Below are positions 1-64,000 of a stretch of 64,000 nucleotides of DNA, piece after piece. The number at the start of each line of letters is the position of its first letter. Position 1 is the first letter of the stretch. A program made the translations under genes and the position numbers. The notes beneath the pieces were generated by a model. The model saw only the letters and a program-made list of their open reading frames with translations. It was not told the origin of the DNA and made no database searches. This stretch comes from Halobacteriovorax marinus (lineage in GTDB: Bacteria; Bdellovibrionota; Bacteriovoracia; Bacteriovoracales; Bacteriovoracaceae), in assembly GCA_002163155.1 (NCBI GenBank), contig MAAO01000016.1:186001-250000 (forward strand). Reading direction: 5' to 3'.

Positions 1-439
1 AGGATATATTCCAGGATTTATAGGTTTTCCAATAGGTACAAAAGATAAGTTTACCGTTTATGTTTATGTTGAAAAGCCAGAGTCTGGAAAGGCATATTAT
101 GGTGGGGTTGTTGCTGGTCCCGTTTTCAAAAAAATAGCGCAGTACATTCTTTATAAGGATAGAAACTTGGGAAGTGCTGCTATTCAAAAGAAATTTGATT
201 TAAAAAACTCTTTTGATTCAGTGCGAGTTAAACATTCATCAACTCGTATGGTTAAGGGTGGAATACCTAACTTTGAAGGACTTGATAAAAGATCATCAGC
301 GTCACTCGCTAGAAAGCTAGGATTAAAAATTATTCATCAAGGAATTGGAGTTGTTTCTTCTCAAAGTCCTTCTACAGGTGTAAAAATTAAAGATGGAACT
401 ATTGTAAGACTTTATTACCATCCACCAAAGTATGAATAA
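1..439 (+). CDS. ftsI: FtsI/PBP3 C-terminal end with PASTA domain (partial)
   Basis: This is the 3' end of a gene that begins before the window; the frame is open from base 2. The first codons encode sequence typical of the end of a class B penicillin-binding protein transpeptidase domain (GYIPGFIGFPIG, then a VVAGPVFKKIA segment). The last ~65 residues look like a PASTA domain (GLDKRSSASLARKLGLKI and a GTIVRLYY end). FtsI is the septal peptidoglycan transpeptidase of the divisome. The gene overlaps murE by 8 bp, as expected in a dcw operon. The active-site region lies outside the window, so the assignment rests on the C-terminus and on gene order. Confidence 0.85.
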   Translation, partial: GYIPGFIGFPIGTKDKFTVYVYVEKPESGKAYYGGVVAGPVFKKIAQYILYKDRNLGSAAIQKKFDLKNSFDSVRVKHSSTRMVKGGIPNFEGLDKRSSASLARKLGLKIIHQGIGVVSSQSPSTGVKIKDGTIVRLYYHPPKYE

Positions 440-1817
440 CGAACTATTAAGTAAAATATTAAAACCATTCTTAAAGTCATCTCACTTAACATTTAAAGAT
501 GAGATTACCCAAGCGACTACTAACCTGCAATTAGCAGGTCTTGAGAGTATTGCTTTTTACAATATACCAAATTCAGAAAAAGCAGAGAATCTATTTCATC
601 AGAGACTTAAAGACTCAAAGTGTAGAAATATAATTACTAATCGCAATATTAAAGTTTCAAACTGTAACGTTTGGATCATTGAATACAGTGATTTCCTAAC
701 AGTTCAAAAGCTTGTCTGTGATAACTTGTATCCAGATAATAAATCGTTAAAGCTTGTGGGAATTACGGGTACAAATGGAAAGACAACAACGAGCTTTCTT
801 GCCATGCAGATCGCTTCAATGCTTAACTTTCCTTCTTTATCTATAGGAACGATCGGAATTAGATCAGTAGATGGAGTTGTTGAAAAAGACCTACTTAGTA
901 CTACACCAAGTTATCTTGAACTAAGAAAAATTATTCATAAATATCAAAAGAGTTATAAATTTCTTTTTATAGAAATTAGTTCCCATGCTCTTGATCAAAA
1001 AAGACTATTTGATATTGAACTTGAGCTTGGAGCTTGGACTAGCTTTTCTCAGGATCATCTTGATTATCACAAAAACTTTTCTGAATATTTTAATGCTAAA
1101 TTACTTCTTCAGAAAAATTTAAAAAACCAAGCGATTTATGTTCCTAGTAGCGAAACTGATTTAATCGCTAAGTTTGTAGAGAAATCTGTGCAACACAAAG
1201 TCATTGATCTTTTCTATAGTGAAAACCTCTCCGTGGGATTTAAAGCTAAATACAACCAAGCTAATTTAGGAATTTCAATTGCACTCATTAAAGAACTTAC
1301 CGGTCATGAATTAAAAAGCGAAGAGCTTGCACAAATCGTTTTACCTGATGGGCGTTTCGATCCAATAGTTTTTGGTGAACATATAGTTGTTGTAGACTAT
1401 GCTCATACGCCGGATGCTTTAGAAAATATTTGTAAAACAATACAGTGTGACTTCTCTGAATATAACTTAGTCATTGTCTTTGGTTGCGGTGGAGACCGCG
1501 ACAAGGGAAAACGACCCTTAATGGGAAGCATAGCTTCTCGTTACGCGAATTCTTTAATCGTAACTTCTGATAATCCTAGAACAGAAAATCCTGAAGCTAT
1601 TATTGATGACATTGTGAGTGGAGTAAACATTTCTTTTATAAGAGAAGAAGATAGACTTAAGGCCATTCAATTATCTCTTACTGATCTAAAAAAGAAATCG
1701 ATTGTTTTAATCGCAGGAAAAGGGCACGAAGACTATCAAGAGATTAATGGTGTTAAACATCACTTCTCAGACAGTGAAACCATACAACAAATTATTAAAG
1801 AGATAAAAGATGTTTAA
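432..1817 (+). CDS. murE: MurE, UDP-MurNAc-tripeptide synthetase (meso-DAP adding)
   Basis: A Mur ligase that adds the third residue of the peptidoglycan stem peptide in the cytoplasm, using ATP. The ATP-binding loop GTNGKTTT is near residue 112, followed by TTPS and EISSHALDQ motifs and the YAHTPDAL segment. The C-terminal DNPRTENP motif is the signature of enzymes that add meso-diaminopimelate rather than lysine, so a Gram-negative type wall is predicted. At 461 residues it is slightly shorter than the family average. It overlaps ftsI by 8 bp and murF by 8 bp, consistent with translational coupling. Confidence 0.96.
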   Translation: MNNELLSKILKPFLKSSHLTFKDEITQATTNLQLAGLESIAFYNIPNSEKAENLFHQRLKDSKCRNIITNRNIKVSNCNVWIIEYSDFLTVQKLVCDNLYPDNKSLKLVGITGTNGKTTTSFLAMQIASMLNFPSLSIGTIGIRSVDGVVEKDLLSTTPSYLELRKIIHKYQKSYKFLFIEISSHALDQKRLFDIELELGAWTSFSQDHLDYHKNFSEYFNAKLLLQKNLKNQAIYVPSSETDLIAKFVEKSVQHKVIDLFYSENLSVGFKAKYNQANLGISIALIKELTGHELKSEELAQIVLPDGRFDPIVFGEHIVVVDYAHTPDALENICKTIQCDFSEYNLVIVFGCGGDRDKGKRPLMGSIASRYANSLIVTSDNPRTENPEAIIDDIVSGVNISFIREEDRLKAIQLSLTDLKKKSIVLIAGKGHEDYQEINGVKHHFSDSETIQQIIKEIKDV

Positions 1818-3192
1818 TGTAGAATTGCTCAATACTTTTCAAAGCGAATTTAATTTTTCGTCTAAAATAATATCATTGTCTACAGATAGTAGAAGTTATA
1901 GTTCTGAGGGGCTTTTTATTTGTCTTGCAGGTGAGAACTTTGATGGTTTTAGTTTTGTAGAACAAGTCTTAATAAAAAATTGTAAAATCATAGTTTTCAA
2001 AAATTCGAAAGCTAACCTTTCAAAAAGAGATATACTTTTTAAGAAGTACTCTGATGTATCATTCATTAGTACTAACGATCCTCTGGAACTCTTACAATCT
2101 CTGGCTAAGAAGAGAATTGATCAATTCAAAGAAGAAGGACATTCGGTATTTGCAATTACTGGTTCTAATGGAAAAACTACTACTAAGGAAATGCTGTTCA
2201 AGTTATTGCAGTCAGTTTTTAAGGAAGAAGTTTTCGCTACTAAAGGCAATTTAAATAATCACATTGGTGTACCACTTACAATATTGTCTGCACCAATTGA
2301 ATGTACAAAGTTAATCGTGGAAATGGGATCAAATCACCTTGGTGAGTTAGCTCTACTGTGTGAAATTGCAAAGCCGGAGTTTGGTATTATTTCAAATGTT
2401 GGTGCCGCGCATATTGGACTATTTGGAAGTCTTGATAATATCTTTAAAGAAAAGAAATCTTTATACGATTACGTCTTATTAAATAAAACCGTAAAGTCTA
2501 AGTTTGTAATAAATAACAATGATGATTTTCTTTCTAAAATACCTTCTGGTGAAGTTTTGACGAAGTTTGGAAATGTCGATTCTGATTATAGTTTGGAATT
2601 TGAAACAAACGGATTTTCGTTTATCTTTAAAGAAAAAGAAGTTGTTATTAAAAATGTGAATATCTTTGAAAAATATAATCTCGAAAATCTCGCTAGTGCA
2701 CTTATTCTATGTCTTGATCTCTTTCCTGAAAAAGTTAATGACTTTGTTACGAGCGCTAATAGTTATCAAATACCTGCACTCAATAGATCAGAGTGGTTAG
2801 AAGTTGGTGGAAAAGAAATTTTCTTAGATGCCTACAATGCAAATCCTACATCAATGACCTCTTCTCTAAATTCATTTAAGAGTAATCTAGAAAGAAAGCA
2901 AATTAGCATGAGTGACTCGTTGTTCATTTTGGGCGATATGAATGAGCTTGGAGATTACACTCAAGCCGAACACAAGAAAATTGGTACTCTATTGAGTTCA
3001 ATTGGTGCCGAAAAAGTTTGTTTTGTTGGTCAGTACGCAAAGTATTATAAAGAGGGCTTTCCTGCCGGAGAAACCTTTCCCACAAAATCATCCTTAGAAG
3101 AGAAATGGCCCACATTGTCACAAAACCATAAGGTAATATTTATAAAAGCCAGTCGGTCTTTACAACTAGAGTCATTAGTAGATATAACTTAG
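1810..3192 (+). CDS. murF: MurF, UDP-MurNAc-tripeptide:D-Ala-D-Ala ligase
   Basis: It joins D-Ala-D-Ala to the UDP-MurNAc tripeptide, completing the cytoplasmic peptidoglycan precursor. The protein has the MurF arrangement: an N-terminal substrate-binding domain (STDSRS, with a LFICLAGENFDG stretch), the central ATP-binding loop GSNGKTTTKE near residue 117, the EMGSNHLGEL segment, and the C-terminal DAYNANPTSM motif. The length of 460 residues is normal. It overlaps murE, and a 29-bp gap separates it from mraY. No Ddl gene is present in the window to supply the dipeptide. Confidence 0.96.
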   Translation: MFNVELLNTFQSEFNFSSKIISLSTDSRSYSSEGLFICLAGENFDGFSFVEQVLIKNCKIIVFKNSKANLSKRDILFKKYSDVSFISTNDPLELLQSLAKKRIDQFKEEGHSVFAITGSNGKTTTKEMLFKLLQSVFKEEVFATKGNLNNHIGVPLTILSAPIECTKLIVEMGSNHLGELALLCEIAKPEFGIISNVGAAHIGLFGSLDNIFKEKKSLYDYVLLNKTVKSKFVINNNDDFLSKIPSGEVLTKFGNVDSDYSLEFETNGFSFIFKEKEVVIKNVNIFEKYNLENLASALILCLDLFPEKVNDFVTSANSYQIPALNRSEWLEVGGKEIFLDAYNANPTSMTSSLNSFKSNLERKQISMSDSLFILGDMNELGDYTQAEHKKIGTLLSSIGAEKVCFVGQYAKYYKEGFPAGETFPTKSSLEEKWPTLSQNHKVIFIKASRSLQLESLVDIT

Positions 3193-3221
3193 ATTACGAC
3201 TCATTCTATCTTAGGAAATTT

Positions 3222-4298
3222 ATGCTCTATCATTTTTTATATCCTCTGAGTCAGGATATCTCAGGCTTTAATATATTTAGATATATTACCTTTCGAACTT
3301 TTGTTGCTTTTTTAATAGCTACAATCTTTTCTATTATCTGGGGACAAATCTTCATTACATTCATGAAAAGAAAACAATTTGGACAAGTTGTTCGTGAAGA
3401 TGGACCACAAAGTCACTTAAAGAAAGCGGGAACGCCTACTATGGGTGGAATTGTTATTATTGGAACAATCTTCTTCGCCATGTTGTTTTGTGCAAATTTT
3501 ACTTCAATACCAGTGTTAGTAACTCTGGGAGTGACATTGTCCTATTTTATCTTAGGATTTATTGATGACTATTTAAAAGTATTGAAAAAGAATTCTGATG
3601 GAATTTCAGCTAAGGGAAAATTGCTCTGGCAGTTTGCTACAGCATTGCTTGCTGGTTACTTTCTCATTGATCAGGGTATTATCGATACAAAACTCTATAT
3701 GCCTTTTGTGAAAGGACCAGTGTTAGATATGGGTTGGTTCTATGTTCTCTTCATTGGAGTGGTTGTTGTTGGATCTAGTAACGCAGTGAATCTGACAGAT
3801 GGTTTAGATGGTCTCGCTATCGGTCCAATAATTACATCTGCAGCAAGTTTGGGCATTATTGCTTATGCTGCGGGTCACAAAGAGATCGCTTCATATCTAT
3901 TTATTCCATACGTTGAAAATATTGGTGAATTGATGGTTATTTCTGCGGCCATAATAGGTGCCGGAGTAGGCTTTCTGTGGTACAACTCTTATCCTGCACA
4001 GGTATTTATGGGCGATGTAGGCTCGTTAAGCCTTGGTGGGAATTTAGGTATTGTTGCTGTTCTGACTAAGAGTGAAATATTGTTTGTCATTATTGGTGGA
4101 ATTTTTGTAGTTGAGGCTTTGTCGGTCATACTGCAGGTGGCTTCATACAAAACTAGAAAGAAAAGAATTTTTAAAATGGCACCTATTCATCATCATTTTG
4201 AGTTGAAGGGTTGGCCGGAGCCAAAAGTTATAGTTAGGTTTTGGATTATTAGTATATTCTTAGCAATGTTTGCAATTGCAACATTGAAAATGAGGTAA
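3222..4298 (+). CDS. mraY: MraY, phospho-MurNAc-pentapeptide translocase
   Basis: A polytopic membrane enzyme that transfers phospho-MurNAc-pentapeptide to undecaprenyl phosphate, making lipid I. Family hallmarks include GTPTMGG near residue 71, the aspartate-rich GFIDDYLKV motif, NLTDGLDGLA, FMGDVGSL, and the C-terminal MAPIHHHFELKGW histidine motif. The length (358) matches the family. It is followed 4 bp later by murD. Confidence 0.97.
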   Translation: MLYHFLYPLSQDISGFNIFRYITFRTFVAFLIATIFSIIWGQIFITFMKRKQFGQVVREDGPQSHLKKAGTPTMGGIVIIGTIFFAMLFCANFTSIPVLVTLGVTLSYFILGFIDDYLKVLKKNSDGISAKGKLLWQFATALLAGYFLIDQGIIDTKLYMPFVKGPVLDMGWFYVLFIGVVVVGSSNAVNLTDGLDGLAIGPIITSAASLGIIAYAAGHKEIASYLFIPYVENIGELMVISAAIIGAGVGFLWYNSYPAQVFMGDVGSLSLGGNLGIVAVLTKSEILFVIIGGIFVVEALSVILQVASYKTRKKRIFKMAPIHHHFELKGWPEPKVIVRFWIISIFLAMFAIATLKMR

Positions 4299-4302
4299 AT
4301 AG

Positions 4303-5685
4303 ATGGAACGTTTTCAAGGTAAGAAAGTTCTCATTGTTGGTGTAGGAAAAACAGGTTTCACGTTGATTAACTTTTTTAATAAAGTTGGTTGTGACATAAA
4401 AGTAACCGACATTAAGCCAATTTTTGATTTAAATAAAGCTGTTAAAAAACTTAAAAGAATTCAGCCGCCACTTAAGATGGCGTTTGGTGAGCATAGAAAC
4501 GAAGACTTTTTAGAAGCTGACGTTATTGTTTACTCTGCTTCTGTAAATCCTGATCTTCCTCAGTTAGAGTTAGCTCGTCAAAATGGAAAAGAAGTTTACT
4601 CTGAATTTGCCTTAGGTAATGTCCTTTGTAGAAAGCCAATAATTGCTGTTTGTGGAAGCATGGGAAGAACTACTGTTGCTCACATGATTGGCTACACGCT
4701 TAAGTTGGATGGAAAAAATGTATTCATTGGTGGAACTTCAGAAAGTCCATTTATTGAATTCTCAATGCTACCTAACAAAGATGAAATTGATTATGTAGTT
4801 GTAGAAGTTTCAGCAGTCCAAATGAGAAAGTTAGACAACTTCCATCCAAGACTTGTTGTTTTTACAAATATTTCAGAGAATTACCCCGATAAGCACTTCA
4901 ACTCTGTTGGAGATTATATCGAGACAAAGCTAAGTATTATCAAAACACTTTCACCAGATGATACTTTAGTTGTTAACTTTGACCAGTTAGCAAACAATAC
5001 ATTCTTTAGAAATGCTAACTGTCAGACTTACTGGTACTCAAGAAAGTCATTCGTTTCAATGGGTGTCATTAATGAGATCCAAGGAACTCATTTCCACGAC
5101 AGAAGAATTCATTCTAATATCAATTACCATTCTGAATTTAAAGTTAATCAAATGAGAATTATCGGTCAAAACAACAGAGAGAACTTACTTGCAGCTATCA
5201 CTGCTTGTAAGGCGCTTGAGGTTTCTGACAAATCGATTCAGACTTGTATTGAAAAATTCCCAGGAATTCCTCATAGATTGGAATTCTTGATGGAAAAAAA
5301 TGGAGTGGCTTTTTATAACGATTCAAAAGCTGAAAAAATGGAAGAGCTTTGTAAGTCGATCGAGTCTTTTAAAAATCAGGTAATTTTAATTGCTGGTGGT
5401 AAAGATATCGAAGATTTTGATTTTGAACCATTCACTGAACATGTAATTAACCACAGTCGAGTTATTGTTCTTGTTGGTGAGTGTAAAGAAAGAATGAACA
5501 GAGCACTTCAAGAGCATAATCAAACTTTTATTGTAGGATCATTTGAGGAATCAATTCTTCTTGCATATCAAAAATCTAGAACTGGTGACGTAATTCTTCT
5601 CTCTCCTGGAAACGGGGCTTCGGATTTCTTTAGAGATTACGAAGAGCGTGGAAGTTACTTCAAAAAACTTGTTTATCAATTGTAA
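4303..5685 (+). CDS. murD: MurD-type Mur ligase with altered ATP-binding motifs
   Basis: By position (mraY-murD-ftsW), fold and length (460) this is UDP-MurNAc-L-alanine:D-glutamate ligase. The C-terminal half is conventional: QNNRENLLAA, the YNDSKA motif, AGGKD, and LLSPGNGASDFF. The central ATPase domain is not. The P-loop reads CGSMGRTT (residues 117-124), with arginine at position 122 where Mur ligases have an invariant lysine, and the downstream Asp-His metal motif is replaced by Asn-Tyr in NISENYPDKH (about 189-198). The EVS glutamate (168) and the candidate carbamylated lysine (about 209) remain. No other MurD is in the window. It could be an active variant with altered nucleotide handling, or a family-wide change in this lineage. 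Confidence 0.88.
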   Translation: MERFQGKKVLIVGVGKTGFTLINFFNKVGCDIKVTDIKPIFDLNKAVKKLKRIQPPLKMAFGEHRNEDFLEADVIVYSASVNPDLPQLELARQNGKEVYSEFALGNVLCRKPIIAVCGSMGRTTVAHMIGYTLKLDGKNVFIGGTSESPFIEFSMLPNKDEIDYVVVEVSAVQMRKLDNFHPRLVVFTNISENYPDKHFNSVGDYIETKLSIIKTLSPDDTLVVNFDQLANNTFFRNANCQTYWYSRKSFVSMGVINEIQGTHFHDRRIHSNINYHSEFKVNQMRIIGQNNRENLLAAITACKALEVSDKSIQTCIEKFPGIPHRLEFLMEKNGVAFYNDSKAEKMEELCKSIESFKNQVILIAGGKDIEDFDFEPFTEHVINHSRVIVLVGECKERMNRALQEHNQTFIVGSFEESILLAYQKSRTGDVILLSPGNGASDFFRDYEERGSYFKKLVYQL

Positions 5686-5690
5686 AAATT

Positions 5691-5718
5691 AAAAGGAGCT
5701 CTAAGCTCCTTTTTTTTT
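5691..5718 (+). terminator. Rho-independent terminator between murD and ftsW
   Basis: A perfect 10-bp stem (AAAAGGAGCT / AGCTCCTTTT) with a 3-nt CTA loop runs straight into a run of T residues, 5 bp after the murD stop codon. It splits the cell-wall cluster into two transcription units or attenuates readthrough. Confidence 0.85.
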
Positions 5719-5771
5719 ATATTACCTCAATATTACTTGCGCCGTTTCCAGAACCCCATTAAAATAAAAGT

Positions 5772-6977
5772 ATGATTGATGAGTATTCACGGATGGATAA
5801 GTTCTCCACTTATTTAAAATTTGCATTAGGAACGTTAATTGTTGTTGGCGTGATTATGGTTTATTCAGCCAGTTACATGTATGCAAAAGAAAAATTTGGA
5901 AATTCAGGTTACTTTTTTTTAAGGCAATTATTATTTGTGGGAGTTTCACTGACTGTTGCTTTTGTTATTTCTAAGACAAAATACAAATTTTGGCTAAAAT
6001 TTTCCTTACACATCAATTACTTTGCTAGTTTTCTCTTGATGCTGACGTTTGTCCCAGGACTTAAAACAGTAGTAAAAGGAGCAAACCGATGGCTACGTAT
6101 TGGTGGCTTCACTCTACAACCTGGCGAATTTGTAAAATACACGGTAATCTTAGTTTCCATTATTTTCTTTGAGAACTTTCAAAAATTCGATAGAAATAAG
6201 AGAATAAATTATGGTGTTTGTATGGGCCTACCTTTCTTGTTGCTCATTCTTCAGCCTGACTTTGGAACTTTTTCAATTTGCTTCTTCGGCATGAGCTTTG
6301 TTTGTTTTCTAAGTTCTTTTCCAAGAAAATATTTCTATTCTGCTTTTGTTTCAGGAATTATTTTAGGTGGAGTTGTTCTAGTCTCTGCTCCTTATAGAGT
6401 GAAAAGGTTACTTTCATTCTTAAATCCGTGGGAAAATGCACAAGGTTCAGGCTTTCAAATTATTCAGTCTTGGATTGGCTTTGCTAATGGTGGATTCTTT
6501 GGAATGGGGCCAGGTAACAGTATTGAAAAATTGTTCTATTTACCTGAGGCGCACAATGACTTCATTTTCTCTGTTATAGGTGAAGAGTTTGGATTTCTTG
6601 GTGTTTTCCTCATGGCGGGACTCTTTTTATCTGTAATCTATTTTGGATTTGTCTTGGCCATGAAAGTTAAGCTGAGAGAGGGGTCATTACTCATGGCAGC
6701 AATAATCTTTGTGATTGGAATTCAAAGTGTACTAAATATGGGAGTAGTTCTTGGCCTACTTCCAACGAAAGGACTAAATCTCCCATTTATTAGTTATGGT
6801 GGATCTTCACTTTTAAGTAATTTGTTTGGGCTAGGTCTATTTTTCTCTGTTCTCAGAGCTTATAAAGAATCACACCTTACTTCTCACACCACTTCTGGTG
6901 AATTTAATCCACATTCTAACCCATCACCAGGTTTTCAAAACCTAAGAAATCAGGCATCATCTAGCATTCCTCGTTAA
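5772..6977 (+). CDS. ftsW: FtsW, septal peptidoglycan glycosyltransferase
   Basis: A SEDS-family polytopic membrane protein that polymerises lipid II at the septum with FtsI. It has about ten hydrophobic segments, the KGANRWLRIG and LQPGEFVK stretches, the large loop ending in LPEAHNDFIFSVIGEE (the segment holding the catalytic aspartate in the family), and the final LPFISYGGSSLLSN motif. The 401-residue length is normal. The tail is polar, Ser/Pro/Asn-rich and cytoplasmic. The first ATG has no clear Shine-Dalgarno sequence, and a second ATG seven codons in is possible. It follows a terminator, so it may have its own promoter. Confidence 0.94.
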   Translation: MIDEYSRMDKFSTYLKFALGTLIVVGVIMVYSASYMYAKEKFGNSGYFFLRQLLFVGVSLTVAFVISKTKYKFWLKFSLHINYFASFLLMLTFVPGLKTVVKGANRWLRIGGFTLQPGEFVKYTVILVSIIFFENFQKFDRNKRINYGVCMGLPFLLLILQPDFGTFSICFFGMSFVCFLSSFPRKYFYSAFVSGIILGGVVLVSAPYRVKRLLSFLNPWENAQGSGFQIIQSWIGFANGGFFGMGPGNSIEKLFYLPEAHNDFIFSVIGEEFGFLGVFLMAGLFLSVIYFGFVLAMKVKLREGSLLMAAIIFVIGIQSVLNMGVVLGLLPTKGLNLPFISYGGSSLLSNLFGLGLFFSVLRAYKESHLTSHTTSGEFNPHSNPSPGFQNLRNQASSSIPR

Positions 6978-6996
6978 TCGAGCAGCTGGAGAAAAT

Positions 6997-8367
6997 ATGT
7001 TTATTCCTAGAAAGAATATTAAGGTTCATTTTATTGGAATTGGTGGAATCGGAATGAGCGGAATTGCTGAAGTTCTTCTTTCACTTGGTTATAAGGTATC
7101 TGGCTCAGATATTTCTGAATCTCAAACAGTAGTTAAACTTAGAGCATTAGGTGCTGACGTTTTTGTAGGCCATGCTGCGGGGAATGTTAAAGACGCAACC
7201 GTTATGGTGTATTCATCCGCAATTGATGAAGCGAATCCGGAGATCATTGCAGGTAAGGCAAAGAGATTACCATTAATGAGAAGAGCAGAAATGCTAGCTG
7301 AGCTCATGAGGTTAAAGTACGGGTTGGCCATTGCTGGAACTCACGGAAAAACAACCACAACAAGTTTTCTTGCTACGATACTTCAAGAAAGCCAATATGA
7401 TCCAACATATATAATTGGAGGAATCGTTAAGAACTTGGAAGGCCATGCAAAAGTCGGAAAAGGAAAATTCTTAGTGGCTGAGGCTGATGAATCTGATGGG
7501 TCTTTCTTGTTGTTAAATCCAATAATGTCAGTCGTAACAAATATTGATAATGATCACATGGATCACTATGGAGATGAGGCAACATTAGTGGCTTCATTTA
7601 AGGAGTTTATTAATAAAGTTCCTTTCTATGGATTAACGGCGCTTAATGCTCATGATGAAAGACTCATGGGACTAATTCCAGAAATTAAAAAGCCTTGGGT
7701 TACGTTTGGTATTGAAATTAAGGCTGATTTTGAAGCTCGTAATATTCGTTATGAAACAAACATTGCTATCTTTGACTTATTTCATAAGAACGAATTTGCT
7801 GTTGAAATCAAAATTACAATTCCAGGAAAACACAATATATTAAATTCTCTCGGAGCCATTGCTCTAGCTTTTAATATGGGATTATCATTTGAGGAAATTG
7901 CTAGTTCAATATTTAAGTTTGACGGAGTTGGACGACGTTTTCAAACGCTTTTCACTAAAAAGAACTTTGAAATAATAGATGATTATGCACATCACCCTAC
8001 TGAAATAGAAACAACATTAAAAACAATGAAAGAGACTCGACCAAATCAAAAGATTGTCGTTGTTTTTGAACCACATCGATATAGTAGAACAAAGGATTGT
8101 TGGAATGATTTCCTTCATTGTTTTAACTCTGCTGATATTGTTTATATTTCGCCTATCTACCCTGCTAGTGAGAAACCAATTCCTGGCATTGAGACTGAAA
8201 GATTGATTGCAGATATTAATAATCTCCATCCTGGTCTTGTTTCCAAATTAGAAAATATAAAAAAGTTAGATACTATAATTGAAAAGTATAAAGATGAAGC
8301 TGTTACTCTTGTGACTTTGGGTGCAGGAACAATTGGTAAAGCAATTAGAAGCTTTGTAGAAGAATAA
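6997..8367 (+). CDS. murC: MurC, UDP-MurNAc:L-alanine ligase
   Basis: Adds the first stem-peptide residue, L-alanine, to UDP-MurNAc. Seen are the N-terminal GIGGIGMSGIAEVL loop, the canonical P-loop GTHGKTTTT near residue 112, the EADESDGSF motif, NIDNDHMDHYG, and the DDYAHHPTEI and FEPHRYSR C-terminal motifs. At 456 residues it is full length. A GGAG ribosome-binding site precedes the ATG. It starts only 19 bp after ftsW, so there is no room for murG, which normally sits here. It shares one base with murB (TAATG). Confidence 0.97.
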   Translation: MFIPRKNIKVHFIGIGGIGMSGIAEVLLSLGYKVSGSDISESQTVVKLRALGADVFVGHAAGNVKDATVMVYSSAIDEANPEIIAGKAKRLPLMRRAEMLAELMRLKYGLAIAGTHGKTTTTSFLATILQESQYDPTYIIGGIVKNLEGHAKVGKGKFLVAEADESDGSFLLLNPIMSVVTNIDNDHMDHYGDEATLVASFKEFINKVPFYGLTALNAHDERLMGLIPEIKKPWVTFGIEIKADFEARNIRYETNIAIFDLFHKNEFAVEIKITIPGKHNILNSLGAIALAFNMGLSFEEIASSIFKFDGVGRRFQTLFTKKNFEIIDDYAHHPTEIETTLKTMKETRPNQKIVVVFEPHRYSRTKDCWNDFLHCFNSADIVYISPIYPASEKPIPGIETERLIADINNLHPGLVSKLENIKKLDTIIEKYKDEAVTLVTLGAGTIGKAIRSFVEE

Positions 8368-9263
8368 TGACAATAGATAAGATACTCATTAATCATGAAG
8401 ACATAAGGCTTGAGTTAAAAAAAGATTTAACAAAGTTTACCACCATGCGCTTAAAAGCAACTGGTGATTTAATTACTGTCACAAGTGTTGAAGGTTTGAA
8501 GCTTTGTTTAAAGTCACTCTTTGAAAATAACTTAAATTATAGAATTCTTGGCATGGGAGCTAATCAACTTATTCCAAGTACATCAGATATACCCTACTTA
8601 AAGCTAGCAATCCCTTTTGATAAATCTTACTTAAGTGAAGTTAGAGATACATACGTTTTACCTGCTTCAGTCACTCTTAGTATTTTATCATCCCATGCCG
8701 TTAAGTTTGGACTGACTGGATGGGAAGCGTTTACAGGAATTCCTGCCACCTTGGGCGGGGCTGTATTTATGAACGCTGGAACTAACTTAGGTGAAATAGG
8801 AAAATTAATCACGAAAGTTTATTTAATAGATAAATTAGGTAATGAAAAAATAATTGAAATTGGGAAAGACTCTTTCTCTTATCGTTCAAATAACTTTCTA
8901 GCCGATGGTGACTTTATTTATCAAGTGGAAATGAGGCATTTGGGGATTAATAATGAGATTTCGGAAGTTATAAAAAAATATTTAGATTTAAGAAATCGCA
9001 CGCAACCCCTTAAAGAATGGACTTGTGGCTGTGTTTTTAAAAACAACAAGGGCAAGAGAACTTGCCTGGCCGGAAAATTTATTGATATACTAGGTTTGAA
9101 AGGACTAACTTCTAATGGAATGAGAATTAGTCCAAAGCATGCCAACTTTATGGAGAATGTAGATTCTGCTGCTCATGAAGATGTGGTTGCTCTAATTAAA
9201 ATAATCAAGGATGAACTTCACCTGCAATATGGTGTTGAATTTGAAACGGAAGTTAAACTTTAG
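8367..9263 (+). CDS. murB: MurB, UDP-N-acetylenolpyruvoylglucosamine reductase
   Basis: A FAD enzyme that reduces UDP-GlcNAc-enolpyruvate to UDP-MurNAc with NADPH. The FAD-binding part contains GMGANQL (about 62-68) and GIPATLGGAVFMNAG (about 124-138); the substrate-binding part has YRSNNF and the CGCVFKN motif. The residue that acts as proton donor, serine in the best-known MurBs, is cysteine here (residue 222). Both Ser and Cys occur in the family, so activity is expected. Its 298 residues fit the shorter MurB class. Translation is probably coupled to murC. Confidence 0.94.
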   Translation: MTIDKILINHEDIRLELKKDLTKFTTMRLKATGDLITVTSVEGLKLCLKSLFENNLNYRILGMGANQLIPSTSDIPYLKLAIPFDKSYLSEVRDTYVLPASVTLSILSSHAVKFGLTGWEAFTGIPATLGGAVFMNAGTNLGEIGKLITKVYLIDKLGNEKIIEIGKDSFSYRSNNFLADGDFIYQVEMRHLGINNEISEVIKKYLDLRNRTQPLKEWTCGCVFKNNKGKRTCLAGKFIDILGLKGLTSNGMRISPKHANFMENVDSAAHEDVVALIKIIKDELHLQYGVEFETEVKL

Positions 9264-9271
9264 GGCATTTA

Positions 9272-10051
9272 ATGATCAAGAACCCTGTGAAATTTAGACT
9301 ACTTTTAATTGCGCCTGTTGTGCTCATGTTTCTCTTCATGGTTGAAGAGGGAGTTACTTCAATGGGTGTCGATAAGAGACAAGAAGTTAAATATAGAACC
9401 TCGTTTGGCCAGTGTCCATCGCGTGCGGCAGGAACACTGACGCTTCAATTGATTAAATCTTTTGAAAAAAATAAATCTCTTAAAGATGTAAAAACTAAGA
9501 TTGTTAAAGATAAGTTAGATGAGAAACATTTTATTTCTTCATACAAAATTAAATATGACCCCTTAAAAAAATATCTTCATTTTCAATATGAATGTCCTGA
9601 ACCATTGATGAAAGTTCAAATATATAAAGAGGGTGGCCTTGAGTCTTATGAAGCAATTCTAGTAGAGAATGGAAAATTGTTTGACCCTACTTATGAAGTT
9701 TTATTAAGAACTGAGAATAAATTAAATTATGAGCTTCCGTTTCTGGCCTTACCCGTAGGTGAAATGGATGAGAAGATTCAAAAAGATATTACTAAACTTG
9801 TGGGTGGAATGCCTCTTAAGTTTAGGAAGAAGTTGGCAGAAGTCATAATTAACGAAGATAAAGAGCTAACCATAATTTTATCTTTAAATAATCATCCTTC
9901 CAGTGTTTTTATGGGCTTAGATGAGTGGTCGGTTAAAATGACCAAACTAGAAAAGATAGTTAAGTATATGGAATTACAGAATAAAATTCCAGCAATTATA
10001 AATCTTACAAATTCAAAAAAAGTTGTTGTCAAGTTTAACGACAAATTCTAG
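9272..10051 (+). CDS. Single-pass membrane protein in the FtsQ position (divergent FtsQ/DivIB?)
   Basis: The protein has a short basic N-terminus, one hydrophobic segment (about residues 9-23, rich in Leu, Val and Phe), and a ~230-residue extracytoplasmic part. That topology and its place between murB and ftsA are those of FtsQ, the bitopic divisome scaffold. The sequence has no POTRA motif that I can recognise, but its end (IPAIINLTNSKKVVVKF) resembles the C-terminal beta strands of FtsQ. Two cysteines lie in the extracytoplasmic part. The FtsQ identity is inferred from position, topology and this weak resemblance. Confidence 0.6.
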   Translation: MIKNPVKFRLLLIAPVVLMFLFMVEEGVTSMGVDKRQEVKYRTSFGQCPSRAAGTLTLQLIKSFEKNKSLKDVKTKIVKDKLDEKHFISSYKIKYDPLKKYLHFQYECPEPLMKVQIYKEGGLESYEAILVENGKLFDPTYEVLLRTENKLNYELPFLALPVGEMDEKIQKDITKLVGGMPLKFRKKLAEVIINEDKELTIILSLNNHPSSVFMGLDEWSVKMTKLEKIVKYMELQNKIPAIINLTNSKKVVVKFNDKF

Positions 10052-10132
10052 AATTTCAGTGACGCTTCGTTTATTTAAAATTTACGAGGCAAGATCAAAG
10101 GATTGATTGAACACTAGTGAGAAAGGAATCTC

Positions 10133-11374
10133 ATGAACGAAAGAAACATCATTGTCGGCTTAGATGTCGGAACTACAAAAGTCTGCACCATAGTCGGTGT
10201 ACAAAACCCTAATTCAGAATTAGAGATAATCGGTATTGGAACTCATCCAAGTCATGGCCTTAAAAAAGGTTCAGTGGTTAATATCGATAAAACTGTAAGA
10301 TCCATTTACGCCTCTATCGAAGAAGCTAAGTTAATGGCCGGGGTTGATATTCAAAGTGTAACGATTGGAATTGCTGGAAGCCATATATATAGCTTCAATA
10401 GTTCTGGAGTTGTTGCCATTAAGGGTAGCGAAATAACAGCTGGAGATGTCGAGAGGGTTCTAGAGGCTGCTAAAGCCGTCGTAATACCATCTGATAGAGA
10501 AGTTCTCCATGTTATCCCACAAGAGTTTAGAGTTGATAATACAGGTGGCATTAAAGATCCTGTTGGAATGTGTGGCGTTCGCTTAGAGGCCCATGTGCAT
10601 ATTGTTACTGGTTCAATTCCTCTTATTCAAAACCTTGTAAAATGTGTTGAGCAAGCAGGTGTTAAAGCTAACTCTGTTACGCTGCAACCAATAGCATCTT
10701 CTGAGTCAGTACTCTCGCTTGAAGAAAAAGAGATGGGGATTATTCTTGTCGATATTGGTGGTGGGACAACTGACATTGCAATTTGGAAAGAAGGTAGCTT
10801 AATTCACTCTCAAATTGTTCCTGTAGGTGGAAATCATTTTACGAATGATTTAGCCGTTGCCTTGAAAATTCCTCATGCAGAATCGGAACGTGTAAAAATT
10901 AATCACGGATGTGTACTTGCTGAAGGGTTAAATCAATCAGCTCACATAACAGTTCAAGGTTTATCAGGTACAAATTCACGAGAAGTTAAGTTGAGTTTTG
11001 TAGCAGAAGTTTTAGGTGCAAGAGCTGAAGAGCTTTTTCATATAATTAAAAATATTATTGCAGACAAGAATCTAGGTAATGAAATTACTGGAGGAATTGT
11101 TCTTACAGGTGGTGGTGCTCTTATTAAAGGTATTGCAGAACTTGGTGAGTACATCGTTGAAAGACCAACAAAAGTGGGTCACCCTACACCGTTTGGTGGA
11201 ATGACAAATATAATGCAAAACCCGAAATTCTCAACGGTTCTAGGATTATTAATAGAAACGAGTAAGAGAACTCAGGTTTTGGATAATGATATAAATGAAA
11301 ATAATAACAATCAAATGGATTTGATTGGGAAGTTTAGTGACTCCTTAAAATCCGTTTTCAAAGAAATTTTTTAA
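10133..11374 (+). CDS. ftsA: FtsA, actin-like divisome protein
   Basis: A cytoplasmic actin-fold ATPase that anchors FtsZ to the membrane. It shows the phosphate-1 loop [10 protein letters not shown] (about residues 9-18), the phosphate-2 segment [11 protein letters not shown], the adenosine motif [12 protein letters not shown], and a C-terminal amphipathic helix ending in [10 protein letters not shown] after a polar Asn-rich linker. The 413-residue length is standard. A GAGAAAGGA ribosome-binding site precedes the ATG; ftsZ follows after 13 bp. Confidence 0.96.
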
Positions 11375-11387
11375 TTCGGGGGAACTT

Positions 11388-12872
11388 ATGTTCGAAATGA
11401 CAGAAGAGCAATCTATGGTAACTACAGGTGCAAAAATTAGAGTTGTAGGCGTTGGTGGTGGTGGCTGTAATGCCGTTAACACAATGATCAAAGCGGGTCT
11501 TACAGGTGTCGAGTACATCGTAGCCAACACTGATCAGCAAGCGCTAAATGCTAACCTTGCTCCAACTAAAATTCAGTTGGGTGCAGAAATTACAAAAGGT
11601 TTAGGAGCTGGAGCTAATCCAGAAGTAGGTCGAAAGGCCGCACTAGATGAGTACGAAATGCTAAGTGAAGTACTTCAAGGTTCAGACATGGTCTTTATTA
11701 CTGCCGGAATGGGTGGTGGTACAGGAACAGGTGCTGCTCCAGTAATTGCTAAACTAGCAAAAGAGCTTGGTGCTCTAACTGTTGGTGTTGTTACGAAACC
11801 ATTTCTTTTTGAAGGAAAGAAAAGATTTCGTCAAGCAGATGCAGGTATTCAAGTATTAGAAGAAAATGTAGATTCTCTAATTACTATTCCTAATCAGAGA
11901 CTTCTTTATATGGCCGGTGAGAGTTTATCTCTAATTGATACTTTCAAAAAGGCTGATGAAGTTTTACTTAATGCTGTTAGAGGTATTTCAGATTTAATCA
12001 ATACTACAGGTCATATTAATGCTGACTTTGCTGATGTTAAAACAGTAATGGCCAATAAGGGACTTGCTCTTATGGGAACAGGTCTTTGTTCTGGACCAGA
12101 TAGAGCAATCAAAGCTGCAACTGAAGCGATAAGTTCTCCATTGCTTGAAGATATTTCAATTGATGGTGCAACAGGTATTATCATTAATATTACTGGTAAT
12201 GAATCACTTACAATGCACGAAACAAATGAAGCTGTGACTTTAATTATGGAAGCTGCGGATGAAGATGCTGAAATCATCTTTGGAACAGTTATTGATGATT
12301 CAATGGAAGATAATATTAAAGTAACTGTTGTAGCTACTGGATTAGGTGATGAAGAAAAGACAGCCTTTGCACCAGTTAATCCAACTCATATGGTTGATAA
12401 GTTAAGACCAGAGCCTAGGCAACAACAAGCGCCAACTTCTTGGCAAAAAGAAGAAAAACCTGTTGAAGCTAGATCAGAAGTAAGAGAAGAAAGAGTTGCA
12501 ACAGAACAAACTCAAACTTGGTCTCAACCTGTTCAAGAAGAAGTAGTTACTCAAGCAGCACCAGTTGAAAGACAGCAAACTTGGCAAGAGCCTGTAGTTG
12601 AAAGACAACAAACATGGCAAGAACCAGCAGTGCAAGAAGAAACTCAGGGGACAAGTCTAGCTCAATCAATCAAAGATGCAGCAGCAAGATATGAAACAAC
12701 TAAAGTAGAAGCAGCTCCAACAAGACCGGCTCAACAAGAGCAAGCTTCTGCAAATAGAGCAAAATCTATTGCAGAAAAACTTGGTTTTATAAATTTTGAT
12801 GAAGAAGAATTGGATACACCATCTTTTTTAAGAAAGGATGACAACAATTCTCACAAAAATGCAGAATTTTAA
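11388..12872 (+). CDS. ftsZ: FtsZ, tubulin-like division GTPase
   Basis: Forms the Z ring. The GTPase domain (about residues 15-320) has [18 protein letters not shown], the tubulin signature GGGTGTG (109-115) and the downstream [11 protein letters not shown] segment. A long Gln/Glu/Pro/Val-rich linker follows (about 325-470) with the near-repeated unit RQQTWQEP. The conserved C-terminal peptide that binds FtsA is present as DTPSFLRK, with a polar tail. The long linker makes the protein 494 residues, longer than E. coli FtsZ. A GGGGGAA ribosome-binding site precedes the ATG. It ends the dcw cluster and is followed by terminators. Confidence 0.97.
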
Positions 12873-12933
12873 TTGAGTTGCCCCCCAACTCAATAAATAT
12901 AGGCGCCTATAATTTCGGTTATAGGCGCCTTTA
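12872..12933 (+). terminator. Tandem hairpins after ftsZ
   Basis: Two hairpins follow ftsZ. The first has a 9-bp stem (ATTGAGTTG / CAACTCAAT) closing a CCCCC loop at 12872-12894. The second has a perfect 12-bp stem (AGGCGCCTATAA / TTATAGGCGCCT) with a 6-nt loop at 12901-12930, then a weak T-rich stretch. Together they look like the end of the dcw transcript. Confidence 0.75.
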
Positions 12934-12942
12934 AAGTTTTAG

Positions 12943-13806
12943 GTGCAAAAAGTGAAGATCCTATATGTAATCTTAATTATTTTAAATTCTTTTAATAGTG
13001 GAGCTATCGAAGTCATACACTTTCGTGCTCCAGAAAGTGAGAAAGATAATAGATATGATTACGACACTTCCCTACTTAGACTCGCGCTAGATAAAACGAA
13101 AAAAAAATATGGTGATTACATATTAAAAAAGTCGCCACAAATGAATTTTGCAAGAGCTCTCACCTTCTTAAGAACAAATGAAATAAAAAATTTAATCATT
13201 AAACAAAGTTATAGTGATGAACTAGTGAAAAAGAATATAGCCTTTGCTGATTTTCCCGTTGATTTAGGAATAGTGGGTTATCGAATTTGTTTTGTGAACA
13301 AGGACAAAGTAGAAAGTTTTGGAAAAGTTAAAACATTAAAAGAGTTAAAGGGATTTGTTCATGGTCAGGGTAAGAGCTGGCTAGATGTAAAAATCTTAGA
13401 AAGTTCACAACTTGAGGTGGTTAAATCTGTAACCTATGAAAGTTTGTTTAATATGGTGGCGAAAGGTAGAGTCGATTTATTCTGCAGAGGAGCAAATGAG
13501 CTTTTTTCTGAGTTTGATGAAAGACGAAACATTAAAAATATAATCTATGATAAAAAAATTCTAATATATTATCCATTACCAAGATTTTTTATTACGAACA
13601 AAGCTAATAAAAAGTTGGTTGAAAGAGTAGAGGCCGGTCTAATTATTGCCTTCAATGACGGATCTTTAAAAAAGCTTTGGAATAAAAAATACATCTCTTA
13701 TATAAAGAGAGCCCGATTGAAGGAAAGAACGAAAATCGTATTAGAAAATCCTTTTATTCAAAATAAAAAGCTTCAATATATGAAATATATAAATAGTTAC
13801 GATTAA
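12943..13806 (+). CDS. Periplasmic solute-binding-like protein (SBP family 3 type)
   Basis: A probable signal peptide is followed by a sequence resembling bacterial extracellular solute-binding proteins of family 3: a region beginning EVIHFRAPES, a central LKELKGFVHGQGKSW segment like the hinge of polar amino-acid binding proteins, and a C-terminal GLIIAFNDGSLKKLWNKKY typical of the last helices. No transporter permease is adjacent, so it may be an orphan receptor. Start codons are GTG at 12943 or GTG at 12952; there is no ATG. It ends by overlapping the opposite gene by 4 bp. The ligand is unknown. Confidence 0.6.
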   Translation: MQKVKILYVILIILNSFNSGAIEVIHFRAPESEKDNRYDYDTSLLRLALDKTKKKYGDYILKKSPQMNFARALTFLRTNEIKNLIIKQSYSDELVKKNIAFADFPVDLGIVGYRICFVNKDKVESFGKVKTLKELKGFVHGQGKSWLDVKILESSQLEVVKSVTYESLFNMVAKGRVDLFCRGANELFSEFDERRNIKNIIYDKKILIYYPLPRFFITNKANKKLVERVEAGLIIAFNDGSLKKLWNKKYISYIKRARLKERTKIVLENPFIQNKKLQYMKYINSYD

Positions 13807-14201
13807 GAGTTTAGAATACTTCCCGCTTTCTTTGCTAACTCGGAAATAAAGTCAGGAAGAATGGCCAAAACGTCTTTTTTAAATTTCTCAGGACATTCAA
13901 TAAGCAATTTTGAATTACTATACTTAATGTTAGTAAGGACAAATTTAAAATCACCATCATTCCACTTTTTCCAACTTAAAGAATAGTCTACTCTCGTGAA
14001 GTCTCCCCCACCAAAAGAAACATTTCCTTCTTCCGGACAAAGTTCAGCAATACAGATATTGAACTCCATTAATACCTTTGAACTTATTAGGTCGTTTTCA
14101 TATTGAAGGATTTTCTTGTCATCAAATGACTTTCTAGGAGCATTAACAGCATTTTTAGTCATAATATCATTAATTGCATTCTGTAGATTTTCTTTAGACA
14201 T
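13803..14201 (-). CDS. Hypothetical 132-residue protein
   Basis: I do not recognise this protein. It looks soluble, with no signal peptide or membrane segment, a mixed alpha/beta composition, a GGGDFTRVDYSLSWKKW stretch in the middle and a helical C-terminus. It is the last gene of a minus-strand operon starting at udk, overlapping its upstream neighbour (the zinc-finger protein) by 8 bp, so it is probably translated by coupling. Its end overlaps the convergent solute-binding-like gene by 4 bp. Confidence 0.65.
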   Translation of the reverse strand: MSKENLQNAINDIMTKNAVNAPRKSFDDKKILQYENDLISSKVLMEFNICIAELCPEEGNVSFGGGDFTRVDYSLSWKKWNDGDFKFVLTNIKYSNSKLLIECPEKFKKDVLAILPDFISELAKKAGSILNS

Positions 14202-14760
14202 TTTTAACTTTCCTTTTAAACTCTTCTAATTCTTGAGCTAGAGCAATCGAACTTTCTTCAATTACATTTAACTGAACATAAGTTTCAATGAAATCATTTT
14301 CAACTTCAATTTTGTACTCATTAACAATATATGTGGGAATATTTCTATCATTCCATAATTGCCTTTTGAATTTATAAATATAAATACCATCTTCTGGACT
14401 GTTTGGAGTCGTTCTCTGATTCGTAATTGATTTCCAAGTGTTATTAGCAAAAGTGTTAAAATGTTCAGGACAGAGATTTACACTATCGATTTGTTTTAAA
14501 CATTCAACACAGTACTCATCTTCACAAATGGCACAAATTCCAACGGAAGGTTTATCATCGTGTGTAACGCACAATCCTGTTCCTTCAAGAAATGAAACTT
14601 CACTTGAATCATTTTTCTTTTCATTCGTAAGGTCAGTGGATACTGAAGATTTTTTGAAGTAATTTAAAGCTAAAAAAATGGCTACAACAATAAGACCTAT
14701 GATGAGTATCAAAAGTAAAATGATGATAGCTAAAATAGCTTTGTCTAAGTGTTGATCCAT
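14194..14760 (-). CDS. Membrane-anchored B-box-type zinc-finger protein
   Basis: An N-terminal hydrophobic segment (about residues 8-33, rich in Ile, Leu and Val) anchors the protein. It is followed by a cluster of metal-ligand residues with the spacing of a B-box zinc finger: CVTH, nine residues, CAIC, four residues, CVEC, then CPEH. The C-terminal ~90 residues are charged and of unknown fold. B-box fingers occur in bacteria fused to membrane segments but have no settled function there. It lies 18 bp downstream of the RNase J gene and overlaps the next small gene by 8 bp. Confidence 0.65.
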   Translation of the reverse strand: MDQHLDKAILAIIILLLILIIGLIVVAIFLALNYFKKSSVSTDLTNEKKNDSSEVSFLEGTGLCVTHDDKPSVGICAICEDEYCVECLKQIDSVNLCPEHFNTFANNTWKSITNQRTTPNSPEDGIYIYKFKRQLWNDRNIPTYIVNEYKIEVENDFIETYVQLNVIEESSIALAQELEEFKRKVKNV

Positions 14761-14778
14761 GAAGTAATTATATCGGAA

Positions 14779-16407
14779 CTATACAAAGTGGACAATGGTA
14801 ATAGGCTTATAACCAATAATAGAATGAACATAACGCCTGATGACAATTCGTAGCTCTTCAGCTGTGTTTTCCAGCAGCTTAATCTTGCGGCCACTTAGTT
14901 CCGAATTAATAAGAAAATCGAACTCTTCCGTTAATTCAGTGAATGAATTTGGTAATCCTTCGAAGGTATATTCAAATGAGATGTTTCTCTTTGTTAATGA
15001 ATCTCTTTTAATGGAGAGAAAAATGCACCCAGTTGTTGCAAGTTTTCTTCGCTTAGAAATTTGGTGTTTTTCTATCTCAATTCCATTTCCATGAATTAAG
15101 ATTGGGGCTAATGGTTCACCTTTGATCGTACTAATTTCTAAAGAAGATGATATGTGAATTTCATCAAAGTTATGTAGAAGTGTACATTTGGCACTTGGAT
15201 ATTTTTCATTAATAAACTCAATATGCTTTTTCAAAAATAGAGATTCACCGTGAATGGGAACTATGTAATTGGGACAATAATTCTCATAAAGCTGAAGAAG
15301 GTCGCTTCTACCGGGGTGTCCAGAAACATGAACTAACATTTCTCTAGAAGAAATGATCTCAACACCTTGTTCAGTAATTTCATTTTCTAAGAGAGATATT
15401 CTCTTTTCGCTACCTGGAATTGCCTTGGAACTTAGAATGAAAAGGTCATCGCTAGTTAATTTAAAGTGAGTGTCCTCGCCTTTGGCTATTCTTCTAAAAG
15501 TTCCTCTGAAGTCTCCCTGGCAACCACTGGCCAGAACCACTAAGTTGTTCTTGTTAGGAAGAGATGCAGGATCAGTGTAGAATGATCCTTCTTCAATTAA
15601 CCCTCTTGCAACAGCGGTGTTGGCATAATTGATCATTGAACGACCATATAATAAAATCCTTCTCTTGGACTCTTTTGCAGAAACGATAGCGGACTGAATA
15701 CGCTGAATATTAGAGCTAAAACAAGTAATGAATATTCTATTGTTCTTACGTTTGAAAATCTCTTGAAAACTCTTTAAAACCAATGCTTCTGAAGGAGTTT
15801 GTAAGTTTGTAGAAAGAATATTTGTACTATCCGGTAAAAGAACTCTTACTTGAGAATCCTTGGATAATTTAATGAGTTTTTTGAAATCAAACTCTCTTTC
15901 ATATGGATTAATAGGATCAATTTTAAAATCTGAAACTAGGAAAGTTGAAATCCGATTTTCTCTGTCTTTAATCAATAAGCCATTAGTGTCTGGAATGGAG
16001 TGATTAACATGAATGGGATGAATTTCTATATCATTAAAATCCAAAATAGAATTGTTGTCATACTCTTGTATTTGTACGGAAATCTTTAAGTAATCAAATT
16101 TATTTCTAATAAGAAGTACTGCAAATCTAGGAGCATGAATCTTGATATTTGGAAACTTATCCAGAACGTGTCTTATCGCCCCAATGTGATCTTCATGTCC
16201 ATGAGTAATGACTAAGTCTGTTGGAGGATTCTCTATTAGAGACTCTAGGTCGGGAATTAAGTAATTAATGTCAAAGAAATCTTCACTTGGAAATAAGATA
16301 CCAGCATCAATTAAGAGGGTTGTTTTCTTTGTTTCAATAAGAGTCATGTTAGATCCAATCTGACCAACACCTCCTACAGGCTTAATTTTCAATAAAGTAC
16401 TATTCAT
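14779..16407 (-). CDS. rnj: Ribonuclease J
   Basis: A metallo-beta-lactamase/beta-CASP ribonuclease with 5'-3' exonuclease and endonuclease activity on mRNA and rRNA. The zinc motif HGHEDHIGA is near residue 66, LLIDAGILFPSED precedes it, the beta-CASP domain holds the SGCQGDFRG stretch, and the HVSGHPGRSD motif and VPIHGE complete the active site. Its 542 residues fit the family (about 550). The ATG overlaps the end of udk by 8 bp. An RNase J in a Gram-negative points to lineages outside the gamma/beta-proteobacteria. Confidence 0.93.
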   Translation of the reverse strand: MNSTLLKIKPVGGVGQIGSNMTLIETKKTTLLIDAGILFPSEDFFDINYLIPDLESLIENPPTDLVITHGHEDHIGAIRHVLDKFPNIKIHAPRFAVLLIRNKFDYLKISVQIQEYDNNSILDFNDIEIHPIHVNHSIPDTNGLLIKDRENRISTFLVSDFKIDPINPYEREFDFKKLIKLSKDSQVRVLLPDSTNILSTNLQTPSEALVLKSFQEIFKRKNNRIFITCFSSNIQRIQSAIVSAKESKRRILLYGRSMINYANTAVARGLIEEGSFYTDPASLPNKNNLVVLASGCQGDFRGTFRRIAKGEDTHFKLTSDDLFILSSKAIPGSEKRISLLENEITEQGVEIISSREMLVHVSGHPGRSDLLQLYENYCPNYIVPIHGESLFLKKHIEFINEKYPSAKCTLLHNFDEIHISSSLEISTIKGEPLAPILIHGNGIEIEKHQISKRRKLATTGCIFLSIKRDSLTKRNISFEYTFEGLPNSFTELTEEFDFLINSELSGRKIKLLENTAEELRIVIRRYVHSIIGYKPITIVHFV

Positions 16408-17086
16408 GAGGTATATTTACTTGGTGTTCGCTAAAATTGAAAGCACTTCTATTTAAGGAGGCTTCATTTAGGTCATAAATTCCAATCTTAGATAATTCTT
16501 TGAGTTTTGCAGATAATATTGAGGCTGCTATATCTGTCTCCTCACCTATGCTAAAATCAGCGTGGTCTCTTTGTGGAGCAAGAAACTTATTGTACATTGG
16601 TCGTACAGTTTCATAGTACTGAGCGATAACTGACTCAAGAGTTCTTCCTCTTTCGTTAACGTCTCTATTTATTCTTCTGGCAATTCTGATGTCAGCATCT
16701 ACATGTAAGAAGCATCGAATATCGAGAAGGCTTCTAATTTCTTGATCAAAAATTGAGAAGATTCCCTCAAAGAGGATAATGCTTGTTGGCTTAAGTGTAA
16801 TTGTCTCTTCTGATCTTGAAGATGTCACAAAATCGTAAACAGGAACTTCAATAGGATTCCCTCTTTTTAATTCACTTAGATGAGTTCTTAAAAGCTCCCA
16901 ATCAAATGCTGCTGGATGATCAAAGTTTGGATTTCCTTTGGCTGAGAAGTGTTTCTCAGGTTGCTCATGCAGGTAATATGAGTCCATGTGTAAAATAGAG
17001 ATATCTTCTTTAACTAAATTAATGACTTTCTTGGCAAAAGTGGTTTTTCCTGAGCCTGAGCCCCCGGCAACGCCTACAAGGTACAC
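16400..17086 (-). CDS. udk: Uridine kinase
   Basis: Phosphorylates uridine and cytidine in pyrimidine salvage. The Walker A motif GGSGSGKTTF is near the N-terminus, followed by HMDSYYL, NFDHPAAFDWELL, VPVYDF, LFEGIF and RRINRDVNERGR, all typical of uridine kinases. The frame extends upstream to 17158, but the preferred start is the GTG at 17084-17086: it sits six bases after a TGGAGA ribosome-binding site and gives a 228-residue protein of normal length. The 3' end overlaps the RNase J gene. Confidence 0.9.
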   Translation of the reverse strand: MYLVGVAGGSGSGKTTFAKKVINLVKEDISILHMDSYYLHEQPEKHFSAKGNPNFDHPAAFDWELLRTHLSELKRGNPIEVPVYDFVTSSRSEETITLKPTSIILFEGIFSIFDQEIRSLLDIRCFLHVDADIRIARRINRDVNERGRTLESVIAQYYETVRPMYNKFLAPQRDHADFSIGEETDIAASILSAKLKELSKIGIYDLNEASLNRSAFNFSEHQVNIPHE

Positions 17087-17104
17087 AATAATTCTCCATA
17101 CAAG

Positions 17105-17133
17105 TTGTAAAATCCAATAGGAGCTAACATAAT
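17105..17133 (+). promoter_or_regulatory. Candidate sigma-70-type promoter for the peptide-binding protein gene
   Basis: In the divergent gap between udk and the next gene, TTGTAA and CATAAT hexamers are separated by 17 bp. The spacing is optimal and each hexamer matches the consensus at most positions. No experimental support is available. Confidence 0.35.
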
Positions 17134-17195
17134 AATAATATGCATTTATAACAATCATGAGGATAAAAATTACTCACTGCAAAAGAGGCTCTTCA

Positions 17196-18743
17196 ATGCA
17201 ATTTAAGCTACTTATAAAAATCACGCTACTAGTTTTTTTAGGATCAATGGCCATAGGATCTAATGCCGCTATTGAAAACAAAGTTAGATTGGCTATTTCC
17301 TCCTCTCCAGCAAATCTAAGTCCATTCTATGGAACTGATGGAAACTCTCAAAATATTAACCGATTAGTCCATTTAACACTCACCGACTTTAGTAAAAAGA
17401 TGACTTTCTATTGTAGGTTTTGTGAAACTTTTTCAGAAAGAATGGAAGGTGCGAAACATATATTAAGTTTTAAACTAAAAAAGAATATCAACTTTTGGGA
17501 TGGCTCTAAAGTAACGGCAAAAGATGTTTATAACTCGTGGAAATATTTTACAGATACAAAAGTCATTAAGTCTGTATTTCGTTTTGGTCTTGGTAAAATT
17601 AAAGACGTTAAAATAATTAACGATTATAATGTAGAGCTAGTTTACGAAAAATTTGATCCAGACAATCTTTCAGACTTAGCACTACTTAAAATTGTCAAAA
17701 TTAATAAAAAAGATATAGTGGCGAACATCCCCTATTCATCGATAATTGGAGCAGGTCCATACAAGTATAAAATTGTAGATGAGTTGGAAGTAACTTTGGA
17801 ATCTAGGGATGGGAAAAGACCAGAATTAGTATTTAAAGTTGTTAAAGATGAAACTACCCTAGCTTTAAAACTAATAAATAAGGAGATTGACCTATCTCTC
17901 GCAAATATTTCTCCAAGAAAATATCATTGGCTAAAAAATAATAGACCAGATCTTAGCTTTCATGAAATGGAAGGAACGATTTTTAATTACATGGGTATAA
18001 ATCACAAAAATAAATATCTAAAGATTAAAAAAATTAGAAAAGCTCTTTCTCTTTTGATTCCGAGAGAGAAGTTACTTAAACATAAACTTAAATCTACTGC
18101 TACACCTTCTTCTAGCATGTTCTCTAAGGCCTTTACTAAAATGTATATTGGACCAAAGATAGATAGTTATGATCCAGACTTAAGTGAGAAACTATTTAAG
18201 GAATCAGGTTTTTCAAAGGATAAAAAAGGAAAGTTAGTTATTGATGGGAAACCATTTAAATTAACTTGGCGAGTTTCAAATAATAAGAATGCCATTGAAA
18301 TGGTTGAAACAATTAAGAAGTATTTCGAAAGGGCAGGAATCGAAGTAGAAGTTTCTGTACAAGAATGGGGGATTTACTATCGTAACATTAAGCAGGGGAA
18401 GTTTGATATCATGATGGGTAGATGGATGGGGTTCACTGGCCCAAGTATGCTTAAATATGTATTCCACAGTGAATCGGTTCCACCAAAGGGTGCAAATAGG
18501 GGATATTTTGTAAATAAGGAGTTTGATAAGCTCATAGACCTAGCGACTACTGAAACCAATGAAGAGAAAAGAAATAACTACTATAAAAAAGCTTTAGAAA
18601 TCTCCAATGAAGAGTACTCATATATCAATCTTTGGCATCCAAATATTATATGGATAGGGAGAAAGTGTTTACAAGGTGTTGATGTTCAGCCTAATGGTAG
18701 TTTCTTACCTTTATTAAACTTGGTGGATAACTGTGGAAAATAA
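17196..18743 (+). CDS. ABC transporter peptide/solute-binding protein (SBP family 5)
   Basis: A secreted extracellular solute-binding protein of the oligopeptide/dipeptide type. The signal peptide is clear from the ATG at 17196 (KLLIKITLLVFLG core, cleavage likely near SNA-A), and this start has an AGAGG ribosome-binding site; an upstream ATG at 17157 would spoil the signal sequence. Family features include the N-terminal SSSPANLSPFYGTDG, NFWDGSKVTAKDVYNSW and the AGPYKYK segment. No permease or ATPase genes are adjacent, so the partner transporter is elsewhere. Two Cys near residue 78 (FYCRFCETF) are unusual. Confidence 0.82.
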   Translation: MQFKLLIKITLLVFLGSMAIGSNAAIENKVRLAISSSPANLSPFYGTDGNSQNINRLVHLTLTDFSKKMTFYCRFCETFSERMEGAKHILSFKLKKNINFWDGSKVTAKDVYNSWKYFTDTKVIKSVFRFGLGKIKDVKIINDYNVELVYEKFDPDNLSDLALLKIVKINKKDIVANIPYSSIIGAGPYKYKIVDELEVTLESRDGKRPELVFKVVKDETTLALKLINKEIDLSLANISPRKYHWLKNNRPDLSFHEMEGTIFNYMGINHKNKYLKIKKIRKALSLLIPREKLLKHKLKSTATPSSSMFSKAFTKMYIGPKIDSYDPDLSEKLFKESGFSKDKKGKLVIDGKPFKLTWRVSNNKNAIEMVETIKKYFERAGIEVEVSVQEWGIYYRNIKQGKFDIMMGRWMGFTGPSMLKYVFHSESVPPKGANRGYFVNKEFDKLIDLATTETNEEKRNNYYKKALEISNEEYSYINLWHPNIIWIGRKCLQGVDVQPNGSFLPLLNLVDNCGK

Positions 18744-19710
18744 AAAATTTGTAGAAGTTAAAGTCTCTTTTAAGTTAACGAATCTTCAAGAGTTAGAAGA
18801 TATAAATTCACAGGCGATGACAGTATTCGAATGTGACGGTGTTCAAGAGTTCAGTATTGATGAGGCAATTGTTGATGAAATCCTTGGGGAGAGAGCTTAT
18901 TCTGGGGGAGATATACCCGGGGAAGTTATTGATGAAGTTAATGATGTTGCTCGTCTTCATCATTTAAACTTAGTTTACTTCTTCTATCAAAGTGAAGACT
19001 CCATAGGCCTTGCCAATAAATTTATTGAATTTTTAAAAGAGTCTAAGTTGGCTGACGGCATCACGGTAGAGGAAAAGCCATGGGAAGATTGGAATAAAGA
19101 ATGGCGGAAGTTTTACAGCTTAATTGAGGTAGATGAAAAATTAACAGTTGTTCCTGAGTGGGAAAAAAATAATTTTGAAAAGTCTGAAAATGATTGTGTA
19201 TATATTTATCCTGGAATGGGCTTTGGAACTGGTGAGCATCAAACAACTTACCTATGTTTAAAACTATTGATGAGTGTTATAGGTGAGGTGCCTCATCGTG
19301 GAACCTGTTTAGATTTTGGGTGCGGTTCCGGAATTCTAGGAATTGCAGCGATTAAGAAGCTTTCATCTGAGGTCGTCTTCTGTGATATAGATCCAGAGGC
19401 ACTACATAATTGTCTTCAAAATCTAGACCTGAATTTTAAAGGTGTAGATCTTTCAGGTACGACTCTTGTGAGCAGAGAGAGGTTTAAGTCAGGTGTAGAG
19501 CATGATTTGGTGTTTGCGAATATTTTAGAAAATGTTCTAATCGGGGAAAGGGAAGAGCTCTTAGACTCTGTAAAAAAGGACGGGATCCTTATAGTGTCAG
19601 GTCTTTTAAATCATCAAGTGGATACAATAATTAATGAATATAAAGAGTTTAAAATGATCTCAACTCTTTCAAAAGATGATTGGTCTGCAATTTTATTTAA
19701 GAAGTTATGA
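18733..19710 (+). CDS. prmA: PrmA, ribosomal protein L11 methyltransferase
   Basis: An S-adenosylmethionine methyltransferase that modifies ribosomal protein L11. The N-terminal substrate domain holds the EKPWEDWNKEWRKFY motif, followed by PGMGFGTGEHQTT and the SAM-binding loop LDFGCGSGILGIAA, then the FANILENVL catalytic-region motif, all diagnostic of PrmA. Translation probably starts at the GTG at 18733, which overlaps the preceding gene by 11 bp. At 325 residues it is somewhat longer than E. coli PrmA, mainly in the N-terminal domain. It overlaps rsmE by 4 bp (ATGA). Confidence 0.93.
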   Translation: MENKKFVEVKVSFKLTNLQELEDINSQAMTVFECDGVQEFSIDEAIVDEILGERAYSGGDIPGEVIDEVNDVARLHHLNLVYFFYQSEDSIGLANKFIEFLKESKLADGITVEEKPWEDWNKEWRKFYSLIEVDEKLTVVPEWEKNNFEKSENDCVYIYPGMGFGTGEHQTTYLCLKLLMSVIGEVPHRGTCLDFGCGSGILGIAAIKKLSSEVVFCDIDPEALHNCLQNLDLNFKGVDLSGTTLVSRERFKSGVEHDLVFANILENVLIGEREELLDSVKKDGILIVSGLLNHQVDTIINEYKEFKMISTLSKDDWSAILFKKL

Positions 19711-20399
19711 GAGCAGTATACTCAGAAGAGACATTTTCATCAGAAGACTGCGGTAGAGAAGCTATCATTGAAGGGGAGCATGCTCGTCACTTAATAAAAG
19801 TTATTCGAATAAAGAAACTTGAAAAAGTTCTTTTGCTGAATGGGCAAGGTGAGAAGACCATCGTTGAAGTGATTCACTTTGATCGAAAAATAGTGACTAT
19901 AAAAATTTTGGAAGTCACAATTGTAAAAGATGAAAGAAGAATGAGCTTGTTTTTAGGTTTACCTAAGAAAGATGCATTTGAATCAATTGTTAAGATGGCA
20001 ACGGAAATTGGAATTAAGAATATATTCCTTTATCGTTCTGAGTTTTCTCAAACAGCTATTGATATCAATGATCGAATTAAGAAAATGGAAGAGAGTGCAA
20101 TTGTTCAATCGAACAATCCTTTTAAAATAACTTTTGTTAGCGTGTCATCTTTTTCAGAGGCATTCTCAAAATACTCAAAAATAATTCACTTTTCCACTTT
20201 TTCAAAGGGTGAACAGGTGCAATCTGATGACTCTCAAGAGCTGTTGTTAGTGATTGGTCCAGAAGCGGGTTTTTCAAATGAAGAAGAGCAAGAGATAAAT
20301 TCATATGACCAGGTTGAGGTTTGCCATTTACCTACCAATATTATGAGGGCCCCAACAGCTTTTGCTGTAGCATCAGGATATGTATTGAGGACTTTTTGA
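19707..20399 (+). CDS. rsmE: RsmE, 16S rRNA m3U1498 methyltransferase
   Basis: A SPOUT-fold methyltransferase acting on U1498 of 16S rRNA. Seen are the N-terminal PUA-like part (EGEHARHLIKVIRIK), FLGLPKKDAFE and MATEIGIKNIFLYRSEFSQ, and the C-terminal SAM-binding knot region LLVIGPEAGFSNEE and LPTNIMRAPTAFAVA, all typical of RsmE. The length of 230 residues is normal. It is commonly encoded next to prmA, as here, and the ATGA overlap supports coupling. Confidence 0.92.
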   Translation: MRAVYSEETFSSEDCGREAIIEGEHARHLIKVIRIKKLEKVLLLNGQGEKTIVEVIHFDRKIVTIKILEVTIVKDERRMSLFLGLPKKDAFESIVKMATEIGIKNIFLYRSEFSQTAIDINDRIKKMEESAIVQSNNPFKITFVSVSSFSEAFSKYSKIIHFSTFSKGEQVQSDDSQELLLVIGPEAGFSNEEEQEINSYDQVEVCHLPTNIMRAPTAFAVASGYVLRTF

Positions 20400-20465
20400 T
20401 TGATGCTTTATGTCTTTTGTGAGAATCTAGATAGGGAACCTTAAACAAAATTTCATGGGTGAATT

Positions 20466-21227
20466 ATGGAAAATCAAACACCAAGCACTAATGATCAAGC
20501 AGTAGATGCCAAAATAGCATTTAGCGCAGCTGAATTTAATTTAGATGATTTTGATTTTAAGCCACTTAATGAAGGACTAGGTTTTCATCATGATGATAGA
20601 AAAAATGGTATTCTTCCTCAATCAAATACTAAGCCTCAAAATATTTCGGTCACTCGAAATGTAATGCCTACTTTATCAAAGAGTTTAGGTGTTAGTGATC
20701 CCAAAGTTGTTAAAAATGGTATGGAGTCTATGAATTCTTTATCAGCTTTTTATTCTGAAGGTCAACTTGAGACAACTTCTGAGTCTGAGTCTGAGTTAAA
20801 TCTTTCAGAACAGGCAGTTGAAACTTATGAACTCGCTAAACCTCTTCTACAATTAACTGCATGGTTAATTGATGTTTTAGTTGTTCTTACAATTAGTTCA
20901 TCTTTACTTGGATTATTTGTTCTTGTATCTGGTTTAAACTTTAGTCAGTTTTATCAATTTGTTGGAATGAATGACCTAGTTCTATTTGGAGCAGTTTCCT
21001 TTTCAATTTTCTATTTAAGTTACTTTTCTATACTCGATCTACAGTCAACGCCTGGTAAGAGTTTCTTCAAGCTAAGACTTGTGAGAGAAGATCATTCTGA
21101 TCTTATTCTGAAAGATAGCTTTATGAGGGCTTTTATTACGCTCATATCTTTTGTGACTTTAGGGCTACCATGTCTAATAGATTTTCAGGGTAAACTAACA
21201 GATACAAAAGTTGTAATTAATGTTTAA
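20466..21227 (+). CDS. RDD-family membrane protein with long polar N-terminus
   Basis: The first ~120 residues are polar and Ser/Asn/Glu-rich, with no recognisable domain and probably disordered. The C-terminal ~125 residues contain three hydrophobic segments and the RDD-type pattern: an Asp at the start of the first helix (LTAWLIDVLVV), TPGKSFFKLRLV after the second, and an Arg before the third (MRAFITLISFV). RDD proteins are small membrane proteins of mostly unknown role, some suggested to transport ions. It overlaps the next gene by 8 bp. Confidence 0.75.
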   Translation: MENQTPSTNDQAVDAKIAFSAAEFNLDDFDFKPLNEGLGFHHDDRKNGILPQSNTKPQNISVTRNVMPTLSKSLGVSDPKVVKNGMESMNSLSAFYSEGQLETTSESESELNLSEQAVETYELAKPLLQLTAWLIDVLVVLTISSSLLGLFVLVSGLNFSQFYQFVGMNDLVLFGAVSFSIFYLSYFSILDLQSTPGKSFFKLRLVREDHSDLILKDSFMRAFITLISFVTLGLPCLIDFQGKLTDTKVVINV

Positions 21228-21681
21228 ACTTTCAGAGCAAGCGAAGAAATTCTTAAAAGAAAATAATAATAAGAATGTCGTATTCACTAATGGGTGCTTT
21301 GATATCCTTCACTCCGGTCACGTTGCCTATTTAAACGAAGCTAAGAAACAAGGTGACCTTCTATTTTTGGGCCTTAACTCTGATCAAAGCATCAAAAGAT
21401 TAAAGGGTGAGAATCGTCCCATTAATAGCGAAAAAGATAGAAAGTTTGTTCTAGAGAATCTTAGAAGTGTAGACTTTGTAGAAGTCTTTGAAGAAGACAC
21501 ACCCTACGAATTAATCGATGCCGTAAAACCAAACCTATTAGTTAAAGGCGGTGATTGGGCTGTAGATCAAATAGTAGGACATGATATCGTGTTAGCTGCA
21601 GGTGGAGAGGTAAGAAGTTTAATCTTTATTGATGGTTATTCTACAACAGGTTTAATCTCAGCCGTGCAAGGTAAGAAATAA
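21220..21681 (+). CDS. rfaE2: Heptose-1-phosphate adenylyltransferase (RfaE2/HldE C-terminal type)
   Basis: A cytidylyltransferase-fold nucleotidyltransferase of 153 residues. FTNGCFDILHSGHVAYL carries the HxGH active-site motif, followed by LGLNSDQSIKRLKG, RPIN, and a YSTTGLI motif near the C-terminus. This is the sequence pattern of the enzyme that makes ADP-heptose for LPS core; here it is a stand-alone domain rather than fused to the kinase half. It may supply ADP-heptose to GT9-type transferases such as those encoded at 30.7-34.3 kb. A related glycerol-3-phosphate cytidylyltransferase is less likely. Confidence 0.85.
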   Translation: MFKLSEQAKKFLKENNNKNVVFTNGCFDILHSGHVAYLNEAKKQGDLLFLGLNSDQSIKRLKGENRPINSEKDRKFVLENLRSVDFVEVFEEDTPYELIDAVKPNLLVKGGDWAVDQIVGHDIVLAAGGEVRSLIFIDGYSTTGLISAVQGKK

Positions 21682-21767
21682 CTCCAGAATATAAAATCAA
21701 TTTTACATCAAGAGAGTTTTCCACTCCAGTGCCCAAACTAATAAAATTAGTCTCTTATGAATACCGG

Positions 21768-21854
21768 ACCGTCTAGGTTGGTTATAAATACCTGATATTA
21801 GGGCAAAAACTTCCATATTTTTCTCAAGAATATTTCCGAGTAACCGTTTAGGTT
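21768..21854 (+). repeat. Paired ACCGTYTAGGTT motif upstream of flagellin gene 1
   Basis: The 12-mer ACCGTCTAGGTT at 21768-21779 recurs as ACCGTTTAGGTT at 21843-21854, 75 bp apart, in the 270-bp gap before the first flagellin gene. The second copy also forms a small hairpin (TAACC / GGTTA). They could be protein-binding sites or RNA structure; I found no convincing sigma-28 promoter in this gap. Confidence 0.5.
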
Positions 21855-21932
21855 ATTGCAGGCTCATTTGGGGTGAGTCTTTTGTTTTATACCAGACAAG
21901 GAGTTTGGTTTCACTTTGCACGGAGGTTTCAT

Positions 21933-21950
21933 ATGTTTCGAGGAGATTAA
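21933..21950 (+). CDS. Five-codon leader ORF (MFRGD) before flagellin gene 1
   Basis: ATG TTT CGA GGA GAT TAA begins six bases after a perfect GGAGG ribosome-binding site, and its stop codon ends one base before the flagellin ATG. The flagellin gene's own GAGGAG ribosome-binding site lies inside this mini-ORF. Ribosomes translating it would finish on top of the flagellin start, which suggests translational coupling. It is too short to prove as coding from sequence alone. Confidence 0.4.
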   Translation: MFRGD

Positions 21951-21951
21951 A

Positions 21952-22785
21952 ATGGGTTTAAGAATTAACACAAATGTACAATCATTAGCAGCACAAAGAA
22001 GTTTAGGAGACGTAAGGCTTAAGCAGGGGTCAGCTCTAGAAAAGATGGCATCTGGTAGTAGAATTAATAAGGCCGGAGATGATGCGGCAGGTTTAGCGAT
22101 TAGTGAAAATCTGAAAGCAAACATTAGAGGTTCTCAACAAGCCAAAAGAAACGCAGGAGATGGGATCTCAATGATTCAAACTGCTGAAGGTGGCCTAAAC
22201 GAAGTATCAAATATCTTAGTTAGACTGAGAGAACTTTCGGTTCAAGCAGCTTCTGACACGATAGGTGATCAAGAGAGACAATTCTCTGATATGGAATTCC
22301 AAAACTTAGTACAAGAGGTTGATAGAATCTCAAGTTCTACACAGTTTAACGGAAGAGACTTATTAAGTGGAGAAGGTGATACTGCAGATTTTCAAATTGG
22401 AGTCATGAACGATGAATTCAATGATAGAATCTCTTACAAGCCACAAGACTCTAGTGCTAAGGCAGATGATATTGGAATTGGAGGACTGGCTGTATCTACG
22501 AAAGGAGATGCCCAGGGTAACCTTGAAAATATCGATGGTGCGATTAATAAAATAAACGAGAATAGAGCAAACTTAGGAGCTATACAGAACAGATTACAAT
22601 CTACGATTGCAAATCTTGATGTAAAAACTGAAAATCTAAGTGCAGCGAATTCAAGAATTAGAGACACTGACATTGCTAAAACTTCGTCAGATCTAGTTAA
22701 AGCGAATATTTTAACATCAGCTTCAACTTCTGTTTTATCGCAAGCTAACAGCTCTCAAAATGCTGCTTTGAAGTTAATTGGTTAA
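21952..22785 (+). CDS. fliC: Flagellin 1
   Basis: The subunit of the flagellar filament, exported by the flagellar type III system. The conserved N-terminal helices (MGLRINTNVQSLAAQRSL, then ASGSRINKAGDDAAGLAI and the EGGLNEVSNILVRLRELSVQ segment) and C-terminal helices (ENRANLGAIQNRLQ and a final SQNAALKLIG) are present. The middle is short, so the protein (277 residues) lacks large surface domains D2/D3. The start is the ATG at 21952, matching the MGLRI start of flagellin 2; the frame extends upstream without coding character. A strong terminator follows. Confidence 0.95.
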   Translation: MGLRINTNVQSLAAQRSLGDVRLKQGSALEKMASGSRINKAGDDAAGLAISENLKANIRGSQQAKRNAGDGISMIQTAEGGLNEVSNILVRLRELSVQAASDTIGDQERQFSDMEFQNLVQEVDRISSSTQFNGRDLLSGEGDTADFQIGVMNDEFNDRISYKPQDSSAKADDIGIGGLAVSTKGDAQGNLENIDGAINKINENRANLGAIQNRLQSTIANLDVKTENLSAANSRIRDTDIAKTSSDLVKANILTSASTSVLSQANSSQNAALKLIG

Positions 22786-22819
22786 TTAACAACTTTTTAA
22801 AATCAAATTTTAAATGACT

Positions 22820-22844
22820 AAGGGCCCTTGCGGGCCCTTTTTTT
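22820..22844 (+). terminator. Rho-independent terminator after flagellin 1
   Basis: A perfect 8-bp GC-rich stem (AAGGGCCC / GGGCCCTT) with a TTGC loop is followed by a run of T residues. It separates the two flagellin transcripts. Confidence 0.92.
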
Positions 22845-23049
22845 GTCCAAAATCTTCTTATCATTATATAGAAATATTTTAATCAAAACTTCTTTGAAGT
22901 TCTTTAAGTTGGCAAATTAGGGTTTCTACCTGCCTTAAATTAATGTCTTTATTTTGTCTTAAGCAAATACCGTACCAAAAATGTTTGTGATTAAGTGTGC
23001 GTAACTATGGCGATTTTACATTTATATTTGAGATAACCGAGTGGATCGC
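22845..23049. other. AT-rich spacer between flagellin terminator and promoter
   Basis: About 200 bp of AT-rich sequence with no ORF that has a ribosome-binding site and no clear hairpin. It probably holds upstream promoter sequence for flagellin 2; I see no specific element before the sigma-28-type promoter. Confidence 0.5.
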
Positions 23050-23076
23050 TAAAGTATTATCCGCAATAGGCGATAG
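23050..23076 (+). promoter_or_regulatory. Sigma-28 (FliA)-type promoter of flagellin gene 2
   Basis: TAAAGTAT, 11 bp, GGCGATAG closely matches the flagellar sigma factor consensus TAAAGTTT-N11-GCCGATAA. It lies about 75 bp upstream of the flagellin 2 start, the class of gene this sigma factor usually controls. Confidence 0.8.
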
Positions 23077-23082
23077 GGTTAT

Positions 23083-23105
23083 TGTCTGACAGAAACAGTC
23101 GGACA
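23083..23105 (+). promoter_or_regulatory. 5'-terminal stem-loop of the flagellin 2 mRNA
   Basis: TGTCTGAC and GTCGGACA form an 8-bp stem (one G-U pair) around a 7-nt loop. It starts at the position expected for the first transcribed base of the sigma-28 promoter, so the mRNA would begin with a hairpin, an arrangement known to protect messages from 5' decay. Confidence 0.55.
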
Positions 23106-23149
23106 GGCTTTAGGGAAAATAAAAAATTTGAATTTCTTAGGAGGAAATC

Positions 23150-23983
23150 ATGGGTTTAAGAATTGCTACGAACATTGCTTCGCAATCTGTTCAGAAAAAT
23201 TTAAAAGAAGTATCAGCGGATGGTCAGGCTAGTTTAGAGAAGTTATCTTCTGGTAAACGAATCACAAAAGCGGCTGACGATGCTGCAGGTTTAGCCATTG
23301 CTACTAACTTAGATGCTCAAACAAAAGGTCTTAGACAGGCAACTAGAAACGCTAATGATGGGGTCTCAATGATTCAAACCGCTGAAGGTGGACTGAATGA
23401 GGTTTCAAATATCTTAGTGAGATTAAGAGAGTTAACGATTCAAGCTTCATCAGACACTGTTGGAGATACTGAAAGAGGGTTCTTGGATAAAGAATATCAA
23501 CAGTTAACTACTGAAGTTGATCGTATTGCACAATCAACAACTTTTAACGGAACAAATTTACTAAACGGTGAAGGTGGCGGAACACTTGATATTCAAGTAG
23601 GTGCCTTTGCTGGAGATCAAAATAGAATTCAATTCGATTCGGATGAAACTAATGCAACAGCAGATGAGATTGGAGTCGGTGGAACATCTATCACTGAGAA
23701 AGGTGATGCATTAGATGCCATTGATGATATTGATAATGCAATAACTTCTGTATCAGGACATAGAGCGAACTTAGGTTCAATTCAATCAAGATTACAGTCA
23801 ACAGTTGCGAATTTAGAAGTACAAACGATTAATCAAGACAATGCAAGATCAGTCATCCAAGATGTTGATGTGGCAGAAGAGACTGCGAAAATGGCTTCTT
23901 CAAATGTTGTTAAAAGTGCTGCGGTATCTTCATTAGCTCAAGCGAATGCAATACCTAACTCAGCATTAAGACTAATCGGTTAA
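23150..23983 (+). CDS. fliC: Flagellin 2
   Basis: A second filament subunit of 277 residues, paralogous to flagellin 1. It has the same conserved ends (MGLRIATNIASQSVQKNL, SSGKRITKAADDAAGLAI, EGGLNEVSNILVRLRELTIQ; C-terminal GHRANLGSIQSRLQ and NSALRLIG) and a short variable centre. A consensus AGGAGG ribosome-binding site precedes the ATG. It has its own sigma-28-type promoter, so the two flagellins can be expressed differently. Tetraloop hairpins rather than a T-run terminator follow. Confidence 0.95.
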   Translation: MGLRIATNIASQSVQKNLKEVSADGQASLEKLSSGKRITKAADDAAGLAIATNLDAQTKGLRQATRNANDGVSMIQTAEGGLNEVSNILVRLRELTIQASSDTVGDTERGFLDKEYQQLTTEVDRIAQSTTFNGTNLLNGEGGGTLDIQVGAFAGDQNRIQFDSDETNATADEIGVGGTSITEKGDALDAIDDIDNAITSVSGHRANLGSIQSRLQSTVANLEVQTINQDNARSVIQDVDVAEETAKMASSNVVKSAAVSSLAQANAIPNSALRLIG

Positions 23984-24001
23984 TAATAAAAAATTAAAAA
24001 A

Positions 24002-24086
24002 TGTGGGTGGAAACACCCACACTTCCTAAGCCCTAAAGGAGCGAAAGCTCAAACTTAAGCCCATCCCCTTCGGTTCGCCGAAGGGG
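24002..24086 (+). ncRNA. Cluster of three tetraloop hairpins 3' of flagellin 2
   Basis: Three successive hairpins fill the gap to the next gene: TGTGGGTG-GAAA-CACCCACA (24002-24021), GAGC-GAAA-GCTC (24039-24050) and CCCCTTCGG-TTCG-CCGAAGGGG (24065-24086). Two have GAAA (GNRA) loops and one an extra-stable TTCG loop. None is followed by a T run, so they are not classical terminators. They may form a 3' stabiliser of flagellin mRNA, or a structured leader of the PilZ gene. Confidence 0.5.
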
Positions 24087-24116
24087 AATTTAAGAGAGGG
24101 ATGTTAGGGGAATAAA

Positions 24117-24821
24117 ATGAATAGTTTAATTAAAAATGAAAAGAAAGATCAAACAACAGAACAAATATTAGAAGCTTATAAGAGTAAGTATTCGGTATAT
24201 GCATGGGGATCATTTGGTGGTCACGTCATAAAAGCAGATCTTGAATTCAAAACTATCAAGTTCAATCAAAAGAAAATCGTATTAGTTCCAACAAAATTAA
24301 GTCGTTCATATTTGGAAGATTTACTTGGGGGAAGTGGTAAACTGAATATCGCAATTCCACAAATGTCATTATTATTTGAAGCTGAATACTTAAAGTATGA
24401 TGATGATCTAACTATAACATTTCCTTTATTTCATAAGTTTTACGATAGAAGAAAATCTGAACGCGTAGATCCTTTTATACCTCTTCAATTAAAGATGAAT
24501 TACAAAGGAATAACGTACAAGAAGACTTGTAGTGATATTGGTGTAGGCGGACTGTCTATAATACTAAGTCGTAGTGAAATGACTAGGTTTATGGTTAACG
24601 ATGAAATTAAGGACGTTGAACTCTCATTTCCACTTAAAAATATGATAGTTGAGGTAAAGGTAGCAAGTCTTGTTAAACTCAATCCATATAAAGATGAAAA
24701 GCACCCTTACGGCGGATCTCGCTTATCTTTAAGCTTTTCAGGAAATACGACCCTAGTAAAGAAAGAAGTTTTAAGACTCATAAATGGACAGAAAAAACTA
24801 GTTTGTGATATTGATATGTAA
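24117..24821 (+). CDS. PilZ-domain protein (c-di-GMP receptor candidate)
   Basis: The C-terminal half contains a PilZ-type signature: an Arg-rich start (DRRKSERV, about residues 104-111) and about 35 residues later the CSDIGVGGLSI element corresponding to the D/N-x-S-x-x-G motif; the Ser position is Gly here. The N-terminal ~100 residues resemble the domain that precedes PilZ in YcgR-like proteins in length only. PilZ proteins bind cyclic di-GMP and commonly brake flagellar motors, which suits a gene placed directly after flagellin. It shares one base with the next gene. Confidence 0.75.
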   Translation: MNSLIKNEKKDQTTEQILEAYKSKYSVYAWGSFGGHVIKADLEFKTIKFNQKKIVLVPTKLSRSYLEDLLGGSGKLNIAIPQMSLLFEAEYLKYDDDLTITFPLFHKFYDRRKSERVDPFIPLQLKMNYKGITYKKTCSDIGVGGLSIILSRSEMTRFMVNDEIKDVELSFPLKNMIVEVKVASLVKLNPYKDEKHPYGGSRLSLSFSGNTTLVKKEVLRLINGQKKLVCDIDM

Positions 24822-25585
24822 TGAAAATTTCTACAATTTCAGATGTACATGTAAAATTAGTTATCGATGATAACTTTCAACTTCTCGAAAAATTCTTCAA
24901 TAATGACCTGGTTAAAAAATCAGATTATGTGATTTTTAATGGAGACATTTTTGACATTATGATTGGTGGTAAGAAGCAATATCTAGAGAAGTATCAATCC
25001 TTCTTTGAACATATCCAAAAATTAACAAAGACTGGTGTGAAAGTAGTTTATCTTGAAGGAAACCACGACTTTCATATTGAGAACTTGATGAAGTCCTTTA
25101 GTAAAAAGTACAATATTTCTGAGAATTTATTTGTTCATAAAAAAACAACTTATGAAGTGGATAGTGTAAACGGAAAATATGTTTTCACTCATGGTGATGA
25201 TGTTGAGATAGAGAATGAAAGTTATAAATCATATAAACGAAAAATAAATAATCCTTATGTGAAGTTTTTAGGTGATTATATTGTTCCCTATTCGTTTATC
25301 GAATGGATAGGACACAGGTCATCATCCGAGTCTAGAAAAGAAAATGTTGCTCGATATGAACAAAGTGAAGAAGGCCAATTATTCATAAAAGAGAAGTTTA
25401 GGAAATCGGCAGAGGTATATTTTAAATCTCACCCTGATGTTCAAGCACTAATTTGTGGACATAGTCACTGTAAAGATCTTTATAATATTAGTGATAAACA
25501 ATATTATATAAATAATGGATATGCGCCAAAGACCCAAACATTTATTTATATAGACGATTCTGGGCCTTCTTTTATTGATTTATAG
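24821..25585 (+). CDS. Metallophosphoesterase, LpxH-like
   Basis: A calcineurin-like phosphoesterase. The metal-binding motifs appear in order: SDVH (DxH) near residue 7, FNGDIFD, EGNHDFH, THGDD and CGHSHC. This set, the EGNHDF form and the length of 254 are as in UDP-2,3-diacylglucosamine pyrophosphatase (LpxH/LpxH2) of lipid A synthesis, but general phosphoesterases share them. Translation is coupled to the PilZ gene (TAATG). The 3' end overlaps the convergent recN by 6 bp. Confidence 0.75.
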   Translation: MKISTISDVHVKLVIDDNFQLLEKFFNNDLVKKSDYVIFNGDIFDIMIGGKKQYLEKYQSFFEHIQKLTKTGVKVVYLEGNHDFHIENLMKSFSKKYNISENLFVHKKTTYEVDSVNGKYVFTHGDDVEIENESYKSYKRKINNPYVKFLGDYIVPYSFIEWIGHRSSSESRKENVARYEQSEEGQLFIKEKFRKSAEVYFKSHPDVQALICGHSHCKDLYNISDKQYYINNGYAPKTQTFIYIDDSGPSFIDL

Positions 25586-27190
25586 TTGTGCCATATCTCT
25601 AATATATTTTCCTTTATTTGCATTATCAATTAGTGAAGTAAAAGAGAACGTTCTGCTCTTTTCTTGTTTTTTACTAACATCAATTAAGTGATCAGAAAAC
25701 TTTGCTATTTGTGGAAGATGAGTAATGGCAATAACTTGAGAATTTAAAGCGACTTCCGTGAGTGCCTTCCCTATCGAAATGGCAGTTTCTCCTCCAATAC
25801 CCGTATCAATTTCATCGAAGAGAAAGACTGATACTGTGTCTCCCTGAGATAAAATTTGTCTAAGTGAAAGTAGAATTCTTGATAATTCACCACCAGATGC
25901 GATATCCTTTACTTTAAAGAATCCTTCTCCAGAGTTTGTTTCTGCTTGAAAAGATATTTTGCTTATTCCGTCTTTGTTCAACTCTTCACACTCTAATACA
26001 TTTACTTTTAGAGTTGCACCTTCCATTCTTAGCTCTTTAACTTTTTTTGATAATTGAGTTGAAAGTTTCTTTGCAAACTTTTCACGTAATAAGTGTAGTT
26101 CATGGGCCTTGGTCCAACAAATCTCTCTAGAGCTATTTAAAAGGTTTTTTAAATCGACTAGTTGATTGTTAGAATCTTCAATTTGTGAATACTCATCTTT
26201 AAAGCCCTTATAAAGTTCTTCTAACTCAATTGTGTCACATGAAAATTTTCTTTTTAACTTTTGGTATGAATCTAATGATTCGATTATAGTTTGCAGTTCA
26301 GATTCGTCTTCATTTGGATTTAACTTTTTTGAAATTTTGAAAGACAAGTCTTCAAGGTGTTCCTTGCTTTCTAAGAATTTGGAATAATCTTCTTCTACTA
26401 AAAGATCATTGCTTTCAGCTTTAGAGAGAAGTCTATTCATTTGAGATAGAATACTGTTTTGAGAATCGCTTAAGAGGTGGTTTACCTCTGTGTAAGACTC
26501 TAATTTTCTTTGAAAGTTTAAGAGTTCGTTTTTTCTGTGAATGAGTTTGTCTTCGTCTACAACATTTGGGCTGAGCTTTTCCATTTCGTTAATTTGAAAC
26601 TCGAGGTAGTCTTTTCTTTGAGATAAAGTTCTACTTTTATTAACAACTTCAGTTATTTTATTTTCGAGTTGTTTTAAATTCTTAAACTCTTTTTGATATG
26701 AATTAACCAACTCACCTAGTTTTCCGTAATCATTTAAGAGTTTCAATTGATAGTCGTCACTCAGCAGTTTTTGATTATCAAATTGACCTACTAGATCTAT
26801 GTGTCTTTTTGCAATAGTATTTAATGTACTTAAAGAGCACTGCTGAAAATTAAGATAGGACTTTGAAGACCCTTCTGCTGTGATAATTCTTTTTATTATA
26901 ATTTCATCTTCTGAGAAGGGGTGACCAAGTTCATCAAAGTATTTTCTTATTGTTGAATCATTACAGCGAAACACTGCTTCAACTGTGGAGAAATCTGCAC
27001 CTTTTCGAATAATTTTCTTATCTGCCCTATGTCCAAAAATCAATTGAAGAGCATCAAGAATCAAGCTTTTTCCAGATCCTGTTTCTCCAACAATTACGCT
27101 GAACTTTTCACCAAAATCAATTTCTTGATTTACGAAAGTAGCAAAATTATTAAGAGTTAATGTCTTTAGAATTAATTTATCTTTATTCAT
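25580..27190 (-). CDS. recN: RecN, DNA double-strand break repair ATPase
   Basis: An SMC-like ABC ATPase that acts early in recombinational repair. The Walker A GETGSGKSLILDAL is near residue 35, followed by a long coiled-coil middle rich in Lys, Glu and Leu, then the ABC signature GGELSRILLSL and the Walker B LFDEIDTGIGG in the C-terminal part, with the ITHLPQIA histidine loop. At 536 residues it is full length. The start overlaps the end of nadK by 4 bp (ATGA), a pairing also common elsewhere. Confidence 0.94.
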   Translation of the reverse strand: MNKDKLILKTLTLNNFATFVNQEIDFGEKFSVIVGETGSGKSLILDALQLIFGHRADKKIIRKGADFSTVEAVFRCNDSTIRKYFDELGHPFSEDEIIIKRIITAEGSSKSYLNFQQCSLSTLNTIAKRHIDLVGQFDNQKLLSDDYQLKLLNDYGKLGELVNSYQKEFKNLKQLENKITEVVNKSRTLSQRKDYLEFQINEMEKLSPNVVDEDKLIHRKNELLNFQRKLESYTEVNHLLSDSQNSILSQMNRLLSKAESNDLLVEEDYSKFLESKEHLEDLSFKISKKLNPNEDESELQTIIESLDSYQKLKRKFSCDTIELEELYKGFKDEYSQIEDSNNQLVDLKNLLNSSREICWTKAHELHLLREKFAKKLSTQLSKKVKELRMEGATLKVNVLECEELNKDGISKISFQAETNSGEGFFKVKDIASGGELSRILLSLRQILSQGDTVSVFLFDEIDTGIGGETAISIGKALTEVALNSQVIAITHLPQIAKFSDHLIDVSKKQEKSRTFSFTSLIDNANKGKYIRDMAQL

Positions 27191-28092
27191 CTGTTTTCTC
27201 TCTGACCGTGAGTTAGTTTTTGTTTTAATGTATGAAAGTATGTTCTGTCAGGGTTTTTAATAAATTTCGCGAAGTTATTTTTCACTTTTGAAATTGTCAC
27301 GATACAGCCCTTATCTATTTCAACGGCCTCTTGTCCATCAAGAGTGAGGCTAAGGTAGTCTTCTTTTACAGGAAACTTTATATCAATACTTTTATCGTCA
27401 GGAATCACTAGGGGCCTGTGGTTAAGGCTGTGTGGACAAATGGGAGTTAGCACTAGAGCGTTCACATTGGGGTGAGTTATTGGTCCGCCTGCTGCTAGTG
27501 AGTATGCTGTTGAGCCGATTGGAGAGCTTATTATTAGTCCATCTCCTGATACATTGAAAATGAGTTCTGATTCGCACTCAACTGTTAAAGTAAACATTCT
27601 AGAAATATTGTTTTTATTAACAACAACATCATTAAGAAAATTTGCTTTGAATATATTCTTGCCTTTCTTTGTCACATTAACTCTGTAGAGTTGGAGTTTC
27701 GTTATTTCGTAGTTACCCATTATTGTTTTAGCTAGTTCTTCGAAATAATCAACTTTTGAAAACTCTGTTATAAATCCGAGTCGGCCCATATTTACGCCAA
27801 AAATTGGTGGTGACTTTTTTGTGCAACTTCTACTTACACCAATAAGGGTACCATCTCCGCCCAGCGTGATGATTAAGTCTAGGTCATGTAGCTCTTCTGC
27901 TTCAATGAATGAAACTTGCTTTGGTATGTTAGTGAATTTTTTCGTGACCCTGGCTTCTTCTTGATTTAAAAAGAAAACATTCTTTTTTCTTCTTATTAAC
28001 CATTCTGTTAGGTTCGGAATAATTGTTGAAAATTCTGTTACTCTTCTGGGTTTAAGTAAAATTCCAACATTTTTTATAACTGTATTGCTCAA
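27187..28092 (-). CDS. nadK: NAD kinase
   Basis: Phosphorylates NAD to NADP. The GGDGTL motif is near residue 74, NDVVV lies about 85 residues later, and the glycine-rich SGDGLIISSPIGSTAYSLAAGGP segment is diagnostic. Length (301) is normal. It lies 7 bp downstream of a response-regulator gene, and overlaps recN by 4 bp. Confidence 0.95.
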   Translation of the reverse strand: MSNTVIKNVGILLKPRRVTEFSTIIPNLTEWLIRRKKNVFFLNQEEARVTKKFTNIPKQVSFIEAEELHDLDLIITLGGDGTLIGVSRSCTKKSPPIFGVNMGRLGFITEFSKVDYFEELAKTIMGNYEITKLQLYRVNVTKKGKNIFKANFLNDVVVNKNNISRMFTLTVECESELIFNVSGDGLIISSPIGSTAYSLAAGGPITHPNVNALVLTPICPHSLNHRPLVIPDDKSIDIKFPVKEDYLSLTLDGQEAVEIDKGCIVTISKVKNNFAKFIKNPDRTYFHTLKQKLTHGQRENR

Positions 28093-28099
28093 TTTATAC

Positions 28100-28459
28100 T
28101 CACTTTCTAAGGAAAACCTCTAGGGCTTCCTCAATATTATCAAATGGTTTACCTAAAACTTTGCAGCCATATGAATTCGCTTTCTCTAGTATTTGTGGAG
28201 AACTATAGGCTGTCATAATGACAAATATATTACCAATATCTTCAATAGTGTATTTCTTTTTTGATTCTTCAATAATATCAAAGCCGGTGATGTCCTGCAG
28301 CATTAAGTCGCAAACTATTCTGTCAAAGTTCGTAGATAGAATCTTTTCAATAGCTTCTTTGCCAGATGAGGAGACCTCAACTGTAGCACCTTTCTTTTCA
28401 AGTAATTTTTTTAAGGACTTCTGAATAAGAAGTTCATCTTCTATAACTAGTATGTTCAT
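28100..28459 (-). CDS. Single-domain response regulator
   Basis: A stand-alone receiver domain of about 119 residues: acidic pair in VIEDE, the phospho-acceptor Asp in CDLMLQD, Thr in MTAYSS and Lys in GKPFD. There is no output domain, so it acts by protein contact or phosphotransfer, as CheY does. I chose the ATG at 28457-28459, one base after the kinase stop codon, because MNILVIEDE is the usual start of such domains; the frame continues to 28471. It is probably the partner of the adjacent histidine kinase. Confidence 0.88.
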   Translation of the reverse strand: MNILVIEDELLIQKSLKKLLEKKGATVEVSSSGKEAIEKILSTNFDRIVCDLMLQDITGFDIIEESKKKYTIEDIGNIFVIMTAYSSPQILEKANSYGCKVLGKPFDNIEEALEVFLRK

Positions 28460-28460
28460 A

Positions 28461-30167
28461 TTAATCATCAATGGGGAGTGTGAATACTACAACTGTCCCG
28501 ATTTCGTCCTTATCTATTATTTCAATTTTTCCATTTAATTTATTAATCAAGTTAGAACAAATGGAAAGTCCAAGTCCCGTACCCTTTTCTTTTGTTGTCA
28601 CAAAAGGCTCGAAGATCTGATCTCTTAGTTTTTTGGGTATTCCTGGTCCTGAGTCCGAAACACTAAACTCAATCTCTTCTAGTTTTTTTATAATTGTAAT
28701 TTCGATATTGTTCTTTGAGAGCTCTTGTCCAGCGCTCTTGATTGCTTGGCAGCTATTAATAATGAGATTGAATATAATTTGAGATATCCATGTGGGATTA
28801 GACTTTATTAAATAATCTTCATCAGACTGAAAGTTATAGAAGTTTATCTGTTTAGGAATTTGTTTACTCTCACTCTTTGTTAATAGAATTGTTTCATTTA
28901 AAACATCGGAGATATTGAAGATCTCATTGATGTTTTCTTCTCTGTATAATTTTGAAAAGTTATCAATTATCGTTTGACATCTATTACAGTTAATAGAGAT
29001 ATCATTTACAGTAGAGCTAAAGTCTTCATCTACCTCTTCAAGTTGCAGTAAGTCTGAGGCCATTTTAAGACCAAAGAGCGGATTACTTAGCTCATGCTTT
29101 AAAGTATTTAAGAGTTCTCCAAGTAAACTAACCCTTTGATGATGATATATATCAGAAGTGTTTTTCTTAAAAGAATCGTTTATTTCTATAAACTTTTTTT
29201 CGGCGACCTCTATGGATATTTCGTCTTCGTCTGTTGAGCTTAAGTCAAAAGATCTTGCAGCTTCATTTAAAGGTGTTTCATCTAAGAATAGCGGAAAGGG
29301 ATAGTTTGCGAGAAAACTCATGTAGGATTCTGTTTTACGCTTTTCCAGTGACGTAAGTAAGATGTTTTGAAAAACATCAGACACAAATGTCATTGATGAG
29401 TTAAAAAGATTTATTTCAATATCAGAAGGAGGTAAGAAATCATTTCTGGATATAATGACTAGTATAGAATGTTTCTTTAGTTCAATTTCCTTTGCTAGGA
29501 ATGTTCCAACTACACCAATGTCACTTTCAAGTATTTGCGATTGATTAAAAAGTTTGTTTTTACTTTTTTTTACGAGGTTAAATAACTTACTAAAGGTTGT
29601 TACAGGGATTTCATTTTTTCTTAATCCAACACTTGAATCAAAATAGTAAGCACCTATTAAGGGGGAGCCTTTCTCGTGGATCATTATCTGGCAGGACTTA
29701 TAACCTTTATATAGTTTTGATTTAAGTATGTATTCTGGGATGTCACTTGTGTCAAAGATTTTCGAAGATTGATTTTGGAGATAAGCTTTGAACTCTAAAA
29801 TATCAATAAAGCTTTTAAGATTAGAAGAGTTTGATTTTAGAATACTTGAAGCCTTAAATAACTTCTTCTTATTTCTCTTTGTTCGAAATTCTGAAATAAG
29901 TTTAGAATTTGAATTTAGGAGTTTATAAATTGTCTGGTAATTAGTAGCAGTACTTACTATTAATACAGGGTCCCCAACAATTGTCCCTCCAGTAAAAACT
30001 TCATATAAATCATCATTTTGATGAATTGAAAAATCGGAATTTAGAGGAGATTTGGAAAATTCAACAAGAGGGGTAGACTTGAATATGCTACCCCTTACAC
30101 TATCTGATAAGTAGAGCTTTATAGATCTCTGAGCTTTTTTAATTCTGGTATGGCCTTGATTTTCCAC
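28461..30167 (-). CDS. Sensor histidine kinase, soluble
   Basis: The C-terminal half holds a dimerisation H-box (HELSNPLFGLKMA), an N-box (FNLIINSCQA), a G1 box (SDSGPGIP) and a G2 box (GTGLGLSI), so it should autophosphorylate. The N-terminal ~330 residues contain no membrane segment and may be GAF- or PAS-like, but I cannot name the domain. The only start I see is a GTG at 30165-30167, without a good ribosome-binding site; it makes the gene overlap the upstream hypothetical gene by 49 bp. The receiver protein follows immediately. Confidence 0.85.
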   Translation of the reverse strand: MENQGHTRIKKAQRSIKLYLSDSVRGSIFKSTPLVEFSKSPLNSDFSIHQNDDLYEVFTGGTIVGDPVLIVSTATNYQTIYKLLNSNSKLISEFRTKRNKKKLFKASSILKSNSSNLKSFIDILEFKAYLQNQSSKIFDTSDIPEYILKSKLYKGYKSCQIMIHEKGSPLIGAYYFDSSVGLRKNEIPVTTFSKLFNLVKKSKNKLFNQSQILESDIGVVGTFLAKEIELKKHSILVIISRNDFLPPSDIEINLFNSSMTFVSDVFQNILLTSLEKRKTESYMSFLANYPFPLFLDETPLNEAARSFDLSSTDEDEISIEVAEKKFIEINDSFKKNTSDIYHHQRVSLLGELLNTLKHELSNPLFGLKMASDLLQLEEVDEDFSSTVNDISINCNRCQTIIDNFSKLYREENINEIFNISDVLNETILLTKSESKQIPKQINFYNFQSDEDYLIKSNPTWISQIIFNLIINSCQAIKSAGQELSKNNIEITIIKKLEEIEFSVSDSGPGIPKKLRDQIFEPFVTTKEKGTGLGLSICSNLINKLNGKIEIIDKDEIGTVVVFTLPIDD

Positions 30168-30736
30168 TGAGTCAGGTTATCTATAAGTTCGTACTCTAGC
30201 AAGTCGTTCAACATAATAATGTCATTTTTTTCTTTTGCTGGAAGTAGAGTTTTCATAATTGAAAGTAGATGTATTTCTAACTGTTGGAAGGTTTCAGTTG
30301 CTTGAAGTTGATGTGTATGCCTTTTTCTTACAGTCTTATAAATGCGAGACATCAATTGAACGAATAAGTCCATAATTTCAATAACTTCACCAAACATTAA
30401 GTTGGCTTCATGTTGTTTGTTTTCATTTTGATATTCTGTTAAGAGATTTATTTTTTCTACAATCGTGTCTATATATGATGAACAGTCATTAAGAGCTTCA
30501 AAGGCCAGCTCATAACTACTTGTAGTAGAAAAGTTAATATCACTATATTTTGCAACTGGTATTGATAGAGACTCTTGTTCTTCCTCATAACTTAGTTGTT
30601 TCCCATCTATATCAAGAGAGGTAATGACTTCATCTTCATGTAAAACTTCTTTGAGTATGAACTCCATTAAATCGTTCACATTAAGATCTTTTTCTGAATG
30701 CTGTATAAACTTATTGTTTATTGTTACTGATGTCAT
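30119..30736 (-). CDS. Hypothetical 205-residue protein in flagellin-modification operon
   Basis: I do not recognise this protein. It is acidic and mostly helical with a short mixed N-terminal part (ITSLDIDGKQLSYEEEQ), no signal peptide and no membrane segment. Long amphipathic helices in the C-terminal part could pack as a bundle like a chaperone. An AGGTAGGA ribosome-binding site precedes the ATG. It follows the second GT9 gene by 6 bp and runs 49 bp into the histidine kinase gene, so it links the glycosylation genes to the two-component pair. Confidence 0.7.
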   Translation of the reverse strand: MTSVTINNKFIQHSEKDLNVNDLMEFILKEVLHEDEVITSLDIDGKQLSYEEEQESLSIPVAKYSDINFSTTSSYELAFEALNDCSSYIDTIVEKINLLTEYQNENKQHEANLMFGEVIEIMDLFVQLMSRIYKTVRKRHTHQLQATETFQQLEIHLLSIMKTLLPAKEKNDIIMLNDLLEYELIDNLTQWKIKAIPELKKLRDL

Positions 30737-30742
30737 ATTGTC

Positions 30743-32458
30743 CTACCTTATGCTTACTTCATTATTAGTTTTAGATTTAGATATTTGATTCTTTGTTAGT
30801 GTTTTTTCACATAATTCATAAATGATACTAGTGGCATTGGATAAGTCATGAAATGAATAGAATGAGCTTTCTGTTAACTCAACAAGGTTTTCACCGTGCA
30901 GGTTTGCCCTCGAAATAGTTCCAAAATTGATAAGAGGACGTAGTTGTGGATAAGTCTCAGAAATAATGTCACACAGCCTGTCGATCTCATCTACTTTATT
31001 GGAATGCTCTTTAATTTTCTGAATATCTGGAGTTTCGGTAGAAACTTCTTCTAAGATATATCTAGAATATTTCTTACCAAACTCACTAAGTTCGTAAAGC
31101 TGTTGTAGGCCCTGCATGTCTTTAGCTAGTAGGGAATGTGTTTTATCTGAAATTTTTGGGTAATCTTGATTTACAACGATTTCATTAAATAAGTAAGTCC
31201 AGGCTAACGTATAAAAACTATTTAAAGTTTCGTTGTAAGTCATATCTTCTTTAAAAACTGTATTTAGTGTAAGTAGGCCAGCGCTGTTAAATTCTGATTT
31301 TCTTATTTCTGTAGAGTTTAAATGAAAATGAGAAAGATTTTCTTTTAAGTTTTCTTGAGTTAGCTCTATTCCTTTTGAAATAATACTCAGAGATTCATTA
31401 ACAACTTGATAGGGAATATCAGCGTGGCATTGAAAAAAATCACAGGACGTATCAGGTTTACAAGGAAAACACTTTGTCTTTGGAGACAGGTTATAAACAC
31501 CTTCGATATACGGAGTTGTCTCGTAAGGTCTAACTGTCCCAAGAGATATAGTAATAATTGGAACGTTTTGCAGTGATGCTAGATGACTTACCATTGAGTC
31601 GTGACCTATAAACATAGATTCTTCGTCTAGTAGATTCTTAAGTTCATTTATGCTGTACTTGCCACATATATTCTCTAGCCGATCATTAAAGGTCTTTAAT
31701 AAAGGGTTGTTTGTTATTTTATTAGCACTCTCGTTATCAGTATCACTTCCAACAATAAAAACTTCTTTATTTTCATGATCCTTTAAGAACTTGTAAATAA
31801 TTTCAACCCATTTGCTTTCATTCCATCTTTTCTTACTATCTGAGGTAAAGGGATGGATGAAAACCTTTTTTCGTGGAGTGAATTCTATTTTCTCTTTTTT
31901 ACCCTGTTTATGATCAACACCAACAATAAGTTTAAAGAGGTCGACAAGGTTGAATGGATTTTGATTAGTTTCTAAAACATTGGCATATAGATATTGAGAC
32001 CACTTGTCTTTTATTCGAATGTTTGCTTGTTCATCATATGTTGGCCCAATTTTATTGTTGGCATGAATTAATGACATTAGATAGTTTGCAGACTTAGAAA
32101 AAGATAAGTTGATACATACTTCAATTACATTGGAGTTTATTTTTGCTTTTAACTCTTTAATGTTTTTAAGGGTGTTCTCTAATGAGACAGAGTCCCCTTT
32201 TAAAGTTAAATCTTTTAAGTCAATTGTAATACATTCGTCGAAAACAGAATCTATTAGTTCTCTTAGGGGAGTTGCAAACGATTTTCTCGCAATAAGTAAT
32301 AACTTAAATTTATCACCGTGCACAACCCTAAGTTCTTGCGCCATCTTTATTGTTTGTAAAATATCTCCAAGCCTTAGTATTTGGACAAAAGCTAGTGTCT
32401 TTTTTAAAGCTTTTGGAGGGATTTCATTCTCAATTTGATCTTTATTAGTCACGACCAT
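30743..32458 (-). CDS. GT9-family glycosyltransferase (heptosyltransferase fold), long form
   Basis: The N-terminal QILRLGDILQTIKMAQEL element and the C-terminal HPFTSDSKKRWNESKW, GHDSMVSHLASLQNVP and SLGTVRPYETTPY segments are those of ADP-heptose:LPS heptosyltransferases (GT9). A Cys-rich loop (CFPCKPDTSCDFFQC) follows. The extra ~200 residues at the C-terminus are helical and unlike LPS transferases, so this is not a standard WaaC/WaaF. The ATG at 32456-32458 follows an AGGAGGAAGG ribosome-binding site; the frame runs upstream to a TTG. Genomic context suggests flagellin as acceptor. Confidence 0.78.
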   Translation of the reverse strand: MVVTNKDQIENEIPPKALKKTLAFVQILRLGDILQTIKMAQELRVVHGDKFKLLLIARKSFATPLRELIDSVFDECITIDLKDLTLKGDSVSLENTLKNIKELKAKINSNVIEVCINLSFSKSANYLMSLIHANNKIGPTYDEQANIRIKDKWSQYLYANVLETNQNPFNLVDLFKLIVGVDHKQGKKEKIEFTPRKKVFIHPFTSDSKKRWNESKWVEIIYKFLKDHENKEVFIVGSDTDNESANKITNNPLLKTFNDRLENICGKYSINELKNLLDEESMFIGHDSMVSHLASLQNVPIITISLGTVRPYETTPYIEGVYNLSPKTKCFPCKPDTSCDFFQCHADIPYQVVNESLSIISKGIELTQENLKENLSHFHLNSTEIRKSEFNSAGLLTLNTVFKEDMTYNETLNSFYTLAWTYLFNEIVVNQDYPKISDKTHSLLAKDMQGLQQLYELSEFGKKYSRYILEEVSTETPDIQKIKEHSNKVDEIDRLCDIISETYPQLRPLINFGTISRANLHGENLVELTESSFYSFHDLSNATSIIYELCEKTLTKNQISKSKTNNEVSIR

Positions 32459-32588
32459 TGCCTTCCTCCTCAAGTAAAGAGGCTAGAAATAGCACTTCAA
32501 GATCGTCTGTTGATAATGAAATACCTTCTTTGGCAGAAGATTTGATTTTTTCAATCTTCTCTACAACTTCTTTTGCAAAGTTACTCAT
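32445..32588 (-). CDS. 47-residue small ORF between two GT9 genes
   Basis: Too short for most gene callers. The ATG (32586-32588) follows a good GGAAGG ribosome-binding site, and the ORF fills the 150-bp gap between the two GT9 genes and overlaps the start of the downstream one by 14 bp. The product (starting MSNFAKEVVEKIEK) is acidic and helical, ends LLEEEGNGRD, and has no membrane segment. The position, ribosome-binding site and overlap support a real coding sequence; its function is unknown. Confidence 0.6.
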   Translation of the reverse strand: MSNFAKEVVEKIEKIKSSAKEGISLSTDDLEVLFLASLLEEEGNGRD

Positions 32589-32609
32589 ACACCTTCCTTG
32601 GCATAGTTT

Positions 32610-34262
32610 TTAGATATTGATAGAACTCGGTCTAGCCGTATTCTTATTTTCAATTGCCAAGGTTGCGTCATGCTCTCTTGACCTTTCTTCAACTGATTTT
32701 AAAACAGCATATACTTTTAATAGTTCAGTTTTCATTGTATATAATTGCGCTTCGACATCTTTAATGGAATCTGCAATATCTTTAGATAAAAGAGACTCTA
32801 GACGAGCTCTTAAGAATAGTGTTGGTATCGCTGTTATTGTTACATCAGAGCAATGCTCAATTAAATTGCCAAGAGATTCAATAAAAGCAGGTGTCTTAGA
32901 TTTGTTTTCGGTCATCAGTATTAGAGATCGAATCGTACCTAGTAGATCTTTAGTAGTGTTTGTGATGGCCTCTTTTTCATTATTTAGCCATCTTTTAAAT
33001 TGATCACCTTTTAATTCTAGAATCATTTCAAGAAAACTGTCGTTATCCAGATCTGTAAGAGTCATGGCTAAGTACATTCTTGAAGCAATTCTTTGTGCTT
33101 CTATTTCTTTATTTATATTACCTTTAACAGCAAAGTACGAAGTGCCTAGAGCATCTTTATATGGGCGATATAAGGCATACCCTTCACTTATAGTGACATC
33201 TTTAAATGGCTTTAAACCTAAGATTAATAGTGCTGATGTAGTGATATCACTTGATACTACTTCAATGCTTTCATCATTAGACTTGAAAGTTCTATCTTCT
33301 ATATTTCTTGTAAGAATTAATGATTTCTCATTAATTGAACCTTGTTTTAAGAAGGGAGATGCTCCAAGACTAACCTCTAAGCATGGTGTATCTACAAGGT
33401 CTGCTAAATGTTTAATTGCGGTATCTGGCGTAACAATTGCGTCTAGATTTATAACGACACTTGTTAGAGCATGGAAGTCGGATTCTACTGAAACTAATTT
33501 TCCATTAAATCTTTCATTTATTCTATTTGCTACTTCTCTTTCACTATCTGTTGGAGCAATTAGTAACATTGGAACGATACTATTTTCTTGCAGCTGGGAG
33601 ATAACAGACACAAGAGTCTCTTCTGGAATGTTTTTTGATATATCCGAAGTAACAATTTGGATACCTACAACCTTTCTTTCTTCACCATCATCAGTTTGTC
33701 TTAGAAGACTAATGTTCTTGTATGCATTTTCGTTATGGTTTGCACTTGTTTTAAGTTGCAGACCATTGCAGTTTGATTCAATATTTAGCATGTTGTGATG
33801 AATGTCATTGAAGTGAATGGGTGAGAAGTCCATTTCAGTTACAACATCATTTAGTAAAATGTCCCAATCTGAATTGTAATTGTTTCTCATTATATTTGAA
33901 AAAGTCAAACCACTCTTCTCTTTAGCATTTAATAGAGTTGTTAAGTGAGTTGAAACTCTATCATTTGAAAAATTAACAACTGTGTCCCACGCCAAAGAAT
34001 TAAATTCTTTTATATCTTTATAAAATTCTTCTAGAGCATATCCATTGTTAAATATGTCACTTTTAGTGAGTGTGATTACTTTTTGTCTATCAATAGTAAA
34101 GACTTGTGATACGCCTTGAAGATTCTGAGCGACCTTTTCAAATTCTTTATAAACGACAAGAGATATGTCCCATCCTTTGTTTTTAGCGATAGAGTTTATC
34201 AGGTGTCCTGAGCTATAGATATCACCGAATCTTCTCAGATTAACAATTAGTACTTTTTTCAT
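32610..34262 (-). CDS. GT9-family glycosyltransferase-like protein
   Basis: It starts MKKVLIVNLRRFGDIYSSGHLINS, the N-terminal pattern of heptosyltransferases, and has TPDTAIKHLADLVDTP and SLGASPF in place of the family's C-terminal nucleotide-sugar motif. The final ~200 residues are helical and shared in style, though not visibly in sequence, with the neighbouring GT9 protein. Sequence conservation of catalytic residues cannot be judged by eye. It shares a base with the upstream Maf-like gene (TAATG), so the two are probably made together. Confidence 0.72.
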   Translation of the reverse strand: MKKVLIVNLRRFGDIYSSGHLINSIAKNKGWDISLVVYKEFEKVAQNLQGVSQVFTIDRQKVITLTKSDIFNNGYALEEFYKDIKEFNSLAWDTVVNFSNDRVSTHLTTLLNAKEKSGLTFSNIMRNNYNSDWDILLNDVVTEMDFSPIHFNDIHHNMLNIESNCNGLQLKTSANHNENAYKNISLLRQTDDGEERKVVGIQIVTSDISKNIPEETLVSVISQLQENSIVPMLLIAPTDSEREVANRINERFNGKLVSVESDFHALTSVVINLDAIVTPDTAIKHLADLVDTPCLEVSLGASPFLKQGSINEKSLILTRNIEDRTFKSNDESIEVVSSDITTSALLILGLKPFKDVTISEGYALYRPYKDALGTSYFAVKGNINKEIEAQRIASRMYLAMTLTDLDNDSFLEMILELKGDQFKRWLNNEKEAITNTTKDLLGTIRSLILMTENKSKTPAFIESLGNLIEHCSDVTITAIPTLFLRARLESLLSKDIADSIKDVEAQLYTMKTELLKVYAVLKSVEERSREHDATLAIENKNTARPSSINI

Positions 34263-34999
34263 TACTTGTCCCTTCCTTCTATACTAATTGAACCTTTTAC
34301 CATCTCATTAAATGCCATAAAAAAATGATCTGTATTATCTAGTTCTTCTTCTTTTGGGTACATTTGTTCATTGATAGCTGTTAGTAGGTCAGAGTCCTGA
34401 TTTAGCCTTCTAATATTATCTCTAAGAATCGCTGACTCTATATATTGATCAAAGCTTCCAACATCTTTTGGAGCTTGATATGAAAGAAGATTTTTATAAT
34501 AGTTTTCGTATAAATTAAAGCTGGCTGGGTGTGCTATGATTCCTGGTTTTGTTAAAAGGTAGTCAACTAAAAAGCGATCTTTATATAGATCTTGTATTTT
34601 ATATCCAGCGTATATTTTTAAATTTACATCACTTAGTTCAGCATGTTCTAAGTAGTCCATGTAAACTTTTTCATTTGGTTCTATAACGACTATCTTATAG
34701 TCTGTTCCCCACTTTTCTTTAAGTGCAATAATAGCTTCACCTACATGGTAACCAAATCCCAAACCTAAGATCAGAATTTCATTCTTAACATTTGTAAGTT
34801 TTTTATTCTTAGCAATAAAGGTCGCTGCCTCTTTTGTCGGATTGTAAATAGAATGCAAGTGAACATCATTTACAACAGGAACTTTGTGATTAGTTTTTGC
34901 AATTTTTATTTCGTACTTATATAGGGATGTAGAATCCATAGAAAAATCCTGGACATTGGTTAAGTAATTTGAATTTTCATTCTCTGAATTTGTAGACAC
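34262..34999 (-). CDS. Maf/MptE-like N-terminal-domain protein (motility accessory factor type)
   Basis: The pattern VHLHSIYNPTKEAATF, then ILILGLGFGYHVGEAI and IVVIEPNEKVYMDYL, matches the N-terminal region of motility-associated factor (Maf) glycosyltransferases, which modify flagellin with nonulosonic acids. Here the protein is only 245 residues, so the C-terminal half of classical Maf is missing and it may work with the GT9 proteins downstream. A single Rossmann-like glycine motif suggests nucleotide or sugar-nucleotide binding. It heads the operon beside fliT-fliS-fliD. Confidence 0.65.
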   Translation of the reverse strand: MSTNSENENSNYLTNVQDFSMDSTSLYKYEIKIAKTNHKVPVVNDVHLHSIYNPTKEAATFIAKNKKLTNVKNEILILGLGFGYHVGEAIIALKEKWGTDYKIVVIEPNEKVYMDYLEHAELSDVNLKIYAGYKIQDLYKDRFLVDYLLTKPGIIAHPASFNLYENYYKNLLSYQAPKDVGSFDQYIESAILRDNIRRLNQDSDLLTAINEQMYPKEEELDNTDHFFMAFNEMVKGSISIEGRDK

Positions 35000-35129
35000 T
35001 GTTGATACCTCTTCCTTAAGGTTAATCTGTGAATTTAGAAGGAGAACTTATTCCTTGTTCTCTCGCCCCTATATTTCATCATGTCTAGGAATTTTCGTCA
35101 ATCAGATTATAAAAATTAGCCCACTATCA

Positions 35130-35166
35130 CTGAACCCCATAAGAGATTGTATTCTCTGGGATTCAG
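35130..35166 (-). terminator. Imperfect terminator-like hairpin after the fliD operon
   Basis: CTGAAcCCCA pairs with TGGGaTTCAG around an inner AGAGA/TCTCT stem. On the minus strand it is followed about 10 nt later by an AT-rich stretch with five T residues. It lies just past the fliT-like gene and probably ends the fliD-fliS-fliT transcript, although the T tract is weak and distant. Confidence 0.4.
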
Positions 35167-35178
35167 GTTAAATTAAGG

Positions 35179-35586
35179 TTATTTTTTGGTACAATTAAGG
35201 TTATAGCCCTTAAATTGCTGTCTTGAAGTGAATATCGTAGCAATTTCCTTGGTTGTTTCTAGCTTCTGAGCTTCTAAGAGCTCAGAAGATTTGTTGTCAA
35301 TTGCATCGATTTCGTTAATCCAGCTGTTGATATCAAATTGCCATGCCTTCATAACTTCGACGATTTCTTGAGTGATTTCGTCTGCCTTTAAAGTTCCTAG
35401 CATGTTGTCTACTTCACCTTGAAACTTATCAAGAACTTTTATAAGTCTTTCTCGATTGTCAGCTTCAAAGTTAACAAGATTGATATCTCCCCTAGATGTA
35501 GCCACAAACATATTGTGTGTGATCTTTAGAGTACTATCTAGGAGTGCAGTGTGCCTCATGAGTAGGTTATAGATTCGATTTATCAT
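35179..35586 (-). CDS. FliT/FlgN-like flagellar chaperone candidate
   Basis: A small (135 residues), helical, soluble protein directly downstream of fliS, where fliT sits in many flagellar operons. The sequence (heptad-like helices, LLDSTLKITHNMFVATSR and ERLIKVLDKFQGEVDNML) has no diagnostic motif, but size, predicted helicity and place fit a secretion chaperone for FliD. It shares its first base with the fliS stop codon. Confidence 0.55.
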   Translation of the reverse strand: MINRIYNLLMRHTALLDSTLKITHNMFVATSRGDINLVNFEADNRERLIKVLDKFQGEVDNMLGTLKADEITQEIVEVMKAWQFDINSWINEIDAIDNKSSELLEAQKLETTKEIATIFTSRQQFKGYNLNCTKK

Positions 35587-35987
35587 TAGGCACCCTGTTC
35601 CTTTTGAGCGTTTTCTCTTCTAAGAGATTTAATGGCTTCGCCCCATCCTTCGTAAAGTGTGTTGAGCACACTTAAGCAACCCTTTAGGGGTTCAGCATCA
35701 ATTTTAATATTCGCTTGCGTACTGGAAAACAAAATAAAGTCATAAAGTGATGACAATTCTTTTGCAATGTCTCCACCGACTTCAAAATCTAAACTGTTAT
35801 TTAGTTCAATAACAATGTCTTGTAACTTTCCAATATTTTCGCCTTTAGCGGGAATATTTTTTTGTTCAATAGACTCGATAGCCTTTTTGCAATTCTTAAT
35901 TGCCGCCTGATACAGCATAAGGAGAATTTGTTCCTTACTGGCCGTATGTATTGACGTTTTCTTATAAGCTCCTAAACCATAACTCAT
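35586..35987 (-). CDS. fliS: FliS, flagellin export chaperone
   Basis: Binds the C-terminus of flagellin in the cytoplasm and keeps it unpolymerised until export. The N-terminus (GLGAYKKTSIHTASKEQILLMLYQAAIKNCKKAI) is the conserved FliS helix with its LL(M)LY motif, and the C-terminal LYEGWGEAIKSLR segment is also typical. The ATG at 35985-35987 is preferred because it is five bases after AGGAGG; the GTG two codons upstream is part of that spacing. It lies 16 bp after fliD. Confidence 0.92.
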   Translation of the reverse strand: MSYGLGAYKKTSIHTASKEQILLMLYQAAIKNCKKAIESIEQKNIPAKGENIGKLQDIVIELNNSLDFEVGGDIAKELSSLYDFILFSSTQANIKIDAEPLKGCLSVLNTLYEGWGEAIKSLRRENAQKEQGA

Positions 35988-36003
35988 AACCACCTCCTAA
36001 TGG

Positions 36004-37389
36004 TTAGCCGAGTTGCGTAACCGGATTCGAACCACCCATGGCTTGAATCCCAGCGCCCTGACTCTTCATTCTAGATATTGTTCCTTCTAGTCTGGCAAAT
36101 TTATCTTTTAAATTTTTCTCTTTCTGCTCAATCATTCTTTCTTTATTTACAATTCTTCTGTCAATTTGATCGATATTGGTTTGAAGTGATCTCTTTCTTG
36201 ATTGCAAGAGACCGTTTGGAAACTGTAGGGCAGCTTTAACAGTGTCACCTAGGTGATCAATAAAGCCTTTTGTTTTTCCCTCTTCACCAAAATGACCCGT
36301 GAGAACTTGTGTAACGAGTTTATAATTCTTTGATAAATGATTAGATAACTCTTCAGTCTCTAGTTTCAACAAACCATCTCTTTGGAATTTAATTCCTAAA
36401 TCTCCAAATCTTTTGAAACCAAATTCAGTTTGAATATCTTTAAATACTGTCGCTCTCATTCTACTTTCTAAAGATTGTAAAATGATGTCCCCACCAAGTG
36501 TTCTTGAAGTATCTGTCGATTCATCAAGATTGTTCTGATTTTTAATAAACTTTAAAACGGCGTTGATATTTTCAACCAGTCCACTGATTTTTTCAGTAAC
36601 AGCATCAGAATCTTCTGTGATGTTGAGAGAGAACTCTTCACCCGGCTTAGCCTTTTTAAGGTCAATGGTAACGCCAGGAATGAGATCAGTTGCTTTGTTT
36701 TCAGGAAGTTCTATTTCAAAACCATCTAGCCTAATTTTTGCATCGTGTGCTTCTCTTTCAAACTCAAGATATAAATCGTTCTCACCATCTACAAAGTAGA
36801 AGTAAGGAAATTCAGCTCTTTTCTCATCACCAGTTTCTTCTAACGAGAGAATAATTCTCCATGGCTCATCCCCACCACTTCCATCGTTGACAACAGAAGC
36901 TCTAAGGCCATTATCTGAATCTCTATTAATGAGTTTTGCTAGGCTATTTAAATTTGCATTTTCGCTATCGACATAGAGCTCGCGACTATCTCCGTTTGGT
37001 AGATAGTATTGAATGAAGCCAACACCAATGTAACTTTCATCAGGATCTTCGAAGCCTGCAGTCATGGCCGATGATTTTTGAGCAAGAGCTATGACTTCTA
37101 ATTGATATGTACCAGGCTGAGCAATATTCTTGTCAGCGTTTACACTAATAATATCTTCATTTGTTTGGACCTGAAGTTCTCTAAGAGATCTAGCACTACC
37201 ATTTTGTAATACGCTGCCTTTCACTCCTTCCATGAGTTTAATGAGTTCTCCTACTAAGCCTTTCTTGTCGCTAATCTTACTCTTTCTCCCCTCCATATTA
37301 GCGAGAGGGATTTTTTCAGCTGCGATAAGCTGCTTAACGATATCTTTTGGAAGTCCTGTAGCAATGGAACCAAATGAGATTGAACTCAA
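36004..37389 (-). CDS. fliD: FliD, flagellar hook-associated protein 2 (filament cap)
   Basis: Caps the filament tip and helps flagellin fold into it. The N-terminal SFGSIATGLPKDIVKQLIAAEKIPL and the C-terminal coiled region with SRMKSQG-type end (LEGTISRMKSQGAGIQ) are typical of FliD. Length of 461 residues is normal. The gene order fliD-fliS-fliT-like is the classic one. A GGAGGAA ribosome-binding site precedes the ATG. Confidence 0.94.
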   Translation of the reverse strand: MSSISFGSIATGLPKDIVKQLIAAEKIPLANMEGRKSKISDKKGLVGELIKLMEGVKGSVLQNGSARSLRELQVQTNEDIISVNADKNIAQPGTYQLEVIALAQKSSAMTAGFEDPDESYIGVGFIQYYLPNGDSRELYVDSENANLNSLAKLINRDSDNGLRASVVNDGSGGDEPWRIILSLEETGDEKRAEFPYFYFVDGENDLYLEFEREAHDAKIRLDGFEIELPENKATDLIPGVTIDLKKAKPGEEFSLNITEDSDAVTEKISGLVENINAVLKFIKNQNNLDESTDTSRTLGGDIILQSLESRMRATVFKDIQTEFGFKRFGDLGIKFQRDGLLKLETEELSNHLSKNYKLVTQVLTGHFGEEGKTKGFIDHLGDTVKAALQFPNGLLQSRKRSLQTNIDQIDRRIVNKERMIEQKEKNLKDKFARLEGTISRMKSQGAGIQAMGGSNPVTQLG

Positions 37390-37439
37390 TTCTTCCTCCT
37401 GAAGCTTCTCTCCCTCGTCCTAAGGGAATGGGTAAACCC

Positions 37440-37467
37440 CTTTCGATAATAGCATATGAGTTCTTTG
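37440..37467 (-). promoter_or_regulatory. Possible sigma-28-like promoter upstream of fliD
   Basis: On the minus strand, CAAAGAAC is followed after 12 bp by ATCGAAAG, about 50 bp before the fliD ATG. Compared with the flagellin 2 promoter the AAAG and CGA cores match but the spacer is one longer and other positions differ. It is a weak candidate. Confidence 0.3.
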
Positions 37468-37592
37468 GCGCAATGCGACTGGCTAGGTGGGCAGTATTTT
37501 CTATGGCAGGAGAAATCGAGAAAAAAATATTATTTTGAGATAAATACCTAAAATGACTTTCAGGAAAAGTAATATTGACTTAAAATAAAAAT

Positions 37593-37675
37593 GGCCGGAT
37601 TGGGGATCCGGCCGTTTCGAGCGAGTATGGTTTTTTAATACTTGCTAGTGGGTTTAATACCAGCAAATGTTGTAC
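37593..37675. promoter_or_regulatory. Hairpins upstream of the polytopic membrane protein gene
   Basis: GGCCGGAT-TGGGG-ATCCGGCC (37593-37613) is a perfect 8-bp hairpin; followed on the minus strand by ATTTTTATTTT, it could terminate leftward transcription. Next, GCGAGTAT pairs with ATACTTGC, and part of that second arm (TTGC) can instead pair with a downstream GCAA next to TGG/CCA. The two pairings exclude one another, as in attenuators. The remainder of this 303-bp gap (37390-37692) is AT-rich with no ORF. Confidence 0.4.
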
Positions 37676-37692
37676 TAATATGATCGGTTATT

Positions 37693-39198
37693 ATGGATAA
37701 TACTTTAGAAAAAAAGTCGGGAATCTTCTTTTTAAAATCAAAATTCTTCTTATATCGGATAGTTAGTTACTTCTCGTTTCTACTTATACCGGTATATGTA
37801 CAGAAATCTCTAGAACTGAGGCCAATTTATCAATTTATTTTGATGCTTCTTTATTCGGCCTTTATAATGAGCCAGTGGTTTTTTCTCGGAAAAGAAATAG
37901 ATCACAGATTGAAAATCTATTACCGAGTAAATTCGTCAATTGATAGAGTTGTATATCGCTTATTTCTTGGAATGTTCTTTTTTATCATTTTATTTAACCT
38001 TCTATATTTACTGCCACCGAAATGGGTTTACAACTTCTTCTGGGTTATATGGGGCGCCTTAGGATTGTTTTATTCTTGGCCTACACGTGGAAAAATTATT
38101 CAAGAATCAGTTACGACAAACTTTTCTGAATTTAGATATCTGGATAGTTTCGAAAAAACATTGGTTACTCTGGTTGTAAGTTTAATGATTTTCTCAGTTC
38201 CTGAGTTTCCAAGACTTGCACAAAGAGAAGCTTTGATTTTATTCTTTGATCCTTCCAATCAAGTGAGTGATCTTTTTTGGAACTTCTTAACAGTTACCTA
38301 TTTTCCATTCAAGAGTTACCCTACTCTTTTTAAGTTTGGTTGGTGCACATATTTTTATGCAGTAAATCTTTCGTTATATCTCCTCACCTTTTATGCATTT
38401 TTAAGGTTTTTCATATCAAGAAGACTTTCGTTACTTGGCGTATTTGCACTCATATCATCGTGGAGTATTTCGAAATTTCTAGCGAATGGTTATGGAGCTA
38501 CGTTAACGGAGATTTACTCGCTCGTTTGGATCTGGGGAATGTTATGGGTAACAAGAAGCTCTACCTATAGAACGGGACTATTTGTAGGTCTGCTTGGATT
38601 CTTTGGAGTCATTTTAAATCAAAGTTATGCCCTCTTAGCATTAGCTCAAGTCGTACTTCTTTATTTTTACTTCTTAAAAGATAAGACAGAATGGTTTAAA
38701 AGACAGTCATTAAAATATGCATTATTTGGTCTAGTCTTGATAGTCCTTACTCTGGTTGTAACCTTTAACTTTTCAAATTCATTTAACCCTGGTGGAATGG
38801 ATTTTATAACTCATCTTCAAAAAATAATTGATAGGAAAGCATTTTTTACACTTTCAGTTTTTGGAATAATAATCCTCATTTTAAAGAGAACAACTCCCCG
38901 ACTTAGATCTTTAAAAATACTACAATTCGATAAAGTAAAAGTAGATGAATTAAATATTGGTATAGTGATTCTTTTTCTATTTGGAATATTTGTTAACGGA
39001 CTATCGTTGAAAGGGTTTTCTCTAATTTGGTTAGTCACTTTCTATAGTTTAATTCCACTTGAGATAGTTTTTCTTCATATAAGTAGATTGCGTTCTAGTC
39101 GTAATATGATCTATTTAATTTATATCCTGATTTGCTTATTGGACTCTCACTTTGAAGGAAGGGTTAAAATCTTTTTAAAACTCTTTGAAAATGTATAG
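37693..39198 (+). CDS. Polytopic membrane protein of unknown function
   Basis: About 11-13 hydrophobic segments span most of its 501 residues, with charged loops between them. The overall layout, with a large first extracytoplasmic loop containing aromatic and acidic residues, recalls GT-C glycosyltransferases or O-antigen-type membrane enzymes, but I see no signature (such as an N-terminal DxD/ExD) strong enough to claim it. No operon partner on either side. A structured leader lies upstream and an inverted repeat downstream. Confidence 0.75.
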   Translation: MDNTLEKKSGIFFLKSKFFLYRIVSYFSFLLIPVYVQKSLELRPIYQFILMLLYSAFIMSQWFFLGKEIDHRLKIYYRVNSSIDRVVYRLFLGMFFFIILFNLLYLLPPKWVYNFFWVIWGALGLFYSWPTRGKIIQESVTTNFSEFRYLDSFEKTLVTLVVSLMIFSVPEFPRLAQREALILFFDPSNQVSDLFWNFLTVTYFPFKSYPTLFKFGWCTYFYAVNLSLYLLTFYAFLRFFISRRLSLLGVFALISSWSISKFLANGYGATLTEIYSLVWIWGMLWVTRSSTYRTGLFVGLLGFFGVILNQSYALLALAQVVLLYFYFLKDKTEWFKRQSLKYALFGLVLIVLTLVVTFNFSNSFNPGGMDFITHLQKIIDRKAFFTLSVFGIIILILKRTTPRLRSLKILQFDKVKVDELNIGIVILFLFGIFVNGLSLKGFSLIWLVTFYSLIPLEIVFLHISRLRSSRNMIYLIYILICLLDSHFEGRVKIFLKLFENV

Positions 39199-39215
39199 TT
39201 CTCACTCTGTCTTCA

Positions 39216-39232
39216 CACAAATTTAATTTGTG
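39216..39232. promoter_or_regulatory. AT-rich inverted repeat before the 72-residue gene
   Basis: CACAAAT-TTA-ATTTGTG is a perfect 7-bp inverted repeat with a 3-bp centre, 47 bp upstream of the next gene. It resembles an operator more than a terminator because no T run follows. Confidence 0.45.
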
Positions 39233-39278
39233 ATACAATTAACTTAGAGTTCGCTTCAACACTAGAAAAGGAGTCTCT

Positions 39279-39497
39279 TTGTTCAAATCAGGTCTTACCC
39301 TTAACTTATATGACGATTTCCTTAAGTCTTTTCAACTGAAAAGATCCGTTATCCAGTCCTCACCATATGTATTTGTCGATTTAGAGTACGGTGATATTAG
39401 ATTTGTAACTAGTATCTCATCTAACTTTGAAGGCGAGATTGTAGCCAGTTCTGTGGCTTCTGACGGAGATATGGAGTTACTTACTACGGGTGAGTAA
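39279..39497 (+). CDS. Hypothetical 72-residue protein
   Basis: A small protein with no recognisable domain. It has a TTG start five bases after an AAGGAG ribosome-binding site. The sequence alternates short hydrophobic and polar stretches (YVFVDLEYGDIRFVTSIS), suggesting beta strands, and has an acidic C-terminus. The long motif-rich non-coding region follows, and an inverted repeat precedes it. Its coding status rests on the ribosome-binding site and codon pattern. Confidence 0.5.
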   Translation: MFKSGLTLNLYDDFLKSFQLKRSVIQSSPYVFVDLEYGDIRFVTSISSNFEGEIVASSVASDGDMELLTTGE

Positions 39498-39537
39498 AAT
39501 ATTACACGAGAATCAACTATAGGTTGGTCTAGTGTTT

Positions 39538-39556
39538 AAAGTGGCAGTGTCACTTT
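39538..39556. promoter_or_regulatory. 19-bp palindrome, operator-like
   Basis: AAAGTGGCAGTGTCACTTT is symmetric at 16 of 18 arm positions around its central base. The length and form are those of a binding site for a dimeric regulator. Confidence 0.5.
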
Positions 39557-39570
39557 GATACTTTCTTATA

Positions 39571-39603
39571 CTTACATTTCGCTTACACTTTACTTACATT
39601 TCA
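39571..39603 (+). repeat. Three tandem 11-bp repeats (CTTACAYTTNN)
   Basis: CTTACATTTCG, CTTACACTTTA and CTTACATTTCA follow one another without gaps, then a partial CTTGAG. An 11-bp period places each copy on nearly the same DNA face, as in protein-binding iterons. Confidence 0.55.
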
Positions 39604-39702
39604 CTTGAGAAATAGGTCGTTTTATTTATGTTTTCTTAAGGAATTGTTAGCAAAAAGTCTGTAATAAGTTTTAAGAAAGAGGATCTTAGTAAAGAGCCTA
39701 TT

Positions 39703-39884
39703 TGTGAATAACTTTTATTATTTTGTGGATACATCTTGTCGCGGCAAGTAAATTTGTTTCATGGTGTTAAAAAGCTTATTATAAAGCACTGAAAATACGA
39801 CCTTCTAAAGAAGTTTTAATTGACATCAAATAATTGACATTAGAAGTAGGTCATTGTGGATAACTAGCTCAGTTTTGTGAGTAA
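39703..39884 (-). promoter_or_regulatory. Two duplicated pairs of DnaA boxes
   Basis: All boxes read on the minus strand. Exact TTATNCACA boxes lie at 39703-39711 (TTATTCACA) and 39855-39863 (TTATCCACA). Each is followed 21 bp further by a one-mismatch box, at 39724-39732 (GTATCCACA) and 39876-39884 (TTACTCACA). The pairs belong to an imperfect direct duplication of about 35 bp: TTGTGnATAACT, 7 bp, TTTTGTG. The minus strand downstream of the TTATCCACA box reads CTA CTT CTA after a 5-nt spacer, reminiscent of DnaA-trio elements, then becomes AT-rich. Confidence 0.6.
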
Positions 39885-39999
39885 AACATCGTTGTCAACT
39901 AAATATTTGAAGAAAATAAATTTTTTTTACAGGTTTATATTAGATGAGCATTGCAGTAAATATTAAGTTGAGCTTAAGGAAATATTATGGAGGAATACC

Positions 40000-40752
40000 A
40001 TGTTGTCAGATGAAAAGTTAGATATTCTAAGGAAAGGGGTGTCAGAAATTGTCAAAAAGAGAGTTAACCCATTGTCTTTATCGGATTCTCTGAAGATTTC
40101 ACAAAAGTCAGATTTATCAATTGTTACAATTGTGGATACGGAAATTTCAGATTTTATACATTTTCAACTTAGTGCACTAATTAAAACGCAGGGCTTCCAT
40201 TTCTTTAGTGAAGAAGATCCCCAGAGTTTTGGTTTTCCTTCAATTATCCTAGATCCAATAGATGGAACAAGAGAGCTTGCTAAGGGTTTGGGGGAGTGTG
40301 TTGTTTCTCTAGCTATAATGCAGACAGCCAGCACAGGTAGTGCTTGGATATACAATCCTTTTACTGGTTTCGAGATAACTTCAGGTCAGCCCTTCGTAGA
40401 TGCGGTGACATTCAATGAAGATAGGTTGTTTGGATATGTATCTAGAAGTGATATGAAGAAGGGTTTACTAAGTCATATAGAAGATGTTGAAGGTGTTCAT
40501 GTGGAACCCAGAGGGAGCATTGCTTTTAAATTAGCTCTATTGGCCAGTGGAGCCTGTGACTTTGTATACTCAAAGACTCCTAAGAACGTTTGGGACATTG
40601 CTGCAGGAACACTCTTGTGTTGGGAGAGGGGCTTTAAGTTATTTCAGGGCGATACTGAGATAGTTTCTTTAGATTGTGAAAGAGTGTCGGGAGAACTGAT
40701 CTGGTGTAGAGAAAAGGACTTTGAACGTCTTCGAAATTCACTAGTGAATTAA
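40000..40752 (+). CDS. Inositol monophosphatase-family phosphatase (CysQ-like)
   Basis: A Mg2+-dependent phosphatase of the IMPase/3'(2'),5'-bisphosphate nucleotidase superfamily. The metal ligands appear in SEED (about residues 70-73) and DPIDGT (85-90), and the C-terminal VWDIAAG motif is present near 203. Length (250) is typical. It could degrade PAP from sulfate assimilation or act on inositol phosphates; the sequence alone does not say. A TATGGAGGAATACC ribosome-binding site precedes the ATG. It follows the motif-rich region, which may contain its promoter. Confidence 0.85.
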   Translation: MLSDEKLDILRKGVSEIVKKRVNPLSLSDSLKISQKSDLSIVTIVDTEISDFIHFQLSALIKTQGFHFFSEEDPQSFGFPSIILDPIDGTRELAKGLGECVVSLAIMQTASTGSAWIYNPFTGFEITSGQPFVDAVTFNEDRLFGYVSRSDMKKGLLSHIEDVEGVHVEPRGSIAFKLALLASGACDFVYSKTPKNVWDIAAGTLLCWERGFKLFQGDTEIVSLDCERVSGELIWCREKDFERLRNSLVN

Positions 40753-40822
40753 AGTCTTTTAATATTTAAGATTTTTTTACCATTTGTCCCCGAACGATTA
40801 CAACGTAGTTAAAGGGGGCAAA

Positions 40823-41734
40823 ATGCAAGCATTATACGATTCCAAATTTCCTATTCTCATCCAGGGTGAGACGGGGACAGGTAAGACATCCCTTGCCAAG
40901 AAAATACACAAGAATTCAATTTATAGAGAAAGGCCCTTTGTTCACTGTAATTTAGCCGGCTTATCTGACTCTCTTTTTGATAGTGAGCTCTTTGGTCATG
41001 TTAAGGGTGCTTTTACTGGAGCCATTGAGAATAGAGTTGGCTTCTGCGATCGTGTTGGAGAAGGAACACTATTTTTTGATGAAATAGGGGATATAAGCCT
41101 TATTCAGCAGAAGAAGTTACTGCAAATTCTAGATAATGGTGAATATTACGGGGTGGGAAGTTCAAATAGTAAAATTTTTAACGGTAGATTTATATTTGCG
41201 ACCCACAGAGATTTGGAGCAACTCATAAGGCAAAAGAAATTCAGAGAAGATTTGTTCTATAGGCTAGGAGGACAAGCGATATCTCTTAGATCATTTTCGC
41301 GAAGAAGTTATGAGGAAAAGTTTAAGTTTATTGAAGAGAAGTTTGGCGAGATATTTTCGAAATATGGAATAAAGACCATTGGAGTTTCTGAGAGCTGTAT
41401 CGAGAGTATGGCCAATTATGGTTGGCCTGGAAATTATAGAGAAATTGATAAAACCATTGAGCTGTTAGTCTTAAAAAATGTAAGGAGAAGCATAGAATTG
41501 TGTCACTTGCCTGAGAGATTTGCTGGAAATTCTTTGGGCGAAGGTGAGCTAAAGAGGCAGGTTTCTACATTGGAGAGAAAAATTATCATAAATGAGGTTG
41601 TAAATAAGGGCATAGGTATAAATAAAGCCTCGAAATCATTGGGTATAAGTAAAACCACCTTAATTGCAAAATTGCGTAAATATGGTATTAGTGGGCACAC
41701 TGAAAAACAAAAAATTCGAATAACAGCAGCTTAA
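40823..41734 (+). CDS. Sigma-54-dependent activator lacking a sensory domain
   Basis: An AAA+ enhancer-binding protein: Walker A GETGTGKTSL near residue 17, the sigma-54 contact motif GAFTGA, Walker B LFFDEIG, and an arginine-finger region (FREDLFYRL). The C-terminus carries a Fis-type helix-turn-helix (INKASKSLGISKTTLIAKL). No receiver, GAF or other sensor domain precedes the AAA+ part, so activity must be set by partner proteins or expression, as for PspF. The ATG at 40823 has a GGGGG ribosome-binding site; the frame starts upstream at a TTG at 40784. Confidence 0.9.
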   Translation: MQALYDSKFPILIQGETGTGKTSLAKKIHKNSIYRERPFVHCNLAGLSDSLFDSELFGHVKGAFTGAIENRVGFCDRVGEGTLFFDEIGDISLIQQKKLLQILDNGEYYGVGSSNSKIFNGRFIFATHRDLEQLIRQKKFREDLFYRLGGQAISLRSFSRRSYEEKFKFIEEKFGEIFSKYGIKTIGVSESCIESMANYGWPGNYREIDKTIELLVLKNVRRSIELCHLPERFAGNSLGEGELKRQVSTLERKIIINEVVNKGIGINKASKSLGISKTTLIAKLRKYGISGHTEKQKIRITAA

Positions 41735-41750
41735 AAGTTATGGAGCTATT

Positions 41751-42344
41751 ATGAGCTTTAAAGTTAAAGATCACTATTATGAAAAAGCCAAGAAAGAGGA
41801 TTTCTTAGCTAGAAGTGTTTATAAATTAGAAGAAATAGATAAGAAATTTAAAGTGATTTCAAAGGGTGATGTGGTTGTTGATTTTGGATATCATCCAGGT
41901 TCTTGGTCACAGTATACGAGTCGAAAAATTGGACCTGATGGAAAACTCATCGGAATTGATATTCGTCCCTTAAATAAGAAACTTTTAACATTAAAAAATG
42001 TCTCATTATTTGAAAAAGATATCTTTGATGTTGATGAAACAGGACAACTAGGTGCAGACTCCAAATTTGATGTAGTATTATCAGATATGGCCCCTAATAC
42101 AACAGGAATTAGATCCGTTGATCAGGATAGAAGTTTGAATCTTGTTGAAAAAGTTTTTGACGTTTTGCCTGTTTTCTTAAAGGAAAATGGAAATTTAGTT
42201 ATTAAAGTTTTTGATAGTCAGCAAGCACAAAAATTCTTAAAAGAAAATAAAAACCTATTTAAGCAATATGACTTCTTAAAGCCTAAATCTACGCGCTCTG
42301 TAAGCAAAGAATTCTTTGTCATTGGCCGTGGTTATAAGGCATAA
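41751..42344 (+). CDS. rlmE: RlmE, 23S rRNA 2'-O-methyltransferase (FtsJ)
   Basis: Methylates U2552 of 23S rRNA during late ribosome assembly. The SAM loop is DFGYHPGSW; in FtsJ/RlmE the equivalent is DLGxxPGgw. The K-D-K-E catalytic tetrad is visible: K in SVYKLEEI, D in LSDMAPNTTG, K in VIKVF, E in SVSKEFFVI. The 197-residue length is normal. A GGAG ribosome-binding site precedes the ATG. Confidence 0.93.
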   Translation: MSFKVKDHYYEKAKKEDFLARSVYKLEEIDKKFKVISKGDVVVDFGYHPGSWSQYTSRKIGPDGKLIGIDIRPLNKKLLTLKNVSLFEKDIFDVDETGQLGADSKFDVVLSDMAPNTTGIRSVDQDRSLNLVEKVFDVLPVFLKENGNLVIKVFDSQQAQKFLKENKNLFKQYDFLKPKSTRSVSKEFFVIGRGYKA

Positions 42345-42353
42345 TAAATTACT

Positions 42354-43640
42354 ATGGCTTATTTAAAAAATATAAAAAATCTCTATTTAATTGGTTTTGT
42401 TCTCATTCTATTCTCATTTTTTGGATTCTATGAATCTTGGAAAGACTATAAAATAAAAGAACGAAAACAAGCAGCAATGACAACAAGAATGTTGATTAAA
42501 AGGAATTTAGATAAATCCTTCATGCTTAACTCAAGAACTTTTCCAAAGGCCATTAACCTTGAAAAGAATAGAGTTGATGTTCAATATTCATTCAATAAAA
42601 CGTTAACCAAACATATTAAGAAATTATTAAAGAGATATAGATCAGATTATTCCTCTGTAATAGTTATTGATAATGAAACAGGATATATTCTTTCTGCAGT
42701 AGGTTATGAAAGAAAAGGAAATGAATTTAATATTTCACTCCCTTTTAGTTCAACACATCCTTCTGCCAGTTTATTTAAGATTATTACTACTGCAGACCTT
42801 ATAGAAAAATCGCAGCTATCAAAAGAATCTGTATTCAAATTTCGAGGAAGAGGAACAACTCTTTATAAGTATCAGTTAAAAGATAAGAAGAGTCGATGGG
42901 TTAGACACCAATCGCTTGGTAGAGCTTTTGCGTATTCTAATAATGTAATTTTTGGAAAAGCTGCTATACAGAGTTCATCAGCCGAAAGGTTGTTTGATAT
43001 GGCTTCTGACTTTGGTTTTAATGAGAGGTTAATGGAGGAGATAAATCTTTCTAAATCAAACTTCGAAATGCCACAGACAGAATATTCTTTAGCAGAAAAG
43101 GCATCAGGTTTTAATAAAGAAACAATGATGTCTCCTATACACGCTGCAGTTCTATCATCAATTATTGCTAATGATGGAGTCTTGAACTACCCGAGAGTAG
43201 TTACTGAAATTTCTGAAGGTGAATCCAGTAAAGTTATATGGAGTCCTCAACAAAAGACAAAGAGAGTTTTAGAAGTTGGAACAGCAAGGCAAATGCAAGA
43301 CTTAATGGGAATGACTGTTAAGATCGGAACAGCTCGCGGTTCTTTTAGAAGACTAAATAGAAAATTGAAAAAGAATTTAATAATTGGTGGAAAAACAGGT
43401 TCTATTACAGGTGGAGTTCCTTACGGAAAAAGAGATTGGTTTACTTCCTTTGCGATGCCTAAAAACCCAAGTTTAGGAAAAGGAATATCTGTTGCTGTAA
43501 TGAATATTAACGTTAAAAAGTGGTATGTTAAATCTTCCTACCTTGCAAAAAATATTATTGAATTCTACTTTAAAAAAATTGATCCACTTAATGATAATCT
43601 TTCAAAAATTAAGAAGAAAGATTTTGATAAGGATTCTTAG
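42354..43640 (+). CDS. Membrane-anchored transpeptidase-domain penicillin-binding protein
   Basis: One N-terminal membrane segment (about residues 12-27, IGFVLILFSFFGF) is followed by a basic linker and a penicillin-binding domain with all three active-site motifs: SASLFK (S-x-x-K), SNN and KTGS. There is no glycosyltransferase domain and no recognisable dimerisation domain, so it is shorter (428) than FtsI/PBP2. It probably is a D,D-transpeptidase or carboxypeptidase working on periplasmic peptidoglycan. Its stop codon overlaps the start of lepB by one base. Confidence 0.85.
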   Translation: MAYLKNIKNLYLIGFVLILFSFFGFYESWKDYKIKERKQAAMTTRMLIKRNLDKSFMLNSRTFPKAINLEKNRVDVQYSFNKTLTKHIKKLLKRYRSDYSSVIVIDNETGYILSAVGYERKGNEFNISLPFSSTHPSASLFKIITTADLIEKSQLSKESVFKFRGRGTTLYKYQLKDKKSRWVRHQSLGRAFAYSNNVIFGKAAIQSSSAERLFDMASDFGFNERLMEEINLSKSNFEMPQTEYSLAEKASGFNKETMMSPIHAAVLSSIIANDGVLNYPRVVTEISEGESSKVIWSPQQKTKRVLEVGTARQMQDLMGMTVKIGTARGSFRRLNRKLKKNLIIGGKTGSITGGVPYGKRDWFTSFAMPKNPSLGKGISVAVMNINVKKWYVKSSYLAKNIIEFYFKKIDPLNDNLSKIKKKDFDKDS

Positions 43641-44398
43641 TGGAAGATTTTGAAGAAAACGTTCCTATAAATCCAAAATCAAATAAATTACAGAGAGAAG
43701 TTCTCTCTCTCTTTGCGATAGTTTTTACAATTTTAGTCTTTAGATCATCATTCTACGAACCTTATAGAATACCTTCCGGTTCAATGATTCCAACTTTAAA
43801 AATTGGAGATTATATAATTGTAAATAAATTTGCCTATGGCTTAAAATATCCTTTTAGTGATATGGCGATAGGTGATATTAATTTAAACCCTTCTTATGTT
43901 TTTAAACAAGAGATGCCCAGAAGAGGCGACGTTATAGTCTTTAAGTATCCAAAAGATCCTAGCACTAGTTATATCAAAAGAGTGATTGGCCTTCCGGGTG
44001 ATACTATTGAAATTAAAGATAAGATAGTGTTTGTAAATGACCAGCCCATGGAAATGGTAGAAACAGATGCAACTCCATTCCTAAAGGATATGGATGAAAA
44101 GTTTAAAAAATACAAATTAAACTTCTTCAAAGTTAGTGTAGAAAAGAAACATCACTTTATTCAGCAAGACAGTGACAATTATTACTTAGTTAATAAAGAT
44201 AAAATCACCATTCCAGATGGGGAAATTTTTGTCATGGGTGATAATAGAGACTTCTCTTATGACTCAAGGTTTTGGGGAACTGTTCCTGTGGAATATGTGA
44301 AAGGCCGAGCAGAAATGGTTTGGTTTTCAATTGTTTTTCCTGTTGATGGAGGTGTCTTCAAATTTCGTCCTTCACGAATAGGAAATTCTATAGAATAG
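43640..44398 (+). CDS. lepB: LepB, signal peptidase I
   Basis: Cleaves signal peptides of secreted proteins at the outer face of the inner membrane. An N-terminal membrane segment is followed by the catalytic serine motif SGSMIPTLKIGDYI, the box with the catalytic lysine (SYIKRVIGLPGD), and the GDNRDFSYDSRFWG motif. The GTG start shares the last base of the preceding TAG. At 252 residues with one clear membrane segment it is on the short side. The stop codon lies within a hairpin shared with convergent mutS2. Confidence 0.94.
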   Translation: MEDFEENVPINPKSNKLQREVLSLFAIVFTILVFRSSFYEPYRIPSGSMIPTLKIGDYIIVNKFAYGLKYPFSDMAIGDINLNPSYVFKQEMPRRGDVIVFKYPKDPSTSYIKRVIGLPGDTIEIKDKIVFVNDQPMEMVETDATPFLKDMDEKFKKYKLNFFKVSVEKKHHFIQQDSDNYYLVNKDKITIPDGEIFVMGDNRDFSYDSRFWGTVPVEYVKGRAEMVWFSIVFPVDGGVFKFRPSRIGNSIE

Positions 44399-44416
44399 AG
44401 GGTCCTAACCCTCTAT
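44395..44416. terminator. Hairpin spanning the stop codons of lepB and mutS2
   Basis: ATAGAGGG-TCCTAA-CCCTCTAT, a perfect 8-bp stem, contains the lepB stop codon (TAG, 44396-44398) in its left arm and the mutS2 stop codon (44405-44407) in the loop. Neither side has a clear T run, so it may be a weak bidirectional terminator or a 3'-end stabiliser. Confidence 0.5.
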
Positions 44417-46768
44417 CGTAACCCTCGTTGCACCATCATTTCCGTCTTCTGGTATCCAAGTTAACTCTCTATTATCTTTTAAGTAAACTCTAAGCCACTT
44501 CTTTAAAGTGCCTTCTCCATGTCCATGAATAATATTTAAAAAAGGGATATCTCCGGCGATGAGCTCATGAACAGAGTCTTCAACTAGTTTTTGAAATTCT
44601 TCTAGCCTCATTCCTCTACCATCAATTTCAAGCTTTCCATAAACAGAACGAGTAATATTGATTTGAACATTTTGTTTAGGATATTTAATTTTAGCTGAAG
44701 TCAGTTTGTCTAGCTTCATCCAAATAGACATCTTGCCATTTATAACTTGAACTTCTTTCTTCCTATGATTAATGGCCATGACTTTAACATCGCGATTAAA
44801 AGTTGGAGAGAATAAAAGGTCTCCTTCTCTGATATCGTCGATAGTTATATTTGCTGTAATTTGAACGTCTTCTAATATCTCAGTGAATTTTCTTTTCTTA
44901 GGATCTGGTAAGGATCCAGAAATAGCAGAAACTTTCTTAGCCAATTGTTTTTTCGAATCAATTTTTCCTTTTCTAGTTTCGCTTAATAAATTCTCGGCTT
45001 TCGATATAATCTTATTCAATTTCTTTTTATATTCTTTTATTAATCTTTCTTTTTCGAGATGAACTAGTCCTTCCATAGATTGTTTTTGATTTTTTAGAGA
45101 ATTATTTAACTGTCTATTTTCCATTAAATGACGGTCAAGTTCAGACTTCTTATGAGAAAGCTCCTGAAGTAATTGTTCGTATGAAAGTTGTTTCTTATCA
45201 AGGATTTGCTCAGCTGATTCTGAAATATTATTAGAAAGTCCAAACCTTGTGGCCAATATATCAAAAATTTGGAATGCCATTGAGCTTCCTGGTGATCCAA
45301 AGAGTAATTTATATGTTGGCATACTTGTCTCTTGATCGAATCCAACATGACAAGATGTATATTCTTTAGAGCTATGAATATATGTTTTAAAAAATTGATG
45401 ATGGGTAGAAATTATAACTTTAGCATCGCTCCTCTTATGTATTTCTTGAAGAAAAGAAATTGCTAAGGCCGAAGCTTCTTCAGAAGAAGTAGAATTAAAG
45501 ATTTCATCGACAATAATAAGTGAATTCGGTTCAATGTCTTTAAGTAGTTCCAAATAATTCTTTGCTTCAGAAGCAAATGAGCTAAGTCCAGTGGTAAGGT
45601 CTTGTTGATCGTGTGAGAAGTAGTATATGCCTTGAGGTAAATATATCTCGCAGCTTCTTGCTGGTACGTAAAGTCCCATATAACTCATCAAAAAACACAG
45701 AGAAACAGACTTTAATGTCACCGTTTTCCCTCCAGTGTTAGGACCAGAAATGACAAGTCCTTTAGAAGTAGAATCGAGATGTAGATCATTTAGTACGGGA
45801 TTTTCAATTAGTGGGTGAAAGAAGTCTTTAATGTTAACTTTATTATCTTGATTTAGTATTGGCCTACATAATTGTAAATCATACGAGTAAGAAGACTTGG
45901 CTTTAATTAGATCAAGTTTATAGTAATAGTGAAGAATGTTAAGAGGAGCTCTCTCAAAAAGTAGTAGAGTCTCACAAAAGTTTTGGCAAATTTCATTTAT
46001 AATAGCATCAATTTGAGCCATTATTCTCATTCTTCTATTGCTCTTATCTCTCAAGGAATATGGCTCAATGAATAGAGTCATACCAGTACTTGACTTGGCA
46101 ACAATTACACCCATTTTCGAATTATAAGAATCAGATCTTACTGCCAAAACATATCTATCATTAATAATATCGTGTTCGTTATATTGTAGGGCTTTACTAT
46201 AACTCTCTTCTCTTTTGATTTTAGAAATGGATATTCTCAAGTCAGTCTCTAAATCCCTAACTTCCTTGAATAACTTTGAGAGCTTTGGATGTTTTTCTAA
46301 CTGAGTCTCTCCATTTTGAGAAACTAGATTTCTAAACTCTCGAATGAACTTATTGCGAATCTTACTTCTAAGAGCTTGATCTGGATGATTATGTTCAATA
46401 TTAAAATGATCAAATGTTCTAAAAATTGCAGGGTAGTTCTCAAGTAATTTGCAAATTGTATTGAGTTGGTTAAGCTCTAAAACTATTCCTTTCTCGATAG
46501 ATTTTAAATATGTTTCAAGCTCATTAGTACTAGGTAGTGTAATAAAAACATTGTTTAACGCATGGTTGTAATTCTCTCTTTCTAGAAGATAAAGTTCAAT
46601 GAAATTGAGTTCTTGGTTTATTATACTTATAGGTCTAAATTCTAAAAGGTTGTTAATACCCTCTTTGGTATAATTAAAATAGGATTGACTAACAAGTGCC
46701 GTGAGGATTTCTTGCCAGTCGAGATAATCTAGAAATTTTGAATTCTTATTAAGTAAGTTGAGTGCCAT
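44405..46768 (-). CDS. mutS2: MutS2 with Smr domain
   Basis: A MutS-family ATPase without the mismatch-binding domain. It has the core/lever helices, the Walker A ISGPNTGGKT near residue 340, the Walker B IIVDEIFNSTSSEE, long coiled-coil helices, and a C-terminal Smr endonuclease domain (DIDGRGMRLEEF then IIHGHGEGTLKKW). In Bacillus subtilis MutS2 senses collided ribosomes and splits them. The ATG at 46766-46768 begins MALNLLNKNSKFLDYLDW, a typical start; the frame runs upstream to 46813. It is divergent from an rqcH-like gene whose ATG overlaps it. Confidence 0.93.
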   Translation of the reverse strand: MALNLLNKNSKFLDYLDWQEILTALVSQSYFNYTKEGINNLLEFRPISIINQELNFIELYLLERENYNHALNNVFITLPSTNELETYLKSIEKGIVLELNQLNTICKLLENYPAIFRTFDHFNIEHNHPDQALRSKIRNKFIREFRNLVSQNGETQLEKHPKLSKLFKEVRDLETDLRISISKIKREESYSKALQYNEHDIINDRYVLAVRSDSYNSKMGVIVAKSSTGMTLFIEPYSLRDKSNRRMRIMAQIDAIINEICQNFCETLLLFERAPLNILHYYYKLDLIKAKSSYSYDLQLCRPILNQDNKVNIKDFFHPLIENPVLNDLHLDSTSKGLVISGPNTGGKTVTLKSVSLCFLMSYMGLYVPARSCEIYLPQGIYYFSHDQQDLTTGLSSFASEAKNYLELLKDIEPNSLIIVDEIFNSTSSEEASALAISFLQEIHKRSDAKVIISTHHQFFKTYIHSSKEYTSCHVGFDQETSMPTYKLLFGSPGSSMAFQIFDILATRFGLSNNISESAEQILDKKQLSYEQLLQELSHKKSELDRHLMENRQLNNSLKNQKQSMEGLVHLEKERLIKEYKKKLNKIISKAENLLSETRKGKIDSKKQLAKKVSAISGSLPDPKKRKFTEILEDVQITANITIDDIREGDLLFSPTFNRDVKVMAINHRKKEVQVINGKMSIWMKLDKLTSAKIKYPKQNVQINITRSVYGKLEIDGRGMRLEEFQKLVEDSVHELIAGDIPFLNIIHGHGEGTLKKWLRVYLKDNRELTWIPEDGNDGATRVTIEG

Positions 46769-48122
46769 GATACAAACTATTGTTGATTTAAATAATACAG
46801 TCCAAGAGTACAATAAGATGTGTCATATTGACCAGCGTGTATGTACTTCTGTTATGCAAAAAATTTATTCAAGCCCCCATTATTTATCGTTATCAATGCG
46901 GTTGCCAGGGAAAACATTATTCTTTTACTTGGGGCGAGGACAGAAGTACGAAGGCCTATTTATTGGTAAGAAAGCAGTACCTTCGAAATATAGAATAAGA
47001 GATCGATTCATTGAGTTTTGTAGAAAATATTTACAAGGCGGAATTGTTCATAAAGTAGAAACAAAGCTAAACGACAGACTACTCAATATTCACTTTACTA
47101 AAAGAGATTGTCACTACGACTTCACTTGTTTCTGGAAAGGACGTGAGCTTTATTTTTCACTTCTTGAAAATAACAAGGAAGGTAAACGTGTCTTTTGTAG
47201 TTGGATTGGTTGGCAAAATATATACGATGAAACAACTGTGGAATCTATTTATTCTAAAATAGGCGCTGGAAATGTTAAGTCTGAAAAAGAAGCAAAGGGT
47301 CTTTTCGATGAAGAGAATTATTTTCATGACTTAGAAAAAAATGTCGATGTTCACAGCTTTCCTAAAAGAAAAAAGAAGTTCTTTCAAAGAAAGTTAGTGA
47401 ATATTGAAAAAGATTTAGAGAAAGTAAAAAAATGGAAAGAACTAAAACACGAAATCGAAGGATCAGACTTTGTCATTCCTATGGATTACGAATTTAGCTT
47501 ACAGGGATTGAAATTTAAAATTGATGTGAGTGTAAACGAATTTAAGAGAAGAGATAAAATATATAAGAAAATTAAAGCATTTAGAAATGCTGAAACCTTA
47601 TTGGAAAATAGGCTAAACACGACAAGGAATGAATTTAAAAAATGGGCCGATGGCGATGTTTTTATAGTTAAAGGACTTGGCAAAACAGTAGAGCCCGTCT
47701 GGAAAAGTACCAAGAAGTCTGACCGTATAGATCAGGTAAAAGGTGTCAATAAGAAAATATATTCAATTGGTTCAGAGCTTCAGCTTGCTGTTGGATTGGA
47801 CAGCTCAAGTAATGATTGGCTTAGAAAAAATTGGGCATCAAAGGAAGATATTTGGTTCCATATAGATGGTGACAAAAGTGCTCATGTATTTTTGAAAAAC
47901 CCAAAGAATGTAAACGTAGAGCATAACTTACTGCAATTAATAGGTTCGGTTATGAAGGCGTACAGTCAATTCTCCTCGTCACAGATACCCTTGGTTTATA
48001 CTCAGGTAAAGAATGTTAAGGGGGTGAAGGGCGCCCCAGGAAAGGTCACTTTTAAGAAAGAAAAAAGAATTGATGTCTATTTTGATGAATCTTGGAAGGA
48101 AAGAATTTCAATCATTTCGTGA
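46767..48122 (+). CDS. rqcH: NFACT-domain protein, RqcH/Rqc2-like
   Basis: The N-terminal part shows the NFACT-N pattern with RKYLQGGIVHKVETKLNDRLL, including the Asp-Arg pair (residues 103-104) that in RqcH is needed for tRNA recruitment and C-terminal alanine tailing. Coiled-coil helices follow, then the C-terminal NFACT-R domain (DIWFHIDGDKSAHVFL, about 360-375, and YTQVKNVKGVKGAPGKVTF). At 451 residues it is shorter than B. subtilis RqcH (about 570), mostly in the middle. RqcH binds obstructed 50S subunits and tags nascent chains for degradation. Some alternatives are other NFACT roles. The start is the ATG at 46767. Confidence 0.82.
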   Translation: MIQTIVDLNNTVQEYNKMCHIDQRVCTSVMQKIYSSPHYLSLSMRLPGKTLFFYLGRGQKYEGLFIGKKAVPSKYRIRDRFIEFCRKYLQGGIVHKVETKLNDRLLNIHFTKRDCHYDFTCFWKGRELYFSLLENNKEGKRVFCSWIGWQNIYDETTVESIYSKIGAGNVKSEKEAKGLFDEENYFHDLEKNVDVHSFPKRKKKFFQRKLVNIEKDLEKVKKWKELKHEIEGSDFVIPMDYEFSLQGLKFKIDVSVNEFKRRDKIYKKIKAFRNAETLLENRLNTTRNEFKKWADGDVFIVKGLGKTVEPVWKSTKKSDRIDQVKGVNKKIYSIGSELQLAVGLDSSSNDWLRKNWASKEDIWFHIDGDKSAHVFLKNPKNVNVEHNLLQLIGSVMKAYSQFSSSQIPLVYTQVKNVKGVKGAPGKVTFKKEKRIDVYFDESWKERISIIS

Positions 48123-48181
48123 ACTTAGAAATACCTGTAAAATATAGAGAGTTTTAAGTGACTCTAGTTCAGAGGTAGAAA

Positions 48182-48988
48182 ATGAAAGTGTTTTTAGTAT
48201 TGTTGACGTTAGTTTTTTCTGTCAATTTATTTGGTAGAGAGATCCCGGAAGTAAATGAATTTGATATTCGTTACTATCATCCTGAGAATTATGGTCTAAA
48301 AGATTTAGTGTTTGAAATTCGTATTTCAAACTTGGTTGAAACATTAAACAAGAGACAGAACTTTGGAAGAATTGAAGATCTTTATTTTAAGATCTATTGG
48401 ATGTTTCCAGGTCAATATCAAATAAAAGTATTTGGTTTCCCAAAAGGCTTTCTAGAAGTAAAGCATCAACTGAAGCAAATGATTAAGAATAGACTCGACT
48501 TCGTCATTCCCTTAAAGCTTGCACCTAGAGTGAGAAGTTATGAGTTGAGTTATTTCAAAACGAAAGGAGCCAAAGGTGTTCGGGGTAAGGATCGAACAGG
48601 ATCAAGACCAGTATCAGAAATACAATTAAAATTTAAAAGAAATGGAATGCTAAAGGAATTTAAAACATTTAGCCCCACAGGTGTTAATACGTCACATTTT
48701 GATTTAACTTCAAAGGGTTGGAGTAACAACAAGTGGGTTGTCGACAAAATGATCATTAAATTAATTCAAGGTGTTCAACTTACAACAATAGAAAATGATT
48801 TTACCTATAAACCAATTTCTGGTTTTGGTTTTCCTCAGCGAGTTGATATAAAAACGTCTCAAGAAATATTGACCAATAATAATGGAAAGTCTAACAAGAG
48901 AACAGTTTCATCTTCAATTGAGTTTAGTAATTACGAAGTAAATACTGGAAAAGCTCAAAGGTATATGATTCGAGGAATTAAAAAGTAG
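48182..48988 (+). CDS. Secreted hypothetical protein
   Basis: A clear signal peptide (VFLVLLTLVFSVNLFG) gives a periplasmic or outer-membrane-linked protein of about 250 residues. The mature part is rich in beta-strand-like alternation and basic residues, with a C-terminal GFGFPQRVDIKT segment that recalls lipoprotein-carrier folds; I do not claim that. It is 1 base from the following lipoprotein gene, so both are probably produced together. Confidence 0.65.
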   Translation: MKVFLVLLTLVFSVNLFGREIPEVNEFDIRYYHPENYGLKDLVFEIRISNLVETLNKRQNFGRIEDLYFKIYWMFPGQYQIKVFGFPKGFLEVKHQLKQMIKNRLDFVIPLKLAPRVRSYELSYFKTKGAKGVRGKDRTGSRPVSEIQLKFKRNGMLKEFKTFSPTGVNTSHFDLTSKGWSNNKWVVDKMIIKLIQGVQLTTIENDFTYKPISGFGFPQRVDIKTSQEILTNNNGKSNKRTVSSSIEFSNYEVNTGKAQRYMIRGIKK

Positions 48989-51900
48989 ATGAGTATCTTA
49001 AAAAAAATAGTCTATTTGCTTACTGCCATTTTAGTACTGTCTTGTTTTAAGCAAGACGTACCTGAGGTGAGTTCAGATGTTCCGCGAACAGTTCGTGATT
49101 TTGATCAGCTTAAGGCGTGTTCAAATGTCTCATATTTTGAAGGCTTTCTCGAAAGAAATAATCTCCTTAACCTCTTTGTGTGTTCTAGTTGGGATTTGAA
49201 ATTTACAAAAATGTTTCAAGCTCTTTTGGATATCCCTGAGGAAAATTGGAATGATCTAGTTCGACCGATTGATGCTATATTTTTTGCAGACAGGGGAAGG
49301 CGAGATCGTTTTATTAATTATTATAGAGATTTAGATAGAGATGGTGCTCTAGACGATCTTGGTAGAGTTTTAACTGCTCTTACTGATACAAATTACTATG
49401 ATGGCCTCAATCACTTATTCATCTGTGCTGATGAGCCTGAAAACGTTGTTTGTGATTCTAGGGATATGAGAGTATCAAAGGAAGAAGTTAAGAACTTCTT
49501 TGATTTTCTTAATAGAGATCCAAAAATGTTATTAGAGTTGTCATTTGTTATTGACCACTTTCATAATGCACTTATCGGAAGATCCGAAAATCTTAGAAGA
49601 GAAATCAATAAATTTAATAACACAGATTTTTTTAATTCACTTAGAACAATCACAATCTCAAAATTTGCTGAAAAGTATCTAAGTGGACTTACGGACTCTG
49701 ACTTAAGACTGATTAGACGTTTCTTTTCCACAATGGACTCGTCACAGGATTTGACCTGGATCAAGTCTTGGTTAACAAACGATAGTGTCAATTCTGAATA
49801 CCTTTACGAGTTACTGTCAATTCCTGTTCATTCTGAAAAGCAATTAGTAAGAGATGTTAAAGTTCTTAACAGTCTTTATGTTAATGCAGTTTTATGTACT
49901 GCGGGTGATTTAGAATTACAGATTGATATAAAAGATCTCGTAAATAATACTTTGGGATATTTAAAGACTAATGAAGTCACAAAGTTCTATGATTCCCTTC
50001 TTCTAGCAAGTGAATCAATTAAATACGCAAGACCCGTTTGTCCCGAAATAACTGATGCTCAAGGACAAATTAACTACTGGGAATATTCGCAACAAAGAAA
50101 TGTAAATCATACTTTAGATTTAGGGAACGCCCTTAATTATTCAACTAAGTTGGTCTCAAAAGAACAGACTATTGAATTTCTGAAATATATTATTGATTTG
50201 GTAGAAGCCGACTATCCCTATCTTATGTCAGCTATATCAGGTGAATTATTTAATATTGGGAATGAATTAAACCGAGTTGTACTTGAAAATTCAGAGCCAT
50301 TTTACGGAATAGTACTGGATATATTTAAAAATAGCGATGATCAAATTTTTAAATCAGGTGCTGTGTTATTAAATGAAGTCTTTAATGAAAATATGAGTCC
50401 TGATATTGCAGCATGGAGTAAAGTATGGCTCTTTTGGAATAAAACAGAGCAGAACTTTCTATTTAACTTTGTTGATAGACATCTAGATGTTGGAACTGAT
50501 TATGTAAGGTTGTTTTCTTTCTACTCATTATTTATGAAAGAAATTTCTCAAGCCTGGCCCACTCTCAGAGAGGGCTATATAAAGGATGAAGAAACTAAAG
50601 AGCAAACATATCAGGCCTTTAAGAAGGCATCTAGTATTTTTCATGGTGAAGATATTCTTGATGATTATAAGAAGTTCTTTTCAAGAGATCATGTTCTTAA
50701 ATTGTTAAGTATTATTACTTCTGGTCAAAATTATAATGCATCAAGAATTGCATCCCTTAACCTGTCCTATAAGAGTGAGTTCGACCAGCTGCCTAAGAGG
50801 AACTTTAGTTTAGATGTTTCAGGATCATCAGTAGGAGAGAAGGTTAGTGAGTGTGTAAATGCTATCACTGAGCATGACTCTCTTTATAGTTTAATCAAAA
50901 ACTATCCTGAGAACTGTAAAAGTATCAATTCTGGTTATGTTTTGGATGATTTGACTCAGGGGATGGACGTTCTCATTGGTAAGTTTGAAAATCAGTTTCC
51001 TGATCAGAGTGTGGATCATTTCTTTGAGTTGGGAGGATTACTTTCTCCCGAAATGACTATTTGGGCGATAGCAAATGCTGTTTCGGTGAATGCTCAATAT
51101 AAGAAACATGATCGAGACATAGGTGATGCTTTTAATTTTATAGAAAAATACTTATATCAATTCGGAGAAGAAGGAAAGAAAGGTTATCAACTTGTTAAAC
51201 AAGGTATTGATTTTCTCATAGATTGGATGCCCGGTGATGAAGAAAAAAGTTTTAGAAATGGGTTAATAAGTGAATTTGTTATAAATAAAGAGAAGTTTGG
51301 AGATATCTTTGATAATTCAAGTCTCTATCTTAATGATTATGATCAATGGATACTGGGTTATAGAAAAACTCAATATATTGAAGATGAAAAATACAAGTGT
51401 GAAAATTTCTTAAATACAAATGTTGGTAAGAATATTTGTCCTGAAAAGCCTGCTGTGAAAAAGTACTTAAAACTACTCACTAAGCAGTTAACAACGGTCT
51501 TCGAAGAAAGTGAAGGACATCCTTTAGAACATATTCTAGATGCAGCTCTTCCCGAGGGGGGAGTATATATCCCTCTTGATGAACGAGATGCTAAGAAGAA
51601 GCGCTTAACTTTACTGGAAACGTTTAATTACCTTTTTGACTTAACAGATAAGAATCTTGCAGTGAATAGAACATTAGTAAAGCATCGTAAATCTTTGGAT
51701 CATGACAAAGAAAAGTATGAATTAACAACGTCTGAAAGAATCGATCTTGTTATACGTGAAGTGGCTTTTGGTCACAACTACCTAGGTGTTCAGTATCTAA
51801 ATGCAGTCGTTAAGGGTGAAAAGTATAACAAGATTGTTAAAAGTAAAAAAACATTAATGCAAACTTGCGTAAGACTTCCTTGGCTTAAATGTGGGAAGAG

Positions 51901-53104
51901 AATGACTAAGAACGAAACTCGCATGGCCAAGAATGCACTCTGGGCATATGACGGATTAATAGATGTAAATAACGGAAATGACCGCGAGAAAAGACTTAAG
52001 TACGGTAAGTATATGTCTGCCTTTCTTTATAGCTTGGTCGCCTCTTCAGCTCTAGATTCTCAAGAGGTCACTTTTTGGCCGATGGATGATAAAGAGTTGA
52101 AAAAGCATAATGGAGTGGCGCTGGGTTACTTCTCTCAAATCGCTTCGTTTAGTAACATGGGCCGAGTCGTTCATGACCGAGTAGGTAGGACTAGAGAGCA
52201 GTTAGAAACATTTGTAAGTAAGAAGCAATTTTTGCGAGTTAACGATTTAATTCTTGGAGGGGCTAACCCTGCTGAGCTTAAATCGACTCTTACTCAAATG
52301 GTGAATATTCTAAGAGATGAAGACGGTGAAGTTCCTCTTGATGATATTGTAGACTGGATTGCGGATTTAAATTATCAGGATATGAGATCACTAGAGGAAT
52401 TAGTGAGTAAGACACTATATATTTCAACTTTCTTAGGGAGTGAAAAATTTGTATTAGGATCGGGAGATTCTGAAAAATTTAAAAAGAACACTGTATATGA
52501 ATCCTTGTATATCGCTACAAAGTTTCTCAGAGATTATGATTTACTAAAATTAGGTTTTCCAAATGAGAGTAAACTTAAAAGTTTGATTTCACCTGCTCTT
52601 ACTGTAGTTAGCTTTTTGTATGATAAATTAAGTGATAAGTCTTCTCGAAATAATTATTGGTTACTATTGAATAGTGCTTATGCAGCCATTAGGGAAAGCT
52701 TCTATGTGAGAGGAGGGGTTGAACTCGTCACGAAGAATATAATTAAACCAGGAAAGATTGATAAGGGATATTCCCTAGTTAACAATGTTCATGAGTACTT
52801 AACGACTATTCATTCCGATGGCTTCTCAGAAATGGCAGAACATCTATCAATTATACAAGATGCTGATGTTGGATCAGATATCTTGTGGGATTATATTGGC
52901 AAAACTACGGTTAGATCGATTTGTGATATCGAATCAAGTGAATGTGTAGAGAATAAAACGTTTGATGAGTTACATCGTTTATTGATTCTTACAAGTAAAG
53001 GAAGCAATTTAAAAGATTTCTTAGATTGGTTCCTAATTGAGAAGAAAGAAAGTATTCTCAAAACTTCATCTGACTTTTTTCCATTTATTAAAGTAAAGAA
53101 ATAA
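48989..53104 (+). CDS. Very large (1371 residues) lipoprotein of unknown function
   Basis: The N-terminus has a lipoprotein signal peptide with lipobox LVLSC (Cys at residue 19). The remainder is mostly helical, aromatic and acidic, with no repeats I can define and no catalytic signature. One loop near residues 113-123 (DLDRDGALDDLG) has the Asp spacing of an EF-hand calcium-binding loop. Several Cys are spread along the mature part and could form disulfides. The size suggests a surface or periplasmic scaffold. It is followed after 15 bp by an RlmI-type gene that begins the next transcription block. Confidence 0.75.
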   Translation: MSILKKIVYLLTAILVLSCFKQDVPEVSSDVPRTVRDFDQLKACSNVSYFEGFLERNNLLNLFVCSSWDLKFTKMFQALLDIPEENWNDLVRPIDAIFFADRGRRDRFINYYRDLDRDGALDDLGRVLTALTDTNYYDGLNHLFICADEPENVVCDSRDMRVSKEEVKNFFDFLNRDPKMLLELSFVIDHFHNALIGRSENLRREINKFNNTDFFNSLRTITISKFAEKYLSGLTDSDLRLIRRFFSTMDSSQDLTWIKSWLTNDSVNSEYLYELLSIPVHSEKQLVRDVKVLNSLYVNAVLCTAGDLELQIDIKDLVNNTLGYLKTNEVTKFYDSLLLASESIKYARPVCPEITDAQGQINYWEYSQQRNVNHTLDLGNALNYSTKLVSKEQTIEFLKYIIDLVEADYPYLMSAISGELFNIGNELNRVVLENSEPFYGIVLDIFKNSDDQIFKSGAVLLNEVFNENMSPDIAAWSKVWLFWNKTEQNFLFNFVDRHLDVGTDYVRLFSFYSLFMKEISQAWPTLREGYIKDEETKEQTYQAFKKASSIFHGEDILDDYKKFFSRDHVLKLLSIITSGQNYNASRIASLNLSYKSEFDQLPKRNFSLDVSGSSVGEKVSECVNAITEHDSLYSLIKNYPENCKSINSGYVLDDLTQGMDVLIGKFENQFPDQSVDHFFELGGLLSPEMTIWAIANAVSVNAQYKKHDRDIGDAFNFIEKYLYQFGEEGKKGYQLVKQGIDFLIDWMPGDEEKSFRNGLISEFVINKEKFGDIFDNSSLYLNDYDQWILGYRKTQYIEDEKYKCENFLNTNVGKNICPEKPAVKKYLKLLTKQLTTVFEESEGHPLEHILDAALPEGGVYIPLDERDAKKKRLTLLETFNYLFDLTDKNLAVNRTLVKHRKSLDHDKEKYELTTSERIDLVIREVAFGHNYLGVQYLNAVVKGEKYNKIVKSKKTLMQTCVRLPWLKCGKRMTKNETRMAKNALWAYDGLIDVNNGNDREKRLKYGKYMSAFLYSLVASSALDSQEVTFWPMDDKELKKHNGVALGYFSQIASFSNMGRVVHDRVGRTREQLETFVSKKQFLRVNDLILGGANPAELKSTLTQMVNILRDEDGEVPLDDIVDWIADLNYQDMRSLEELVSKTLYISTFLGSEKFVLGSGDSEKFKKNTVYESLYIATKFLRDYDLLKLGFPNESKLKSLISPALTVVSFLYDKLSDKSSRNNYWLLLNSAYAAIRESFYVRGGVELVTKNIIKPGKIDKGYSLVNNVHEYLTTIHSDGFSEMAEHLSIIQDADVGSDILWDYIGKTTVRSICDIESSECVENKTFDELHRLLILTSKGSNLKDFLDWFLIEKKESILKTSSDFFPFIKVKK

Positions 53105-53119
53105 AATATAGAGGACGAT

Positions 53120-54292
53120 TTGAAAAAGTTACTTTTAAGTAAAGATGCGACTAAGAGATTGTCGCACGGTAAACATGATTTTTATCTACGTGATTTCGAG
53201 GGGAGTGTTAGATCATTTCAACCTGGAGAATGGGTAGAAGTTGAAGGCACTAATGAATCCTTCCATGGGTTTGTAAATAGTTTTGTGACTTCGGGACCAA
53301 ATCTTAGAATTGTTGGAAAGAAAGGATCATTAAGTGATCCGTTAGAAATTCTCTTAGCGAAAATTCAATTTTGTTATGATCATCGAAAGCAATTTATTGG
53401 CTATGATAATTATAGATTATGTTTTGGTGAAGCAGATGGTCTGCCAGGCTTAATCATAGATACTTTCGAAAACTGTATCCTAATGCAAATTAATACCGCA
53501 GGAATAGACAAGTTTCGTGAGCAAATAAAGTCTTACTTGAAAAACTTATATAAAGAAAAAGAGATTTGTTTCTTTGATAATCCAAAGTATCGCGAAAGAG
53601 AAGTTCTTCCTGAATTTGAATCCGATCTGATAAATGATGTGAAAGTGTTTGAGAATAATTTCAAATATACAATATCTAAAGAAACAATTCAAAAAATTGG
53701 ATATTACTTTGATCACCGGGAGAATCGCAAAAAATTGGAAGATTTTTTAAAACGTTTTCCAACACTTACTAGAGGAATGGATCTCTTTAGTTATGTGGGA
53801 AGTTGGGGGTTACATCTACTACGTGGTGGTGTTGAAAAAGTTGAGTTTGTTGATCAAGCAAATATGGAGAGCAATACGAACTCAGCTTTAGAAGAGAATG
53901 GATTTCTCGGTAGAGGCCAATTCATTAGAAAAGATGTTTTTGCTCATTTAGATCTATGTATTCAAAATCACGAAAGATTTGATATAATAGTAAGCGATCC
54001 GCCAGCTTTTAGTAAGTCTGGTAAAAATTTAGGAAAGGCCCTAGGTGGTTACGAAAAATTGCATCATAAATCTTTGCAACTTTTAAATGACAAAGGACTC
54101 TATGTAGCAGCTAGTTGTACACATGGAGTTTCACTAGAGGACTTAGATCAAACCGTAAATAAGGCAGCGAAAAGGTTAAACAAGAATATCATGTTACTTG
54201 ATACAGGTGTTCAAGGTTGGGACCATCCTTTTAAAAGTTTTAAGAGTAATTCGTTTTATATAAAATATTTATTATATCAAGTTTATGAATAA
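53120..54292 (+). CDS. rlmI: RlmI-family class I SAM methyltransferase
   Basis: Predicted 23S rRNA m5C methyltransferase. An N-terminal PUA-like domain (RLSHGKHDFYLRDFEG) is followed by FGEADGLPGLIIDTF and FDHRENRKKL, then the SAM-binding LFSYVGSWGLHLLRGG and the catalytic-region SDPPAFSKSGKNLGKALGGYEKL and AASCTHGVS motifs. At 390 residues it is full length. In RlmI the CSHH motif ends in catalytic Cys; here it is ASCTHG. The start is the TTG at 53120 after a GAGGA ribosome-binding site. Confidence 0.88.
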   Translation: MKKLLLSKDATKRLSHGKHDFYLRDFEGSVRSFQPGEWVEVEGTNESFHGFVNSFVTSGPNLRIVGKKGSLSDPLEILLAKIQFCYDHRKQFIGYDNYRLCFGEADGLPGLIIDTFENCILMQINTAGIDKFREQIKSYLKNLYKEKEICFFDNPKYREREVLPEFESDLINDVKVFENNFKYTISKETIQKIGYYFDHRENRKKLEDFLKRFPTLTRGMDLFSYVGSWGLHLLRGGVEKVEFVDQANMESNTNSALEENGFLGRGQFIRKDVFAHLDLCIQNHERFDIIVSDPPAFSKSGKNLGKALGGYEKLHHKSLQLLNDKGLYVAASCTHGVSLEDLDQTVNKAAKRLNKNIMLLDTGVQGWDHPFKSFKSNSFYIKYLLYQVYE

Positions 54293-54300
54293 GGAAGTTT

Positions 54301-55248
54301 ATGAGCGCCATTAGAGAAAAATCACTTGAAGCATTAGCTAGGGCCAAAGAAGTTATTTATGGTCAAGACGATATGCTTGATGCCATTTTAGCAGCACTAG
54401 TTTGTGAAGGACATTTACTCATTGAAGGTATGCCTGGTTTAGGTAAAACGATGAGTGTGTCCACTATGAGTAAGCTGTGTGATCTCTCTTACAAGAGAAT
54501 TCAGTTCACGCCAGATTTACTTCCCTCAGATTTAGTTGGAACTATGATCTATTCGCAACAGCGAGAAGAGTTTACAACTAAATTTGGTCCCATCTTTACG
54601 CAATTGCTACTGGCTGATGAGATTAATCGTTCACCTGCCAAAGTCCAAGCTGCTCTACTTGAAGCCATGGCCGAAAAACAAGTCACAATCGGAGATGAAA
54701 CACATAAGTTAGCAAGTCCTTTTGTGGTTTTAGCTACACAAAATCCAATTGATCAAGAAGGAACATACCAGTTACCTGAAGCTCAGCTCGATAGATTTAT
54801 GATGAAGTTGGAAGTTGGTTATCCTGACTTTGAAGCTGAGAAACATATTCTTGACCACAAAGGTGATCCTCTTTCTAGCTTGGAAGCTGTGCTGTCTACG
54901 GATGATGTACTAGGAATGAAAGAAGAAGTTGAAGCAGTATATGTTGATGAAAAACTAAAAGATCTAATTGTTAAAATTGTTCACGCCACAAGGCCAGATA
55001 ATAAACTTTTTGATAAACGCTATGAAGGTGCAATCTTGGCTGGGGGTTCTCCACGAGCTTGTATTTGGCTTTACAGAATTAGTAAATTTATTGCCTATAT
55101 GGATAATAAAGAATTTGTTTCACCTGAACATTTAATGAAGATTGTTCCTGGTGTGCTAGGGCATAGGTTAATAATGACTTATGAAGCCTCTATAGATAAT
55201 TTAAAAGGTTCAGATGTGGCAAAGAAGATTGCTGAAAAAATGATCTAA
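54301..55248 (+). CDS. MoxR-family AAA+ ATPase
   Basis: A chaperone-type ATPase: Walker A GMPGLGKT (residues 43-50), Walker B LLADEINR (about 107), the sensor ATQNPIDQEGTYQLPEAQLDRF segment, and a C-terminal lid. MoxR proteins are typically encoded with DUF58 and vWA proteins, as here, and are thought to activate vWA-containing complexes by metal insertion or remodelling. It starts the Bat operon (moxR, DUF58, small membrane protein, batA, batB/C, batD). It shares a base with the DUF58 gene. Confidence 0.93.
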   Translation: MSAIREKSLEALARAKEVIYGQDDMLDAILAALVCEGHLLIEGMPGLGKTMSVSTMSKLCDLSYKRIQFTPDLLPSDLVGTMIYSQQREEFTTKFGPIFTQLLLADEINRSPAKVQAALLEAMAEKQVTIGDETHKLASPFVVLATQNPIDQEGTYQLPEAQLDRFMMKLEVGYPDFEAEKHILDHKGDPLSSLEAVLSTDDVLGMKEEVEAVYVDEKLKDLIVKIVHATRPDNKLFDKRYEGAILAGGSPRACIWLYRISKFIAYMDNKEFVSPEHLMKIVPGVLGHRLIMTYEASIDNLKGSDVAKKIAEKMI

Positions 55249-56093
55249 TGAACGTTCAAGAAGTCAGAAAAATTGTTGGAAAAATTAAGGGTTCAATATT
55301 TAAGAACTCAAATAGTTTTTCAATTGGAATGTTAAAGTCCCACTTCAAGGGAAGTGGACTACAGTTCAAAGAACACATGGTTTATTCCCATGGGGATGAT
55401 GTACGTTTTATTGACTGGAAACTCACTGCTAAAACTCAAAATACATATGTAAAAACCTTTGAGGAAGAAAGGAATGTTGAAATTGTAGTGGTACTCGATT
55501 TATCACCCTCAATGTTTTTAGGATTTAAAGGAGTATCTAAACTTCAAGCTAGTTTAGAAATATGCTGTCTTCTTTTTCTTCTTTCGAAAGAAACAAATGA
55601 TTATGTTCAGGTTGTTATTCTAGGAAATACTGTAGAATCCCTTCCGAAAGCTACTGGAGAAAGAGGTATCGCTCAACTTGTTGCAAAACTCGAAGAGTTA
55701 AACGTCTTAGGCGAAGATGGTAAAGTTAATTATAAATATTTAAACCAAAAGCCTAAGCAAGAAAAGTCAGTTGGAGCAAACACTCTAAAATACATAAAGA
55801 AAAATAAGGAAGTTGTCATATTGTCAGACTTTGTAGACTTCTTAGAGTTTGATGAACTAAAGAAATTAGCATACAGAAAACATGTCCATTGTTTTAGAAT
55901 AGTAGGGCCATTGGATGAGGCTGAGTCGAGTCCGTATCAGGTTTTCTCTAGTGATTCTACATTTTCACGAGGAAAGCTTTCTATAGTTGATAAAGAAAAA
56001 GTAAAGGAATTAGAAGATTTTCTAGGGAAACGTATAAAGAAACTGAATGTGAAAGACCGCTATTTAGAATCCTTTATTAAGGAAATGCTATAA
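55248..56093 (+). CDS. DUF58-domain protein
   Basis: A protein typical of MoxR operons. The N-terminal GDDVRFIDWKLTAKTQ motif is diagnostic of DUF58 proteins, and the following VVVLDLSPSM resembles the metal-binding start of a vWA domain. About 281 residues, no membrane segment. Partner of the MoxR ATPase upstream and of the membrane vWA proteins downstream. Confidence 0.88.
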   Translation: MNVQEVRKIVGKIKGSIFKNSNSFSIGMLKSHFKGSGLQFKEHMVYSHGDDVRFIDWKLTAKTQNTYVKTFEEERNVEIVVVLDLSPSMFLGFKGVSKLQASLEICCLLFLLSKETNDYVQVVILGNTVESLPKATGERGIAQLVAKLEELNVLGEDGKVNYKYLNQKPKQEKSVGANTLKYIKKNKEVVILSDFVDFLEFDELKKLAYRKHVHCFRIVGPLDEAESSPYQVFSSDSTFSRGKLSIVDKEKVKELEDFLGKRIKKLNVKDRYLESFIKEML

Positions 56094-56878
56094 TGAAGTG
56101 GTTAATAAGCTCTGTTCTGTTTTTTTTAGTGAGCTTCTCACTGTCCGCTTATGAAATAAAAGGTGAACTAATTAATAAAGATACAAGTGTATCTATAATT
56201 GAAGGACAGACATTTAACGCCTACTTGAGAATATGGCCATTTGCTAATGCTGATCTCGCTGCAGTAAAAGAGGCGTTAAATGAAAAAGACTTTTTAGATT
56301 TTTTCTATATAGTAAATGTTCAAAAAGTAGAATATTCAAATAACAATGAAGAAGTTTTAGAAATTGAAGCGAAAGTTATTCTTAAGAAATTCTATGTTCC
56401 AAGAACATTCTATATTTGGCCCTATAAGAGTTTAACAATCCCTTTTGATATCATAAATATACAACCTGTAAAAAATCCAACAAAACAAGATTTTCTAATC
56501 TTACAACAGCCTGTAATAGAAACGATTAAGAAAAATCCTCTTTCTTTATGGGTATATTTTATCGTCGTGTTAGTTATAGGGATGCTTTCGTATTTTTTAA
56601 TTCTTCTTGTTAGAAGAAATAGAATTAAGAAAGTTAAGCAGGCAGAACTTGATAAGTGGATTGTAATCTTTAAAAATGTACGTGATAGAGAATCCCTCGA
56701 AGAAATCTATAGAACTAAAGATAATTGGCTTCCTCTTGTGGGGGGAGAAACACCTCCAATCCTTATGTTTTTCAAGCTCTTAAATAAAATTCAATTTAAA
56801 AAAGATTGGGATGAAATGGAAGAACATCAGGTTAATGAAGCCTTCGATGAAATGAGGAGTATATTTGAAAGGAATTGA
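56093..56878 (+). CDS. Signal-peptide membrane protein in Bat operon
   Basis: A signal peptide (LISSVLFFLVSFSLSAY) leads to a periplasmic beta-rich domain of about 125 residues, then one membrane segment (about 160-180) and a charged cytoplasmic tail. This layout is that of a short BatD-like or DUF4381-type protein, which sits between DUF58 and the vWA genes in many such operons. Sequence resemblance is too weak to name it. Its stop codon overlaps the TTG start of batA. Confidence 0.7.
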   Translation: MKWLISSVLFFLVSFSLSAYEIKGELINKDTSVSIIEGQTFNAYLRIWPFANADLAAVKEALNEKDFLDFFYIVNVQKVEYSNNNEEVLEIEAKVILKKFYVPRTFYIWPYKSLTIPFDIINIQPVKNPTKQDFLILQQPVIETIKKNPLSLWVYFIVVLVIGMLSYFLILLVRRNRIKKVKQAELDKWIVIFKNVRDRESLEEIYRTKDNWLPLVGGETPPILMFFKLLNKIQFKKDWDEMEEHQVNEAFDEMRSIFERN

Positions 56879-57854
56879 ATATGCTCATTTATACTCAAGT
56901 ATCTGGGGTCTAGTGGGATTGGTTGTATGGACATTATCATACTTCTACATTTTTAAAAAAAGTGAAATCTATCTACCACATAGTGCAGATAAGAACATTT
57001 CTCCAGTTCGTAGGCTTGGCCTATGGTTAATAGGAGCTGTTGGTTGGTTGTTAATATCTTACTCATTAACACAACCACGTCTACCTATGGGGCTAGCCAA
57101 AAATAAAATTGAAGTAAATGATATTTTCTTTGTTATCGATGTATCTAGATCTATGTTAGCAGAGGACTTTAAGCCTAATAGGCTTGAAGTGGCCAAGGAC
57201 AAAATTGGTGAGTTTATTGCCCTAAGACCAACAGATAGAATTGGCCTTATCATATTTTCCGAAAAAGCTTTTACACTACTTCCTCTCAGTACAGATTTAA
57301 AACTGATTCAAGAAATGGTCAAAGAAATAAAAGTTGGTGGGATGCTTGGCAGCGGTACAAATATTGGAGATGCATTAGGTTTAGCAGTCGCGAGAGGGGC
57401 TCAGTCTTTAGCCAAGAGTAAAGTTATAATCCTTATAACGGATGGAGTGAGTAACGTAGGTTTTCTAACCCCTCTACAGGCGGCAGAAGAAGCGAAAAAA
57501 CAAGATATTAAAGTATATACAATTGGTATTGGTGGAAAGAGAGACGCCAAAATTCCCTACGGAAAAAATATTTTTGGTCGTAAAAGATATCAAACAATAC
57601 CAGGTGGTTCAATTGATTTTAAAACACTTGAAGGTATAGCTAAAGTTACCAACGCTAAGTCTTTTGCTGCACAAGACGGAGAAGTTTTGAAAGATGTTCT
57701 TAGTGAGATCGAGAAACTTGAGAGATCTGAAATTGATTCAAGCGCCAAAGTCATATACAAAGAGATTTATCTTAAATATTTAGCGCTAGGAGTATTGCTA
57801 CTTTGTTTTAGCGAATTTACTAGAAGGTTTTATTTTAAAGAGGGGGTGGTATGA
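56865..57854 (+). CDS. batA: BatA, vWA-domain membrane protein
   Basis: Aerotolerance-type protein: two N-terminal membrane segments (about residues 12-30 and 50-66), a von Willebrand A domain with MIDAS motif DVSRS (92-96), followed by Thr and Asp ligands in the GSGTNIGDA and ITDGVSNVG segments, and a C-terminal membrane segment. It starts at a TTG with an AGGAG ribosome-binding site inside the previous gene. It is predicted to form a membrane complex with the next vWA protein and the MoxR ATPase. The final ATGA overlaps batB. Confidence 0.9.
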   Translation: MKGIEYAHLYSSIWGLVGLVVWTLSYFYIFKKSEIYLPHSADKNISPVRRLGLWLIGAVGWLLISYSLTQPRLPMGLAKNKIEVNDIFFVIDVSRSMLAEDFKPNRLEVAKDKIGEFIALRPTDRIGLIIFSEKAFTLLPLSTDLKLIQEMVKEIKVGGMLGSGTNIGDALGLAVARGAQSLAKSKVIILITDGVSNVGFLTPLQAAEEAKKQDIKVYTIGIGGKRDAKIPYGKNIFGRKRYQTIPGGSIDFKTLEGIAKVTNAKSFAAQDGEVLKDVLSEIEKLERSEIDSSAKVIYKEIYLKYLALGVLLLCFSEFTRRFYFKEGVV

Positions 57855-59644
57855 ATTTTGTTTATTCTAATTATATACCTCTCGTTATATTGGCCACAGT
57901 GCTTATCTTTTTCTTTACTAGAAGATTTGAGAAAGGATTTTTTCTCTGGGTGGAAGATCACTGGTTTTTAAAGCGATCTAGGGCCAGCAAACTTTCATCA
58001 TTACTTAAATTTTTTGCTTTTGCTTTACTCTTAACATCTCTTTTAGACTTAAGAGGACAAGAGGAAAAAGTCGAAACTAATATCCCAGATCAAAAAACGA
58101 TTATTCTGATAGATAAGTCCGCCAGTATGTTAGTGGAGGATGTGAGGCCTAATCGATTTAAGAAAGCAATTATGTTGGCAAGGCACTTTGTGAAAAAAGC
58201 TGCTGGTCACCAAATATCAATCATAGTCTTTTCAGATACACATAAGAGAGTTGTACCCTTTACTGATGATATTGATTTGTTAGATTCCATTCTTGGTGGC
58301 TTACTTGATTTAAATATAGCTGTTGGAGGATCAGAACTATCAATGGCAATGAAAGAGGCGATAGGTTATTTCTCTCTTGATAAGAACTATAGTGGCGGAA
58401 ACCTATTGGTCTTTACTGATGGTGAAGAGCATGACTCTTTCAAGAATATGAAATTGGAGAAAGACGTTAATTTGGCTATCATTGGAATTGGTACTCTTAA
58501 GGGAGGTCCAATTCCGATAAGACGAAGAGATGGTGGATTTAGTGGCTATAAGAAACATAAAGGTAAACAAATAAAATCCGCTTTGAATGAAAAGTTTATT
58601 CAAAGCTTTGTAAATAAAACAAAGAATGCAAAGTATTGGATTTCTCTTTCTTACAGCCTTCCTACTGATGAAGTACTTGATTTTTTTAGAACAAGGTTTC
58701 AGTCTAAGTTAAGTAAGGGGGAATCAAGAATTAGACCAGTTTTGGCAAAAAATTTACTTATCCCTGCTGTGATAATTTATATCTTCTCATATTTGTTTTC
58801 ACTCGGTAGTACATTCTCTGTTATGAGTTCCCTCGTCATTCTCATGCTAATAACTCCTGTCGACAAGTCATATGCACAGAATAAAGAGTCGGGACCAGTG
58901 GCCCAACAGACAGAGAGATTTCTTGAGAAAATGAAAAATGGAAAAATATCAGAGGGTGAAAAACTTAAACTAGCAGAAAACCTCTTACGCTTAGATAAAC
59001 CTGAAAAAGCACAGTTATTATACGAAGAAGTGATCAAAGATACAGCTAAACATTCCAATGGAACATTAATTAATATGGCCACTGCTTACTTAAAGAACAA
59101 GAAGTTTGCCAAAGCAGTAAATATATTTGATGAGTTAAAGTCACGATCCAATCTTTCTAAACAAGAAAAGAAAATTGTTGAGAATAATACCTTGCGAGCT
59201 CTAAACCAAAAGAGTTCAAAGAAAGGAAAAAGTGGCAAGGACGACAAAAAGAGTAAAGACAAGAAGGATAAAAACAAGGACAAAAAAGAGAGTTCTGAGA
59301 GCGAAGGTGGGAACGAAGGCAAAGACAAAAAAGATCAGAACGATCAAGAAAGCGATCAAGATAAAAAGAAAAAAAATGGTAAGGGTAAAGATAAAGATAA
59401 AGACAAAGATAAAGACAAAAACAAAGATCAAGATGATAAACAAGACGGTGATTCTGACAAAAAAGACTCAGATAAGAAAAAGAAGTCTGTAAAAGACAAA
59501 GAAAATGAAATTGCTAAAAAGAGGAAAATGATTAAAATTCCTGCGACATTAAAGCAAATCATGAATGATGATAGATCTCTACGCAAGAGACATTTGAAAA
59601 CTACGATCGGTAAAGATAAGCGCTCTGAAAGAAAAGATTGGTAA
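57851..59644 (+). CDS. batB: BatB/BatC fusion: vWA domain, TPR and Lys/Asp-rich tail
   Basis: The first 300 residues have two membrane segments and a vWA domain with MIDAS motif DKSAS (88-92). Another membrane segment (about 305-335) precedes a periplasmic stretch with TPR-like helices (about 350-450), the arrangement found in BatC, so BatB and BatC are fused. The last part (about 455-555) is an extreme low-complexity region of Lys, Asp, Glu, Ser and Asn, with repeating KDKD. The end (KRKMIKIPATLKQIMNDDRSLRKRH) is again ordered. The function of Bat proteins is still debated (oxygen or stress tolerance). Confidence 0.87.
   Translation: MNFVYSNYIPLVILATVLIFFFTRRFEKGFFLWVEDHWFLKRSRASKLSSLLKFFAFALLLTSLLDLRGQEEKVETNIPDQKTIILIDKSASMLVEDVRPNRFKKAIMLARHFVKKAAGHQISIIVFSDTHKRVVPFTDDIDLLDSILGGLLDLNIAVGGSELSMAMKEAIGYFSLDKNYSGGNLLVFTDGEEHDSFKNMKLEKDVNLAIIGIGTLKGGPIPIRRRDGGFSGYKKHKGKQIKSALNEKFIQSFVNKTKNAKYWISLSYSLPTDEVLDFFRTRFQSKLSKGESRIRPVLAKNLLIPAVIIYIFSYLFSLGSTFSVMSSLVILMLITPVDKSYAQNKESGPVAQQTERFLEKMKNGKISEGEKLKLAENLLRLDKPEKAQLLYEEVIKDTAKHSNGTLINMATAYLKNKKFAKAVNIFDELKSRSNLSKQEKKIVENNTLRALNQKSSKKGKSGKDDKKSKDKKDKNKDKKESSESEGGNEGKDKKDQNDQESDQDKKKKNGKGKDKDKDKDKDKNKDQDDKQDGDSDKKDSDKKKKSVKDKENEIAKKRKMIKIPATLKQIMNDDRSLRKRHLKTTIGKDKRSERKDW
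59221..59510 (+). repeat. Hexameric AAAGAY microsatellite in batB/C
   Basis: Within the Lys/Asp-rich tail the DNA consists of near-repeats of AAAGAT/AAAGAC, most regular from about 59387 to 59424. Slippage of whole units would change the tail length without altering the frame. Confidence 0.7.
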
Positions 59645-59647
59645 CCT

Positions 59648-61303
59648 ATGAAAAAAATATTATTCGCACTTCTATTATTGTCCTGTTTTAATACTTTCTC
59701 TTCTGACAAGGTAAAAGTATTAATTCAACCAAGTCGGCCTATTGTTAATGAACCCTTTGATTTAATTTTTAAAATTAAACTTACTGGGAACGAAGAACCC
59801 TATATTTCTTTTGATCCCGGCAATGCCCAAGTTACGGGACGTAGTAATAGAGGGGTATCAGTTAAAACAACAATTATAAATGGTAAATTCACCACTACTA
59901 AAGAAGTTACCTATGTTTATAATATAATATCTGAGCGTTCCGGAAGACTTCTTATAAAGAACGTAGAAGTAGATTTTGGTAATGGAAAAAAAGAGAAAAT
60001 TAAAAATCTAAAAATTAATGTGCTTAGGGAAGCAAAGAGACCAAAAGATATTTTCATTTTAGCGATACCTAGTAAAACGGATGTGTTTGTTGGAGAAGGT
60101 TTTGATGTGAATTATTATCTATACTTTAGAGTAGGAGTCTTGGGTAATGAAGTTGAAAAGTATCCCCCTTTAGGGAAGTTTTTGAAAAGATTTCATATGG
60201 TAAATGAGGTTGTTGAAACTGTTCGTTACCAAGGTGAAATATATAGAAGAAGTTTAAAGTATTCAGCTAGATTGTTTGCTCAAAAAGCCGGAGAAGCAAC
60301 GATTGACCCTATTAAGTTAAAGGTACAATACTCACCCAACAGAAATAGGGGCGCCTTTGGATTTGGTATTCAACTCGGTCAGTATAGAACGAGAAGCTTT
60401 CAAAGTAAGAAGGTGAAAATAAATGTTATGTCTCTTCCAACTGAAAACATACCTCCATATTTTTCAGGTCTTGTAGGTAAACATGAATACACCTTAACTG
60501 TTCCAAGAAACAAGTATGTTGTAAATGAAGCGGTTGAAGCCAAACTTGAAGTTAAAGGGGTTGGTGCTCTTGAGGCCTTAGATCCTCCCGTTGTATTCTC
60601 TCACCCGAACCTTGAAGAGTTTGATACTAAAGGTGAACTACAAGCGATAAATCAACAGATTCACAAAAAGACGTTTGAATATACATACCTCGCTAGATCC
60701 TCATTTGTGATAAATGAAAAGAATTTAAAGGTTGCCTACTTTGATCCAGATACAAGGGAATATGTGACTACAGAAATTCAGGTTCCAAAATTAATTATAT
60801 CTGGATCATCAGTGACCTCTAAAAGTTATACTAGACCTAGTAAAGACACTTCAATTGAAGTCCTAGACCAAGAGAGTAACTTGGAAGCAGAAAAAATAGG
60901 ACTAGTAGGAATTAACTTAGGAAAATCAGAAACTAGATCAATTACTCCTTTTAAATTTAATCTTTGTTTGGGTTTTGTGATTTTACTCATTCTTGGAAGT
61001 TTCTTTATTAGAAAAAGTGAAGACAGCGGTATTAAGAGTGAAATTAATAAATTAGTAAAGCTGAATATATCAAAGAATGGTACATTTTCTTCATTGTATG
61101 GATTATTGAATATGATTCCAGGTGAAGATTCACTCAACCCGAGAGAGAAATTAGAACAAAGTAAACTTTCTTCTAGCTCAAAAAAATACTTCTCGCTGTT
61201 GCTAGATTCTCTAGAAAGGGGTACTTATTCTAATGAAAGTAAAAATAAAGTTGATATTCATAAGAAACACTTTAGTGAGCTTAGAAAATACCTATATAGT
61301 TAA
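59648..61303 (+). CDS. batD: BatD-like membrane protein
   Basis: A signal peptide (ILFALLLLSCFNTFS) precedes a periplasmic region of tandem beta domains resembling BatD (start KVKVLIQPSRPIVNEPF; LTGNEEPYISFDPGNAQVTGRS), a membrane segment (about 435-455), and a cytoplasmic tail of helices. BatD proteins are encoded with BatA and BatB and are thought to sit in the same complex. Length (551) is near the family's 550-600. It lies 3 bp downstream of batB. Confidence 0.85.
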   Translation: MKKILFALLLLSCFNTFSSDKVKVLIQPSRPIVNEPFDLIFKIKLTGNEEPYISFDPGNAQVTGRSNRGVSVKTTIINGKFTTTKEVTYVYNIISERSGRLLIKNVEVDFGNGKKEKIKNLKINVLREAKRPKDIFILAIPSKTDVFVGEGFDVNYYLYFRVGVLGNEVEKYPPLGKFLKRFHMVNEVVETVRYQGEIYRRSLKYSARLFAQKAGEATIDPIKLKVQYSPNRNRGAFGFGIQLGQYRTRSFQSKKVKINVMSLPTENIPPYFSGLVGKHEYTLTVPRNKYVVNEAVEAKLEVKGVGALEALDPPVVFSHPNLEEFDTKGELQAINQQIHKKTFEYTYLARSSFVINEKNLKVAYFDPDTREYVTTEIQVPKLIISGSSVTSKSYTRPSKDTSIEVLDQESNLEAEKIGLVGINLGKSETRSITPFKFNLCLGFVILLILGSFFIRKSEDSGIKSEINKLVKLNISKNGTFSSLYGLLNMIPGEDSLNPREKLEQSKLSSSSKKYFSLLLDSLERGTYSNESKNKVDIHKKHFSELRKYLYS

Positions 61304-61305
61304 AA

Positions 61306-62229
61306 ATGAAAAAAATAGATAGTTTGAATGATATTTTACAGAATGATTTTGCCATAACAATTGGTAACTTTGATGGTGTACATTTAGGACATCAGCAAAT
61401 TATTCAAAGTATTGCCCAAGAATGTAAAGAATCTAATCTTAAATTCGTTTTGATTACTTTTAATCCTCATCCTCTTCAGATCTTGCGACCAAGGGAAAAT
61501 TTCCTTCTCAATCTTGAGGATGAGAAATATAATTTACTCTCTGATCTTGGGATTGATTTCTTTTACGAAATACCATTCTCTAGAGATTTAAGTACTTTGA
61601 GTCCTGAAGATTTTCTGAATCAATATATTCTCGAAAATTCCCATGTTAAACGAATCTATATGGGACATGACTTTGCTTTTGGTGCAAATAAGAAGGGTGA
61701 CTTCTCTTTTGTTAAAAGGTTTTGTACAAACTTATCAATTGTAAAATTAGAAGAATTTAAAAAAGTTGAAAAGAACATCTCATCTACTATTATAAGAAAC
61801 CTCATTATTGAAGGTGATGTAGAGGAAAGTGAAAAACTCTTAGGACGACCATTTTTCCTCAGAGGGACAGTTGTTAAGGGTGCTGAAAGAGGACGACAAA
61901 TTGGTTTTCCTACCGCCAATATCAATTACGGACAAATTCGTATTACACCTAAACTTGGAGTTTATGTAACGACTGTAGAAGTTCGAGGAGAGGAGTATCA
62001 CTCAATCACAAATGTTGGACTCAATCCAACATTTAAAGATGATTCTGTTAAAACTGTTGAAACTAATATTTTTGATTTCGACGATGATATTTATGGAGAA
62101 GTTCTCACTATAAATTTCCATAAGCGCCTGCGAGATGAAAAAAAATTTAATGGTATAAATGAACTTGTTGAACAGATCACTAAAGATGTTGTTCAGGCAA
62201 AAATAATTCTTAAAGAAGAGAAGAAATGA
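61306..62229 (+). CDS. ribF: RibF, riboflavin kinase/FMN adenylyltransferase
   Basis: A bifunctional enzyme that makes FMN and FAD from riboflavin. The N-terminal adenylyltransferase domain has TIGNFDGVHLGHQQII, PEDFLNQYIL and GHDFAFG; the C-terminal flavokinase domain begins at GRPFFLRGTVVKGAERGRQIGFPTANI. The 307-residue length is normal. The gene shares 4 bp with the next. Confidence 0.95.
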   Translation: MKKIDSLNDILQNDFAITIGNFDGVHLGHQQIIQSIAQECKESNLKFVLITFNPHPLQILRPRENFLLNLEDEKYNLLSDLGIDFFYEIPFSRDLSTLSPEDFLNQYILENSHVKRIYMGHDFAFGANKKGDFSFVKRFCTNLSIVKLEEFKKVEKNISSTIIRNLIIEGDVEESEKLLGRPFFLRGTVVKGAERGRQIGFPTANINYGQIRITPKLGVYVTTVEVRGEEYHSITNVGLNPTFKDDSVKTVETNIFDFDDDIYGEVLTINFHKRLRDEKKFNGINELVEQITKDVVQAKIILKEEKK

Positions 62230-62897
62230 AAAGGCTCGGTCTTTTAGGCGCCAATATTTCTCATAGTAAATCAAAGAAAATGTATGAAGAGCTTTTAAAA
62301 GAAAAAGTAAATTATACATTGTTTGATTACGAAACTGCCGACGAAATCCCATCTTTAGGAGAATTTTTCTCAAATATTGAAGGTCTTAGTATTACAGCTC
62401 CTTATAAGAAACATTTTTTAAATTCTGTTTCCATGGAAGCTAATATTAGTAAACTTGGTGCCATCAATTGTATAAAAAAACGTGGTGATAAATTTTATGC
62501 TACAAATACTGATTTCCTTGCGGTTAAAAACCTTATTCAAAAAAGTTTTTTTGATTTCAATATTATCATCTTAGGAGATGGTTCTATGGCGCGAATCACT
62601 AAAGTTATTCTTAGTGAATTTGGCTTAGATTATCAGCAATACTCAAGAAAAGTTGATGGTGATATATCAAAACTAGATCTGTCGGGAATTCAAAAAAAAT
62701 CAGTAATTATAAATACTTGTGCAAGAGCTTTTATTTTTTCAGGGCAGCTCCCGCTCAAATGTACTTTCTGGGACTACAACTATGCTCATGAAGCTCACGA
62801 ACAATATTTCCTAAGTAATGATCAACACTATCTCGATGGCCTTTCTCTACTGAAGCTGCAAGCTAAGTTTGCACTAGATTTTTGGGAAAATAATTAA
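62226..62897 (+). CDS. aroE: Short AroE-like shikimate dehydrogenase
   Basis: The N-terminal substrate domain is recognisable (LGANISHSKSKKMYEELL, GLSITAPYKKHF with the catalytic lysine, and ATNTDFLAVKN with the substrate-binding Asp). The nucleotide-binding loop is altered (LGDGSMARITK where GAGGAAR is usual), and the protein is short, 223 against about 270. It may be an authentic but diverged shikimate dehydrogenase or a related paralogue. It overlaps ribF by 4 bp. Confidence 0.75.
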   Translation: MKRLGLLGANISHSKSKKMYEELLKEKVNYTLFDYETADEIPSLGEFFSNIEGLSITAPYKKHFLNSVSMEANISKLGAINCIKKRGDKFYATNTDFLAVKNLIQKSFFDFNIIILGDGSMARITKVILSEFGLDYQQYSRKVDGDISKLDLSGIQKKSVIINTCARAFIFSGQLPLKCTFWDYNYAHEAHEQYFLSNDQHYLDGLSLLKLQAKFALDFWENN

Positions 62898-63002
62898 ATA
62901 CTTGATCTTACTAGTCTGGAAAAGTCTAACCACTTAAAATTCTTTAAAAAAAATAAATTATTCCGATAATATATATAGAGATATATTTATTTTTGGGGAC
63001 TT

Positions 63003-64000
63003 ATGTTCAGAAAAGAATTTGCAGACGTAATTGGTAAAACAGGAATGATTCCTATTAAGGATTTACGTCCCTTATTACTTGATAAAGATCCATCTAAAGT
63101 ATCAGAGCTAGGCCTATTAGAACTTTCTTTTTTTGATGATGTTAAGTTTGCTAAGCAAGTGGCTGAAAACTATAGTCTTACCTTCATTGATTTAACAAAA
63201 GCTAAAATTCCAGATAAAACGATTAAACTTATCAAGAAATCTGATGTTTTAAAGTATAGGGTTTTACCCATTCAAAAAACAGCAAAGGCCGTAAGTCTTG
63301 CGGTCTTTGATCCTTCTATTGTTGAGTTAAGAACGGATTTACAAACGCTCTTTCAACATCCTGTTGAGTTTATTTTAACCAATGTAACTTCTTGGGCAAA
63401 AATTTATGAGAGAGTTACTGAATCAATTGATGAGCTTTTAGAAACGATTAGAGAAGTTAAATCTACTGATATAAATCCAGATGAAGCAGTAAACGAAGAA
63501 GATATCGGTGACGATGTTATTCGCTTTGTGAATAGAATATTAGCAGATTCTTTTATTAGAAAAGCTTCAGATATTCATGTAGAACCCTATGAGAAAAATT
63601 TTAGAGTAAGGTTTCGTGTAGACGGATCATTAATGGAAGTTGCCAAGCCGCCAAAGGCCCTTATGGCTCCCATAACTTCTAGACTCAAAATTATGGCCCA
63701 AATGGACATTTCGGAAAAGAGAAAGCCTCAAGATGGAAGAATAAAACTTTCAATTGGTGGCCAGCCCATCGATTATCGAGTTTCTAGTTTACCTACTTTA
63801 TTCGGTGAAAAAATAGTTCTCAGACTTTTAGATCAATCGAACTTACAACTAGATATGACTAAGTTAGGTTTTGAAGCACAACAACTTAAGGTTTTTAAAG
63901 AAGGAATTCACCAACCATATGGAATGTGTCTTGTAACGGGACCTACAGGTTCTGGGAAAACTACAACTCTATATTCCGCTTTAGCTGAATTGAATGTTGT
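63003..64000 (+). CDS. pilB: PilB/GspE-type secretion or type IV pilus ATPase (5' part)
   Basis: The reading frame starts at the ATG 63003-63005 (GGGGAC ribosome-binding site) and runs off the window. An N-terminal GspE-II-like domain (about residues 1-130) is followed by the core: FVNRILADSFIRKASDIHVEPY, VRFRVDGSL, RLKIMAQMDISEKRKPQDGR, LPTLFGEKIVLRLL and, near residue 315, the Walker A GPTGSGKTTTLYSAL. It drives pilus extension or type II secretion; with no downstream genes visible I cannot separate PilB from GspE, though the N-terminus fits PilB. Confidence 0.9.
   Translation, partial: MFRKEFADVIGKTGMIPIKDLRPLLLDKDPSKVSELGLLELSFFDDVKFAKQVAENYSLTFIDLTKAKIPDKTIKLIKKSDVLKYRVLPIQKTAKAVSLAVFDPSIVELRTDLQTLFQHPVEFILTNVTSWAKIYERVTESIDELLETIREVKSTDINPDEAVNEEDIGDDVIRFVNRILADSFIRKASDIHVEPYEKNFRVRFRVDGSLMEVAKPPKALMAPITSRLKIMAQMDISEKRKPQDGRIKLSIGGQPIDYRVSSLPTLFGEKIVLRLLDQSNLQLDMTKLGFEAQQLKVFKEGIHQPYGMCLVTGPTGSGKTTTLYSALAELNV

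Follow-up and report, generated by a model that had tools for sequence, protein, structure and literature searches.

What do four predicted DnaA boxes do in a gene-free region of the Halobacteriovorax marinus genome: are they an origin of replication, a second initiation site, a site that titrates DnaA, or a promoter under DnaA control? These four options had been left open by a first-pass annotation of the window, the 64,000-nucleotide stretch of DNA that was analyzed (C5:186001-250000 of the source genome, G000). How sites other than oriC control DnaA is understood in detail mainly for E. coli and in part for B. subtilis, and a literature search turned up no paper linking Bacteriovorax to DnaA boxes. 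Members of the Bacteriovorax group are predatory bacteria. A family-wide element of fixed architecture in Bdellovibrionota would show extra-oriC DnaA loci in another phylum, and it would provide a single 210-bp target for separating titration from control of the DnaA state in a group with a predatory life cycle.

The DnaA boxes and their surroundings

The boxes are located at C5:225.7 kb and, as had been described, all four are on the minus strand, two being exact and two having one mismatch (Table 1). Their starts have offsets of 0, 21, 152 and 173 bp, which confirmed the distance of 21 bp within each pair and gave 152 bp from pair to pair. The direct duplication of TTGTGnATAACT was also recovered, at 39702-39713 and 39854-39865. 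The region is gene-free in that no open reading frame of at least 60 aa is present between 39498 and 39999. The absence of a replication gene nearby was correct for the window, but the contig does carry dnaA and dnaN, at a distance of ∼99 kb. Two further features were seen ahead of box 1: a terminator-like hairpin at 39536-39558, 3' of the 72-aa open reading frame, and, at 39571-39598, three copies of CTTACA (TGTAAG on the minus strand) that are exactly 11 bp apart and ∼110 bp before the box.

Table 1. Features of the element and of its gene neighborhood (window coordinates).
Feature	Position	Strand	Remarks
Membrane protein, 501 aa	37693..39198	+	Unnamed family; left flank, nearly always adjoins the element
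Small protein, 72 aa	39279..39497	+	No Pfam or NCBIfam match; conserved beside the element in many genera, not in all relatives
Whole conserved element	39699..39906		Matched by model R1
DnaA box 1	39703..39711	-	TTATTCACA; strong; within TTGTGAATAACT
DnaA box 2	39724..39732	-	GTATCCACA; weak, 1 mismatch; kept only in the source genus and a few others
Inter-pair spacer	39733..39854		Length largely fixed; sequence not conserved beyond the genus; no conserved RNA fold
DnaA box 3	39855..39863	-	TTATCCACA; strong; within TTGTGGATAACT
DnaA box 4	39876..39884	-	TTACTCACA; 1 mismatch, weak in the source genus; TTATCCACA or TTATCAACA in other genera
GTCAA motif	39894..39898	+	18 bp from the start of box 4
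Inositol-monophosphatase-family protein (CysQ-like)	40000..40752	+	PF00459, E 1.4e-20; first downstream gene in the source genome
Sigma-54-interacting AAA+ activator, Fis-type HTH	40784..41734	+	PF00158, E 1.6e-51
RlmE/FtsJ-type 23S rRNA methyltransferase	41751..42344	+	PF01728, E 4.3e-44; usual right-hand anchor of the syntenic block

Conservation within Bacteriovoracaceae

The DNA upstream of the phosphatase gene was compared among relatives. The box offsets were identical in all four congeners and showed small changes in six other genera. In an alignment of 11 loci the core TGTGgATAACT-N10-TGTGgaTAAAA-N7-GTCAA was nearly invariant, with GTCAA itself invariant in all 11 sequences, and the flanking DNA was poorly conserved. 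The AT-rich stretch, the inverted repeat and the CTA-CTT-CTA series, which had been proposed to resemble DnaA-trios, did not hold up, as none of them was conserved in this alignment. A fold comparison yielded no consensus base pairs (0) and no Rfam match scored above the gathering threshold, on which grounds a structured RNA element was rejected.

A sequence-only model of the second box pair (R1) was built from the 11 loci. It matched the source genome with E-values of 1.9e-14 and 2.2e-4 and nowhere else in that genome, and it matched 84 of the 129 family genomes (E ≤0.01), the match usually being unique within a genome apart from weak matches at oriC. Sixty-eight family loci were inspected and 67, from 66 genomes, were accepted as the element, i.e., it was found in about half of the 129 Bacteriovoracaceae genomes searched. 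A four-box pattern with 156 bp in place of the 152-bp distance, and thus off by 4 bp, matched none of the 129 genomes and serves as a negative control. Among the 67 accepted loci, GTCAA stood at exactly the same offset in 40, and the first box group was degenerate in ∼19, mostly in genus g24.

Box percentages and spacing counts were determined on the 48 better-preserved aligned loci. Boxes 1 and 3 had at most one mismatch in 98% of these and were exact DnaA boxes in 85%, while at most one mismatch was found in 92% for box 4 and in 23% for box 2. The distance from box 1 to box 3 was 152 bp in 15 loci, 151 bp in 11, 147-150 bp in 16, 153-154 bp in two and 120-142 bp in four; by genus, it was 150-154 bp in 11 of 17 and 147-154 bp in most. 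The conserved core consists of boxes 1, 3 and 4, and box 2, the DnaA-trios, the inverted repeat and the RNA fold are outside it. Because box 2 is rarely kept and boxes 1, 3 and 4 are retained together with GTCAA, the original picture of two equal pairs is best replaced by one in which a strong box and a spacer of fixed length are followed by a second strong box, a weaker box and GTCAA. Of 62 related loci, 22 also had a plus-strand TGTAAG beyond the second box pair, with a fixed offset in genus g14.

In other families the matches were only weak and short, and the two that were inspected had no syntenic context. The exact core pattern was present in seven records among 84,980 species, all of them Bacteriovoracaceae records or MAGs (two are labeled only Deltaproteobacteria or Oligoflexia), and it was absent from every other group in this set. 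Judged by these searches, the element is lineage-specific to Bacteriovoracaceae. Its GTCAA motif is previously undescribed.

With few exceptions, the element in the accepted loci was flanked by the membrane-protein gene on one side and the rlmE operon on the other. The first downstream gene varied by genus and could be the phosphatase, the sigma-54 activator, rlmE or another gene, and the element was retained in loci that lack the phosphatase, sigma-54 activator or small-protein gene. A tie to the phosphatase gene only was ruled out, as the element was present without it in six loci (L069, L079, L084, L085, L088, and L100). The distance to the next start codon ranged from ∼10 to ∼190 bp, with constant internal spacing. 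In one genome (G113) the block of membrane-protein gene, element, phosphatase gene and rlmE occurred twice on different contigs (L103 and L115), which may be a duplication or an assembly contamination. Several lineages (G009, G026, G032, and G034) kept the neighboring genes and lacked the element. For G026, a weak group of boxes at C19:280.8 kb was considered as a relocated copy and rejected, since it has another geometry and lies partly in open reading frames. No box group was found in G032 besides the one beside dnaA, which is very dense (L134, G032:C61:118123-118331; nine boxes, none with more than one mismatch, within 200 bp).

Candidate roles in DnaA control and transcription

In 17 genomes dnaA and the element were on one contig. 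In 16 of these the element was on the dnaN side of dnaA, in the same orientation and 89-187 kb away (99.6 kb in the source genome), and in the remaining one (G102) it was inverted and 49 kb away on the opposite side. By a modest balance of probability, the element appears to be a lineage-specific, oriC-proximal DnaA-binding locus that would sequester DnaA or alter its nucleotide state, of the datA or DnaA-box-cluster type. This reading is favored because the internal spacing is fixed while the downstream gene and the distance to its start codon vary. The element would probably help to time chromosome copying or to control the adjoining operon. DnaA, probably as ATP-DnaA given that strong and weak boxes alternate, would occupy boxes 1 and 3 and extend cooperatively to box 4, and the fixed spacing of ∼152 bp would permit both sites to be joined in one looped or wrapped complex. 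As an early-copied locus, it would be doubled soon after initiation and would then draw off free DnaA or shift its ATP/ADP state, damping re-initiation in a manner like that of the B. subtilis clusters or E. coli datA; the neighboring operon may additionally be affected. Against such a role, there are only three to four boxes per chromosome copy, which is few for pure titration, and several lineages have the genes without the element. Furthermore, the gene block is syntenic, and the constant distance to oriC may therefore reflect inherited gene order and not selection for position.

In E. coli, datA promotes DnaA-ATP hydrolysis and its deletion leads to over-initiation, while the three-box core of DARS promotes ADP release. 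The datA locus lies near oriC and has constrained box spacing (PMC4585315), and the element resembles it as a non-coding locus outside oriC, present once per chromosome, whose DnaA boxes are conserved and constrained in their spacing. At the distances given above it is also close to oriC and would be early replicated. It differs in that datA has five boxes and an essential IHF site, whereas the element has three to four boxes that share an orientation and are spaced by 152 bp and 21 bp, an extra GTCAA and another gene context. The source genome has four HU/IHF-family genes. In 11 of 14 spacers, IHF-like sites did not exceed the level of shuffled sequence; an IHF-dependent architecture was accordingly not favored, and the scarcity of such sites counts somewhat against the sink reading. 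DARS1 and DARS2 are small intergenic box groups with a three-box core and fixed spacers (PMC4585315). The element is likewise a small intergenic group with three core boxes, but the boxes are arranged differently, it is without demonstrated Fis or IHF sites, and it is close to oriC whereas the DARS are located farther along the chromosome arm.

In B. subtilis, as reviewed in PMC5295017 and PMC13220808, the joint removal of six DnaA-box clusters outside oriC advances initiation, and re-adding one cluster partly relieves the early initiation (on Okumura et al., 2012). A local excess of DnaA boxes outside oriC, as expected of such a cluster, was found at the element, which may thus be akin to the oriC-proximal clusters; there are six clusters in B. 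subtilis as against one element in Bacteriovoracaceae. Box pairs that are used together are also known from the E. coli ChIP-seq regulon, where the double DnaA boxes are 2-3 bp apart (PMC11317965); pairing is common to both, but the element leaves 12 bp between the boxes of a pair. More speculatively, and with a rather low probability, the element could represent a new, Bacteriovoracaceae-specific class of DnaA regulatory locus, in which box groups ∼14.5 helical turns apart would be looped together with a GTCAA-reading partner protein to time re-initiation.

The main rival, which we regard as a serious but somewhat less than probable explanation, is that binding of DnaA to the array would repress or activate transcription of the operon that follows (phosphatase, sigma-54 activator, rlmE, and a penicillin-binding-like protein) and would thereby couple it to the replication cycle, the spacing serving repression by looping. 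DnaA is already known as a transcription factor (PMC8203912). Like a promoter region, the element was in every case upstream of an operon and never within genes or elsewhere, which counts against a sink and for a promoter. In the large genus g24 the second pair is only ∼10-35 bp ahead of the phosphatase start codon, and lineages in which the membrane-protein and phosphatase genes directly adjoin were found to lack the element. However, the first downstream gene differs by genus and the distance from box to start codon varies widely whereas the internal spacing does not, and a simple operator would need less than a pair of strong sites far apart and a further weak site. In addition, inspection by eye revealed no -35/-10 pair that kept a constant distance from the boxes, and a promoter scan of the element region was at shuffle level. 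Sequestration or state switching of DnaA and control of the operon both fit, and both may hold. The two corresponding options of the first-pass annotation, a DnaA-titrating site and a DnaA-regulated promoter, are both strengthened by the family-wide conservation.

Other binding proteins, replication origin and chance

It is improbable that the element is a site for a different protein, either a second DnaA-like protein or a GTCAA-reading factor, to which the likeness to DnaA boxes would be secondary. The source genome does encode a second protein with AAA+ and DnaA box-binding domains (L002, G000:C1:1080999-1084439; open reading frame at ∼1291-2457, 388 aa), and in the alignment of 11 loci GTCAA varied no more than the boxes did. 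Against this, no second DnaA-like protein was detected in G008, G019, and G030 despite their strong elements, and boxes 1 and 3 match the DnaA box exactly in 85% of loci. The second protein is present in ∼17 family genomes, including all congeners searched, and is not universal.

That the element is oriC or a second DnaA-dependent initiation site is very improbable. It does combine DnaA boxes with an AT-rich flank, and the 21-bp pair motif weakly matches the oriC of four relatives (G019, G006, G022, and G082). The dnaA gene of the source genome is at C5:125.4-126.4 kb and is followed by a box-rich, AT-rich gap and then dnaN, and the cumulative GC-skew minimum was at C5:128.8 kb (128811), with no skew turn at the element. 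In G001 the skew minimum was 0.7 kb from base 1, adjoining dnaA. For Bdellovibrio, experiments have placed oriC in the dnaA-dnaN gap, and the corresponding location was predicted for Halobacteriovorax (PMC5124646, in which titration is not mentioned). The gap and the skew minimum (C5:126.4-128.8 kb) thus refute the suggestion of oriC, and a second initiation site found no support, since neither a conserved unwinding element nor DnaA-trios were present at the element in the 11-locus alignment. Two findings had been named beforehand that would jointly refute the first-pass annotation: an origin placed elsewhere by GC skew, which was indeed what we found, and a lack of box conservation in relatives, which was clearly not the case.

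A chance cluster without function is consistent with box totals near chance in the window and the genome but has a negligible probability, as it is already refuted by some 17 genera that have kept both sequence and spacing. The window contained 85 boxes against 85.4 expected, single boxes were not commoner than in shuffles, and exact TTATNCACA was only slightly in excess genome-wide (194 vs. 158 for the reversed control). With window totals at chance level, only the clustering is therefore unusual. On the 357-kb contig C5, the top two 200-bp windows by box score were the dnaA-dnaN gap and the element locus; of 2000 uniform redistributions, 35 attained such a score. In G001, a relative whose genome is near-complete, three of the 40 exact TTATCCACA sites fell within 217 bp at the element, where 1.2e-4 such triples would be expected.

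Follow-up and report, generated by a model that had tools for sequence, protein, structure and literature searches.

Do a mutS2 gene and its divergent, rqcH-like neighbour form a ribosome-rescue unit, and is the product of the neighbour an RqcH of the kind described in Bacillus subtilis? Both questions are raised by a locus in the window analysed here (the whole stretch of DNA under study, 64 kb in length), in which the initial annotation had proposed that the two genes constitute a dedicated quality-control unit. The host, a relative of the predatory Bdellovibrio, groups with Bacteriovoracaceae-type genomes, its closest named relative being Bacteriovoracaceae UBA3083 (64% protein identity), and its genome is 99.99% complete. 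Gene presence within the phylum was counted in a sample of 191 Bdellovibrionota genomes, 50 of which belong to the host family. Some members of this phylum can be cultured, Bdellovibrio and Bacteriovorax among them. The features of the locus are collected in Table 1.

Table 1. Features of the mutS2/rqcH-like locus, with positions in the window and the evidence for each assignment.
Feature	Position	Strand	Details
mutS2	44405..46768	-	787 aa, ATG start (CAT 46766-46768); TIGR01069 460 bits, cut-off 400
MutS2 Smr domain (residues 715-785)	44414..44626	-	PF01713 37.3 bits, above cut-off; DGR replaces DxH; HGHG
MutS2 KOW/SH3-like MSSS stretch (residues 648-689)	44702..44827	-	PF20297 23.5 bits, below 26.8 cut-off
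MutS2 Walker B SLIIVDEIFNSTS (residues 416-428)	45485..45523	-	Asp-Glu in 40/40 phylum sequences
MutS2 Walker A GPNTGGKT (residues 342-349)	45722..45745	-	kept in almost every one of 40 MutS2 sequences from the phylum
CATG shared by the two start codons	46766..46769	.	two ATGs overlap, no intergenic region
rqcH-like gene	46767..48122	+	ATG start, 451 aa, HhH-less NFACT protein
NFACT-N domain (residues 1-155)	46767..47231	+	model against PavA/FBPS/FbpA NFACT-N structures: Z 13-15, rmsd 2.6-2.9
Asp103-Arg104, equivalent of RqcH D97-R98	47073..47078	+	profile alignment to RqcH
Short linker at the HhH position of other RqcH	47232..47363	+	48 residues here
Shortened coiled coil and beta-hairpin M region (residues 200-294)	47364..47648	+	model; S. 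suis FBPS C-terminal structure Z 16.5
NFACT-R domain (residues 329-440), DIWFH 361-365	47751..48086	+	PF05670 48.2 bits, cut-off 29.8

Judged by its sequence, the minus-strand gene is a full-length MutS2 with both an ATPase and an Smr domain, as the initial annotation had described it. The match to the TIGR01069 equivalog spans residues 9-784 of 787, the MutS_V and Smr domains lie above their Pfam cut-offs, Walker A (GPNTGGKT) and Walker B (IVDEI) are both intact, and the PDB entry matched best is 7qv3, the MutS2 of B. subtilis (E 2e-67). The TIGR01069 score is 460 bits, whereas many MutS2 proteins from elsewhere in the phylum reach 600-680 bits. The open reading frame list places the start of this frame at TTG 46813, which is an unlikely start; the likely one is ATG 46768. 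In B. subtilis, the MutS2 Smr domain, which is of the DxR/HGxG type, binds collided ribosomes and does not cut mRNA (PMC10897456). No SmrB-type nuclease, that is, an Smr protein with DxH, was found in the host genome, where the sole Smr protein found is MutS2 with its DGR.

The product of the plus-strand gene is a member of the RqcH/Rqc2 family of NFACT proteins. We aligned 48 NFACT relatives from the phylum, spanning about 17 families, and the resulting profile (A1) matches B. subtilis RqcH with an E value of 7e-57, in the NFACT-N region as well as in the rest of the protein; its PDB matches are limited to RqcH, Rqc2/NEMF, CCDC25 and FbpA-type NFACT proteins. The Pfam NFACT_N match of the host protein itself stays under the cut-off (21.7 bits, cut-off 31), while the A1 profile aligns this region to RqcH residues 14-147. 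Within it lies the Asp-Arg pair, whose counterpart in RqcH is required for tRNA-Ala selectivity (PMC8373112). Across the 48 phylum sequences this position reads DR in 22, GR in 10 and ER in 7, and within the host family the DR pair is kept in most members and missing in a few. NFACT-R residues W363 and H365 are invariant in the same 48 sequences. The AlphaFold model of the protein (mean pLDDT 90) matches RqcH chains over its whole length (VIA Z 12-17). The overall rmsd of these matches is large, as a different placement of the domains would lead one to expect, and isolated NFACT-N and NFACT-R structures are matched with an rmsd of 2.3-2.9. Alignment and modelling recover the NFACT-N with its Asp-Arg pair and the NFACT-R that had been read from the locus at the outset, and they show the RqcH fold with a shortened coiled coil. 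The helix-hairpin-helix (HhH) domain is missing, an absence that the initial annotation had no means of noticing. A fibronectin-binding surface adhesin, as an FbpA/PavA-type annotation would have it, is an exceedingly improbable identity for this product: its weak match to the NCBIfam EfbA 'exception' model (49 bits) falls far under the cut-off of that model (1025 bits), and the adhesin name is an older label for RqcH homologues (PMC8373112).

We dropped a plain RqcH identity for the protein, as residues 148-276 of RqcH have no counterpart in the alignment, which skips from residue 147 to residue 277. The HhH domain is counted in the conserved core of the RqcH family (PMC8373112, PMC8012679) and contacts tRNA, together with NFACT-N, in B. 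subtilis RqcH (PMC8012679). It was looked for in the alignment and the AlphaFold model of the host protein and is absent from both, as it is from a second model, that of a protein from another family of the phylum (f6; mean pLDDT 89). All 48 phylum sequences have 31-68 residues at the HhH position, compared with about 130 in RqcH, and the missing domain accounts for the roughly 120 aa by which the host protein falls short of RqcH. For other phyla we compared RqcH length and the HhH domain in a sample of small genomes; 7 representative Bdellovibrionota sequences lack a stretch of some 100 residues that is present in 5 full-length Bacillota/Mycoplasmatota homologues. In a tree with many weak inner branches, one branch separates all short RqcH forms from the others, and a single loss of HhH is enough to explain them. 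The host protein thus looks like a reduced, HhH-less variant of RqcH. We regard the occurrence of this variant throughout the phylum, which lies outside anything claimed in the initial annotation, as the most interesting part of our results; we found no mention of a shortened RqcH in the accessible text of a survey of RqcH and MutS2 co-occurrence (PMC11633108).

The proteins that could assist such a variant were sought with PF01479, by which no RqcP, YlmH or Hsp15 was detected in the host genome, although a very divergent S4 protein could escape this search. Judged from length and sequence, the S4 proteins that the host does have are uS4, two RsuA/Rlu-like proteins and TlyA. No S4 open reading frame of RqcP size (<168 aa) is present among the matches listed for 44 phylum genomes. 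The host genome also holds tmRNA, two release-factor-sized proteins and one ArfB-sized RF-1 domain protein. RqcH is reported without RqcP or YlmH in part of the Armatimonadota, Spirochaetota, Myxococcota and Nitrospirota (PMC11317155).

We then asked how far the pairing itself extends. The NFACT gene is carried by 49 of the 50 host-family genomes; mutS2 adjoins it in 43 of these 49, and the two genes are divergent in every one of the 43. In the other six, mutS2 is located elsewhere (two genomes), has no match above the level of MutS1 (three) or was probably cut off by a contig end (one). When named loci from genome contigs are counted, divergent mutS2 is found in 43 of 48, two are without mutS2 in the examined flank and three lie at contig ends. 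The divergent pair also occurs in three further families of the phylum (f17, f20 and f24), and in family f7 the genes form an rqcH-mutS2 tandem with operon-like spacing, in which the NFACT stop and the downstream start either overlap or lie no more than about 20 bp apart. With conservation in dozens of genomes, a pairing unique to the host genome is ruled out, and chance pairing is excluded. The two genes are about 30 kb apart in several genomes of family f8, and in families f6, f11 and f12 both are present and unlinked. On the MutS2 tree the divergent state corresponds to three changes and the tandem state to one, which fits an old linkage that was lost at least twice. No MutS2 was found in the examined flanks of three loci from Bacillota/Mycoplasmatota genomes (L155, L157 and L159). 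We found no earlier report of RqcH-MutS2 gene linkage, either in the text of PMC11633108 or in a library search that most subscription papers lie outside.

The two genes also tend to occur together. Tallied from the search tables, 147 of the 191 phylum genomes have both genes, 34 have neither and 10 have one alone (Fisher p about 1e-27, with kinship not corrected for), and whole families of the phylum lack both. The single-gene genomes comprise three with MutS2 alone, none of them more than 82% complete, and seven with NFACT alone, one of which has a degenerate mutS2 alongside and another of which rests on a weak match. An apparent lack of NFACT in family f11, based on Pfam, proved to be mostly an artefact of sensitivity, and the A1 profile detects NFACT there. 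Co-occurrence of RqcH and MutS2 has already been published, and our counts agree with that survey, in which MutS2 is present in 97% of RqcH genomes, and RqcH and MutS2 are each carried by 5 of 6 Bdellovibrionota (PMC11633108). The same survey reports RqcH in almost every phylum except Proteobacteria; the initial view that RqcH is atypical of Gram-negatives thus holds for Proteobacteria only and not for Gram-negatives at large.

That the pair would have coordinated starts was correctly seen from the outset, with the two ATGs overlapping in CATG. This overlap recurs in 27 of the 43 divergent host-family loci, and the start codons abut in 11 more. With no space left between the genes, the promoter of each must be located within the other, unless transcription starts from further away; a promoter scan gave nothing above chance. 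Over the first 10 codons, synonymous sites are more conserved than elsewhere in both genes (NFACT, p 0.005; MutS2, p 0.02; 5 sites for each gene). This is weak evidence, confounded by translation-start constraints, for control elements within the coding sequences. We do not treat zero-gap starts as strong evidence of anything special to mutS2 and rqcH, because the CATG overlap occurs at another divergent pair in the window as well (16400-17158 / 17157-18743). The layout may be a general habit of the host genome and not something that marks this pair.

How much, then, does adjacency say about function? Gene order may simply change slowly in a conserved block, made up of lepB, mutS2, rqcH and the next two genes downstream, with no selection for the pair. 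The genes flanking the pair on both sides are also kept within the host family, rqcH directly follows lepB at a locus from which mutS2 is gone (L020), and the second CATG-overlapping pair in the window points the same way. However, the family f7 pair stands in a different orientation, in tandem and with operon-like spacing, and we consider slow gene-order change an improbable explanation. We give even less credence to the possibility that MutS2 acts mainly on DNA, suppressing recombination, and that its gene has long lain beside the NFACT gene without the two sharing a function. In H. pylori and T. thermophilus, MutS2 has been described as a suppressor of recombination, and such a role would accord with the families in which the pair is unlinked; yet the pair is kept in two orientations through deeply divergent families, both genes are jointly missing from whole families, and the Smr motifs (DxR/HGxG) are of the ribosome-binding type. 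A functional link between MutS2 and RqcH is supported by adjacency in two orientations together with near-perfect co-occurrence. The proposal of a dedicated unit holds only in part: five host-family genomes with NFACT have lost or moved mutS2, and families f6, f11 and f12 have the genes unlinked.

A different doubt concerns the product of the reaction. The reduced NFACT protein might be a 50S rescue factor that no longer makes (only) alanine tails. Its role could be confined to clearing or holding 50S subunits so that peptidyl-tRNA hydrolase can act, or it could add other residues. Such a change would suit the absence of HhH in 48 of 48 phylum members, the replacement of DR by GR or ER in many families and the lack of detected S4 partners, both in the host genome (RqcP, YlmH, Hsp15) and, for RqcP-sized proteins, among the matches listed for 44 genomes. 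We nevertheless think it rather unlikely, as DR is kept in the host protein and most of the host family, the core NFACT-R residues are invariant, other phyla also have RqcH without RqcP or YlmH (PMC11317155), and an S4-like factor of another kind may exist.

Overall, we consider it probable that the pair represents the known bacterial ribosome-quality-control (RQC) pathway in a compact genomic form. MutS2 would use its putative KOW domain and its Smr domain, which is of the non-nuclease type, to recognise collided ribosomes and would split the leading one at the expense of ATP; the RqcH-like protein would then tail the stranded chain on the 50S subunit. We infer splitting, tailing and degradation in the host by analogy with B. 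subtilis, where genetic and mass-spectrometric data show MutS2 acting ahead of RqcH (PMC10897456, PMC11633108), and by the same analogy the tails would consist of alanine. The handling of tRNA must differ in detail, because HhH is missing and no S4 partner was detected. RqcH does not strictly need MutS2, as it is present without MutS2 in three host-family genomes; these fit the experiment in which RqcH retained some function without MutS2 (PMC11633108). More tentatively, Bdellovibrionota may run a minimal form of RQC elongation, in which HhH-less RqcH operates without RqcP or YlmH. On the free 50S subunit, NFACT-N and the short coiled coil, alone or with a further partner, would then have to capture the tRNA and carry out translocation, and tail composition may be altered in the GR and ER lineages. 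Conserved linkage in two orientations is genomic evidence, independent of the work on Bacillota, that MutS2 acts in the step right before RqcH. The HhH-less protein opens the question of how much of RqcH and RqcP is required to elongate a chain without mRNA or a 30S subunit.

Set beside the known systems, the host protein shares with B. subtilis RqcH (YloA; 7aqc/7as8/8s1u) the NFACT-N domain with Asp-Arg, the coiled coil with the M hairpin and the NFACT-R domain, and differs from it in having no HhH, a shorter coiled coil and 451 rather than 570 aa; in addition, the host gene is linked to mutS2, in a genome in which no RqcP or YlmH was found. Among the cases of RqcH without RqcP or YlmH in the accessible part of PMC11317155, neither Bdellovibrionota nor loss of HhH is named. 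The co-occurrence survey deals with the same two genes and includes Bdellovibrionota (PMC11633108). The host MutS2 is divergent in sequence from B. subtilis MutS2 (RqcU; 7qv3/8qpp) and has DGR where B. subtilis has DLR, but the two proteins are alike in being full length and in their Walker motifs and their Smr domain with DxR and HGxG, and they may also share a KOW-like stretch, for which the host match stays under the cut-off.

At L096, a locus of a family genome (G047, 3153-6528), a strongly diverged mutS2 still adjoins an NFACT gene that has diverged as well. The Walker A of this mutS2 reads GPNSSGKT and its Smr motif has changed, and DK replaces the Asp-Arg pair (DR) in the NFACT gene beside it, a pattern suggestive of joint decay of the two genes. 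No MutS2 matches above the MutS1 level were found in L020, L098 and L097 (G010, G172 and G108, respectively), family genomes that all retain the NFACT gene, which at L020 directly follows lepB.

The two genes downstream of the rqcH-like gene, neither of which has a Pfam match, keep their place beside it across much of the family. Elsewhere in the window, another divergent pair has both overlapping start codons within a single CATG.

Coordinates of further genes in the window and its genome (G000)
Feature	Location	Strand
Gene, 268 aa, and gene, 1371 aa	window 48182-53104	
Phosphoribulokinase/uridine-kinase-like gene (second CATG pair)	within window 16400-18743	minus
Family 5 solute-binding protein gene (second CATG pair)	within window 16400-18743	plus
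RF-1 domain protein, 136 aa	G000:C1:1354879-1355268	

The RF-1 domain protein encoded in the window's own genome is ArfB-sized.
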